NCBI GenBank assembly: GCA_900315395.1
Contig: OMZC01000028.1
Span: 1-45,180 of the forward strand
DNA: 45,180 nucleotides
Direction of reading: 5' to 3'
Source of the DNA: an uncultured Gammaproteobacteria bacterium
GTDB taxonomy: Bacteria > Pseudomonadota > Gammaproteobacteria > Enterobacterales > Succinivibrionaceae
Positions 1 to 45,180 of the stretch are shown here, in pieces. A program made the position numbers and the translations under genes. The first letter of the stretch is position 1, and the number at the start of each line of letters is the position of its first letter. The notes under the pieces are model-generated. The model worked only from the letters and a program-made list of their open reading frames with translations, made no database searches and was not told where the DNA came from.

Positions 1-22
1 TGAGATTGAAAAAGAGATGTAA
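1..22 (+). CDS. 3' end of an upstream gene (partial)
   Basis: Reading from base 2 gives E-I-E-K-E-M followed by TAA at 20-22, and an intrinsic terminator follows directly. This fits the last codons of a plus-strand gene that starts outside the window. Too little is visible to name the product. Confidence 0.5.
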
Positions 23-23
23 C

Positions 24-53
24 AAAAAGTCCGACTTTTGAAATCGGACTTTT
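24..53 (+). terminator. Rho-independent terminator
   Basis: A perfect 10-bp stem, AAAAGTCCGA (25-34) with TCGGACTTTT (44-53), ends in a T-run just after the TAA at 20-22. It would end the gene entering from the left. Confidence 0.85.
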
Positions 54-299
54 GTAGTTCGCGGATTGCTATGTCATAAAAAACTTACAAAATCCGCGTA
101 GAAATAAAACCTTGTCTTTCGACTTTTATAAATATATAGCATATTATACGTTATTTAGCTTTTGAAGACCATTTCTGATTGTTTAAAACTATTTTTTTCA
201 ACCGCTATTGTTACTCACTTGGCTGTAACGAGCTTTTCTTCTGAAATTCTGTAATCAGTAGCATAAATACACCTTACAAATTGCGTTATTTGATTTAAA

Positions 300-549
300 G
301 AATTTTTCCTTGTTTATTTCAACTGGTTATGATTCATTATCTACAACATATGTTGCTTATATAGCCAAATTGAAGTTTGTATAATAATGAGTTCCAAAGC
401 TATATTCAGTATATGAAGTTGATACAGAGGATAACAGAAGATTTCTAGTTTCTATGAATGACACTCTATTTGAATCTGTATTTAAACTTTATCTTACATG
501 GATTTCGGAAGGCAAAAATAAAGCCATAACTCCTAAAAAAGAGTTATAG
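300..549 (+). pseudogene. Decayed coding remnant
   Basis: Two protein-like stretches lie in different frames. About 300-387 reads as ...ISTGYDSLSTTYVAYIAKLKFV ending in TAA-TAA-TGA. An open stretch from 391 to the TAG at 547-549 reads ...EVDTEDNRRFLVSMNDTLFESV.... Neither has a credible start. I read this as one gene broken by a frameshift. The family is not recognised, and chance open frames remain possible. Apart from this remnant, 54-519 holds nothing I can name. Confidence 0.3.
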
Positions 550-554
550 CTTTA
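520..554. terminator. Hairpin terminator
   Basis: AAAGCCATAACTC (about 520-532) pairs with GAGTTATAGCTTT (541-553) apart from one mismatch, around an A-rich loop. It lies between the plus-strand remnant and the minus-strand small ORF at 577-699, so it could serve either. Confidence 0.55.
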
Positions 555-576
555 TAGTGTTTGATAACTACTCTAT

Positions 577-699
577 TCAGTCAAGATTACGTAGAAATTC
601 AAAACCGGATTGAATTGACCTTCCAATTAAATGGCCGTCGATATTTAATCCAAGAAATAACACAATAAAAATTATAGAAACAAAGATTTTTGCATTCAT
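577..699 (-). CDS. Small membrane protein, 40 aa
   Basis: The ATG at 699 is preceded on the minus strand by a strong ribosome-binding site (GGGAGAA), and the frame runs 40 codons to TGA. The N-terminus has a single hydrophobic segment (KIFVSIIFIVLFLGL, residues about 4-18), either a membrane anchor or an uncleaved signal. A polar tail with several aromatics follows. It belongs to a run of very small membrane proteins at 577-1458. Such genes are often toxins, immunity proteins or phage-exclusion factors, but no family is recognised. The ribosome-binding site and hydrophobic pattern are the only support. Confidence 0.5.
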   Translation of the reverse strand: MNAKIFVSIIFIVLFLGLNIDGHLIGRSIQSGFEFLRNLD

Positions 700-859
700 T
701 CTTATTCTCCCAAAACGGATAATTAAAATTCCAATTTAATAAAAAATGGACCAGAATCGAGAATAACAAAAGCAAAAAATATTTTGGGCTGATCGTGGGG
801 TAAATTTGGATTATTAAATAAAACGTTATCTATACTAGAAATGACTATAGATATTGAGC

Positions 860-1057
860 ATGTTTTATATAAAAAGAATCTCTGATGATGTTTCGCTCTG
901 GAAAATATCTCCTGGTTATGGAATTCCTATCTGGAGACAAATTCTGGCACGATTGATTATATTCTTTGCATTGGTGTTGTCTGCGATAATTTGGATTCTT
1001 CCAATTCTTCGGATTCTGACAGGAATTATTTCAATTCTGTATTTTGTCTCTTTTTAG
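860..1057 (+). CDS. Small putative membrane protein, 65 aa
   Basis: The ATG at 860 (a TTG six bases upstream is less likely) opens a 65-aa frame. It has a polar N-terminus (FYIKRISDDVSLWKI), then two hydrophobic segments separated by a proline (roughly residues 32-47 and 50-64). The stop lies 2 bp from the convergent stop of the gene at 1060-1251. No clear ribosome-binding site is visible. The amino-acid pattern looks like a real bitopic protein, but the family is not recognised. Confidence 0.4.
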   Translation: MFYIKRISDDVSLWKISPGYGIPIWRQILARLIIFFALVLSAIIWILPILRILTGIISILYFVSF

Positions 1058-1059
1058 GA

Positions 1060-1251
1060 TTAGAGCAGAATTTGAAAAACAATGATTGTAACTATAGGTG
1101 GCACCACAAATCCTGCTACAGCATACAGCAACACTTTTCTTATGTTAGTTGGATCCTGAGTCTCATCTTCTATATCTGAGGCTTTCATTATTAGAGGATA
1201 ATCAATTATTGCAGAAATAATCAGGACCAGAACTACAGTGATAAACGTCAT
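1060..1251 (-). CDS. Small two-helix membrane protein (paralogue of the IS-broken gene at 30906)
   Basis: A hydrophobic N-terminal helix (residues 2-16) is followed by a charged linker containing IIDYPLIMKASDIEDE and RKV, then a second hydrophobic helix (about residues 42-62). The ATG at 1251 is preferred over the TTG at 1257. The linker matches the interrupted gene at 30906-32723 (IIDFPIIMKASDLEDE ... RKVLLY), so this is a real, duplicated family. The adjacent gene at 1273-1458 has the same architecture. Function is unknown. The duplication across 30 kb and the paired arrangement suggest selection or mobility. Confidence 0.7.
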   Translation of the reverse strand: MTFITVVLVLIISAIIDYPLIMKASDIEDETQDPTNIRKVLLYAVAGFVVPPIVTIIVFQILL

Positions 1252-1272
1252 AACCAAGCCCCCCGAAACAAA

Positions 1273-1458
1273 TCATCTCAAAATGAAGAATCCAACAATC
1301 AGAGGAATAATGAAGAGCATCATAAACATCAGAAGGATCATCTTTAAAGTGATATCACCTTTAGCCCTTGTTTCTTCTTTCAGAAAGAGCTTAAAGAAAG
1401 AATAATCGCAGACACATACTATTAAAACAAACAGCAGTAATTTAAGAACAAAGTCCAT
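1273..1458 (-). CDS. Small two-helix membrane protein, 61 aa
   Basis: The ATG at 1458 has a good ribosome-binding site (TGGAGCG, about 8 bases away). The protein has two hydrophobic segments (residues about 4-18 and 41-60) joined by a charged linker with KEETRAKGD. It lies 21 bp upstream of the similar gene at 1060-1251, and the two probably form one minus-strand operon. The linker differs from that of the neighbour, so relatedness is by layout rather than clear sequence identity. Function is not recognised. Confidence 0.65.
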   Translation of the reverse strand: MDFVLKLLLFVLIVCVCDYSFFKLFLKEETRAKGDITLKMILLMFMMLFIIPLIVGFFILR

Positions 1459-1576
1459 ATAATTCGCTCCAGGCTACTGTGTGTATTGATTTGAATTCAA
1501 AATTTCTGACTTAAGTATAGGATTCAATCATTCATGAATCTGATATGAGAATCCATAAAAAAGATAACTTCTATAA

Positions 1577-2938
1577 TTATTGCTTGGAAAAAAAATCAAT
1601 TACCTCTGAAGAAACTTTAATATTTAATTTAGAAAGAAGAGTTGGAATAAAGAGCTTATCTATACTTCTGCATCTAGATAAAGCAACATAAAGCTGGCCG
1701 TAATCCCAGAATCTTGTTGATTTTAGATTAACAGATTCGTAAGTGGATCCTTGTGATTTATGAACAGTTACAGCCCAACCAAGACGTACAGGGATTTGTT
1801 TGTATGTTCCTATTACATTCTTTTTTATTAGACCTGAAACTTCATCAAACTCATATCCGTATATTGACCAAGTATTTTTTGGTAGATCCACAATAACCTT
1901 AGAATCATCTAATGACACTTTAATTTTATCTGGTGCTAGATCCATAACAGTTCCAAAACTTCCATTTTGAAATAGACTACCACTTGGATCATTAATAAGA
2001 ATAATGACTCTTGCACCTACTTTTAACGAGAGAAGCTGTTCACATCTTATATCTGAGTCGTTTACTTTTCCCTCTTTTATAATGTCATATTCGTAAGTTG
2101 CAGAATTAATTCTTTCTAGATTGTTTAGATTGATTTCTGTTGCTAAAGAATTAGTTCCACAAAGAGAAACTGCAGATATAATTTCTTCCCTGCAGTAATT
2201 TTTATTTATAAAATCAATCCCTTTTAATTCGCCTTTTCTAATCTGGTTTAATGCATTTACAAAATCTAGATTGTCCTGGCGATAAACCTTCTCTAAAGAA
2301 CAGGTAACAAGATTAAGTTTTTTCCATTGTTCTGTAAAAAAACACCATCCATTTATATTGTCAGGGAACAGTTCCTGAAAAGTCTCTTTTTCGCTTGAAG
2401 CAATTACTGGAGGTAACTGAAAAAAGTCACCACAGAAAACGACCTGGATATTGTGACCATAATTCTCTTGTTCAAGAATCAAATCTGCAATATAAGAGAA
2501 TAAATCAGCTCTGCACATACTGATTTCATCAATAATAAGAACATCGGTATGTTTTAAAAGTTTTTTTCTGTAGGCTTCCCTGTCTTGTTCTTCACTGTGA
2601 ATGATTTGTTTAGAAATAATACCTAATGGAAGTTTAAATGTTCTATGTAAAGTAGATCCTTCGATATTGTTTGCTGCAATACCTGTAGGTGCAGTTACAA
2701 GAATATTTTTTCCAGAACAGCTAGAAACAAATTTCTTCAGAACATAACTCTTTCCGGTACCAGCGCCTCCGGTAAGAAATACATTTTTTCCCGAATTTAA
2801 TAGATGAAGAGCATCTTCTTGAGAATGAAAGGAAGTTATTCTGATGTCTTCTTTAACGGAAGTTGTTTCTTTTTTCCACTGTTCTTTAGATTTAGGAGCT
2901 GTATATCCGGTATTCCAAAAGGATAAACTTTCTTTCAT
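1577..2938 (-). CDS. PIF1-like SF1 DNA helicase
   Basis: This 453-aa ATP-dependent helicase resembles the PIF1/RecD branch of superfamily 1B. It has a Walker A motif (GGAGTGKS, about residue 57), a Walker B motif (LIIDEIS, about 136), the motif III region CGDFFQLPP, and C-terminal motifs VTVHKSQGST and YVALSRC typical of PIF1 enzymes. PIF1 proteins unwind 5'-overhang duplexes and G-quadruplexes. Bacterial stand-alone versions are common in mobile and defence loci. It is divergent from the restriction-modification gene at 3066, with 127 bp between. No strong ribosome-binding site precedes the start, so the exact N-terminus is uncertain. Confidence 0.85.
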   Translation of the reverse strand: MKESLSFWNTGYTAPKSKEQWKKETTSVKEDIRITSFHSQEDALHLLNSGKNVFLTGGAGTGKSYVLKKFVSSCSGKNILVTAPTGIAANNIEGSTLHRTFKLPLGIISKQIIHSEEQDREAYRKKLLKHTDVLIIDEISMCRADLFSYIADLILEQENYGHNIQVVFCGDFFQLPPVIASSEKETFQELFPDNINGWCFFTEQWKKLNLVTCSLEKVYRQDNLDFVNALNQIRKGELKGIDFINKNYCREEIISAVSLCGTNSLATEINLNNLERINSATYEYDIIKEGKVNDSDIRCEQLLSLKVGARVIILINDPSGSLFQNGSFGTVMDLAPDKIKVSLDDSKVIVDLPKNTWSIYGYEFDEVSGLIKKNVIGTYKQIPVRLGWAVTVHKSQGSTYESVNLKSTRFWDYGQLYVALSRCRSIDKLFIPTLLSKLNIKVSSEVIDFFSKQ

Positions 2939-3065
2939 AACTTATTAACCAAATTCATAAAAAGAAAAATAAGATTTACATTTTTGAGTATACACAGTTT
3001 ATTTTGGAATGATATCCAATAAAATTAGCGATATGTGATAACAAAACATCTCAAGGAGAGTTTCA

Positions 3066-6000
3066 ATGTTTGAAGTATTTGATGAGTTTGACAGAGAACA
3101 AGAAAGAAAAAGAGCCGAACAAGTTGCATTAAAAAGGGCTGCAGCTGAAAAAGAAGCAGAAGAGGCCCAAAAGCAAATTAAGATAGAAAATAAAAACGAA
3201 TCAAATGAATCAAACACTGAAACTACAGACAATTCACAAGTAAACACTGATGATAATGAAGTAGTCGAATCGCTTGCCCCTGAATTAAATAATGCAGATG
3301 CTTTTGATTTACTCATCAAGAAAATCAGAGATTCCTCTAATACAGCTCGAGACTACGGAACAAAATTCGAGACCTTAACCAAAAGCTGGTTAAGCAGAGA
3401 TGAAGCTTATAAAGATTTATTCACAAAGATTCAAACCTATAAAGAGTGGGCTACAGAACATTCCGATTTAGTTCAGAACGCAAAAGATACTGGAATTGAT
3501 TTGGTAGCAACAAACGCTGATGACGGTCAGTTCACCGCAATTCAATGCAAGATGTACGAGATTGGTCATACTGTATCAAAGGCTGACATTGATTCTTTTG
3601 TTAGTGCATCTGACAAAGACTATTATACAAAGCGTTTTATTGTCGCAACTAATCAGAATTGGACTGATAATGTCCTTAATAATCTAAAGGACAAAAGAGT
3701 TCCTGTAACTGTTATCACTCATAATGATTTGGCATCTTCAACTGTAGACTGGAAAGCCTACATGAATGGCGAAGAAACCAGTCTGAAGAAAAGAAATCTA
3801 AGAGGATATCAAAAAGAAGCAATTGATAAAGTTATTCTGGGCTTAAAGGATGCTGACCGAGGCAAGCTGATTATGGCTTGCGGTACAGGAAAAACTTTTA
3901 CCAGTATGAAACTTGTTGAGAATTACGTCGGCGAAGGTGGTTTTGTTCTATTTTTAGTTCCATCCCTTTCTCTTTTATCTCAGACATTAGCAGACTGGAA
4001 ACGCCAGTGTTCAATTCACATAAATGCCTATGCAGTTTGTTCTGATAACACAACAGGAAAAGCAAATCCTGAAGATGAGGACTATTTAACTTCAGTAGAT
4101 CAGCTTGCTTACCCTGCAACAACAAATGCAAGTGCTCTGGTAAAACAGGTAAAAGGTGCGCTTCAAAAACAAAATGAATTAACTGTAATCTTCTCAACAT
4201 ATCAGTCAATTGAGGTTTTACATCAGGCCCAGTTCACCAATCAGGAAACTCTACTTCCAGAATTTGATTTGGTTATATGTGATGAGGCTCATCGTACTGC
4301 AGGTGTGTCCTGGAGTCAGGATGATGACGAAAGTAACTTTGTAAAAGTTCACGATAACAACTTCATAAAGGCTAAAAAACGTCTTTACATGACAGCAACT
4401 CCTAAGATCTATGGTTCTACACCTAAACAGCAGGCAGAATCAGGAGATCTTGTCCTGTACTCAATGGACGACGAAGCTGTTTACGGAAGAGAACTCGCTA
4501 CAGTTTCTTTCACAAGAGCTATAGATCTGAAATGCCTTGTTGACTACAAGGTTATTGTCTTAACCGTTGATGAATCATTATTGGAAAAAGATTATGACTT
4601 CCTATCCACTAATGAAATGGGAGGTTTAAGTGTTAACAATGCGGCAAAGATTGTTGGTACCTGGAGAGCTCTGACAAAGATCGATCTCAAGCATGAAACT
4701 GCAATGGGTAATGATCTGCAGCAAATGAAAAGAGCTGTTGGCTTTGCCCAGGTTATTGCACCTAGTGAGAAATATGATAGACCTGCATCCAAACAGTTTG
4801 CAAAATACTTCAATGATGTAATCGATAAATACAAGGAAAAGGAGAAAGATTTCCTAAAAAAGAGATATGGAGGAAAATGGGATGAAGAAAAGTACGATTC
4901 ATCACACAAACTAAAGATTGAGAGTAAACATATTGATGGCTCAATGAATGCCACAGAAAAAGACTCTCTTTTAACCTGGCTACGTGAGGAGCCTGAAACT
5001 GACACCTGTAAAATTCTTTTTAATGTAAGATGCCTATCTGAAGGAGTAGATGTACCTTCTCTTGATGCAGTTATTTTCTTATCACCACGTAAGTCTGCTG
5101 TTGATGTTGTTCAGACAGTTGGTCGTGTTATGCGTATTGCCCCAGGAAAAGAAAGAGGCTACGTAATTCTTCCGATTGTTGTTCCAACAAATATTTCTCC
5201 TGATTTGGTTCTAAATAAAAACAAGGATTTTGATGTAGTTTGGCAGATTTTAAACGCTTTGAAGTCAATTGATCCTACATTCGGCAGAGCTGTTGATGGA
5301 GAAACAGGAAAGATAAACTCTGACAGAATTGAAGTTATTTCAATCTCAGACCAGAAGTTTTCACATAAGACTGGAGCTGGTGGAACATCTTCAAACAAAG
5401 GAAAAGGTAAGACAAAGAAAACAAAGGATAAGGAGAAAGATAATTCTGCAGAGACGGCATATCAGTCAGAGTTGTTTGAAGAATACGGACGAAACGAGAT
5501 TGTCGAAGAAACAATTAAGTCCTGTATTGTAAAGAAAGTTGGAAATCGCAGAGAGTGGGAAGATTGGGCAGAAGACGTTGGCCAGATTTGCCAGACTCAG
5601 ATTAAACACATTCAGAAAATTGTAGAAAAAGATCCTGCATCTCAGAAGGCTCTGGATAACTTTATGAAGGAGTTAAAAGCCACATTAAATGGCGAATTAA
5701 CACAGGATGCAGTGATTGAAATGCTAGGTCAGCATGTGGTTATTAAGCCGGTTCTTGAAGCTATTTTTGATGATTATCCTTTTGCTGAGGAAAATCCAAT
5801 TTCAAAAGCCATGACCGGAATGCTCGAAAAACTTGATAAAGCAGGCATGAAGAAATGTGTTGCAATGCTGGAAAGCTTCTATGGCGATGTAAAAAGAAGA
5901 ATGGCAAGCGCAAAGGAAGCTGATACCAGACAGACAATAATCAAAGATTTATTTGATAAATTCTTCAAGACAGCATTTCCTAAGATGAGGGATAAACTTG

Positions 6001-8210
6001 GCATTGTCTATACGCCAGTTGAAATCGTGGACTTCATGAACCGTTCTGTTGCAGATTTACTGCAAAAAGAATTCGGAAAGACTATCAATGAACACGGGCT
6101 GCATATCCTTGATCCTTTTACAGGAACAGGAACTTTTATCGTAAGACTTCTTCAGAGTGGTTTAATCAATAAAGAAGACCTTACCTATAAATACGAAAAC
6201 GATATTCATGCAAATGAAATTGTACCTTTAGCTTACTACATTGCAGCCATGAATATGGAAACTGCATATCATGACATTATTGATAATGCCGAATATAAGC
6301 CAAATGACATTTTGGTTTGGACTGACACTTTTGCAAGTAATGATAAGAGCGATATTTTTAAAACTGAATTGTCTGTTAATAATGAAAATCTAGATAAAGA
6401 GAATAAGGCTGACATTCGTGTAATTATAGGTAACCCTCCTTATTCAGTAGGACAAGAGTCTCAAAACGATGATAATGCAAATGAACACTATGATTTATTA
6501 GATAGGAGATTACAGGAAACATATGTTGACCGTTCAAATGCAACTCTAAAAGGAAAGTTGTTTGACTCGTACATTAGAGCATACCGCTGGGCTTCGGATA
6601 GGATTAAGGATTCAGGAATAGTTGCATTTATTACAAATGCTGGTTAGCTTGATTCAGCAAGTGCTGATGGAATGCGAAAGTGCATGGTAGAAGAGTTTAA
6701 CTCAATCTATATTTACCATTTAAAGGGAAACGCAAGAACTTCTGGAGAACAAAGACGCAAAGAAAAAGATAATGTCTTTGGAGAAGGAAGTCGTGCCCCT
6801 GTAGCAATAGTATTCTTGGTAAAGAATCCTGCTTCAAAGGAAAAAGGAAAGATTTATTTCCACTCTGTTGATGATTACCTGACTCGTGAACAGAAACTAA
6901 AAGAAGTATCTGATTTTGGTTCGATTGCCAACATGACTTGGGAAGAAATAATTCCAGATAAGCATGGAGATTGGTTGAATCAGAAGGATGATTCTTTTGA
7001 GAAATATATATCAATTATTGATAAGGCTAATTCTCATACCCCAGCTATTTTTAAGGATTATGCTGTTGGTATTAGTACAAATCGAGATGCTTGGGTATAC
7101 AACTCAAGTAAAACAGATTTAAAGAAAAATCTCGATAGAACCATTAAATCATATAATACTGCGGTTGATAGAGTTAAAAATGGAGAAGCAGTCTCTAATG
7201 TTATTTCCTCAACAACAAATGATATTGCTTGGACAGTTGGATCTAAGTCGAAATTTTCCCAATTAATAAAACAGAATTTCGACGAAAATAACATTATCGA
7301 AGGAATGTATCGACCATTCAATAAACAGAATTTATATTACGAAAAGAATCCTTTTTTTGTAGAACGTCCTGGAAGATGGTCTGACTTGCTTCCAACAAAA
7401 AAAGATACTATAAACCGAATAATAACCATAAATCAAAGAGGAGGTACAAGTGAAGAGTTTAATGCCATTATGACCGATAAATTTTGTGATCTTCACTTCA
7501 ATGGCGATAGTCAGTGCTTCTCTCGATATATATACGTAGAAGTAAATGGAAAGTTTGAAATCAAAGATGCTATAAACGACAACGCACTTGAGCATTTTAG
7601 ATTGGCTTACAATAACGTAGAAATCAGTAAAGATGATATCTTCTACTATATTTACGGTATTCTTCATTCTCTAGAATATAGAGCAAAATACGAAAACAAC
7701 CTTGCAAAAGAATTACCTCGTATACCAAGAGTTGCGACTCATGAACAATTTAAATCTTTTACAGAGGCAGGAAGAAAACTGGCGGAGCTTCACGTAAATT
7801 ATGAATCTCAACCTGAATATTCTGATGTAACTATTAAGGGAGAAGAAACTCGTAATTACTATGTTAACCAGATGAAATGGGGAAAGATTGCAGGCAAGAC
7901 AGGAAATGCATCAAAAGATAAAACTATTCTTATTTACAACGATGATATAACCATTTCAAATATACCTCTTGAAGCTCTGGAATATGTTGTTAATAAGAAG
8001 TCTGCTCTGGATTGGATTGTAGAAAGAGCTTGCGTTTCAACGGATAAGAAATCTGGCATTACTAATGATTTTAATCAGTATGGAATAGAACAAGGAAATC
8101 CAAGGTATCCTTTATCTTTGTTCCTAAGGGTTATCACAGTAAGTTTGGAAACAATGAAGATTGTTAAATCTTTACCAAAACTTGAAATTCATCCTTTAGA
8201 TAAAGAATAA
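3066..8210 (+). pseudogene. Type ISP-like single-chain restriction-modification enzyme, interrupted by in-frame TAG
   Basis: One reading frame of about 1,714 codons is broken only by TAG at 6645-6647. In order: a charged coiled N-terminus; an Mrr-like nuclease (GIDLVAT about residue 143, QCK about 161); an SF2 helicase (GTGKT about 274, DEAH about 406, TATP, QTVGRVMR about 686); a helical coupler; a gamma-class N6-adenine methyltransferase (DPFTGTGT about 1017, NPPY about 1122); and a C-terminal target-recognition region. This is the order of LlaGI/LlaBIII-type enzymes, which methylate, translocate and cut. The stop falls after the NPPY motif, in the conserved segment TNAG-*-LDSASADGMRKC, where Trp (TGG) would be a one-base change. 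The ribosome-binding site AAGGAG precedes ATG 3066. Without readthrough the products are 1193 aa (3066-6647) and a possible 512 aa (6672-8210), and the first lacks target recognition. Confidence 0.85.
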
Positions 8211-8225
8211 AGGATAACTTTGTAG

Positions 8226-8254
8226 AAAGCCTGTTTTTTTAACAGGTTTTCTTT
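8226..8254 (+). terminator. Rho-independent terminator
   Basis: AAAGCCTGTT (8226-8235) pairs with AACAGGTTTT (8241-8250, one G-T pair), followed by a T-rich tail. It ends the restriction-modification transcript, and the CoiA-like gene starts 26 bp later. Confidence 0.8.
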
Positions 8255-8280
8255 TATCTTATTTATATACAAGGTCCACT

Positions 8281-9144
8281 ATGTCAATAAGATTACGTTT
8301 TGCAATAACAAAAGATGGAACTAGAGTAGAACCTCAAAGAGATGTTGAAGCCTTTTGTCCTGTATGCAATAAGCCTCTTGTCGCAAAACTAGGACTTGTA
8401 AATGCTCACCACTGGGCTCATAAAAATGGAGTCAAATGTACTGATACGTGGTTATCTCCTGAAACGAAATGGCATAATAACTGGAAGAATAAATTTCCAA
8501 AGGAATGGCAGGAAATCAGATGTAAAGATAACGAAACAGGTGAAATTCATATAGCAGATGTTAAAACAACATCAGGATTCGTAATAGAATTCCAACATTC
8601 GCCTATTGAATTAGAAGAAATAGAATCCAGAGAAAACTTTTATAAAGACATGCTTTGGGTGCTTGATTTAGGCAAGCCTGGTTACCGAAATCTATTAACA
8701 TCAAAGCATTTTCGAGGCGAATTTGATAATTTTGGTTTTAGATGTACGAACCTCAACGAATTAATTCCTCCGGAATGGATAAATCGTAATTCCATTATTT
8801 GTTTAGACTATCTTGGAAACAGCGAACTTTATGAGTTTAGACAGATATACTGCCTTATTCCGACCGGTTATAAAGATGCAACATATTTATATGAATTAGG
8901 AAGAGAAGATTTTATTACAGGGATAGTTAATAATAAATTAGTTGTTGACCTAAAGGAACGTAAAGAAAAAATACAAGAACCATTCAGATTTAGCAAAACT
9001 TTAAGAGCTTTAAATGAAAAGGGAATACATTTAAATCAATTAAACAAATCTCACAACCAGCAATATCAATCCAGAACTTATAGTGAGAGTGAATGGCAAA
9101 AGATAAAAACAATTCAAAACTATTACAAGAAAACAAAATCATAG
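8281..9144 (+). CDS. CoiA-like nuclease family protein
   Basis: This 287-aa protein resembles the CoiA competence-protein family. It has an N-terminal zinc-finger-like segment CPVC (about residues 31-34) with HHWAH (about 49-53), then a restriction-endonuclease-like core with HIADVKT (about 98) and EFQHSPI (about 114), where Asp, Glu and Gln would be the catalytic set. Similar proteins occur well outside natural competence, often beside restriction systems. The ribosome-binding site AAGGT precedes the ATG. It follows the restriction-modification terminator and is followed in the same frame by an hsdS remnant. A DNA-processing or defence role is inference. Confidence 0.7.
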   Translation: MSIRLRFAITKDGTRVEPQRDVEAFCPVCNKPLVAKLGLVNAHHWAHKNGVKCTDTWLSPETKWHNNWKNKFPKEWQEIRCKDNETGEIHIADVKTTSGFVIEFQHSPIELEEIESRENFYKDMLWVLDLGKPGYRNLLTSKHFRGEFDNFGFRCTNLNELIPPEWINRNSIICLDYLGNSELYEFRQIYCLIPTGYKDATYLYELGREDFITGIVNNKLVVDLKERKEKIQEPFRFSKTLRALNEKGIHLNQLNKSHNQQYQSRTYSESEWQKIKTIQNYYKKTKS

Positions 9145-9156
9145 ACAGTTTCTTAT

Positions 9157-9231
9157 TCAATATTTCCTCTTCCTCCTCTAGCTGAGCAGAAACGTATTGT
9201 AGAAAAGATTGAAGAATTACTCTCTCTTTGA
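9157..9231 (+). pseudogene. 3' remnant of a Type I restriction specificity gene (hsdS)
   Basis: An open stretch reads FPLPPLAEQKRIVEKIEELL then S-L and TGA at 9229-9231. The signature PLPPLAEQKRIV(E/A)KI(E/D)xL is the conserved region found in HsdS subunits. Only about 25 codons remain, directly after the stop of the CoiA-like gene, and no hsdM or hsdR is present. This is the scar of a lost Type I system at the same site. Confidence 0.8.
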
Positions 9232-9364
9232 GACATAATAATCAAATATTTGACTACCGGTATCTTATTAAGAGCCACAAATGAGCCAAAGAGAGATACA
9301 GAAATCTAATTTGTCTTTGGCTTGTTGCCCGTAATATGTCTTTTTAATTCTCAACAAATTTATC

Positions 9365-10273
9365 TTATTTAATTCGGTCTCTAGTTAACTCAAAATCTAA
9401 CCCAAAACAGTCTGTCTTTAATCTTGCTTTATATATTTGAGCAAATGGGTATTTTTTGTAGAAATTCATTGTATCTTCTTTATTACTAGAATATTTAACA
9501 CCTAGATATATACTTTTTAACGACTTAATCGAAAAAGGAACATAGCAATATCCACAATCTCTTACAGACTTTAGGCATTCCTCGGATACATTTCTACTAA
9601 CAAGATTGTTATCTCCGTCATCTTTTACATAGTACAAAAAGCGGATCTCTTGTTCGTATTGCCAACAATTTGCTTTGTAATAATAGTTTGCTGACAAGTA
9701 TTTAGACATATCACTAGAATCATTTTCAAATAGGATCTTATTTAAATCTATACAAGGGATCTTATTTGTATATTCCATATGATATTTCTCATCCGCTGAT
9801 AATTCATTGACCTCAAATTCTAAAACAGCCCCCTTGTGCTTTTCAGCATAATGACTCCACATTAGAAGACTATCTTTAGTCTGAGAAAAACAACAAACTA
9901 TGTTAGTTTCACTCGGTTTTGGGGTCTCAAAAATGAAATCAAAAGCATTACCGTCTTTCGTATTATTTATTAAATTATTTATAAATTGAACTCTATCTTT
10001 CATTAGTAATTCTATTCGTTTACTATTGTGTGATAGATATTCATGAAGATCTTTTTGAAATCTATTATTAGGAAGAGGCTTCCAATTGTTATCCAAATAA
10101 GAGGATATACATTCATCAATCAAATCGAAAACTTCTGTCTCGTTCCTTTGACATTTTGCAGGAATATGAGTGTCATAAGGATCATTAAATACCCAAGGTT
10201 GACTAAATTTTAATGTATTATTCTTTAAAGTTTCAGTTAACCCATTAGCATCTAAGTATTTATATATTTTCAT
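9365..10273 (-). CDS. DUF2971 family protein
   Basis: This 302-aa protein matches the DUF2971 pattern: an N-terminal KIYKY, then LKFSQPWVFNDPYD (about residues 22-35), and the central CFSQTKDSLLMWSHYAEKHKG block (about 133-152). The ATG at 10273 is chosen over a TTG two codons upstream. The biochemical function is unknown; members are frequent in phages and defence islands. It is on the same strand as, and downstream of, the ATPase-helicase pair at 10470-16201, but about 200 bp away, so membership in that transcript is uncertain. Confidence 0.75.
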   Translation of the reverse strand: MKIYKYLDANGLTETLKNNTLKFSQPWVFNDPYDTHIPAKCQRNETEVFDLIDECISSYLDNNWKPLPNNRFQKDLHEYLSHNSKRIELLMKDRVQFINNLINNTKDGNAFDFIFETPKPSETNIVCCFSQTKDSLLMWSHYAEKHKGAVLEFEVNELSADEKYHMEYTNKIPCIDLNKILFENDSSDMSKYLSANYYYKANCWQYEQEIRFLYYVKDDGDNNLVSRNVSEECLKSVRDCGYCYVPFSIKSLKSIYLGVKYSSNKEDTMNFYKKYPFAQIYKARLKTDCFGLDFELTRDRIK

Positions 10274-10469
10274 AATCAATAAAATTTATTTATTTGCAAA
10301 TGTTTTCTTTCAAATCGATTTTGTAATGCTTCATCTAGTCCATCTTTTATAAGCTTCATTTTTTCTGGAAGACTGTTATTTTTGACCAATTATACAAATT
10401 CATTCTTATTTATTACGAAGACAACTACATCGGCAACGTCAAATCGTATGGGAACGATAACAAGTATGA

Positions 10470-12164
10470 TTATTTCGCCATAATTAGATAATCATTCACC
10501 TCTTTAGGTATTCTGTCCTTGTATATAGTTGATGGCAACACAATAATTGTATTGTACTTAGCTCTTGAAGTTGCCACATTAAATAATTCAGGTTCCAATG
10601 AATATGTTATTGAAGCGTTTGGAATGAGAAAAATGCAGTAATGTACCGTGAGTCCCTGAACACTATCTATGGTTTCAATCTTTAAATTATCTGGGTAACT
10701 GCTTCCATTCCAGTTTCTATTGAAATAATTCTGTAGTGCTCTTTTTGTCTCCTTAAATTTTGATAGCACTGCAATTTCAGCTTTAGGATCCTCAATAAGG
10801 ATCTTTCTGGTCACCTCATAAATGTATTCATTTGCGTTTTGAGGAGCCTTCTTTCCAACTTCCATATCTAATTCTTTTATTACAGGCCCTCCTTTCGTAT
10901 TTAAATCAGGAATACCAGTTATTACTTTTTGGTGAATGGATACTGAGTGTAGTAAGTTGTTATAAAAAACACCTGTGCATTCGGCGCCACGCTGTGTCAA
11001 TAGATATGTATCGCTTAGCATATAAGAACTGTAAACAAAATAGTTACAGATAGTCTGGAAGCCTTTTATTATGTCTGATCTGAAAATTAAATCCTCGTTT
11101 GTCAAAACAATTGGAGGTAGCTGTTTCTGATCTCCGATTAAGATTACTTTGCGGCCTAATTTCATTGCCGCGGCTATCATTGGAAGTAAAGCCTGACTGG
11201 CTTCATCCATAATGATGTAATCAAATGGGATATCAGTAATATCGAGTGCCCAGCCACTTGCCACATAAAATGTTGCGAGAGTCAGATTTCCATTGGTGGC
11301 ATTACATTTGTTATCCTTTATTCTCTGCAGAGTAGGCAGTTCACGTAACTCATCTACTGTAAGGCTTGTCTTTGACACCTTTCCATTTTCAATAAATTCA
11401 CGTAAATCATTTTTCTTTGCAAGTTCAATGAGAGCCTGATTAGTCAAAGCAGTAACCAGTACACTTTTACTCTCTTTTAACAGTTTTGATGCAAGCTGAG
11501 CCATTCTGGTTGTTTTACCTGTGCCGGGAGGGCCTTGTACAACAACGCATTTTTCTCCTGTCAAACTGTTAAGAATCAGCGAAACAAGATCAGTGTGAGC
11601 ACCTACTTTTTGGGGATCCCACTGATGATTATTTTCAGAGAAATTCAGTATATGTCCCGACTCTGGATTATTCTCATCCTTCACAATCTCTATAAGATTG
11701 AGCAGATATTGCAGAGGCGGATCTTTTGGACCAAATGCAATAATGGTTTTGCCTGGTTTCAGAAGTTCAAGAAAATCAACAGTCAGGTTCTTAATACCAA
11801 CAAGACAGAAAGATGGATCATCAGATTTACTAACCCACGCACATAGACAATCTGAGTAATCCCTCTGGTATTTATCACGCAGACTTTTCCACGACAGATT
11901 TCCCCAGTTTTTGAATTTTTCCATTTCACCTATTAGGTATACTGCTGTCCAAAAAGTTTTTTTTGAGGGAATATTATCAGAGTTTCGAATCTTGAATACA
12001 GCAAAACCTGCAGCATTTACTGTCTGGAACATTCCGACAAAAACCTCGCCTCTGTCCTTCAGTAAAGAGGCTTTAGTCTGCACTGTTGTTTCGTAGTTCT
12101 TTTCCTGAGTTTTCAGTTCATTATCAAGAAAATCTATATAATCCTGTCTTGTATATTTCATCAT
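10470..12164 (-). CDS. SF1B UPF1/Dna2-like helicase
   Basis: This 564-aa protein belongs to the Dna2/Nam7/UPF1 helicase clade. An N-terminal domain of about 190 residues (including AFGPKDPPLQYLLNL) is followed by Walker A GPPGTGKTT (about residue 210), Walker B/motif II IIMDEASQ, motif III LIGDQKQLPP, and C-terminal motifs ETIDSVQG and FNVATSRAK. Such enzymes unwind DNA or RNA 5' to 3'. Its ATG overlaps the stop of the upstream HSP90-like gene (ATGA, 12161-12164), so the two are translationally coupled and presumably act together. I expect a defence role by context, not by direct evidence. Confidence 0.85.
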   Translation of the reverse strand: MMKYTRQDYIDFLDNELKTQEKNYETTVQTKASLLKDRGEVFVGMFQTVNAAGFAVFKIRNSDNIPSKKTFWTAVYLIGEMEKFKNWGNLSWKSLRDKYQRDYSDCLCAWVSKSDDPSFCLVGIKNLTVDFLELLKPGKTIIAFGPKDPPLQYLLNLIEIVKDENNPESGHILNFSENNHQWDPQKVGAHTDLVSLILNSLTGEKCVVVQGPPGTGKTTRMAQLASKLLKESKSVLVTALTNQALIELAKKNDLREFIENGKVSKTSLTVDELRELPTLQRIKDNKCNATNGNLTLATFYVASGWALDITDIPFDYIIMDEASQALLPMIAAAMKLGRKVILIGDQKQLPPIVLTNEDLIFRSDIIKGFQTICNYFVYSSYMLSDTYLLTQRGAECTGVFYNNLLHSVSIHQKVITGIPDLNTKGGPVIKELDMEVGKKAPQNANEYIYEVTRKILIEDPKAEIAVLSKFKETKRALQNYFNRNWNGSSYPDNLKIETIDSVQGLTVHYCIFLIPNASITYSLEPELFNVATSRAKYNTIIVLPSTIYKDRIPKEVNDYLIMAK

Positions 12165-15100
12165 ATATCCATCAATGTGTTATCGCCTTGAATTCCACTG
12201 TTTCTATTAAAGATTGACCTGATTGATTCTGTATTCTGGTTTATATTGAAACTGTCGAAGTCAAAATGTAATTCTTTAAAGTAATGTAAAGCTGAACAGA
12301 ATTTTTCTATACAGTCATCGGTATCAAGATTTTCTGTGCTAAATGAAAGAGAAATTCGAGATTGATTTTTTATTAAATCTTCTTTTGTTTTTTTTATTAT
12401 GTCATTTCCTGTGTATATCAGCAGATAGGCTGAACGTTCAAAAAGGTATTCCCATTCTGTAGGATTAATCTTAAATGGCGCATCCTTTTTCTTATAGCTT
12501 TTCAGTACAATAGAGATATTATTTCCATCAGAATCTGTTACCTCAACTGTTGAGTGGTAATAAGGCTTACCATTCTCATCGTAGCATCCATAATTCTGAG
12601 GGAAAGCCCATTCGGGCTTTTTCTGCATCAGATACCTTTGAGCTTCAACTTGTGCATCGCACATTGCTGATTTAGAAAGAGCAGAGTCTTCACTTTTTCC
12701 TATCGTGGAAAAAATATCAGCGCCTGCTGCTGTATTATCATCACTATTATCTTCAGCATTGATTAAGTCACCATCTTCAGAAGCCTCTGCAGCATGGAAC
12801 TCTGCTGAATTAAACATACTTACATCATAGCCGAAGTCTTCAAGATAATCTTTTACTGACTGATGATTATCTGTCAGAAAAATAACCATCAGCTTACTGC
12901 TCTCACTGGCACTAATCTTCAGAAGAGAGCATAGATATGTAATTAGAGGCTCTATCAGAGTAGGAGTTATTTTCCCTGTATAGTAGAAGCAATCTCCATT
13001 GTAGTATGTTGATTTAGAGATGGTGTCCTTTTTTTCGCCATAACTTAAGGCAATTGAATCACATTTGTAAAAATGAGCCTGTTGTACCTTATTCCTCATT
13101 TTATTTGTATTTTCTTCAGAAAAAGCTGAGGAATCCTCGGATTTCAGTACTGATATGTACTTTAACTTGTTAAAAATCAGATTCTTTAGTTCATCCTTCT
13201 CGACAGAATTATTGAAGTCTGGAGTTACGTCTTTCTGAGTAATAACCCTTACGCCGAAGGTCTTTAAAAGCTCGAGAATGCTTTGACCAGTCTTTCCACA
13301 ATAAGCTTTATGATCGTTATTTTTAAATCCATCAACCAGGATATATGTCAGTGATGAAGGAGGAAGGAATTCTCCTGATTCAGCCAGAATTCTATGTGTT
13401 TGCGCCCATTCTCTTATTACAGCAGAATTCTGCTCCTCTCTCTCGATAATCTCCGTATATATTCTGGATATTTTTGTTTTCCTTTTACTAGGATTAAGCT
13501 CATCATCTAAGGAAATTCTTTCAAGAATCAGAAGTAAATCCTCAAGCATCAAAGTCTGCTTAAAATGAATAAGATCTATCCAGCTTTCATGAACTTTTGA
13601 ATCTATGGCAAGTACAGGGAGATACTTTCCCCCTAATTCCTGATTTTTAGTAGTGTTTATAAAGATATTTGTTGGTTTTTCTGATGTTCCTCTTGTAGTA
13701 GGAAAAAGTTGTTCGTTTGCAAGTATATACTCAATAAAAGACTTATATTTATTTCTAAACTCTAGAGGTGTTTGTCCGAGAAAACTACGAGTAACACACT
13801 CTTCAAACCAAGGAATTTGTCCGTAAACAGTATCGTGAGTTTCCCAAGAACTCCTGCTCTCGGATAATACTCTCGTAAAAATAAATTTATCTAGAGAATA
13901 TTGAGGATTACTGAATTTAATGAAATTAAAATAGAAAAGGGAGAAATGTATGTTCGTTAATAGATTCTCATAACGTATTCCAAATCTGTTTACGTAGTTA
14001 GAGAGATGATGTTCGCAATGTTTAAATTTTGTAGCTGTTTCTTTTATAAAATCAAAATCAAGTTCATCCGAAGAATAATCATATGCCCATACTCCTATTT
14101 TGTACTGTACACCACATTTTTTTAGAAAATATGACCAGTCTTCTGCATTATTCCCTTCTATATACCCCTCTGATACGTAGAGAGCTGACTCAGGATAGAC
14201 AGATTCCACGTCGTCATCTGGTCTATATTTTGTTCCAAGATAGAGACTGTAAATTGGTCTTAAGCTACCGTCTTTTGCCAAAAATAAAAGTTTATTCTTT
14301 TTTTCTGAATAGACATTTTTTTCTAAAAAATTTTTCTTCTTCCATTCTTTAAAAAGAAATCTTCCTAAAGAAATTGCATTTTCTTTAGTAATTAAATTTG
14401 GATTAACTATCAGGGAATTGATAAAAGTCTCATCTGATAAATCGTCCATTCCGAGTAATTTTAACCAATCAATTAATTTATGATCTTCTTTGATATTTTT
14501 ATAAATATCTTCATTCAAGATGAATAACTCAGAGGTATCTTTATTCTGACTCTGATATTCTGAAGGAAAAAAAAGCCCCTTTGGGCGTCTGAGCTCGCCT
14601 TTTTTATCCAAAAGAAATGAAATGTTACAAAGATCATTTTGGTACCTGATGCGCTCTGTATCAGATTCAGAAAAATACTTGTATATATAGCGGATAAAAA
14701 CAATGTTTTCTTTTAAAGACAGGCTTAATAGAACGGTTCTGTCTGCTATAAAATGAACTAATTCTTCAGTATCAAACAGGATAATATAATCTTTTGAATA
14801 GTCAGCAATTCCCTTATCATCAACATAATTATCTTCAGATAGACTATTTCCTGTTCTACTATTTAGATGCTGGATTAAAAGCTTTGAAAAAATTGCTCCC
14901 GCCTTAGAAAATTCGGTTTTATCAACTAATACCTCTTCCAGTTTCAGTAGACGGTTACCATTATGATTTGGGACAAATTCAATGGAATTCAATGCTTTTT
15001 TCAGTTCAAAGATGTATTCCTTTGTTAAAGAATCGTAATCAGGAAAACGATTTGGGAGAACCTCACAGTAATTGGAGTATCTTCTGGATATAAGTGAAAT

Positions 15101-16201
15101 AAACTTCAAATAAATACCCGGAATGTTTCTAAAAATGAGTTTATTCCACTCGCTTTGCTGATGGAGCTGCTGTCGACCAGCATCTGTTATAAAGTTAGAG
15201 TTAATCAGAAAAGGCTGTCTTAAACTACGGTAAGAGGTTGGTAGGAATGTGAATATTGAATTGCCATCTAGGGGAATAACTTTATTGTCTGATACCTGTA
15301 TAGCGAAGGAGATTTCAACGTTCTGTGCCTGTTTCAGTTTATCCGGGGTATTGAAGTCATGCTCAAGCTCATCTTTAATCTTCTCAGGTACAGCAACAGT
15401 ATCGGTATATAGAATCCAGCAGCTCAGAGGTTCATTGTTCCTAAATAAGGTTACCTTGGATATATCGTTATTTAATGCTTCTGTCTGTTTCTTGCCAACA
15501 CTGAAAATTGTCCTGCCATTATGTTCATAACGAATATTTACATTATTACTTCTAAGAAACAGCAGGAACTGTATATTGGAGAACAGGTTTTCTATCTGAT
15601 TTGCGATTTTCTCTGATTCTTTAGTATGTACTACAGTAACAACATTAAAAGCAGGATCACATAATGTCTTTAACTGTGGAGAATAAATAGGGATAACCTG
15701 CCAGGGAATATCATCTGGTTTCAGCTCTCCTTCTTTTGGAGGAAAACTTGGCATCAGAGAAAAAGCATTGTTTTTATCAAACTCAAAGCAGAACTGATTG
15801 CTGATAATACTAACTCGATCAACTGATGGCATAAATACAGACTTAAAACCTATACCCTTATAACCGATTTTTTTACTGTCGTTAGATTTTGTACCATTAC
15901 CAACGTCGCAGACACTTTCAACATCTTTCTCATTAAAGCCTTTGCCGTTATGCATAAATACTATTCTGCCATCTTCAGACTTAATAAGAATGTTTAATGT
16001 ATCTCCCAGTGTATCAGTAAAGGCATCAACCGCATTCTGAAGAAGTTCATATACAAATCTTTCCGGCTCTGTATAAATGCCAACAGATAACTGCATAAGT
16101 GATTTAGCCTGCATTCTAACCTGTGAGGCATGCTTGTAATCAGTTCTCTCACGCTGTAGTGTCTTTATGAATTCTTCTTTTGTGTTCAATGTAAAATCCA
16201 T
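12161..16201 (-). CDS. HSP90/sacsin-like ATPase with NO VEIN-like C-terminal domain
   Basis: This is a 1346-aa protein. The N-terminal GHKL ATPase has ELLQNAVDAF (about residues 46-55, N-box), HNGKGF (about 79) and GYKGIGFKSVF (about 113), the pattern of sacsin and plant NO VEIN proteins. A long helical middle follows, then an acidic low-complexity stretch (SEDGDLINAEDNSDDN, about 1130). The C-terminal domain (about 1190-1290) resembles DUF3883/NO VEIN, a restriction-endonuclease-like fold (AQVEAQRYLM, VEVTDSD, IVLKSYKK, YLLIYTG). The ribosome-binding site GAGGTAA precedes the ATG. It is coupled to the helicase at 10470. Pairings of GHKL ATPases and helicases occur in prokaryotic defence (for example Hma), but this lacks the methylase, so I do not name it. 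Confidence 0.85.
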   Translation of the reverse strand: MDFTLNTKEEFIKTLQRERTDYKHASQVRMQAKSLMQLSVGIYTEPERFVYELLQNAVDAFTDTLGDTLNILIKSEDGRIVFMHNGKGFNEKDVESVCDVGNGTKSNDSKKIGYKGIGFKSVFMPSVDRVSIISNQFCFEFDKNNAFSLMPSFPPKEGELKPDDIPWQVIPIYSPQLKTLCDPAFNVVTVVHTKESEKIANQIENLFSNIQFLLFLRSNNVNIRYEHNGRTIFSVGKKQTEALNNDISKVTLFRNNEPLSCWILYTDTVAVPEKIKDELEHDFNTPDKLKQAQNVEISFAIQVSDNKVIPLDGNSIFTFLPTSYRSLRQPFLINSNFITDAGRQQLHQQSEWNKLIFRNIPGIYLKFISLISRRYSNYCEVLPNRFPDYDSLTKEYIFELKKALNSIEFVPNHNGNRLLKLEEVLVDKTEFSKAGAIFSKLLIQHLNSRTGNSLSEDNYVDDKGIADYSKDYIILFDTEELVHFIADRTVLLSLSLKENIVFIRYIYKYFSESDTERIRYQNDLCNISFLLDKKGELRRPKGLFFPSEYQSQNKDTSELFILNEDIYKNIKEDHKLIDWLKLLGMDDLSDETFINSLIVNPNLITKENAISLGRFLFKEWKKKNFLEKNVYSEKKNKLLFLAKDGSLRPIYSLYLGTKYRPDDDVESVYPESALYVSEGYIEGNNAEDWSYFLKKCGVQYKIGVWAYDYSSDELDFDFIKETATKFKHCEHHLSNYVNRFGIRYENLLTNIHFSLFYFNFIKFSNPQYSLDKFIFTRVLSESRSSWETHDTVYGQIPWFEECVTRSFLGQTPLEFRNKYKSFIEYILANEQLFPTTRGTSEKPTNIFINTTKNQELGGKYLPVLAIDSKVHESWIDLIHFKQTLMLEDLLLILERISLDDELNPSKRKTKISRIYTEIIEREEQNSAVIREWAQTHRILAESGEFLPPSSLTYILVDGFKNNDHKAYCGKTGQSILELLKTFGVRVITQKDVTPDFNNSVEKDELKNLIFNKLKYISVLKSEDSSAFSEENTNKMRNKVQQAHFYKCDSIALSYGEKKDTISKSTYYNGDCFYYTGKITPTLIEPLITYLCSLLKISASESSKLMVIFLTDNHQSVKDYLEDFGYDVSMFNSAEFHAAEASEDGDLINAEDNSDDNTAAGADIFSTIGKSEDSALSKSAMCDAQVEAQRYLMQKKPEWAFPQNYGCYDENGKPYYHSTVEVTDSDGNNISIVLKSYKKKDAPFKINPTEWEYLFERSAYLLIYTGNDIIKKTKEDLIKNQSRISLSFSTENLDTDDCIEKFCSALHYFKELHFDFDSFNINQNTESIRSIFNRNSGIQGDNTLMDI

Positions 16202-16414
16202 GCAGGTATTACCTCAATTCAGAAAGTTTGTATACCATAACAAATATAATAATTTTTTTAGTTTTGAACAAGTTATTTAGAAAACAGTTAAAGACTAAAA
16301 AAAAAACACAGATATTATCTTGTATATTACAAAGAGCAATTCTTGATATAAAACTAATATGCTATTGTTTTACTATTGTACAAGTGAACTTCCGTATTTA
16401 ACAAAGGTCGTATT

Positions 16415-18214
16415 ATGAAAAAAAAAGAATATTTAGAAAATGTGCCAAAGGCTGAGATTGACACAGCACAAAAGCTAATGTCTCGATTGGATGAAATAAC
16501 AGCTCATCTTAAATCAAAATTTTATTTGTTTTATAACAGTATTTATAAAGACCTAAAGACTTATAATTCTGATTTTTTTTTCAAATGGGTTGATCAATGT
16601 CTTCTTCCTTATGGACCATTTCTCTTTTACGTTAATAACTATGTAAAAGAGACTCAAAATGAATGGTTCAGATACATTGGACCATCTGCCTCTGAAATGA
16701 ATGAATTGTACACATATGGAATTTGGGAGCTATCAAAATCAGTCTATAGATTTGATGAAAATTTGTTAAAAAGTTTACCAAAACAGCGGTTAGATGTAAA
16801 AATACCCGCCCATGTGCTTAAGAATCTTCCTGAATGGTGTGTTTATGTTGAAACTTCCTCTTGGGATATCTCTGGACCTGCTCCATACGGATATTTTGCC
16901 TTAGTAGATTATCATCCCCAGGACGGTTTTATCTTAAGGATTTCATTAGATTTTCCAACTTTTTTATTGCCTCTAGGATTTGCGTTAAACCCAAACAATT
17001 CATTCGAAGAAGTTTTAAATGATGAGGAAACACACTATTACAACAGAGAATCCGAGTATTCTGATATGAATGATGCTCGCATAAAGGCAGAAGAATATGG
17101 ATTAAAAATAAATTATAAAAGACAAGTTTTTTCAAATCCTAAAGAATCACAAAATGTGTATTCTGTAGAGTGGAAGGAATACGCAAAAGAAGTTCTCAAA
17201 AAGATCATCCCTCAGCTTTTATATCTTTGTGCTGCAAACAGAGAATTGTCAAATGAAACAAATCCATCGCAACTTATAACAAGATCAACTCTTACTGTTT
17301 CTAAAGACAAACAACCTTTTTTATCTGTTAATGAAAAGCCTTGTTATATTTACGTTGGAAAGACAACTGGAAGTTTACTCAGAGATACAACAGAACCAAT
17401 TAACTTTGATTTCATAGGAAAAGATGTTAACCAATATATTGAGATCAAACACAAGCAAATTAAATCTATTAGTGAAACAAATAGAGATGAAGAAAAAAAT
17501 ATAGAAATGATAGTCTCCCTTGCAAACTCTATGAGTGCTGTATTGGAACAATATAAGGAAACACAAAAGAGTCTTCAAAGAATAAGCAAAGAAAATCTTG
17601 AAATAAAAGAAGATAATAAGAAATATTTTGATGAAATCATTGCATTGGATAAAGAACTAGCAGACACACATAGAGAATTCGCAGAAGCTCTAGAACAACA
17701 AATAAAAGATTTTTATGGAAATTCCAAAGAAGAATTGCAAATAGACAATCTACACCTTGATGTTATTCGCAAAGTTATCCAGGATAAAACTTTGACTGCA
17801 ACTGAATGTCTTAAGTTAATTGAGTATTGCTATGCTGATAGAGTACAGATCTTAAATAATGCATGGGCTTCAGCAAAAGAAATCGATTCTATTTTTACTA
17901 GGGGTGATAAATTAAAAAATCTGTTAATTAAATTAGTGACTGATTATTTGGATTGTTATTTAGAGAATGGAGATAGTAAAGCTAGGTTATTATTTGGAGA
18001 AAATTATGCTGCACAGGAATCTGAAACTGTTGAGACTAATCCAACTCTAAAGAAACAACGTACATTTTCAGGTGTTACTATGTTCCAACACCTAAAAATT
18101 GGAGTTGCACATAATCCATCAGAAACGGCCAGAGTTTATTTTTGGGTAAATAAGGATTCTCACAAAGTCTTAATCGGATATTGTGGAAAACATTTAGAAA
18201 TTAGTAAAAAATAA
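16415..18214 (+). CDS. AcrVA2-like domain fused to coiled coil and C-terminal domain
   Basis: This is a 599-aa protein. Residues about 60-330 recall the anti-CRISPR AcrVA2: LYTYGIWELSKSVYRFDE, then LPEWCVYVET (about 138), GYFALVDYH, a region around IPQLLYLCAANRELS (about 268), and a later SVNEKPCYIYVGKTTGS. AcrVA2 lowers Cas12a production. This protein is nearly twice as long, with a coiled coil (about 345-430), a helical domain (about 440-520), and a tail TARVYFWV..KVLIGYCGKHLEI. The tail resembles compact beta domains at the ends of uncharacterised toxin-like proteins. No cas genes are present, so the ancestral role is probably not Cas12a-specific. The assignment is from memory of AcrVA2, not a search. 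Confidence 0.55.
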   Translation: MKKKEYLENVPKAEIDTAQKLMSRLDEITAHLKSKFYLFYNSIYKDLKTYNSDFFFKWVDQCLLPYGPFLFYVNNYVKETQNEWFRYIGPSASEMNELYTYGIWELSKSVYRFDENLLKSLPKQRLDVKIPAHVLKNLPEWCVYVETSSWDISGPAPYGYFALVDYHPQDGFILRISLDFPTFLLPLGFALNPNNSFEEVLNDEETHYYNRESEYSDMNDARIKAEEYGLKINYKRQVFSNPKESQNVYSVEWKEYAKEVLKKIIPQLLYLCAANRELSNETNPSQLITRSTLTVSKDKQPFLSVNEKPCYIYVGKTTGSLLRDTTEPINFDFIGKDVNQYIEIKHKQIKSISETNRDEEKNIEMIVSLANSMSAVLEQYKETQKSLQRISKENLEIKEDNKKYFDEIIALDKELADTHREFAEALEQQIKDFYGNSKEELQIDNLHLDVIRKVIQDKTLTATECLKLIEYCYADRVQILNNAWASAKEIDSIFTRGDKLKNLLIKLVTDYLDCYLENGDSKARLLFGENYAAQESETVETNPTLKKQRTFSGVTMFQHLKIGVAHNPSETARVYFWVNKDSHKVLIGYCGKHLEISKK

Positions 18215-18269
18215 ATAATAAGGATCGCCTGCGCACTTAAATGGGTAAATGAGATTTATAGGGATAGTT

Positions 18270-18684
18270 ATGTTTAGTAAACAGCCTATTTACGGTACAA
18301 AACCAACGAGTTTTCCTCCAGAAACAAAGAAACATAACATAACCATTTTAAACTATATTCCATCAAGGTACAGGTCAATCCTTAGCCAGTAAGAAAATAT
18401 GAAAGTTTTGGATTTGCTTTCATGCTGTCTTTCTATGATTAAGATGACAAATCATCAATTGGTGAACCTGATTGGGCTTTAACTGATTTTTTTATTAGCA
18501 AAAGTAATCTACGGGAATATAAATAATTCCTCCGATGGATATGTTCCTCTTAATATAATTATTGAAACTTGTCTTTGAACCTTTAAAGCATGGAAACCAT
18601 TCTTTTAATGCTTTGACATATAATTTCAGAGGAAAAGTTGAGAAAAAAAATCCATGGTGGCTTACTATTTATATTTTAAAGTAA
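18270..18684 (+). pseudogene. Decayed coding remnant
   Basis: Protein-like segments appear in shifting frames. An ATG at 18270 with GGGATAG upstream gives MFSKQPIYGTKPTSFPPETK... to TAA at 18390. A later frame reads FAFMLSFYD-*-DDKSSIGEPDWALTDFFIS. A last segment reads HGNHSFNALTYNFRGKVEKK... NPWWLTIYILK and ends in TAA at 18682. Several stops and frameshifts separate them. The family is not recognised. It fills the gap between the AcrVA2-like and UvrD genes. Confidence 0.45.
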
Positions 18685-18724
18685 CTGTTCGATGATTAAC
18701 TAAGATAGATTTCTGGTAGTAAAA

Positions 18725-21469
18725 ATGAAAATATGCAAATATTGTGGAATACTAGAACTTGATGATAATAGTAAATATTGTGAACACTGTGGAAAGTCCT
18801 TCGCAAATGAAAGTCTAGATAATAAAAAAACAAGAGACAAATCGCAACAGGAAGTAATTGATATTTGTGAAGGTTCCCATCTGGTTCTTGCACCTCCAGG
18901 ATGTGGGAAAACAGATATCTTGGCAGATAGAATAAATCAAGCAATAACTAATGGAATTGCTCCACATGATATGTTATGCCTTACTTTTACCAATCGAGCC
19001 TCAAGAGGAATGTTGGCCCGAATTAGGCAAAATATTAAATTCGATACATCAGAAATATTTGTCGGCAATGTTCATAGATTTTGTTCTCTATTCTTATACG
19101 AAAATGGTCTGGTCCCGCTAACCACCTCTATCCTCGATGAATTTGATATATACAGTATTTTGCTTGATTTATGTAAAAAGAATGAGTCTACTGAATTGGA
19201 TTATTCTGCCAGAAAATACTATGACGAAATTCTAGATATTCAACACCACATCTATCAGTTAAAAAATAATCATCCAAAATCTGTTCAAAAACAGATTAAT
19301 AAAAATCTAGAAATAATTAGCAGTCAATGTGGTTTGTCACCAGTAGAGCTATATGATAAAGCAGAAGAAATAAACCTGGGAAATTTTTATTCCAGGGAAT
19401 TAACTGAATATCTTGAACTTGTTAAAATTGCAAAACAATATGAGGTTTATAAAAATAATTTCTCTTTATTAGATTTTGATGATCTGTTGCTTAAGGCATA
19501 CACTGTCTTATCCAATCCAAGCAGTGAACACAAACGTTTTAAATGGATTCAGGTGGATGAAGTTCAGGATCTTAATCCTTTACAGCTAGCCATATGTGAT
19601 CTCTTAATCTGCAAAAATGACAAAAGCTGTATTGTATATTTTGGAGATGAGCAGCAGGCTATTTTTTCATTCTTAGGAGCAAGTTTAAATCAACTTAGAA
19701 TTTTAAAAGAGCGCTGTGGAGATAATCTTCACTATTTACAAAACAATTACCGATCTCCTAGCTACTTACTTACCGTATTCAACGAATTTGCAAATAGAGA
19801 ATTAGACACAGAACCTGAGTTTTTACCGAAGCCAACAAAAATTGAAAATGCTCAGCAACTTGATCGGGTTATATTTAGAAGTCCAGATTTTGCTTCCGAG
19901 GAAGATTATGCTGTAAGGCTATGTAAAAAAATATTTAAGTTACCTTGTCGGCATGAACAAGATCAGCAACGAATAGCAATACTTGTAACCAAAAATGAAG
20001 ATGCAGATTCCATTGGTGAGAAATTTGCGGCCTCAGGAATTCCGTATTTCAAACTATCCGGGAGGGATGCGTTTTCATCTCCCGCTGTCAAAACACTGTT
20101 TTCTCATATTTCTGCATGCTGTTTTGAGAACAATATTATTGCGTGGGCAAAGATTTTTAGACAGTTAAAGCTGTTTAAAGGTACAAATCAATATGCCCAA
20201 TCTAGGCATTTTATAAAGAATATGTCTGAATGTATGATGTGTCCTTCAGACTTAATTCAATATGAAGACTCTTCGTATTTAAATGAATTCTCAAAAGCTT
20301 ATTTAGGTGAAATTGTATTATTTGATACGGAGACAACCGGATTAAATATTTATGAAGATGATATTGTTCAAATTGCAGCATTGAAAATCATAAACGGAAT
20401 TGTTACTGATAGCTTTTCAATTATTCTTGAAACTGAAAAGGAAATTCCTCTTTATTTGGGGGAAATACAAAACCCTTTAGTTGAGGAATATAACAAAGAG
20501 TCAACTCATAAATATAAAAGAGCAGAAGGGTTAAAATTATTTCTTTCCTTTATCGGAGAAAACAACATCCTAGTAGCTCACAATGCCAATTTTGATTATC
20601 ACATTCTTGATAACAATCTGAAACGTGATCTTTTAGATAATGACTTTTCAAAGCGTTATCCTACCTATTTTGATACTCTGAAGATTACAAAACTCGTTAG
20701 TCCTCACCTAAGAAGCTATAAATTAAAGAACCTGATTTCTGCTTTTAATTTGGACGGTCATAATTCTCATCTGGCTCAGGATGATGTAGAGGCGACAAAA
20801 AACTTAATCGACTATTGCTTAAAACTATTTAAGCCCCAGCAGGAAAAACAAGAAAAATTCTTTGTTGAAAATCGTGGAATAATTGATTTATTTAAAGCTA
20901 AATACAGCAAAGCATGGCAACACACTCAGTTAAGACTTTTTATAAAGAATGAGGATATGGATAGATGTCTTCTGACAGAAGAATTATCCTGGTTGTATGA
21001 GTATTTTATAGGACTTGAACTGTTTAAGCCTTGTGAAAAAATAGACCATATCATGCGTTTTCTCAAATCAAATGTAATTGATACCGTAAAGGAATTAACG
21101 TTAAACGAACAAATATCAAATCATGCAATTGAGTTAGGAACATATAAAGAAGCTGACTTGTGTGAAAGTGGCGTTGTAAAAGAAAAAATATTTATAGCAA
21201 CTGTTCATAAGGCAAAAGGCTTAGAGTTTGAAAATGTTTTGGTAATGAATGCGATCGAGGACTTTTATCCTTTTTACAACTCTCCCAATATACAAGAGGA
21301 TGCAAGAAAGTTTTATGTTGCAATTTCAAGGGCAAAAATTAGATTGTTTTTGATGACAGTTGAAAAGAAAAAAGTATTCAGTAAAAAGTACGAAAAGTTT
21401 TTTGAATTTAATGCTGAACAAAGTAGATTCATTGACTGTATTAAGAATTATTTTGAATACTATTACTGA
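18725..21469 (+). CDS. UvrD-like helicase with inserted DnaQ-type exonuclease and N-terminal zinc ribbon
   Basis: This is a 914-aa fusion. The N-terminal zinc ribbon has CKYCG (residues 4-8) and CEHCG (19-23). SF1A helicase motifs flank a nuclease: Walker A APPGCGKTD (about 56), LTFTNRA, QVDEVQD (about 277), GDEQQAIFSFLGA, and at the far end ATVHKAKGLEFENV (about 825) and FYVAISRAK (about 863). Between the helicase halves sits a DEDDh 3'-5' exonuclease: FDTETTG (about 534), HNANFD (about 619) and HLAQDDVEAT (about 680). All catalytic acidic residues appear intact. The enzyme should unwind and trim DNA 3' ends. Its place between defence genes suggests a defence role. It has a weak ribosome-binding site. 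Confidence 0.85.
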   Translation: MKICKYCGILELDDNSKYCEHCGKSFANESLDNKKTRDKSQQEVIDICEGSHLVLAPPGCGKTDILADRINQAITNGIAPHDMLCLTFTNRASRGMLARIRQNIKFDTSEIFVGNVHRFCSLFLYENGLVPLTTSILDEFDIYSILLDLCKKNESTELDYSARKYYDEILDIQHHIYQLKNNHPKSVQKQINKNLEIISSQCGLSPVELYDKAEEINLGNFYSRELTEYLELVKIAKQYEVYKNNFSLLDFDDLLLKAYTVLSNPSSEHKRFKWIQVDEVQDLNPLQLAICDLLICKNDKSCIVYFGDEQQAIFSFLGASLNQLRILKERCGDNLHYLQNNYRSPSYLLTVFNEFANRELDTEPEFLPKPTKIENAQQLDRVIFRSPDFASEEDYAVRLCKKIFKLPCRHEQDQQRIAILVTKNEDADSIGEKFAASGIPYFKLSGRDAFSSPAVKTLFSHISACCFENNIIAWAKIFRQLKLFKGTNQYAQSRHFIKNMSECMMCPSDLIQYEDSSYLNEFSKAYLGEIVLFDTETTGLNIYEDDIVQIAALKIINGIVTDSFSIILETEKEIPLYLGEIQNPLVEEYNKESTHKYKRAEGLKLFLSFIGENNILVAHNANFDYHILDNNLKRDLLDNDFSKRYPTYFDTLKITKLVSPHLRSYKLKNLISAFNLDGHNSHLAQDDVEATKNLIDYCLKLFKPQQEKQEKFFVENRGIIDLFKAKYSKAWQHTQLRLFIKNEDMDRCLLTEELSWLYEYFIGLELFKPCEKIDHIMRFLKSNVIDTVKELTLNEQISNHAIELGTYKEADLCESGVVKEKIFIATVHKAKGLEFENVLVMNAIEDFYPFYNSPNIQEDARKFYVAISRAKIRLFLMTVEKKKVFSKKYEKFFEFNAEQSRFIDCIKNYFEYYY

Positions 21470-21489
21470 AATAGTTATTAGAATTCAAT

Positions 21490-21608
21490 TTAGTAACTCA
21501 ACTTTTGCAGTTCAATATTAACTGATAAAGGTTATAAAGATGCGGTCTAGCACCACATTTAAACAACGATTTTTAGTTAAAATCGAAACGCAAAACTTGA
21601 GTTAGTAA
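21490..21608. repeat. Long imperfect inverted repeat with inner hairpin
   Basis: In the 460-bp gap before the gene at 21931, a 19-nt arm (21490-21508) pairs with 21590-21608 with only C-C and G-G mismatches, interrupting runs TTA, TAACTCAA and TTTTGC. Inside is a second hairpin, CGATTTT (21567-21573) with AAAATCG (21579-21585). This would fold as one structured RNA or cruciform of about 119 nt. The rest of 21470-21930 is AT-rich with nothing else I can name. Confidence 0.6.
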
Positions 21609-21930
21609 AATGAAAAACATGTAAAAGAAAAGATATCTAAATAGATATTCACTTAACATTAGGCTAGGTTAAGAAAATACAAAATTACCACCAACATAAA
21701 TCAATAAAATATTATGACTAGTATCTAAACTGTTATCGGTTTTAGAAAAAAATATAAACCGTGAACATACGAGTAGTATTTGTTCAAAAGAATATATATT
21801 CTTGCAGAAGATAGAGTTCAATAAAAAAACAATAAATAGTTGCCACTTTTAGAGAAAGATTTATCTTCCTAACTATGATACAAAGTCCATTCTCCGTTAT
21901 GTATGAATTAATAAGAAATGAGGTTTAAAT

Positions 21931-22488
21931 ATGTTTTTCGATAAAAATTCTTCTAGTAACATCCAGCCACAATCAATGGCAATGAAGTTGATAGAGCAAA
22001 TAGGTTTTGATGATGCATGTATAGTTATATACGGAATTTTGTATACCTTATTTCAAGATAACTCAGTAATGGTTGTTCACAAAAAAGTAGCACAATTCGT
22101 TAGGGAAGAATTCGATGCTGCTGTAGGAGGAGATGACTTTGCAAGAAATTTTGTAAAAACTAAATGTCCGGATTCAAGCTGGTATAAAGGAGCAATGAAT
22201 GAACAGGCTGAATTTCCTATTGACCAAGATGGAGGTCCTCAACAGACATTATTAGCAATAACAGCGCAAATGATGCAAGACGACGATGTTCTTGCTGTAA
22301 AAATGAGATGCACTGTGGTTGGCTTTTTTTACGATGCATATAAAGCAGCAGAACTCAATATGAAATATCAAAATAGAGTTCCGTTAACAGAAGCAGGCAT
22401 TGTAATGGAAGTAGGAGAAAGAAATAAAAGAATAAATGTTTTATATGCTAATCCAAAAGTCAGGGAAATACTTGGAATTCGAGGTTAG
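21931..22488 (+). CDS. Hypothetical protein, 185 aa
   Basis: The ATG at 21931 has a good ribosome-binding site (ATGAGGT, 6-8 bases away), and a clear terminator follows. The protein is soluble and acidic. It has a helical core (IEQIGFDDACIVIYGILYTLF; VHKKVAQFVREEFDAA) and a C-terminal NVLYANPKVREILGI. I do not recognise the family. It is monocistronic by layout and sits between the UvrD-exonuclease gene and the RNA-repair locus, with no evidence that it belongs to either. Confidence 0.7.
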   Translation: MFFDKNSSSNIQPQSMAMKLIEQIGFDDACIVIYGILYTLFQDNSVMVVHKKVAQFVREEFDAAVGGDDFARNFVKTKCPDSSWYKGAMNEQAEFPIDQDGGPQQTLLAITAQMMQDDDVLAVKMRCTVVGFFYDAYKAAELNMKYQNRVPLTEAGIVMEVGERNKRINVLYANPKVREILGIRG

Positions 22489-22492
22489 TACA

Positions 22493-22524
22493 AGAGAGTG
22501 TGAACTCACTCTCTATTTTTTTTT
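22493..22524 (+). terminator. Rho-independent terminator
   Basis: AGAGAGTG (22493-22500) pairs perfectly with CACTCTCT (22507-22514), followed by a run of nine or more T. It ends the gene at 21931. Confidence 0.9.
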
Positions 22525-22644
22525 GGGGGTTAAGTATCATGTGCCAATGAGTCGAGCTCTAAAACATGAACACATATTCTCATTAACCTCCAAAAGATAA
22601 AGTTCATAATTTTACGACTCACATTATGTGTATCTAACTAATTT

Positions 22645-22739
22645 CATTGTTGCCATGGCAACATCCTATATTTTTTTACATTGTTGCCGTGGCAACATCT
22701 ATAAATCTTCTTATTTTTTTCATTGTTGCCGTGGCAACA
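22645..22739. repeat. Three palindromic repeats CATTGTTGCCRTGGCAACA
   Basis: Near-identical 19-bp copies lie at 22645-22663, 22679-22697 and 22721-22739. The core TGTTGCC-R-TGGCAACA is palindromic: copy 1 has A at the centre and copies 2 and 3 have G. Copies 2 and 3 are preceded by T-runs. Such phased palindromes suggest binding sites for a dimeric protein. Spacers are only about 15 and 23 nt, so it is not a CRISPR array. Confidence 0.85.
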
Positions 22740-22870
22740 ACTTAATAATACTTATAAAATATAGGATCTAGTCATTCTAATAGACAATTAATTTTTTTCC
22801 CTTCTTCAATTATTGAATTTTATCATTACGTTTAAAAAAAAAGAAGAAACAGCGGTAATCAAGATAAAAG

Positions 22871-22923
22871 TAAGTCCCTCACTTACTTGCCACAGAAGAA
22901 GCGTGGAAGTGTTAAGGGACTTA
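22871..22923 (-). ncRNA. Stem-bounded RNA module, single arm; possible terminator of the RNA unit
   Basis: On the minus strand TAAGTCCCT pairs with AGGGACTTA (9 bp). Inside, CACTT pairs with AAGTG and CCAC with GTGG around a 9-nt loop. The 3' side runs into ACTTTTATCTT, then an oligo-T run near 22840, so this last module may also end transcription of the array. Confidence 0.5.
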
Positions 22924-22998
22924 ACGAAGATAAATTCTACTAGCATCGAGAATTTTTACATATTAAGGCGCCACCCAGAATACAACTTCTTAATGTAA

Positions 22999-23104
22999 TC
23001 TGAACTGAAGAGGAGGGGTACGTGGTATTTTTAAAGCGTCTATCTATGCTCCCCAAATAATGGTTATCGGTCTGCCCCGTATTTCCGAAGCAACTTAGTT
23101 CAGA
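22999..23104 (-). ncRNA. Stem-bounded three-way-junction RNA module C
   Basis: The outer stem TCTGAACT/AGTTCAGA is 8 bp. Read on the minus strand, arm 1 is TCGG-(AAATACGGGGCAGA)-CCGA and arm 2 is GGGG...CCCC with a long loop. Position by position this is the layout of the modules at 23129 and 23363, but arm 1 is TCGG/CCGA instead of GTAG/CTAC, which are compensatory changes. The loop start AAAT(A/T)CG is kept. Confidence 0.6.
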
Positions 23105-23128
23105 GATAGATTCATCAAACAAAGCCCA

Positions 23129-23203
23129 TGTAATTTACTGGGAGTACGCAGAAGCCTCCTTACGAGTAGTGTGAATGCGAATTTCTACAGCACATAAATT
23201 ACA
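23129..23203 (-). ncRNA. Stem-bounded three-way-junction RNA module B
   Basis: On the minus strand the outer stem is TGTAATTTA/TAAATTACA (9 bp). Arm 1 is GTAG...CTAC with loop AAATTCGCATTCACA, and arm 2 is GGAG...CTCC. It shares the blocks GTGCTGTAGAAATTCG and CTACTCGTAAGGAG with module A at 23363, while the arm 1 loop and arm 2 loop differ. Confidence 0.65.
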
Positions 23204-23208
23204 CAGAA

Positions 23209-23276
23209 AAAGGTTATTCGACGTACTGCCCCTTATCTCCTTTTACGTATTCGGTGGCTCCCCGATTACAACCTTT
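23209..23276 (-). ncRNA. Stem-bounded RNA module D
   Basis: The outer stem AAAGGTT/AACCTTT is 7 bp. Read on the minus strand, arm 1 is TCGG-GGAGCCA-CCGA and arm 2 is ACGTA...TACGT. It lies 5 bp from module B. It has the same two-arm plan but little primary sequence in common with modules A and B. Confidence 0.5.
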
Positions 23277-23362
23277 CTTATCCTACCATTATAGAATTTT
23301 AATATTCCATATTTTGATATTAGAACTAATATAATGATTATTTAGGCTGATAAACCTATGCT

Positions 23363-23450
23363 AGGTAACTTAGAGGGAGCACGAGCAGGATTTTACACCG
23401 ATCTCCTTACGAGTAGTATGGGCCCGAATTTCTACAGCACTAAATTACCT
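23363..23450 (-). ncRNA. Stem-bounded three-way-junction RNA module A
   Basis: On the minus strand AGGTAATTTAG pairs with CTAAGTTACCT over 11 bp including one G-U pair; on the plus strand the same position would be a C-A mismatch. This favours the minus strand as the RNA strand. Arm 1 is GTAG-(15 nt)-CTAC and arm 2 is GGAG...CTCC. The shared blocks with module B are given there. Confidence 0.65.
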
Positions 23451-23575
23451 AAAATAGATTTTCCCGATTTTTAATAGAACAACGGTGAAAGCAATCCTGG
23501 CATAATTGGCATCGACTGAAACGTTTTAACATCGACTGCCAAGGCAAAGACAAAGAACAAGCCCCAGACAAAGAC

Positions 23576-23684
23576 CAGCATAGATCCTTTTAATGTTCAG
23601 TATCTATGCTGACAATACATCTTTTTGTAATCGTATTTTTACACGACCGATTACAGTCTTGAGGATTATGCAAATCCGCATAAT
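23576..23684 (-). ncRNA. Three consecutive hairpins downstream of the third rtc-operon gene
   Basis: The stems are CAGCATAGAT/ATCTATGCTG (23576-23611, 10 bp), TGTAATCG/CGATTACA (23626-23655, 8 bp) and ATTATGC/GCATAAT (23665-23684, 7 bp). They start 80 nt after the stop of the gene at 23765-24655, between it and the modules at 22871-23450. None has a terminator-like T-run on the minus strand. They may be part of the same structured transcript. Confidence 0.5.
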
Positions 23685-23764
23685 AATTGTGTTGCTGCCA
23701 AAATTGCCTTCATTAAGATCTGCTTAAAGTCCATTGAGACTTAGGAACAAATCAGCCTAATTCT

Positions 23765-24655
23765 TTATTTCTCCAGATCACTCAGAAAATCATATGTCTT
23801 CTGAAGATCAGCAGGAAGCACTATTTTAAGATTCATTAACTTCTTATTCTCCTTGAGTTGCCAGTCTTTAAACTGAATCATCAGTTCAGAAAGCCTTGCT
23901 TTATACTTTTCCTTCTTAAATTTGAACTGATTGTTATTTTCAATCTCCATTTCAGAGACCTTTCTTTTTATCTGGTATTTTATCTGGTTGAGCTTCTGTT
24001 CATTTGCTCTATGCCATTTTTGCAGCTCAAAGAACAAAGCATCAACCTTATAACTATCAACGGAAGGTTTATGAGACAAAATTAAAGTATCTTTTCCTTC
24101 CCCCTGAGTACTGTACGGTTTTAATAAGCTATCCAGTAAATGAGCTCTGGCCAAAGAAATTGCTCCGTTATTATGAATGTACTTTCCTATGGATGAAGCT
24201 ACAGCCTGATAATAAAAGTACTCATTTCTTTCCTTAACGTTGAAATCTGCAATTACATCAGATGCCTCATATTTATCATCTCTTTCAGGCTCTTCCTCAA
24301 GTTCAAGATTATTCTCTTTAGCCCATTCCTTAAAATCCTTATTTTTTATATAGTTATATTCATCTTCTTTGGCCTTAATTGCTTCCCTCATCCAGGCAGA
24401 AAAAGCGTTTAGTTTTGCTATCTTCTCAAGGGCATCCCTAACCTCATTTAGATTCTGTTCAGTAAGGCCTAAATTAATGATTTTTCCTTCCTGACTTTGG
24501 GAACCAACAATATCTATACTGGTTGTAACAAAATTCAGATTATTAATTTTTGCTTCATATCCTACAACCAGCTCCTTAGCCAGATTGGCGAGATGGTCCG
24601 CTGAAGTCGAGGTAATTCCATGATCACCGAAGAATACTGAATTTATTTTTTTCAT
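23765..24655 (-). CDS. Uncharacterised third gene of the rtcA-rtcB operon
   Basis: This is a 296-aa protein with a good ribosome-binding site (AGGTGAGG). The N-terminal half is compact (MKKINSVFFGDHGITSTSAD, then LANLAKELVVGYEAKINNLNF). A helical charged segment follows (about residues 95-135), then SLARAHLLDSLLKPY, and a basic coiled coil at about 205-275 (KWHRANEQKLNQIKYQIKRK). I do not recognise the family. It lies 111 bp downstream of rtcB on the same strand and just upstream of the structured-RNA array. An RNA-related role (binding, folding or processing of those RNAs) is the obvious inference, not shown. Confidence 0.75.
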   Translation of the reverse strand: MKKINSVFFGDHGITSTSADHLANLAKELVVGYEAKINNLNFVTTSIDIVGSQSQEGKIINLGLTEQNLNEVRDALEKIAKLNAFSAWMREAIKAKEDEYNYIKNKDFKEWAKENNLELEEEPERDDKYEASDVIADFNVKERNEYFYYQAVASSIGKYIHNNGAISLARAHLLDSLLKPYSTQGEGKDTLILSHKPSVDSYKVDALFFELQKWHRANEQKLNQIKYQIKRKVSEMEIENNNQFKFKKEKYKARLSELMIQFKDWQLKENKKLMNLKIVLPADLQKTYDFLSDLEK

Positions 24656-24681
24656 AACCTCACCTTTAAATTCTATTGAGC

Positions 24682-24748
24682 AACCTGCTGCAGAGAATCA
24701 AAATAATTTAGATTCAATACGTTATTTTTTATTTCATAACAGCAGGTT
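24682..24748 (-). ncRNA. Stem-bounded element between rtcB and the third gene
   Basis: AACCTGCTG and CAGCAGGTT form a perfect 9-bp stem that encloses about 49 nt. The gap between these two operon genes is unusually long (111 bp) for an otherwise tight operon. The element has the same closed-by-a-long-stem plan as the modules at 22871-23450. It could instead be a processing or attenuation site. Confidence 0.5.
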
Positions 24749-24766
24749 TACTGTTAATAAATTTCT

Positions 24767-26197
24767 CTAAAACTTCTTTCCTGACATCTTTACTAGTCTT
24801 GGATCAAACCTAGCTAGAATATCCACAAGATCATGTTGGGATGTCATTACCTTTTCAATGTCCTTATAGACCTCCGGAGACTCATCCAACTCTCCTGATA
24901 ACAAGGTAATTCCTTTATCTCCTAGCAGTTGCAGCATATTCTCCTGGTTCAGAGTCTTAAAAGCTGCTTTTCTACTCATAAGTCGACCTGCTCCATGCGA
25001 GCATGATGAGAATGAGTCCGGATTACCTTTTCCCCTGACTATAAATCCAGATGTTCCCATTGAACCTGGGATTACCCCTAAAACGCCTAAACCTGCAGGA
25101 GTAGCACCTTTTCTGTGGATAATTAACTCCTTGTTGTCATACATCTCTTTCCAGGCAAAGTTATGATGATTCTCCACATATCCCAATGTGGAGCATCCAA
25201 GATAATCAATTATTCTTTTGTGTATAAGTTCATGATTTGCTGATGCATATAATCCCATTAGCTGCATTGCTTCCCAATATTCCTGACCTTCAACAGAATC
25301 CATGTATAACCAGGCTAAATGCTTTAGCTCCTGAGGTAACTCGTGATGGTATGACATTGCAACTGAGCTGTAATATTTTGCTACCGCCTCACCTGCCCCT
25401 CTTGAACCGGAATGGGATAGTAGAGCCAGATATGTTCCTGCCTTTATCTTCAGTCCAGGTTCATCGATATCTCTATCAACAGCAAGCTTTCCAAATTCTA
25501 CAAAATGGTTGCCTGAACCACTTGTTCCAAGCTGAGAATGAGCCTTTTGAAAAAACTCCTTTAACACATGTATTTCATTCCATGAATGGTGCTCCATAAC
25601 TTTGTGATCAAGCCTGTTATTCTTGTCAAAATGAACTCCAACACCAAACATGGTCTGAGACTCAAGCGCATCTGTTAGATTCTGTTTTCTTTGGTCGTAT
25701 TCCTCATAAGGAATATCGAGAATTGATATTCTCATTCTGCAGGCAATATCAACTCCTACAGCATAAGGAATTACTGCATTTTCAACAGCTAGTACCCCTC
25801 CAATTGGCAAGCCATAGCCGGTATGCGCATCAGGCATCAGAGCCCCACCAAAGCTTATAGGTAGTCTGCATGCATTTATCATCTGTTGTACCGCAGAGGA
25901 TTCAACACCATCATCAGCCCATGATTTCCATAGAACAGGAGATTTTCTTTCAAAGAATAATCTGTGGGACTTTCTTGCCTCTGAGAGTTTTGCTGCAAGG
26001 TCTGATAAGTATCCCAGAGCATTTCCTAAATCAACCTCAAGAGGATGCTCACTCAGGGATAATTCTTCAAGAATAGCAGCAATGTCAGTCCCGTTTACCC
26101 CATCGCTTAAAGCTTTATTAGCTCCCTTCAGTGCCAGACCAACAATCTCTCTGTCTCTTGGAATTCCCAACTGATATAAATTATTTGCATTAAACAT
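24767..26197 (-). CDS. rtcB: RNA-splicing ligase RtcB
   Basis: RtcB joins RNA 2',3'-cyclic-phosphate (or 3'-phosphate) and 5'-OH ends using GTP and Mn2+. Visible motifs are MPDAHTGYGLPIGG (about residue 121), GVDIACRM (about 147, with the metal Cys), GTSGSGNHFVEFG (about 224), HSGSRGAG, ENHHNFAW, and CSHGAGR with the guanylylated His at 401. At 476 aa it is longer than E. coli RtcB, with about 75 extra N-terminal residues, and it has GVDIACRM where E. coli has GVDIGCGM. This marks a divergent RtcB subfamily. It starts 9 bp after rtcA with an AGAGGT site. Transcription is expected from the sigma54 promoter at 27279. Confidence 0.93.
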   Translation of the reverse strand: MFNANNLYQLGIPRDREIVGLALKGANKALSDGVNGTDIAAILEELSLSEHPLEVDLGNALGYLSDLAAKLSEARKSHRLFFERKSPVLWKSWADDGVESSAVQQMINACRLPISFGGALMPDAHTGYGLPIGGVLAVENAVIPYAVGVDIACRMRISILDIPYEEYDQRKQNLTDALESQTMFGVGVHFDKNNRLDHKVMEHHSWNEIHVLKEFFQKAHSQLGTSGSGNHFVEFGKLAVDRDIDEPGLKIKAGTYLALLSHSGSRGAGEAVAKYYSSVAMSYHHELPQELKHLAWLYMDSVEGQEYWEAMQLMGLYASANHELIHKRIIDYLGCSTLGYVENHHNFAWKEMYDNKELIIHRKGATPAGLGVLGVIPGSMGTSGFIVRGKGNPDSFSSCSHGAGRLMSRKAAFKTLNQENMLQLLGDKGITLLSGELDESPEVYKDIEKVMTSQHDLVDILARFDPRLVKMSGKKF

Positions 26198-26206
26198 ATG
26201 AGACCT

Positions 26207-27250
26207 CTACTTCATTAATCCTTTGACTTCAACATGCCATAAACCATCATCAATACATCTGCAGTCGATTGGTGTACCTATAAATTGCTCGATTACTCTT
26301 GAGCAGGATTTAAAATGCTCACTTGGTTCTCCCATTAAAAAGCATCCTCCTGCGGATAAAGTAAGCGGAACCAGAAGCTGATCTGCAAGATGCATCTCAC
26401 ATGGAGCATCTTGCTGTAAAAATTCCTTAGCCTGACAGCACACATCCATTGTTAAGTTTTCAGCCTTAAGATGAGGCATTCCGATTTTAGAAAAAACTGT
26501 TTTTCTATTACGATCGTCTGATGCGATTATGAATACCGCATTTCCACAACCTAACGCAGAACAGCTACGGACTATTTCTGTTTCAATCTCAGGAAACTCC
26601 TTTTTCATAACCATAAGTTCTCTTTGTGCAATATCTTCATCAAGTCTTATATTTATGATGTGCCCCTGTAAATTTTTAAGCTTTGTTTTTTCTGTCAATT
26701 CAAATCTTTGCGCTTTAATCTGTGAGTTTATAATCAGTCTTACAATTCCTCCACCAACAGAGTAAAAACCAGCTCTATCCTCAATTATTTCCAAGCCGTA
26801 GCCCATCTGTTTCAGACAAGGGAGCAGAGTTTTCTTTAAAAATGCTGTTGAAGGTGCCAGAGGACAGAATGTTCCCCCCTTAATCTCAACTTCTATTTTC
26901 CCTGATGAATTCATTGCCAGTGGATAGGTAATAGCCTGCAAGACAAGGGCAATGCTACCCCCTGTACCAATGTTAAAGGAATAGTTTTCTGATCTGACCT
27001 TCATTGGGATGAATGTAAGTTCTGTAGAACGAAAATCCGCCCCTTCAACATGGGCATCACTTATCTGCTTACAGGCAATTACACAGGTTAAATGCTGCCT
27101 CATCAGCCCTTCTTTATTTCTATTCTTGCGGATATTACTTATATGAAAGCCGGTCTGTGTGGCCATGGACATAGCAAGAGCAGTTCTTAGCACCTGACCA
27201 CCGCCTATACTTCCATCTACCTCTATCAGCTTATTTAACGTTGTATCCAT
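26207..27250 (-). CDS. rtcA: RNA 3'-terminal phosphate cyclase RtcA
   Basis: RtcA uses ATP to convert RNA 3'-phosphates to 2',3'-cyclic phosphates. The 347-aa protein has the IDGSIGGGQVLRT-type N-terminus (here VDGSIGGGQVLRTAL, residues about 8-22), EVEIKGGTFCPLAPS, and HLADQLLVPL near the C-terminus with the adenylylated His. The ATG at 27250 has GAGGA eight bases upstream. A TTG at 27283 would extend the frame, but it falls inside the -12 element of the sigma54 promoter and is rejected. This is the first gene of the operon rtcA-rtcB-(23765 gene), divergent from rtcR. Confidence 0.95.
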   Translation of the reverse strand: MDTTLNKLIEVDGSIGGGQVLRTALAMSMATQTGFHISNIRKNRNKEGLMRQHLTCVIACKQISDAHVEGADFRSTELTFIPMKVRSENYSFNIGTGGSIALVLQAITYPLAMNSSGKIEVEIKGGTFCPLAPSTAFLKKTLLPCLKQMGYGLEIIEDRAGFYSVGGGIVRLIINSQIKAQRFELTEKTKLKNLQGHIINIRLDEDIAQRELMVMKKEFPEIETEIVRSCSALGCGNAVFIIASDDRNRKTVFSKIGMPHLKAENLTMDVCCQAKEFLQQDAPCEMHLADQLLVPLTLSAGGCFLMGEPSEHFKSCSRVIEQFIGTPIDCRCIDDGLWHVEVKGLMK

Positions 27251-27278
27251 TTTGAATTCCTCGTTTTCCAATTTATAG

Positions 27279-27294
27279 AGCAATGAGTGTGCCA
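27279..27294 (-). promoter_or_regulatory. Sigma54 (RpoN) -24/-12 promoter of the rtc operon
   Basis: The minus strand reads TGGCAC-ACTCA-TTGCT. This matches the sigma54 consensus TGGCAC-N5-TTGCW exactly, with invariant GG and GC at the right spacing. It lies about 30 bp upstream of the rtcA start and faces away from rtcR, the sigma54 activator next door. Confidence 0.93.
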
Positions 27295-27411
27295 GATTGT
27301 TTATCTTCTTGAATATTAAAGAAATGATACGATTTAGAATATGAACTATAATTAGTGAGATAGCTTTTTATTGATAAATATTTATCTAAGTTTATATATT
27401 TTTATATATAT

Positions 27412-29031
27412 ATGAGAAAGAAAACTGTTGTCATAGGATTATTAGGTACCGTTTTAGATAACCGTAAAGGAAAAAGAAGATGGGATCGCTGGAGACCAAC
27501 TGTTTCTATTGGTCAGCATGACGATTTATACGTTGACAGGCTGGAGATTCTTCATCAGAGCAATTTCTCTGAAATTGCCAATATAGTAAAAGAGGACTTC
27601 GAGCAGGTCTCTCCTCACAGTAGAGTTAATCTACATGAGGTGTTATTTTCAAAACCCTGGGATTTCGAAACTGTATATAAAACTCTTCTGGATTTTGCTA
27701 AAGACTATAAATTTGACCTGGATAATGAAGAGTATCTAGTCCATATTACAACAGGAACACACGTAATGCAGATTTGCTTATTCCTGCTTGTGGAGTCTCG
27801 TATTATTCCAGCAAAGATATTGCAGACAGGAGTAAGTGAAAGTAAAGATCCTGCAGGAATCTATAGCATCATCGACCTTGACTTGTCAGCTTATGACAAA
27901 CTTGCAGAACGATTTGCAACTGTTAATAGACAAGGTATCCACTATCTAAAATCAGGAATCCCAACACGAAACGCTAAATACAATGCTCTAATTGAGACTA
28001 TTGCAAAAGTTAGTTCAAGCTCAAGTGATCCGATTCTGATTACAGGACCGTCAGGAGTAGGAAAAACCAGACTAGCCCACCTGATTTACGAATGGAAGAA
28101 GAATAATCACATTGTAGAAGGTGCTTTTGTTGAACTTAACTGTGCTACTTTAAAAGGCACATCAGCTATGTCAGCTCTTTTTGGCCATACAAAAGGAGCT
28201 TATACAGGAGCGGATGAGAAGAGAAAAGGTTTACTTTCTCTTGCAGATGGAGGATTACTCTTCCTTGATGAAATAGGAGAACTGGGACTTGATGAACAGG
28301 CAATGCTCCTTCGTGCAATTGAGGAAAAAAGATTCTACCCTTTGGGCTCAGATGTTGAGAGTAGCAGTAATTTTCAGCTTATATGCGGAACCAATCGTGA
28401 TTTAAAAAAATTAGTTCAAAAAGGTTTATTCCGTGAAGATCTACTCTTTAGAATCAATCTTTGGACATTCGAACTAATGGGGCTTAAGGATAGATCGGAA
28501 GATATAGAGCCTAATCTTGATTATGAACTGGAACGTGTTTCTACAAAGCTAGGTAAACAGATAAGAATGAATAAGGAAGCTCGTGAGATGTTCCTAAAAA
28601 AAGCCACTTCCGAAGACTCTCTTTGGACAGGAAACTTCCGAGAATTATCAGGTGCTGCAACAAGAATGGCAACGTTGTCACAGGGAGGTAGAATTACTGT
28701 GTCCGAGGTTAACGATGAGTTTGAGAAACTCAGTAAAAACTGGAATTATGATTCCTCATCCAAGAAAGACTCAATATACTCAAGTGCAAGAAAACTCCTT
28801 GGAGAAAAAGCTGAAGAAATAGACCTTTTTGAGTTGTCCCAGTTAGACTGTGTTATCAATGTTATTCTGAAATCAAAATCATTATCTGAAGCAGGAAGAA
28901 AACTGTTTGCAAATACAATAAAACAACGAAAAACGTCTAATGATTCTGACAGACTAAGAAAATATTTGGAAAAATATAATTTGGACTTTAATGGAATAAT
29001 TTCCTTCTTTGATAAATTTCCACCTAATTAA
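27412..29031 (+). CDS. rtcR: RtcR, CARF-domain sigma54 activator
   Basis: RtcR senses RNA damage products and activates sigma54 transcription of rtcBA. Residues about 1-185 form the RtcR/CARF domain (TVVIGLLGTVLDN, then HITTGTHVMQICLFL). The AAA+ domain has Walker A GPSGVGKT (about 213), the sigma54-contact loop GAYTGA (about 262, Tyr replacing the usual Phe), and Walker B LLFLDEIGE (about 281). The C-terminus is helical and presumably binds upstream activating sites. The gene is divergent from rtcA with 161 bp between starts. The Tyr variant occurs in some activators and does not by itself indicate inactivity. Confidence 0.94.
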   Translation: MRKKTVVIGLLGTVLDNRKGKRRWDRWRPTVSIGQHDDLYVDRLEILHQSNFSEIANIVKEDFEQVSPHSRVNLHEVLFSKPWDFETVYKTLLDFAKDYKFDLDNEEYLVHITTGTHVMQICLFLLVESRIIPAKILQTGVSESKDPAGIYSIIDLDLSAYDKLAERFATVNRQGIHYLKSGIPTRNAKYNALIETIAKVSSSSSDPILITGPSGVGKTRLAHLIYEWKKNNHIVEGAFVELNCATLKGTSAMSALFGHTKGAYTGADEKRKGLLSLADGGLLFLDEIGELGLDEQAMLLRAIEEKRFYPLGSDVESSSNFQLICGTNRDLKKLVQKGLFREDLLFRINLWTFELMGLKDRSEDIEPNLDYELERVSTKLGKQIRMNKEAREMFLKKATSEDSLWTGNFRELSGAATRMATLSQGGRITVSEVNDEFEKLSKNWNYDSSSKKDSIYSSARKLLGEKAEEIDLFELSQLDCVINVILKSKSLSEAGRKLFANTIKQRKTSNDSDRLRKYLEKYNLDFNGIISFFDKFPPN

Positions 29032-29076
29032 ATTTATATAGTTAGGATTAAAAAATCTGTTGAGTAGGTATTAACC

Positions 29077-30099
29077 GTGAAGATAAAAAAAGACATTCTA
29101 TTAAGACCTGAATACACTTTTCTTAGGGAAAATGAGCATCTTGGAGATAAAATTATTCTCTTAGCTCTTACCGGTAGCCATGGCTATGGCACAGCTAATG
29201 AGAACAGCGATATTGATCTTCGCGGTATAACACTGCCTTCAAAAAGAGATTTGTTAGGCTTTAGTGATTTTGAACAGATAGCAGAGCCTAATACTGACAC
29301 CACTATTTATAGCCTTAATCGCATGGTTCAGCTTTTATGTAAATGTAATCCTAATACCATTGAACTCTTAGGATTAAAGCCTGATTACTACTTTATTCTG
29401 GAAAAAGAAGGTCAGGAGCTCTTAGATAACCGCAGAATGTTCTTATCCAAAAGAGCAATCTACTCCTTTGGTGACTATGCAAAATCCCAGCTTCGACGTC
29501 TGCAAAATGCAATTGCCAGAGATAAGCTGACACAATCTCAGAAAGAAGATCATATTTACAACTCTTTAGTAAGAGCATTAAGGAATCTTGAAGGCAAATA
29601 CGCTGAGTTTGAGAACGGCAGTATTGTCTTAAGTAAGGGCCTGGCGATAAATCCTGAACTCACAGATGAAATCTTCGTGGATGTTAACCTTAAACATTAC
29701 CCAATCAGAGATTACAAGAATATTCTGTCTGAACTTGAGTTTGTAGTCAGAGATTATGACAAACTGCAGAGCAGAAACCGCAAGAAAGATGATGAACATT
29801 TAAACAAACACGCTATGCATCTTGTAAGACTATTTCTGATGGGAATTGATCTTCTTGAAAAAGAAGAAATCATAACCTACAGAGAAAAGGAACAAGATCT
29901 GCTTTTAAAAATCCGACACGGCTACTATCAATTGGAAGATGGATCTTACAGTCAGGATTTCTTTGATCTTATTGATGAGCTCGAATCAAAATTCAAATAC
30001 GCATCAGAGAATACATCTCTTCCGGATAATCCTGATATGAATCGTATTGAAGACTTTGTTATGTCTGTAAATGAAAGGGTGGTCTATGATGATAGATAA
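29077..30099 (+). CDS. RlaP-type nucleotidyltransferase (DNA polymerase beta superfamily)
   Basis: A 340-aa protein with the nucleotidyltransferase signature LTGSHGYGTANENSDIDLRG (residues about 32-51): the Gly-Ser of the fingers and two metal Asp in SDID. It then has a helical C-terminal half. This matches the RlaP/YcgL family, which was named for its link to RNA-repair operons. It presumably adds nucleotides or NMP to RNA ends or another acceptor. The GTG start at 29077 has a modest AGTAGG site. It lies 45 bp after rtcR and overlaps the next, related gene. Confidence 0.85.
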   Translation: MKIKKDILLRPEYTFLRENEHLGDKIILLALTGSHGYGTANENSDIDLRGITLPSKRDLLGFSDFEQIAEPNTDTTIYSLNRMVQLLCKCNPNTIELLGLKPDYYFILEKEGQELLDNRRMFLSKRAIYSFGDYAKSQLRRLQNAIARDKLTQSQKEDHIYNSLVRALRNLEGKYAEFENGSIVLSKGLAINPELTDEIFVDVNLKHYPIRDYKNILSELEFVVRDYDKLQSRNRKKDDEHLNKHAMHLVRLFLMGIDLLEKEEIITYREKEQDLLLKIRHGYYQLEDGSYSQDFFDLIDELESKFKYASENTSLPDNPDMNRIEDFVMSVNERVVYDDR

Positions 30100-30862
30100 G
30101 ACTCATCTTGAAAAGATTCAGGAGCATTTGAAAGATATTGAGCTTCAGCATGAGATAAGAATTCTTCATGCCATAGAATCCGGAAGCAGAGCCTGGGGAT
30201 TCCCATCTCCTGACAGTGATTACGATGTACGTTTTATTTATGTTCAAAAAACTGAATGTTACCTGTCACTAGATAACGAGAAAGAACAGCTTGAATACTA
30301 TCCAGACAGTGAAATGGACATTATCGGATGGGATTTAAAGAAGTATCTTAAACTCGTTTACAAGTCCAACAGCGTTACTTTTGAATGGGCCAACTCACCA
30401 ATTGTTTATAAAACCACTCCAGAATGGAACATTGTCAAAGAGAAAATTCCTCTGTATTTCAATGAAAGAGCTGGCCTACATCATTATCTTGGTGAGGCTG
30501 CTCATATACTGCATCTATGTGAAGATAAGAATAGCATCAGCTACAAGAAATATCTTTACATACTGCGAGTAATACTTGCCTCTAGGTATATAGAGAAACA
30601 CCATAATATCCCTCCTATGCTATTTGAGGAGCTGATAGCAGATAATCTGCCAATTGATCTTGAAGCATCACTAAGAGAAGTATTGACTTGTAAGGCTCAG
30701 GTTCAGGAAAATGATCAGAATAAGAGGTTTTCTGACTTAGATGTATTTATCAGAGACGAACTTCAGAGACTTAAAGCTTATGCGAACAGTCTTAAATGCA
30801 GAGATAAGTTGGCTTCTGAAGAGTTATCTAAGCTTTTATATTCGGTAATCATGAGGCGATGA
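30086..30862 (+). CDS. Second RlaP-type nucleotidyltransferase
   Basis: A protein of about 258 aa with LHAIESGSRAWGFPSPDSDY-DVRF near residues 24-47, the more typical RlaP signature (GSRAWGF and SDYDVR). The ATG at 30086 (or 30089) follows AAGGGTGG; the upstream ATG at 30071 has no good site. It overlaps the stop of the first RlaP gene, so the two are translationally coupled. They differ strongly outside the catalytic core, so they may act on different substrates or as a heteromer. No terminator is seen before the broken membrane gene at 30906. Confidence 0.87.
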   Translation: MMIDKTHLEKIQEHLKDIELQHEIRILHAIESGSRAWGFPSPDSDYDVRFIYVQKTECYLSLDNEKEQLEYYPDSEMDIIGWDLKKYLKLVYKSNSVTFEWANSPIVYKTTPEWNIVKEKIPLYFNERAGLHHYLGEAAHILHLCEDKNSISYKKYLYILRVILASRYIEKHHNIPPMLFEELIADNLPIDLEASLREVLTCKAQVQENDQNKRFSDLDVFIRDELQRLKAYANSLKCRDKLASEELSKLLYSVIMRR

Positions 30863-31020
30863 TTCAATCATGAAAAAGTGCTAATTGTATTGTTAGGAGG
30901 TAAAAATGATATATCTACCAATTGCAATTCGCTCATAGTTATCCTCATTATTGATTTTCCTATAATTATGAAAGCTTCTGACCTTGAGGATGAGAATCCT
31001 AACACCCCAACAGAGCCAAG

Positions 31021-31028
31021 AAAAGTTT
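31021..31028. repeat. Left target-site duplication, AAAAGTTT
   Basis: The 8-bp AAAAGTTT abuts the left inverted repeat at 31029 and is repeated at 32645-32652. Eight bp is the usual ISL3 target duplication. Confidence 0.93.
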
Positions 31029-32644
31029 GGGTCTAAGGAAAAAAGTGTGGGATCAGAATATTTGAGATAAAAGATAGAGTTGAAAAAAGTGAGTCTTTTG
31101 ATAAAGTTGTTTCGACCAAAAAACAATAACCAACCAAAAGACTCATATGCATACTACAATTTTATCTTCAAATCTTCAAGTAAATCCTGATCACGTAATT
31201 GATGCCACCATTGCTCCAAATGCATTTGAAGGTGATTTCCTGGTAGTACCTTCATATTGTGAAGGCTTCAAACAGGTAGGCTCACCTAGATATGATTCTA
31301 GGCAGGTTAATATCGGCACCATTACAAACGAATGCTTTGTAGGCTTCTCTGAGCTTACATATACAGGGAAGTTAAGAACAGACAACAGCTACGTGCGTTT
31401 CTGTCCTAAATGTGGAGCTATACTTCATGGAAATGGTGTTAGCTACGTTAGACTGAAGCACATTACCTATGGCAGTACGTATCAGACCATAGAAGTTGAG
31501 GTAAAAAGGTATAGATGTTCTTCTGAGCATTGTGAGTTCAGCTGTACTGAAAAGATCCCGTTTCAGGCAGGAGGCCATCGAATAACGGTAGCTGCATACC
31601 ATGAGATATACAGACTGCTAGAGATGAAAGGCTGCAAAACCTCCTTAAAGGCACTGTCGATTGAAACCGGTGTAGATGCCAAGATCATAAGGGCAATAGA
31701 TAAACAAAGACTCTATGACAAATACACTGAGAACGGTGAAGGCAAGAAGCTGCTACCTCCAAGAAAACAGGCTCGTATCCTTGGTGTTGATGAGTTTCTC
31801 CTGCATCGCCTGGATAGGAGTGATAAGTTTGCTACCTTCATTATGGATATGGAGACCGGTGAAATCCTGTGGGTAGCACATAGCAAGACAAAGGAAGCTA
31901 TAAGAGAATTTGCAAGATACGTCGGGCCTGAATGGCTTAAAGGCGTAGAAGCCTTGGCCTGCGATATGAATGCTGACTTCTATGAGGCTCTAAAGGAATT
32001 TAATCCAAATATAAAACAGATATATGATCACTTTCATCTGATCAGTAATCTGAATGAAAAGGTTATTACACCAACCAGACTTGCCATTCAGAAGGAAATG
32101 GAAAAGAAGGCTGATGAGAAGGGGCTAAAACTTATAAACGGCAGTAAATATCTCCTAACCTCAAGCAGGAAAAGGCTAAAAGAAAGGGATAATATTGCAA
32201 GGAATTGGAAAGATGAAGGCTCCGAAGAGCATCTTTTCAACGGTGTTCAGAAAAAGGCCCCTAAAGGTGGCAGACATGACAGGTATCAGGAGCTGTTACA
32301 CTTAAACGAGGATTTATTTGTTGTTGATATGCTCAAGGATTACCTCGGCGAGGCCTATAAGTGCCATAGTAAAGGAGCAATGAATGCTGTAATCCTTGCT
32401 GCTATTGATATATGTGATAAATCAGCTAACAAACATATAAAGTGGTTTGGTAAACTGCTGATGAATCACTTGGAAGGAATTACCAATTTTGGTGAATTCC
32501 GATTAACATCAGGAAAGGTTGAAGGAACAGTTAGGAAGATCAAATTCATCAGAGCTCTAGGATTTGGATACCCTGATGATGATTATTTCTTTCTAAAGAT
32601 TATCGACGGGACTCGTAAGTCCCCACGAAAAAATCCTTAGACCC
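31029..32644 (+). mobile_element. ISL3-family insertion sequence, 1616 bp
   Basis: The left end GGGTCTAAGGA-N6-GTGGG (31029-31051) is matched by the inverted right end (32644 downwards, GGGTCTAAGGA-N6-GTGGG with other spacer bases). 8-bp direct repeats flank the element. One transposase gene fills it, and its stop lies inside the right inverted repeat. Intact ends and an intact transposase imply a recent and possibly active insertion. Confidence 0.93.
31147..32640 (+). CDS. ISL3-family DDE transposase
   Basis: A 497-aa transposase. The N-terminal zinc finger is RFCPKCGAIL (about residue 82) with RYRCSSEHCEFSC (about 120). A helix-turn-helix region follows (SLKALSIETGVDAKIIRAID). The DDE catalytic core has GVDEF (about 216), ACDMNADFYEAL (about 272) and the C-terminal LTSGKVEGTVRKIKFIRALG (about 456), where the Glu completes the triad. 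It is full length for the family. The TAG stop lies inside the right terminal repeat. No strong ribosome-binding site precedes it, which is common for transposases. Confidence 0.93.
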   Translation: MHTTILSSNLQVNPDHVIDATIAPNAFEGDFLVVPSYCEGFKQVGSPRYDSRQVNIGTITNECFVGFSELTYTGKLRTDNSYVRFCPKCGAILHGNGVSYVRLKHITYGSTYQTIEVEVKRYRCSSEHCEFSCTEKIPFQAGGHRITVAAYHEIYRLLEMKGCKTSLKALSIETGVDAKIIRAIDKQRLYDKYTENGEGKKLLPPRKQARILGVDEFLLHRLDRSDKFATFIMDMETGEILWVAHSKTKEAIREFARYVGPEWLKGVEALACDMNADFYEALKEFNPNIKQIYDHFHLISNLNEKVITPTRLAIQKEMEKKADEKGLKLINGSKYLLTSSRKRLKERDNIARNWKDEGSEEHLFNGVQKKAPKGGRHDRYQELLHLNEDLFVVDMLKDYLGEAYKCHSKGAMNAVILAAIDICDKSANKHIKWFGKLLMNHLEGITNFGEFRLTSGKVEGTVRKIKFIRALGFGYPDDDYFFLKIIDGTRKSPRKNP

Positions 32645-32652
32645 AAAAGTTT
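32645..32652. repeat. Right target-site duplication, AAAAGTTT
   Basis: Second copy of the 8-bp target duplication, directly after the right inverted repeat. Confidence 0.93.
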
Positions 32653-32778
32653 TATTATATATGCTAGCTTACACTGTGGTTCCAACAGTTGTATGCCTCA
32701 TTATGTTTGCACTCTTTAATTAGACACTCTTTCTATTTATTAAACTGATAGCCCAAAAGCTGAACTCATCTGTATCTC

Positions 32779-32792
32779 GTTTTACGTAAAAC
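32779..32792. repeat. 14-bp perfect palindrome GTTTTACGTAAAAC
   Basis: A perfect palindrome in the roughly 530-bp gap between the broken membrane gene and the gene at 33251. It could be an operator. A weaker hairpin lies at about 32969-33006 (GTGAAATAGT with ACTATTTTACAC). Otherwise the gap is AT-rich with no gene visible. Confidence 0.4.
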
Positions 32793-33250
32793 AATTTATT
32801 TTGTTTAGGGAAGATACTTCGCCAAACACCATTATCTAACTCTAAGCATTCTGAATTTTGATAGTTATTAACTTTTTAGCAATAGATAAATAAAACCAAA
32901 GTGCGGTAGCTATTTTTTCCTCGTAGAGCAGGATTCATTCTTGATAACCAGATTTTCTGGTTGAAAGAAACGGGTGAAATAGTATTGTGGACTATTTTAC
33001 ACATCCTGCCTGTAACACCATCATAAAATAATATAACAGATTATATATAATTATAAAATTTATTTCTTTTATTTTCTATTATTGTTTATTTAGTTATTTT
33101 ATATTCTTTTAATAACGCATAATCACAAATATATACAATTAGAATATTTATATATCATATCTGGAGTTATAATTAAGTTAGATATGAGTTAACACTTTTC
33201 TCTTAGGAAAAGGACATAACCGTTTCTTCATTATGCTATGCGAGAAAAAA

Positions 33251-34231
33251 ATGGACGCAGATTTAATAAAAATTCTAGAAAAGGAATTAGAAAAAGAGAA
33301 TTTTGATTCCAGAAAAAAAAGAGGCTTATTACAAACATATATCACGGCCAAGTATCGATTTGACGTTGAAAAATATATCTTGATGGGCGTCTCAAAAGGA
33401 GCTCCAACACTTCTATTTAACAAATTTAAAGAAGAAGATCCTATTTTTTCAAAAAGAATTTCATTTCGTATTTTCGACCTCTGGTTTAGCAAACTCAAAA
33501 GAGAAATAGAGTCTGGAAAAAGCAACTCTGTGAACTATTTTAATTTTGTACACAATAGAAATCTCGCGGAAACAGATAAAGAAACATATGTTGCCGAGGA
33601 AACAACTAAAAAGGTTAAAAGAGAAACAACTGAGGTAAAAATCAAGGAGGATGCTGGATTATCTGCTTATGCAACTGAAAATGACCGCCCTACAATCGGG
33701 ACATTTTCTGATGTAGCAGATACATCTTTTTTTAACTCATATGATCCTTTGGCAATCTCATCACAGACAAAAACTCAAACAGATTCAATCTGGAATCGAA
33801 TTCCAAAACCTGAATTACCTTTAAAATTTCTTGATGTTACAGGTCTGGAAGAACATAAGATTTTTGATAACATGTTCTGCTATAGAAATTATGTTCAGAT
33901 AATCGAAAAAGGAGAAAACAAAGGGCTTTTAGTAGACCAGAAAGGATTCTTATTTGATCCTTATACCTCAAGACCTGGTTCGGATTTTTATTTGCCAGAG
34001 GATCATTATAATTTAGTTGATCCTCTACCAATACCTATTAACATGACAAAACCAATGTTAATTGTTGATGCCATAACTTTTCAATATTTGAAGCCTGATT
34101 GTTTAAATCGTCCAGCACCAGCAACGATGCACTCAATGGATTTAGGAAATTATTTAACTCATGACTATAGGCAAACAATCTTAACAAAAAAAACTGAAGA
34201 AATATTTTATCAAATAGAAAATAATCTTTAG
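33251..34231 (+). CDS. Hypothetical protein, 326 aa
   Basis: The ATG at 33251 (after GCGAGAAA) is preferred to the ATG at 33233, which has no site. The N-terminus is helical and strongly charged (LIKILEKELEKENFDSRKKR...), followed by KYILMGVSKGAPTLLFNKF, a basic linker (KKVKRETTEVKIKED), and a mixed alpha/beta C-terminal half with many Asp and Pro. I do not recognise the family. It is convergent with the ribbon-helix-helix/coiled-coil gene, their stops overlapping at 34228-34231. The pair may be plasmid- or phage-derived, which is a guess. Confidence 0.7.
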   Translation: MDADLIKILEKELEKENFDSRKKRGLLQTYITAKYRFDVEKYILMGVSKGAPTLLFNKFKEEDPIFSKRISFRIFDLWFSKLKREIESGKSNSVNYFNFVHNRNLAETDKETYVAEETTKKVKRETTEVKIKEDAGLSAYATENDRPTIGTFSDVADTSFFNSYDPLAISSQTKTQTDSIWNRIPKPELPLKFLDVTGLEEHKIFDNMFCYRNYVQIIEKGENKGLLVDQKGFLFDPYTSRPGSDFYLPEDHYNLVDPLPIPINMTKPMLIVDAITFQYLKPDCLNRPAPATMHSMDLGNYLTHDYRQTILTKKTEEIFYQIENNL

Positions 34232-35139
34232 TTATTTGTAGGTTCTTTTGGATTTGTCTCGATTGCGTTTAAAGCTTGTTCTAAGCGCATATTTAGAGCT
34301 TCTTTTGACTTCCTTAAATCCTCAATAGTCTTTCTAAAATCTGTTATTTGAATTTCGTATCTGGCTTCCATTTTTTCCAGTTGTGATTTAAACTCAGATT
34401 TGAGTTCTTTAATTTGATTCTCATAATCAGCAAGTCTTTTGTTAAAATCTGATGTTTTTTCAATTATTATTTTCTCTGACTCCTTCTTAACATCAGCTAA
34501 AGCAAATTCCTTTTCCTTCACTTTTTTTTCTGAGATTTCTAGATTAGCTTTTGTAACGGCTAATTCCGAAAGACTTGAGTTTAGTGATTCTTTTGTAGAG
34601 AAAAAATCGGATTTCATTTTCTCATACTCATTAACTTTCGAAACCATCGATGTATTCTGTTCTTGAAGATCTTTTACTCGCTCTAAGAGTTGGGTTTTGT
34701 CGGCTTCCAAAGAAGAAATAAGAGAATCCTGATTAGATTTATCACTTAAAACCTGCTCTCGCTCATTAAGAGCTTTGACAGCCTCTTCTTTCGCATTCTT
34801 CTCCTCTTCCTTTGCAACAGAAATCTGCTTAGACAGGTTATCAATAAGAGATTGTTTTTCCTCCAATGCTGAAGACATTTTATTAGCAGCATTCTGCTCT
34901 GAAGCATCTATTGCAATTACAGCATCTCTAAATTTTATTTGTAGAGCATTTATAATTTGGTCAAATTCTTCAAACCTTTTCTTGTTTGCACTTTGAGCTG
35001 TCTGTTTAGAAAACTCATAAGCAGAAATCAATTTTTCAAGTAAATCACCCGACTTAATTCCTTGTTCTTCTGCACAGATAGCCTGAAATTTTGCTTTGAC
35101 TTCATCCGAAGCTCTTACGCTAATTGTTGAATCTGCCAT
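34228..35139 (-). CDS. Ribbon-helix-helix protein with long coiled coil (KfrA-like layout)
   Basis: A 303-aa protein. The N-terminal about 45 residues (STISVRASDEVKAKFQAICA, then SGDLLEKLISAYE) look like a ribbon-helix-helix DNA-binding domain. Residues about 60-290 are an almost unbroken coiled coil (EEKNAKEEAVKALNEREQVL and similar). This plan, a small DNA-binding head and a long coiled-coil tail, recalls plasmid KfrA proteins, which regulate themselves and aid segregation, though KfrA has a different head. The 10-bp inverted repeats at 35175 and 35230 just upstream are candidate operators. Confidence 0.75.
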   Translation of the reverse strand: MADSTISVRASDEVKAKFQAICAEEQGIKSGDLLEKLISAYEFSKQTAQSANKKRFEEFDQIINALQIKFRDAVIAIDASEQNAANKMSSALEEKQSLIDNLSKQISVAKEEEKNAKEEAVKALNEREQVLSDKSNQDSLISSLEADKTQLLERVKDLQEQNTSMVSKVNEYEKMKSDFFSTKESLNSSLSELAVTKANLEISEKKVKEKEFALADVKKESEKIIIEKTSDFNKRLADYENQIKELKSEFKSQLEKMEARYEIQITDFRKTIEDLRKSKEALNMRLEQALNAIETNPKEPTNN

Positions 35140-35174
35140 TTTTTTCTCCTTTTCTTTAATTATAGTATATTTTA

Positions 35175-35239
35175 GTAAACATGTGTATACATTTTTTTCT
35201 TTTTATTTTCAATATGTTGACATAAGTCTACATGTTTAC
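35175..35239. promoter_or_regulatory. Candidate operator: inverted GTAAACATGT repeats
   Basis: GTAAACATGT (35175-35184) and its perfect inverse ACATGTTTAC (35230-35239) lie 36-100 bp upstream of the ribbon-helix-helix gene start at 35139. Such proteins usually bind inverted repeats in their own promoter. Confidence 0.5.
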
Positions 35240-35338
35240 ATATATAGTATTTTGAAAACAGTTGTAATAAAGTTCAAATCAAGATTTCTTTTGAAGAGAA
35301 AAAAAATGAGTTAAATATAAATTAACAAAGGGGTATCT

Positions 35339-35932
35339 ATGATTTAATTTAAATATGATCACCACTTCGGTCCCGTCAACATCATTAAGTATACAGACAG
35401 ACCATTTGAATGGAGCGAGAATGGTGCCTATGAATGTGCTGTCCACATAAGAGATGCGTACAACAGAGTTGTATCTGATGGTGATCTGGTCTTGCATTTG
35501 AGAGATTATTCTCTATTAAAAAGAGTGGACAGAGAAATATTTATTCCTCTTAAATCTTCACTAAAAGGACATAAGGTTCTGATCCTTGGTAATCATGACA
35601 GTGAATCTAAAACTTTTTATAAAAGCTGTGTTTTTCTAGACGTGGTGAAGGACCTAAAATTTGGTGATTTTTATCTGTGTCACTATCCTTTGTCTGATGA
35701 GGATAGTGGAGATAAGAATGCAGAAATGTTTTATCGTCATTTTAAAGTGTCAAATTGTAGCACCATTATTCATGGCCATACTCACCAGAGAAATCCAAAG
35801 TGTTCTGACAACATCAGAAGGTTCAATGTATGCGTTGATTATCCGGAAAATCAGTTTAAACCTGTATCTATACAGGGAATACCAGAGATAGAGATTGAAT
35901 CTTATTTTTCAAAGCTACTAAGGAATATTTAG
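35339..35932 (+). pseudogene. Metallophosphoesterase with stop at codon 3
   Basis: The frame starts ATG-ATT-TAA at 35339, then continues open for about 195 codons: FKYDHHFGPVNIIKYTDRPF, VSDGDLVLHLRDYSL, LILGNHDSE, CHYPL, IIHGHTH. This is the calcineurin-like phosphoesterase pattern (family start MI-Y-F-xxDxHFGH; later GDxS, GNHD, HYP, GHxH). The third codon should be Tyr (TAT or TAC) and is TAA. The first metal site reads DHHFG and the GD motif reads RD, a further sign of decay. A TTG at 35492 could start a truncated protein lacking the first metal ligands. Confidence 0.85.
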
Positions 35933-36253
35933 GTGATCTTATAAATCAAATACCTATTTATCCCCAAAAATACCAAAATGTAAAAAATTATAAAAAACAA
36001 CTATTAACATTTTGATAATAAAAGAAATAAACTTGATTAAATAACAGGATAAAATAAGAGAAGTTATTTATGAGTGGCAGGGGCAGAAATCTTCTATAAC
36101 AAAAAAAAATAATCCGAATAAATTCTTATGATTATTTTGCCGAGATTCCATTTTAGCTTGTTATTTTTTAGACTCAGCTTTAAGGTGAAGGGATATTCTG
36201 AATTATTAATATATAGTATTTAGATCAAGTATTAATAGTATGGGGCAAAAAAA

Positions 36254-36288
36254 TAGATCACAAATTTAGATCACAAATAACGTGATCT
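36254..36288. repeat. AGATCAC direct and inverted repeats
   Basis: TAGATCACAAAT occurs twice in tandem (36254-36265 and 36267-36278), followed by the inverse GTGATCT (36282-36288). The remainder of 35933-36445 is AT-rich with no credible gene. The site lies about 160 bp from the 3' end of the tRNA gene. Confidence 0.5.
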
Positions 36289-36445
36289 CATATTTGAATT
36301 ACAAAATATTCCTAATTTTGCTTAAATTTAATTATATTTCCCAAAATTTAACAATACAAAACTATTTTAACTATAAAACAACTAGTTAATTCTGTGAAAA
36401 ACTGTGTAAAACTTGGCAAGAAAAGTAAATTTGAAGGGATATAAA

Positions 36446-36521
36446 TGGTGCTGGCAGTAGGGCTTGAACCCACGACCCCCTGTTTACAAAACAGGTGCTC
36501 TACCAACTGAGCTATGCCAGC
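36446..36521 (-). tRNA. tRNA-Thr (anticodon TGT)
   Basis: A 76-nt gene with encoded CCA (TGG at 36446-36448 on the plus strand). The acceptor stem is GCTGGCA/TGCCAGC, the D arm GCTC...GAGC, the anticodon stem CCTGT/ACAGG around loop TTTGTAA (anticodon TGT, reading ACA), and the T arm GTGGG-TTCAAGC-CCTAC. All arms pair. It lies between the conserved gyrB-glyQS side and the accessory region on its 3' side, which is the usual side for island integration into tRNA genes. Confidence 0.97.
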
Positions 36522-36642
36522 ACATTTCACGGGGACCTATTATACAGAACTTTTTTTAAATGACAACAATTTTTTAGTTTTCTTTTTAAAATTTTTGTAA
36601 AATTGTTGTCCGTTGATGGAGCTTAATTTGAAGGCTGATTTT

Positions 36643-36870
36643 ATGGATATTGTTAAACTAGATTGCCGTGGACTTTGTTGTCCAGAACCTCTAACAATTT
36701 TAAGAAATGCTGTTAGAGCAGGTCTTCCTGGTCAAGTTTTTGAACTTTTGTCAGACGACCCCGTATCTTTACGCGATATTCCTGCCTTTTGTAAGTTTAT
36801 GAATCACACTCTTGTTTCATTACCTGACGAAAAAAATCCATGTCTTTTCGTCGTTAAAAAGAAAGAATAA
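36643..36870 (+). CDS. tusA: TusA/SirA-like sulfurtransferase
   Basis: A 75-aa protein of the TusA family, which carries persulfide sulfur for tRNA thiolation and related pathways. It has LDCRGLCCPEP (residues 6-16), where the second Cys of CCPEP is the sulfur-carrying residue, and SDDPVSLRDIPAFCKFMNH near the middle, as in E. coli TusA. The ATG at 36643 with GAAGG upstream gives the family length; starts at 36613 and 36616 lack a site and add nine or ten residues. A terminator follows at 36881. The symbol is by family resemblance; other paralogues of this fold (for example YeeD-like) are possible. Confidence 0.85.
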   Translation: MDIVKLDCRGLCCPEPLTILRNAVRAGLPGQVFELLSDDPVSLRDIPAFCKFMNHTLVSLPDEKNPCLFVVKKKE

Positions 36871-36880
36871 ATTCTTCCTT

Positions 36881-36899
36881 AAAAAGGTGTTCCTTTTTT
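36881..36899 (+). terminator. Rho-independent terminator
   Basis: AAAAAGG (36881-36887), loop TGTT, then CCTTTTTT. It follows the TusA-like gene. Confidence 0.8.
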
Positions 36900-37009
36900 G
36901 CTAAAAAGCGCAATTATCAAGCCTTTAATGGTAAAATGTAACATATTTTTATTTTCGATGTGAGTTCTATCACTCACTTAATATTATTTTTTTGCAAGGT
37001 TTAATTCAG

Positions 37010-37930
37010 ATGTCTAACAAATACGACCTTCAAACATTTCAGGGCTTAATTCTTACCCTTCAAGATTATTGGATGCGTCATGGTTGCATGATCGCTGAAC
37101 CTTTTGATATGGAAGTTGGTGCAGGTACTTCTCACCCTATGACTTTCTTAAGATCATTAGGTCCAGAGCCAATTTCATGTGCATACGTACAACCATCAAG
37201 AAGACCTACTGATGGTAGATATGGTGAAAACCCTAACAGATTACAGCACTACTATCAGTTCCAGGTAATTTTAAAGCCTTCTCCTGATAACATTCAGGAA
37301 CTATATTTAGGTTCTTTAAAGGAATTAGGTTTTGATCCTACCGAAAATGATATCAGATTTGTTGAAGACAACTGGGAAAACCCTACTTTAGGTGCATGGG
37401 GTCTAGGTTGGGAAATCTGGTTAAACGGCATGGAAGTTTCTCAGTTCACATACTTCCAGCAGGTTGGTGGTCTTGAGTGTTTCCCTGTAACAGGCGAATT
37501 AACATACGGTCTAGAAAGACTTGCTATGTACATCCAAAAGAAAAAGACTGTATACGATTTAATTTGGGCTCATACAGCTAATGGTGATGTTACTTACGGT
37601 GACGTTTTCCATCAGAACGAAGTTGAGCAGTCTACTTACAACTTTGAATACGCTGATACTGATTTCTTATTCAAGATGTTCGATCAGATGGAAAAGGAAA
37701 GTAGCGATTTATTAAATCTTGAGAAGCCTTTACCATTACCAGCTTACGAAAGAATTTTAAAAGCAGCTCACTGCTTTAATTTATTAGATGCAAGACACGC
37801 TATCTCAGTAACTGAAAGACAGCGTTTCATTTTAAGAATTAGAACACTATCTAAGGCTGTTGCTGAAGCATATTACAAGTCAAGAGAAGCTTTAGGTTTC
37901 CCTATGTGCAAGAATGAGTCTGCTAAGTAA
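37010..37930 (+). CDS. glyQ: Glycine--tRNA ligase alpha subunit
   Basis: A 306-aa class II synthetase subunit of the bacterial alpha2beta2 glycyl-tRNA synthetase. It binds ATP and glycine and forms glycyl-adenylate. Conserved stretches include [47 protein letters not shown] and [12 protein letters not shown]. Length and motifs match E. coli GlyQ (303 aa). The ATG at 37010 follows CAAGG; a TTG at 36992 is possible but less likely. glyS starts 15 bp after the stop in one operon. Housekeeping, with high use of A- and T-ending codons like glyS. Confidence 0.97.
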
Positions 37931-37945
37931 GATTAGGATTTAATC

Positions 37946-40012
37946 ATGACTACAAAGAATTTATTATTGGAATTAGGTACAGAAGAGTTACCACCAAAAT
38001 CACTGCGTAACCTTGCACAGTCACTTCACGATTCTTTTGTAAAACAATTAAAAGATGAAGGATTGGCTTTTTCAGCATCTAAGTGGTACGCAACTCCTAG
38101 AAGATTAGCTTTATTCATTTCTGACTTAGCTGATAAGCAGGAAGATAAAGAAGTTGAGATCAAAGGTCCTGCTATTAAAGCAGCTTTCGATGCTAACGGT
38201 GCTCCTACAAAAGCAGCTTTAGGTTGGGCAAAAGCTAACGGTATTACCGTTGAGCAGGCTGACAGACTAAAGACTGACAAAGGCGAGTGGCTTTACGTTA
38301 AAACCACTAAGAAAGGTCAGGAAACTGTTAACGTTGTACCTGAGATGTTCAAGAACGCATTAAAAGCACTTCCAATTCCTCGCTTAATGCATTGGGGTAA
38401 CAAGCGTGAAGAATTCGTTCGTCCTGTTCATACTTTATGTATGTTATACGGTGAGAATTTAATTCCAGGTAGCATTCTAGGTGTTGAATCTTCAAAGACT
38501 ATTAACGGCCACAGATTCTTAGGTTCACCAAAGGTTACTTTAAAATCAGCTGATACCTATGTAGAGCAGTTAAGAAACGAAGGTTGCGTTGTTGCTGATT
38601 ATGACGAACGTAAGCAGTCAATCATTAAGCAGGTAACCGATATTGCTAATTCAGTAAACGGTAAGGCTGATCTTGATGATGCACTAGTAGAAGAAGTTAC
38701 TTCAATCGTTGAAGAACCACACATCTTCAAGGCTACCTTCGAAGATAGATTTTTGAAGGTACCTGCAGAAGCCTTGGTTTATACCATGAAGGGTGATCAG
38801 AAGTACTTCCCAATCTATGATAAAAACAACAAGCTTTTACCAGCATTTGCATTTGCTTCAAACATCAATCCTAAAGATCCTACTTCTTTAATCTCAGGTA
38901 ATGAGAGAGTTGTAAGACCTCGTCTTTCTGATGCAGAGTTCTTCTTCAACACAGATAGAAAGCATTCATTAGAATACTTCTTCGACAAGTTAAAGAATAT
39001 CGTTTATCAGAAGGATATCGGTACCTTAGCATTCAGATCTGATTGTGTTGAGAAGTTAGCAGTTTATATTGCTAAGTTAATCGGTGCTGATGAGTCTAAA
39101 TCAGCTCGTGCTGCTCACTTAGCTAAGTGTGATCTTGCATCTACCATGGTTACTGAATTTACCGATACTCAGGGTGTTATGGGTATGCATTACGCTGAGT
39201 TAGATGGTGAAGATAAAGACGTTTCTCAGGCAATCTTTGAGCAATATCTACCAAGATTTGCTGGTGATGCTATTCCAACAAAACCTGTTGAGATGGCTGT
39301 AAGTTTAGCTGAAAAAGTTATTACTTTAGTCGGTATCTTCGGTATCAATCAGTTACCAAAGGGTGATAAGGATCCTTTCGGTTTAAGAAGAGCAGCAATT
39401 GGTCTTATCAGAATCGTTTTAGAGAACAACTTAGACTTTAATTTTGCTTCTGTAATTGACGAAGCTTGCAAGATTTTAGGTGACAAGGTTAAATCTGAAT
39501 CAACTAAAGATCAGGTTATTAACTACGTATTTAACCGTCTAAAAGCTTACTATCAAGATCAGAACATTGAAGCTTCTATCTTCTTAGCAGTTCTATCTAC
39601 AAAACCTGAAAACTTATTAGACTTCGATAAGAGAGTTAAGGCTGTTAAATCATTTAAAGATTTACCAGAAGCTGAGAATCTTGCATCAGCATATAAGAGA
39701 ATTAACAATATCTTAAGCAAGGCTAATGTAAGTGAAGGTTCTGTTAACAAGCAATTATTAACAGAAAAGGATGAGGTTGTCCTTGCAAATGCTTTAGAGA
39801 CAATTTCACCTAAAGTTAATAAGTTATATTCAGAAGGTGATTATACTAGCGCTTTAGCTACATTATCTGAGTTAAAGGAGCCTGTTGATAACTTCTTCGA
39901 GCATGTAATGGTAAACGCTGATGATCCTAAGATCAAAGAAAACCGTTTACATTTACTAGTTTCATTACATGATTTAATTGGTAAAACAGCAGATATCTCT
40001 GTTCTTTACTAA
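37946..40012 (+). CDS. glyS: Glycine--tRNA ligase beta subunit
   Basis: A 688-aa beta subunit, which recognises tRNA-Gly and completes the alpha2beta2 enzyme. It has the typical N-terminus LLLELGTEELPPKSL, PTKAALGWAK, PRLMHWG, VRPVHTL, a core with YFPIYD and NPRD-like GNERVVRPRLSDAEFFF, an HD-like region (AAHLAKCDLASTMVTEF), KGDKDPFGLRRAAIGLIRI, and a C-terminal DALR-type anticodon-binding domain (NRLHLLVSLHDL). Length equals E. coli GlyS. A strong terminator follows. Confidence 0.97.
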   Translation: MTTKNLLLELGTEELPPKSLRNLAQSLHDSFVKQLKDEGLAFSASKWYATPRRLALFISDLADKQEDKEVEIKGPAIKAAFDANGAPTKAALGWAKANGITVEQADRLKTDKGEWLYVKTTKKGQETVNVVPEMFKNALKALPIPRLMHWGNKREEFVRPVHTLCMLYGENLIPGSILGVESSKTINGHRFLGSPKVTLKSADTYVEQLRNEGCVVADYDERKQSIIKQVTDIANSVNGKADLDDALVEEVTSIVEEPHIFKATFEDRFLKVPAEALVYTMKGDQKYFPIYDKNNKLLPAFAFASNINPKDPTSLISGNERVVRPRLSDAEFFFNTDRKHSLEYFFDKLKNIVYQKDIGTLAFRSDCVEKLAVYIAKLIGADESKSARAAHLAKCDLASTMVTEFTDTQGVMGMHYAELDGEDKDVSQAIFEQYLPRFAGDAIPTKPVEMAVSLAEKVITLVGIFGINQLPKGDKDPFGLRRAAIGLIRIVLENNLDFNFASVIDEACKILGDKVKSESTKDQVINYVFNRLKAYYQDQNIEASIFLAVLSTKPENLLDFDKRVKAVKSFKDLPEAENLASAYKRINNILSKANVSEGSVNKQLLTEKDEVVLANALETISPKVNKLYSEGDYTSALATLSELKEPVDNFFEHVMVNADDPKIKENRLHLLVSLHDLIGKTADISVLY

Positions 40013-40026
40013 TTAAGAACGCATTC

Positions 40027-40077
40027 AAAAAATAAGCGATACCTTAACTCAAATTTTGGTATCGCTTTTTTATTTTT
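40027..40077 (+). terminator. Strong rho-independent terminator of glyQS
   Basis: AAGCGATACC pairs with GGTATCGCTT around a 14-nt loop, with flanking A-run and T-run (TTTTTTATTTTT). Confidence 0.95.
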
Positions 40078-40090
40078 CGACTCTTATCAA

Positions 40091-40106
40091 TGTTCCACGT
40101 GGAACA
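40091..40106. promoter_or_regulatory. parS site 1
   Basis: TGTTCCACGTGGAACA is the perfect 16-bp parS palindrome bound by chromosomal ParB proteins. Confidence 0.92.
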
Positions 40107-40130
40107 TTAATCCATTCTCGATTTCTCTCT

Positions 40131-40146
40131 TGTTCCACATAGAACA
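40131..40146. promoter_or_regulatory. Degenerate parS-like site
   Basis: TGTTCCACATAGAACA differs from the perfect palindrome at two positions in the right half-site. Confidence 0.55.
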
Positions 40147-40221
40147 ATATCTTTCAACAGAATAGAAGAACTTTTTTTATATACTAAAACAAAATACACA
40201 TCTATACGCATTACCTTACAG

Positions 40222-40356
40222 GTGGATTCATTACGCTCTGTTGGTTCCAAAAATGAAACCAAAAGACGTCGTGGAAGACCTCGTAAAAATCCAGAAAACT
40301 CTGTTAAATCAGATAATAACCTTAATTCTCAAAATCCAGTTACAGGTACCAAGTAA
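40222..40356 (+). CDS. Small AT-hook-like protein (possible)
   Basis: The frame from GTG 40222 encodes 44 aa: VDSLRSVGSKNETKRRRGRP then RKNPENSVKSDNN.... RRRGRPRK is a classical AT-hook minor-groove DNA-binding motif. The stop lies 15 bp before the KfrA-like gene and just before its AGGAGG site, so the two look like one operon. No ATG start or clear ribosome-binding site is seen; the frame stays open upstream of the GTG, so this may be the tail of a decayed longer gene. Confidence 0.45.
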   Translation: MDSLRSVGSKNETKRRRGRPRKNPENSVKSDNNLNSQNPVTGTK

Positions 40357-40371
40357 TGAGGAGGTCGAATA

Positions 40372-40869
40372 ATGCTTGATAGAGAAAAATTAAGCCCTAC
40401 TATCAGACTTCTCTTTGATAAGGCTATTGAGCTTGATGCTCAAAAAATAGATGTGACTTATAGAGCTTTATCTGAAGCTGCTCCTAACCACTCTAAAAGA
40501 GATTATCTAAGAGCAATAGATATCCTTGAGGATTTCAAATCTGAAATTGCTAGTACCTCACTACCTATGCCTAATGAACTTAAGTCGTGGTTCGATAAAG
40601 GTATTCAAGGTATGTGGGCTAGAGGTTGCAGTTGGCTCAATGAACAGAAATCTCTTATTGAGAAAACTGCTGATGAAAAGGTTGCTATGGCAAGAAAAGA
40701 CCGAGATGAGGTTAATGACAAATGCGAATCGTTGACTCACCAGCTTCAAGACCTTAGCGTTAAACTTAGTGAAACACAATCTGCAAATCAACAATTAAGC
40801 AAAGAACTTGATATCTGTAAAAAAGAACTTCAACAGAGCAGACTTGATGTATGTGTACTTAGTGATTAG
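40372..40869 (+). CDS. KfrA-like DNA-binding coiled-coil protein, possibly truncated by TAG
   Basis: A 165-aa protein with a strong AGGAGG site. Residues about 1-75 resemble the KfrA N-terminal DNA-binding domain (IRLLFDKAIELDAQKIDVTY, then RDYLRAIDILEDFKSEI). Residues about 95-160 are coiled coil. The TAG at 40867 is followed in the same frame by 27 more codons (VSDLKQTFELQFMVLPKDFI...) to TAA at 40951, so the original protein may have been longer. It sits between parS sites, an unusual position for a plasmid-type protein. A role in chromosome organisation is only a guess. Confidence 0.75.
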   Translation: MLDREKLSPTIRLLFDKAIELDAQKIDVTYRALSEAAPNHSKRDYLRAIDILEDFKSEIASTSLPMPNELKSWFDKGIQGMWARGCSWLNEQKSLIEKTADEKVAMARKDRDEVNDKCESLTHQLQDLSVKLSETQSANQQLSKELDICKKELQQSRLDVCVLSD

Positions 40870-40961
40870 GTATCGGATCTTAAACAAACTTTTGAATTGC
40901 AATTTATGGTGTTACCAAAAGATTTTATATCAAAATTTAAAACATTAATCTAATTTTTCGA

Positions 40962-40977
40962 TGTTCCACGTGGAACA
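40962..40977. promoter_or_regulatory. parS site 2
   Basis: Perfect TGTTCCACGTGGAACA just downstream of the KfrA-like gene. Confidence 0.92.
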
Positions 40978-41228
40978 TTTTTTATGAATATTAATAGATC
41001 ATAATATATAAATCACAGAGAACGACTTCATTTTCTCATCTAAATATGCTGGCTAAATTAACTAGATCAAAATCATTTAATAACATGTAAGCACAATATA
41101 GAAGAGTATTTTCAAAGAAAAATTCATAAGTAAGTGCATGCAAATATTCGTAATGGTCAATATCTAAATAGAGATTTGCTTTTCAACTTTTAGACATATA
41201 AGTTACTTGCAATGATAAGAATAATAGA

Positions 41229-41244
41229 TGTTCCACGTGGAACA
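41229..41244. promoter_or_regulatory. parS site 3
   Basis: Perfect TGTTCCACGTGGAACA just before the gyrB terminator. The stretch 40978-41228 between sites 2 and 3 holds no gene I can see. Confidence 0.92.
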
Positions 41245-41256
41245 TTAATACAATAA

Positions 41257-41290
41257 TAAAAAGCCCCGATTTGAAATCGAGGCTCATAAA
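41257..41290 (-). terminator. Rho-independent terminator of gyrB
   Basis: On the minus strand AGCCTCGATTT pairs with AAATCGGGGCT (one G-T pair) and runs into TTTTTATTATT. It lies about 20 bp after the gyrB stop. Confidence 0.92.
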
Positions 41291-41307
41291 AATATGGAAG
41301 ATAGTTT

Positions 41308-43740
41308 CTAGATATCTAAGTTTGCCTTAGAAGCATTCTCAGCAATAAAGATCTTTCTATCCTCAACATCTTCACCCATGAGTTCATTGAACAGTCTATC
41401 TGCTTCCATAGCATCAGTTATATGAACCTTTAGTAAAGATCTTGTGTCTGGATTCATAGTAGTCTCTGACAGCTGTTCAGCAGACATCTCTCCCAAACCT
41501 TTGTAACGCTGGATCTTAACACCAGAGAAACCTTCTTTCATTAGCACTTCATAAGCCTGATGGAAGTTATTTACAGGGATCTGTTTTGATCCAATTTGAA
41601 CGAAACCATCTTTCTCAATAAGGCCATTAACCTTTGAATTCATATCTTTTAACATAGAATAATCAATAGACTTAAAGAAAGTATCGTCTAATAGATATTG
41701 ATGATCGATTCCATGTACGTGCTGAATAATCAAAGGATAGTACAGATTTGTAACAGGATCATGTTTTACTTCTGCCTTAAAGAAAACACCTTCAGAAGCA
41801 TTTGATGGTAACTGCTTGATGAAACCATCAGCCCATTCCTTTACAGCTGATTCGCTAGCCATCTGATCCTCTGTTAATAACTTGTAGTACATAATGTTTA
41901 GAACTACATCCTTTTGAATCTTTTGAGTCAATTTAGGCATTCTAGACATTACTTTATTGTAGTCATTAAACAGACTCTCTAATGGCATACCAGAGATAGG
42001 AGCAGCATCTTTATTAACATGCAATGAGCCAGCGTTAATAGCCATGTTGGTCTTATACTGTAAAGCTTCTTTATCTGACAGAACATAGTTAACTTGCTTG
42101 CCCTTTTCATACTTATATAAAGGAGGCTGAGCAACGTATACATAACCTCTTTCGATCAGTTCTGGCATATGACGATAGAAGAAGGTTAATAATAGAATAC
42201 GAATATGAGCACCGTCCACATCAGCATCAGTCATGATGATTACATTGTGATATCTAAACTTCTCAGGATTGTAATCATCTTTACCAATACCGCATTCAAA
42301 AGCACTTACTAGGGTACCAATCTGTTGAGAATCGATAACTCTATCAAATCGTGCTTTCTGAACGTTTAAGATCTTACCTCTTAATGGAAGAATAGCTTGG
42401 AACTTAGAGTTTCTACCATTCTTAGCTGTACCACCCGCTGAGTCACCCTCTACCAAGAAGATTTCAGCTAAAGCAGGATCTTTCTCACGGCACTTAACTA
42501 ACTTATCAGCAGCAATATTTAAATCTAAGCCACCTTTCTTACGAGATAAGTCACGTGCCTTTCTCATTGCTTCACGTACGCGAGCTGTTTCGATAATCTT
42601 TGAACAGATGAATTCTGCATCCTTAGGATTTTCTTGTAAGAAATAACCTAAGTTTTCACTTACTGAAGAAGCTACAGCTTGAGCAGCCTCTGAAGAAACT
42701 AACTTATCCTTAGTCTGTGATGAGAACTTAGGATCAGGCATCTTAACAGAGATTACAGCTGTTAAACCTTCGCGAGCATCATCACCACTTGTAGAAACCT
42801 TAGACTTCTTGTTATAGCCTTGTTTTTCTAAATAATTAGTAAATGTTGAAGTAATAGCTCTCTTGAAACCAGCTAAGTGAGTACCACCATCTTTTTGAGG
42901 AACGTTATTTGTAAAGCAATATACGTTTTCAGTATAAGCATCAGTCCACTGCATACCAACTTCAACAGTAATATTGCCTTCGCACTTTTTAGTAAAGTGA
43001 ATTACTTTCTGATTTAAAGGTGTCTTATTTTTATTTAAGAAGGTAATAAACTCACCAATACCACCTTCATGATGGAATACTTCCTGCTTTGGAGGAGTCT
43101 CTCTTAAATCAGTTAAAGTGATCTTAATGCCTGAGTTTAAGAATGAAAGTTCTCTTAAACGCTTAGCTAATACGTTGTAGTCAAAAATGGTCTTGGTAAA
43201 GATTGAAGGAGAAGGCCAGAATCTTACCCTAGTACCAGTTTCGTCTGAATCACCAATCTGATGAAGTGGAGCCTCAGGCTTACCACCATCTAAATAAATC
43301 TGCTGCCAGATGTGTCCTTCTCTTCTAATTGTAAGTTCTAACTTATCAGATAGAGCATTAACAACAGAAATACCTACGCCGTGCAAACCACCAGATACTT
43401 TGTATGAATTAGAATCGAACTTACCACCAGCATGTAAAACAGTCATAACAACTTCAGCTGCGGAAACATGCTCTTCAGGGTGAATTGCAACAGGGATACC
43501 ACGACCATTATCAGTACATGATACAGATTCATCTTCGTGAATAGTTACTTCAATATGGTTACAGAAACCAGCTAGAGCCTCGTCGATTGAGTTATCAACT
43601 GCCTCAAATACCATATGATGTAAACCTGAACCATCGTCAGTGTCACCGATATACATACCAGGACGTTTACGCACAGCTTCTAGGCCATGTAAAACTTTAA
43701 TACTGGAAGTACCATAATCATTGTTATTTTCTGCTGACAT
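41308..43740 (-). CDS. gyrB: DNA gyrase subunit B
   Basis: An 810-aa ATPase subunit of gyrase, which introduces negative supercoils with GyrA. The N-terminal GHKL ATPase has VRKRPGMYIGDT (about residues 24-35), EAVDNSIDEA, DNGRGIPV and GLHGVGISVVNAL. The Toprim domain has FLVEGDSAGGTAK (about 425), LPLRGKILNV and IMTDADVDGAHIR. The C-terminus has QRYKGLGEMSAEQL. Length matches gammaproteobacterial GyrB with the inserted domain (E. coli 804 aa). It follows recF by 18 bp, in the conserved dnaN-recF-gyrB order. Confidence 0.98.
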   Translation of the reverse strand: MSAENNNDYGTSSIKVLHGLEAVRKRPGMYIGDTDDGSGLHHMVFEAVDNSIDEALAGFCNHIEVTIHEDESVSCTDNGRGIPVAIHPEEHVSAAEVVMTVLHAGGKFDSNSYKVSGGLHGVGISVVNALSDKLELTIRREGHIWQQIYLDGGKPEAPLHQIGDSDETGTRVRFWPSPSIFTKTIFDYNVLAKRLRELSFLNSGIKITLTDLRETPPKQEVFHHEGGIGEFITFLNKNKTPLNQKVIHFTKKCEGNITVEVGMQWTDAYTENVYCFTNNVPQKDGGTHLAGFKRAITSTFTNYLEKQGYNKKSKVSTSGDDAREGLTAVISVKMPDPKFSSQTKDKLVSSEAAQAVASSVSENLGYFLQENPKDAEFICSKIIETARVREAMRKARDLSRKKGGLDLNIAADKLVKCREKDPALAEIFLVEGDSAGGTAKNGRNSKFQAILPLRGKILNVQKARFDRVIDSQQIGTLVSAFECGIGKDDYNPEKFRYHNVIIMTDADVDGAHIRILLLTFFYRHMPELIERGYVYVAQPPLYKYEKGKQVNYVLSDKEALQYKTNMAINAGSLHVNKDAAPISGMPLESLFNDYNKVMSRMPKLTQKIQKDVVLNIMYYKLLTEDQMASESAVKEWADGFIKQLPSNASEGVFFKAEVKHDPVTNLYYPLIIQHVHGIDHQYLLDDTFFKSIDYSMLKDMNSKVNGLIEKDGFVQIGSKQIPVNNFHQAYEVLMKEGFSGVKIQRYKGLGEMSAEQLSETTMNPDTRSLLKVHITDAMEADRLFNELMGEDVEDRKIFIAENASKANLDI

Positions 43741-43758
43741 TTGTTCCTCTGTATGTAA

Positions 43759-44838
43759 TTAAGGCTCTATAGATTCTTCAATATTGATAAAAGAATTTTC
43801 AGAACAACTTGGAATTTCTAAGTTCTTTGTAATATTTGTCAAAAAAACTTGGCTATCACATTCTTTAAGTTCATTAAGCAATAACATTCTAGAATTAGCA
43901 TCAAGTTCAGAACTTAAGTCATCAATTAGATATATGCAATTTTTTCCTACTTGGTGTTTTAAAAGATACCCTTGAGAAAGTCTCATTGCACAAACTAGTA
44001 ATTTTAATTGTCCTCTAGACAGGGTTTCACTAGCAGAAAAATTATTACATTTAATTCTTAATTCTGCCCTGTGACAACCATAAAAAGTATACCCTAAAAC
44101 TCTATCTTTTTCAATATTTAAGTTGAGTACAGACCGCAACTGTAAGCCATTTTCCCAGCCTTTTGAGAATAAAATTTCAAAGTCAAATTGAGGTAAAAAT
44201 GAACTTAATTTTTGTAAAAGAATTGGCTTTAAAAGATCGATGTAATGTTCACGAAAAGTTGTAATTTCTTCACTAACTTTTGACAGTTCGTCATCCCAGA
44301 ATTGGATACTTTCAATAGGATCTCTTCTCTTTAACATTGAATTACGCTGAGATAAGAGCTTTTTATATCTATACCAGCAATCTTTAAAGTTAGGAAAAGA
44401 GTAATATGCGCCCCAATCGATGAAATTACGTCTATATTCAGGGCCACCTAAGATTAGATCTATTCCCTGTGGATGTATCACCTGTACAGAGATTTTATCT
44501 ACCAAATCAACTAATCTTGTGCTCTTATCAGAGTTAATAGATATCTCAAGATTCTGATTACGATTTCTATAACGACAAATACCAATTCTGTCAGACAAAT
44601 TTGCACTGTCTCTTACAACATCAGCTGAAATTGCAAAGTAAGGCTGACCTTCTCTAATTAGAGATTGAAAACGAGAATCTCTAAATGATCTTCCATAACC
44701 TAAATAAGAGATTGCTTCTAATAAAGAGGTTTTACCAGAACCATTTTTTCCATATATAACGTTAAAAAGGTTTGACGGCTCAATGTCTAATGAAGAGATA
44801 TTGCGGTAGTTTAATATTCTTAGGTGAGATATTTTCAT
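43759..44838 (-). CDS. recF: DNA replication and repair protein RecF
   Basis: A 359-aa SMC-like ATPase that, with RecO and RecR, loads RecA at single-strand gaps. It has an N-terminal HLRILNYRN, Walker A YGKNGSGKTSLLEAI (about residues 29-43), the ABC signature LSRGQLKLL (about 275), and Walker B CIYLIDDLSSELD (about 300). Length equals the family norm (E. coli 357 aa). It sits between dnaN and gyrB on the same strand and is probably cotranscribed with both. Confidence 0.97.
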   Translation of the reverse strand: MKISHLRILNYRNISSLDIEPSNLFNVIYGKNGSGKTSLLEAISYLGYGRSFRDSRFQSLIREGQPYFAISADVVRDSANLSDRIGICRYRNRNQNLEISINSDKSTRLVDLVDKISVQVIHPQGIDLILGGPEYRRNFIDWGAYYSFPNFKDCWYRYKKLLSQRNSMLKRRDPIESIQFWDDELSKVSEEITTFREHYIDLLKPILLQKLSSFLPQFDFEILFSKGWENGLQLRSVLNLNIEKDRVLGYTFYGCHRAELRIKCNNFSASETLSRGQLKLLVCAMRLSQGYLLKHQVGKNCIYLIDDLSSELDANSRMLLLNELKECDSQVFLTNITKNLEIPSCSENSFINIEESIEP

Positions 44839-44882
44839 GAAGGTAAAAAGGTAGCTTTAACAAAGCTACCTTCTCATTAAAG

Positions 44883-45180
44883 TTAAACCACAACTTTACT
44901 AATAATATAGCTTGCTTTTACGCCCTGCTCATTAACTTCAGTTTCTGGCTTAATTAAAACATGAATCATAGGCTGGCTAAAGCAAAAGAGAACGTTATTA
45001 GTCTTAATTACACCTAAAACTTCTCTTACATACTGAGCATTTAAAGAAATCTCAATATTAGCCTGAGCATCAGGTAAAGCTAATGAAGCGGTTGCAACTT
45101 CGTGCTCTGAGTTCTCAGATCTTAAAGTAACCTGACCACCTCCAAAGGTAAAGGTAACACCATTTACTCTCTTTGAAGAT
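44883..45180 (-). CDS. dnaN: DNA polymerase III beta sliding clamp, C-terminal part
   Basis: Partial; the start lies beyond the right edge. The visible about 98 codons read SSKRVNGVTFTFGGGQVTLR..., HEVATASLALPDAQANIEIS, LNAQYVREVLGVIKTNN and a C-terminal KASYIISKVVV before TAA (44883-44885). This is domain 3 of the clamp, which tethers the replicative polymerase to DNA. The extreme C-terminus (SKVVV) differs from the usual PMRL in E. coli. The stop is 45 bp before recF, in the usual dnaA-dnaN-recF-gyrB order, so oriC and dnaA are expected to the right. Confidence 0.95.
   Translation of the reverse strand, partial: SSKRVNGVTFTFGGGQVTLRSENSEHEVATASLALPDAQANIEISLNAQYVREVLGVIKTNNVLFCFSQPMIHVLIKPETEVNEQGVKASYIISKVVV

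Follow-up and report, generated by a model that had tools for sequence, protein, structure and literature searches.

The protein gene p296 and the structured RNA that begins at its stop codon form a real unit of gene and RNA, found downstream of rtcB in the window (the whole stretch of 45,180 nt that was analysed; contig OMZC01000028.1 of an uncultured Succinivibrionaceae bacterium, assembly GCA_900315395.1). The pairing of gene and RNA, the RNA structure with its covariation and the conservation in distant bacterial groups and phages were observed, as was the recurrence of the pair near RtcB, Thg1 and tRNA genes. With about equal weight for and against, the two are considered to be a mobile ribonucleoprotein for RNA damage, most likely of tRNA, that was captured into the rtcA-rtcB transcript. 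The RNA is not in Rfam, and its architecture, with six-base arrays set between two helices, is unusual. Coordinates are collected in Table 1.

Table 1. Features of the rtc locus and of the p296 RNA in the window (P2–P5, helices of the RNA).
Feature	Position	Strand	Evidence or remark
rtcR, CARF-AAA sigma54 activator	27412-29031	+	NF038308, 723.9 bits (cut-off 650)
rtcA, RNA 3'-phosphate cyclase	26207-27250	-	TIGR03399, 274.1 bits (cut-off 250.05); Pfam RTC, 202.8 bits
rtcB, RNA ligase	24767-26197	-	PF01139 (RtcB), 287.4 bits
RlaP-type nucleotidyltransferase, divergent copy	29077-30099	+	PF10127, 71.6 bits (cut-off 23)
RlaP nucleotidyltransferase, overlaps the divergent copy	30071-30862	+	PF10127, 235.3 bits (cut-off 23)
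sigma54 promoter TGGCACACTCATTGC ahead of rtcA-rtcB-p296-RNA	27294-27280	-	exact match
p296, 296 aa, partner gene of the RNA	23765-24655	-	downstream of rtcB
Conserved structured RNA, begins at the p296 stop codon	23766-23474	-	covariance model, fold z, strand-swap tests
5' hairpin P2	23753-23717 (arms 23753-23746 and 23724-23717)	-	swap test, Bacteroidales covariation
Long-range helix P3, encloses array	23712-23486 (arms 23712-23696 and 23502-23486)	-	swap test, compensatory changes
Helix P4	23611-23576 (arms 23611-23602 and 23585-23576)	-	3' arm reaches the hexamer array
Hexamer array 2, six adjoining units of six bases, flanked by P4 and P5	23575-23540	-	
3' hairpin P5	23540-23508 (arms 23540-23530 and 23518-23508)	-	helix 5 of the Bacteroidales alignment

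RNA-repair genes: the initial annotation had described rtcR divergent from rtcA-rtcB, two coupled RlaP-type genes after rtcR, an unrecognised 296-aa gene, no Ro60 gene and no obvious Y-RNA motif in the structured RNAs, and all of these points held. The locus is of the RtcR-controlled rtcBA kind (RtcR above cut-off; rtcA and rtcB, identified by the RTC and RtcB matches, divergent from rtcR behind a sigma54 site), and the two overlapping RlaP-type genes both matched PF10127. The sigma54 site is the sole exact match in the window; with one mismatch allowed, about 1.3 chance matches are expected there, so that the site is credible because of its location. The listed start of rtcA (TTG, 27283) falls inside this site; rtcA more likely starts with the ATG at 27250. 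TROVE/Ro60 was absent from the genome (92.62% complete), and Rfam at gathering score gave no match in the window beyond one tRNA (36449-36521). The window as a whole lies in a defence-rich stretch.

p296 protein: no Pfam or NCBIfam match was obtained; PADLOC gave a weak PDC-M02A match only (59 residues, E 0.0029), comparison with families and solved structures gave nothing of note (no nuclease and no ToxN-like family), and TROVE was absent among the weak family matches listed (25 of 32) for 11 p296 members. Homologues occur in phages and gut Bacteroidales; the motifs L-T-S-T-S-A-N, A-W-x-R-E-A-I-K-A-K-E, G-K-Y-I-H-P, L-Q-x-x-H-R and L-K-I-x-I-P are conserved in the alignments. The pI of the full-length proteins is 5.0–6.4, unlike that of many RNA-binding proteins. 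Dropped as homologue candidates were L003 (the match sits in an acetyltransferase-like frame), G025, G920 and G1028 (E about 8e-4), and G1181, G1355 and G1456 (match short or weak). For DUF6557, no paper was found in the open literature.

Structured RNA: the module is single, of about 290 nt, and takes up the gene-proximal third of the gene-free stretch; it folds with z -5.46 relative to shuffles (0/200 as good). The RNA is recognisable behind p296 in 26/26 homologues with readable downstream DNA, weakly in L006 and L043 (15 homologues tested, 3 near-duplicates of these and 8 later ones), which bears out the pairing of the 23765 protein with a downstream structured RNA proposed at the outset. 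The near-duplicates L021, L023 and L046 were left out of the 16-locus tests, and L024 ends before the RNA. From the structured array of 0.9 kb first proposed at 22871-23684, this one conserved module stands; the remainder was not found elsewhere. Two direct copies of a 38-nt repeat (23156-23193 and 23403-23440, 87% alike) lie there with weak folds (z -2.10 and -0.90), as does one strong hairpin within 22860-22960 (z -3.57); the exact repeat pattern occurred in none of 55 further genomes from the family and on no IMG/VR contig. For 22850-23700 taken whole, z was -2.69 (minus) and -2.45 (plus) with only 20 shuffles each; both strands fold about equally, and the whole-region signal is therefore weak. 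For eight homologous loci, Rfam at gathering score returned nothing but tRNAs. Identity with Y RNA or YrlA was rejected (no such Rfam match for 22500-23900 with E as high as 10, nor for 11 RNA regions with E as high as 5). The RNA of phage L025 contains a sub-threshold tRNA-like core that lacks the acceptor stem (27.5 bits; gathering 29), and this core is missing from the other 10 of the 11 RNAs scanned; the remaining permissive Rfam matches are chance.

Covariance model and covariation: model R1 was built from nine Bacteroidales RNAs; it finds in place the RNA of the window (62.7 bits, E 3.8e-13, 23764-23476, minus strand) and that of a same-genus relic, G032 (81.7 bits, E 1e-17), and gave no further match below E 0.1 across 391,975 bases on both strands. 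It misses the RNA of 12/14 gene-bearing loci (L006, L007, L008, L021, L022, L025, L026, L029, L030, L043, L044, L045); on L043 its only match (E 0.35) sits elsewhere than the RNA, and L020 reached E 0.15 only. Used unfiltered on seven RNAs from phages or divergent bacteria, R1 gave 6.3–14.6 bits on the gene's strand for six and only 2.5 for L029; the link between the phage and the bacterial forms therefore comes less from model score than from protein homology and architecture. Among the nine Bacteroidales RNAs, 26/42 base pairs are changed on both sides (shuffled mean 9.9; 0/500), and a register shift cuts the paired cells of the alignment from 95.5% to 35–46%; compensatory changes were found in 8/13 pairs of P3 and 6/8 pairs of P5, and P2 covaries as well.

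Strand-swap tests (16 loci): for P3, 0/20000 permutations reached the pairing of the own strands, and the own helix exceeded all 30 swaps in 11/16 loci, the window among them; for P4, 0/20000 and 10/16, respectively. P4 pairing takes in the base directly before the first hexamer unit in 16/16 loci. P2 was reached by 12/20000 permutations, its own partner being best in only 2/16, and the control strand by 9917/20000. The first pairing test, on whole-region duplex energies, did not discriminate (own partner best in 3/16 rows and 6/16 columns). When helices were scored locally over a short 3' region, the overall result was 0/20000; the window failed (own 17, swapped mean 18.4) and L004 was weak. 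The 3' region was widened for the P3 test after a hairpin had been seen between array and helix in bacteria. The best long-range helix begins 1 to 61 nt from the stop codon, differing by locus; P3 is thus a long-range helix, not necessarily the same one in each locus. Array 2 starts were assigned visually on the basis of the motif, and the P4 region was defined to end there; the hold-out loci, the covariation and model R1 are independent of the array-start and region choices.

Hexamer arrays: as its signature, the RNA carries between two helices four to seven units of six bases, with the consensus R-N-Y-H-U-Y. Over 64 units from 16 loci, position 2 is Y in 64/64, position 4 is U in 62/64 and position 6 is G or A in 60/64. 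Array 2 of the window has a lag-6 score of 23 of 36 (0/200 shuffles); its bases are unpaired in the Bacteroidales consensus, and when the window RNA is folded by itself, the minimum-energy structure pairs some of them. All eight later homologues, kept as hold-out, carry the RNA with best lag 6; the strict unit pattern matches just 1/8 of them. Lag 6 is not top in L006, L007, L029 and L043 and only ties in L030 and L044. Coding of a peptide by the hexamers (codons alternating V/A/D/G and F/L/I) was considered; the frame has no upstream start codon in L004, L007, L008, L021, L043 and L045, and at least one possible start, open for 31–90 codons, in the other eleven loci examined. It was ruled against by the different frames of arrays 1 and 2 in L025, L026, L030 and L008 and by a pyrimidine at the would-be wobble base in 64/64 units. 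A reverse search of IMG/VR with the phage array pattern gave 9 stretches, 4 with p296 on contigs already known and 5 antisense to long phage frames (199–509 codons); no RNA without a p296 gene was found in this search, which adds no new support.

A cis-acting 3' element, by which p296 would bind its own messenger and control stability or translation with no separate particle, is an unlikely reading of this RNA. In the loci read, the RNA does begin at the stop codon of p296, the searches having been protein-led, and no promoter-like site was found on the minus strand at or shortly before it (scan total near chance); five helices and up to two arrays are, however, very elaborate for a 3' element, and the G032 relic has lost about 85% of p296 and kept the full-length RNA.

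Distribution: rtcB lies near p296, within about 5 kb, in 5/14 bacterial loci (window, L005, L131, L132, L136; L131 Pfam-checked), in at least three arrangements and both in the lineage of the window and in Bacteroidales; homologues are thus adjacent to rtcB as well as to the RNA. In L005 both rtcB and p296 are broken, in L136 p296. Thg1 (tRNA-repair polymerase) stands about 740 nt behind p296 in another bacterial locus, L030. No rtcB was found in the fetched stretch of 9/14 bacterial loci, which means that the pair is no rtc-specific component; the reading of the initial annotation is partly supported. RtcB was present in 1/5 and 1/10 (there on another contig) of the p296 carriers searched whole, in total 2/15 genomes or records, with the G032 relic included and the hosts of L129-L136 not; the relic's genome gave no RtcB match. 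tRNA genes lie near p296 in 7/13 phage loci, ending within 60 nt 5' of it in L007, L021, L045 and L046 and lying within about 1.3 kb in L008, L020 and L043; none was found near p296 in L129-L136. Passive phage cargo, behind rtcB by chance and unrelated to RNA repair, would fit the carriage by phages, the RtcB count of whole genomes and the relic's genome, but is quite unlikely given the five sites near rtcB in two lineages and Thg1 once more.

Type III toxin-antitoxin systems (ToxIN and relatives) likewise pair a mobile protein gene with a repeat-bearing RNA; in these, a tandem-repeat antitoxin RNA precedes the toxin gene and restrains a ToxN-like endoribonuclease. The p296 RNA differs in lying behind the gene (26 loci) and in a repeat unit of 6 nt within a larger fold, and p296 has no ToxN-like match. 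A toxin-antitoxin-like or abortive defence pair, with the repeat RNA restraining p296 and RtcB as frequent defence-island company, agrees with the mobile, patchy and phage-borne occurrence, the bacterial neighbours (DprA/SLOG, WYL and Fic/DOC genes), the defence-rich stretch in which the window lies and a relic that kept RNA and lost most of the protein, but is very unlikely in view of the gene order and of a protein that matches no nuclease family.

Under the preferred reading, a ribonucleoprotein for RNA damage, phages and bacteria would exchange the p296-RNA particle for use upon damage, most likely of tRNA, and in this genome the pair would have been captured as the final element of the rtcA-rtcB transcript. 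We infer co-transcription with rtcA-rtcB, binding of the RNA by p296, one subunit per hexamer and a role in tRNA damage. On cutting of tRNA, RtcR would turn on the pair together with cyclase, ligase and probably the RlaP enzymes; the RNA scaffold (P2, P3, P4, P5) would display pyrimidine-rich strands, one or two in number and repeating every six bases, onto which copies of p296 would probably load, one per six bases. The particle would then protect broken tRNA, keep hold of it or offer it to the repair enzymes, as Ro60 and Y RNA may do in other rtc operons. The pair would best be read as Ro60/Y-RNA-like in role and unrelated in sequence; that it replaces Ro60-Y RNA is suggested by position and company only. 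More tentative is a new class of mobile ribonucleoprotein in which the protein lines up along a folded RNA scaffold with a six-base period, one protomer to each hexamer. Phages would have invented or spread it next to their tRNA genes, and bacteria would have adopted it into RtcB, Thg1 and RtcR repair loci, where it would sense or shield cut tRNA or serve as a workbench for it. If true, this would be a second, unrelated protein-RNA pair near RtcB (in two distant bacterial groups), Thg1 (once) and phage tRNA genes; such recurrence would suggest that RNA repair needs this kind of particle, would offer a small testable system, and bears on why some RNA-repair operons carry an additional protein and non-coding RNA.

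Known systems: the rsr-yrlBA-rtcBA operon (Salmonella; Deinococcus Rsr-Y RNA; PMC7790460) carries the Ro60 orthologue Rsr and Y RNAs. The window resembles it in that an rtcBA locus under RtcR control includes both a protein gene and a structured non-coding RNA; the window differs in having neither TROVE domain nor Y RNA or YrlA match, in the pair lying behind rtcB and not before it, and in hexamer arrays in place of the tRNA-like domain. Phage RNA-repair/tRNA modules (RtcB, Rnl, RlaP, tRNA clusters, jumbo phages) share tRNA genes with 7/13 p296 phage loci; p296 and its RNA are not among the phage RNA-repair components named in the accessible part of PMC7824862. Neither the pair nor such a locus was described in the titles and abstract openings listed for the open literature (subscription papers and bioRxiv lay outside this search). 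Among rtcR loci of the same order, p296 was found in 0/13 and R1 matches in 0/10 tested, and TROVE in 0/14 other rtcR-bearing genomes. Those arranged as rtcR // tRNA-like gene - Band_7 - rtcB - (rtcA) - (rlaP) (L104-L116) share RtcR and RtcB with the window, some also RtcA and RlaP, and often a structured RNA; unlike in the window, this RNA comes from a tRNA or tRNA-like gene in the space that separates rtcR from the operon (7/10 loci scanned), and 9/10 neighbour proteins picked were Band_7.

The non-coding stretch behind the stop codon of p296, the gene of a 296-aa protein, had one architecture across the loci at which downstream DNA was read (L-numbers): a 5' hairpin (P2), a long-range helix (P3), a hairpin (P4) and an array, in this order, the 3' arm of P4 leading straight into the array, which is pyrimidine-rich and consists of four to seven six-base units (consensus R-N-Y-H-U-Y; units counted by eye). 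In the bacterial-type RNA an additional hairpin (P5) separates the array from the 3' arm of P3. Most phage RNAs have this arm directly after the array, and several phage RNAs carry shorter arrays, with two or three units each, inside the P4 loop. The co-occurrence of gene and structured RNA, proposed as a check in the initial annotation, was confirmed: the RNA was recognised at every one of the 26 gene loci whose downstream DNA could be read (15 from the strand-swap set, three near-duplicates of these and eight later homologues), L006 and L043 being the weakest. The array is unpaired in the Bacteroidales consensus structure; when the window RNA is folded by itself, some of the array is paired in the lowest-energy structure. 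One phage RNA (L025) contains a tRNA-like core in which the D, anticodon and T arms are present and the acceptor stem is missing, scoring 27.5 bits, below the gathering value of 29.

Periodicity was scanned over 420 nt behind the p296 stop: lag 6 was the single best lag (range 3–12) in 13 of 19 rows, tied in 2 and lower in 4; in phage locus L020 the best lag-6 place differs from the array. The unit pattern was counted in 330,765 bases (20 loci, both strands): at least five perfect units – within 400 nt of 8/19 gene ends and once elsewhere; at least four units – 11 occurrences near gene ends and 10 elsewhere. Strand swaps (16 loci, the sixteenth being a relic in G032, a genome of the window's genus, outside the 26 gene loci): P3 – mean 30.6 vs 20.7 permuted, 0/20000 permutations, own partner beating all swaps in 11/16 loci, own score reached by 2, 1 and 3 swaps in L004, L008 and L044, failure in L020 and L043 (16 and 23 of 30 swaps equal or better); P4 – 23.4 vs 15.3 permuted, 0/20000, own partner best in 10/16 loci, own score reached by 1–4 swaps in the window, L002, L006, L043 and L044, failure in L004 (20/30 swaps); P2 – 16.0 vs 13.6 permuted, 12/20000, own best in 2/16; control strand – 9917/20000. 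P4 pairing extends up to the array in 16/16 loci.

Homologues L129–L136, found after the earlier tests and forming two clusters of similar sequences, were used as a hold-out: all eight carry the RNA, and lag 6 was best in 8/8; the strict unit pattern matched 1/8, and the unit consensus is therefore looser in bacteria. The consensus structure of nine Bacteroidales RNAs was predicted by RNAalifold; 95.5% of the cells were paired (slid registers far lower) and compensatory changes were present in 26/42 pairs (0/500 shuffles), the covariation cells overcounting events because the nine RNAs include near-identical sequences. Covariance model R1, built from these nine, gave the window RNA (62.7 bits, E 3.8e-13), the G032 relic RNA (81.7 bits, E 1e-17) and nothing further below E 0.1 in 391,975 bases (25 loci, ten of them other rtcR loci). 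It missed the phage RNAs, that of L020 being at E 0.15, and those of bacterial loci L006, L029 and L030; without filters, 6/7 phage or divergent bacterial regions reached 6.3–14.6 bits on the gene's strand and L029 reached 2.5. The RNAs missed by R1 belong by architecture and by p296 homology.

The RtcR RNA-repair locus of the initial annotation is bona fide (rtcR 723.9 bits, cut-off 650; rtcA; rtcB), and the absence of Ro60 held as well, no TROVE match being obtained in the window's genome. Judged by its proteins, the organism is taken to be a gammaproteobacterium. An exact sigma54 site lies immediately before rtcA; rtcB and p296 are 111 nt apart, and an ISL3 transposase stands directly behind two overlapping RlaP-like genes. 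RtcR exceeded the cut-off in 15 of 247 genomes sampled from the order and, among the 18 family members in this sample, in the window's genome only. Three near-identical palindromes TGTTGCC(A/G)TGGCAACA (repeat spacing 34 and 42 nt) are possibly operators, and a strong hairpin (z -3.57) perhaps sits near the transcript end. A 38-nt direct repeat was also noted; its exact pattern was found in 0/55 other family genomes and nowhere in IMG/VR. Coordinates are collected in the table.

Coordinates of the features in the window and in related loci
Feature	Locus	Position	Remarks
p296 gene	window	23765-24655 minus	
p296 RNA	window	23766-23474 minus	starts at p296 stop codon
Defence-rich flank	window	1577-21469	PADLOC among the sources
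PIF1-like helicase	window	within 1577-21469	
Type ISP restriction-modification pair	window	within 1577-21469	
Sacsin-like ATPase with helicase	window	within 1577-21469	
NsnC-like gene	window	within 1577-21469	
UvrD-type helicase	window	within 1577-21469	exonuclease match; PADLOC matches to RTasHel and GajB
Palindromes, candidate operators	window	22647-22740	
38-nt direct repeat	window	23156-23193 and 23403-23440	
Strong hairpin	window	22860-22960 minus	
tRNA-like core	L025	8981-9033	inside phage RNA
tRNA call, four-base anticodon	L030	9525-9612	just before Thg1, behind p296-RNA
Thg1 gene	L030	9801-10562	
RtcB gene and Fic/DOC gene	L131	2038-3857	Fic/DOC directly after RtcB
Full-length RNA of the relic	L032 (G032)	9861-9595 minus	most of p296 gene lost
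p296 and rtcB, one disruption each	L005 (Bacteroides contig)	6650-10195	frame break; stop inside

The suggested co-occurrence with rtcB was found in part of the material: among 14 bacterial gene-bearing loci (window, L004, L005, L006, L029, L030, L129–L136), rtcB lies near p296 in five, the distances outside the window being 1.4 kb (L005), 3.7 kb (L131, rtcB checked by Pfam), 4.3 kb (L132) and 4.2 kb (L136). These are about four independent cases, since L131 and L132 are alike; the L130 contig stops short of the expected rtcB place. In whole genomes or records of p296 carriers, RtcB was found in only 1/5 and 1/10. In L030, Thg1 follows p296 at ~740 nt, with the RNA and the odd tRNA call in between; a tubulin/FtsZ-like gene follows the p296-RNA in L005 and overlaps the called p296 start in L133. 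Neighbours in 15 sets (blastp clusters; Pfam run on examples): DUF6557-like – 9, DprA/SLOG-like – 8, WYL-like – 4. tRNA genes at the 13 phage loci: ending <60 nt before p296 – L007, L021, L045 and L046 (55 nt in the last two); within ~1.3 kb – L008, L020 and L043; none in the fetched stretch – L022, L023, L024, L025, L026 and L044. A tRNA call lies ~460 nt behind p296 in bacterial L029 and L030, no tRNA is nearby in L004, L005, L006 and L129–L136, and the only tRNA of the window is 12 kb away.

Neither p296 (no match in Pfam, NCBIfam or PHROGs) nor its RNA matched a described family in these collections or in Rfam, and none of the titles and abstract openings returned by the literature searches describes either. 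Homologues of p296 are scattered across bacteria and viruses: one genome per species, 84,980 species, with patterns reaching close relatives only – 3 loci; Bacteroidales – 4/393 genomes; one Bacteroidales family – 12/399 (1 already known, 3 weak); the phylum of that family – 3/395 (1 known, 2 weak); the window's family – 3/56 (window, one relic, one spurious); the window's order – 3/295 (window, relic, one weak); phage records – 2/50,697; IMG/VR – 11 contigs, some near-identical; plasmids – 0/72,556. In G032 the last 41–44 residues of p296 remain and the rest is gone; the retained RNA is flanked by a gene that we take to be ttcA and, on the other side, by an HNH-like gene. The L005 copy may be decaying, because p296 and rtcB are each disrupted once.

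The best reading is that p296 and its RNA form a particle for RNA damage. RtcR would sense tRNA fragments with cyclic phosphate, as shown for Salmonella (PMC7790460). Transcription from sigma54 would then yield rtcA-rtcB-p296-RNA; a common transcript is suggested by order, strand, promoter site and the lack of a minus-strand terminator match in window 22480-24800. Gene-RNA pairing and the six-base period point to p296 loading on the arrays, and the gene company suggests that the particle may help or shield tRNA repair. Caution is called for by the low p296 pI and by the isolated copies in phages; the RNA may instead be a messenger element, p296 and RNA a toxin-antitoxin pair, or the pair passive cargo.

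The p296-RNA pair resembles Ro60-Y RNA at most in its working and falls outside that family. At the other rtcR loci of the order (13 fetched of 14 over cut-off), p296 was found in 0/13, and TROVE in 0/14 of the genomes. Band_7 accounted for 9/10 neighbour proteins picked there for scanning. In 7/10 loci searched with Rfam (L106–L115), a tRNA or tRNA-like gene separates rtcR from the operon, and some of these genes match the tRNA model in its inner part only; non-coding RNA therefore seems common in the rtc regulon, the window having a different one.
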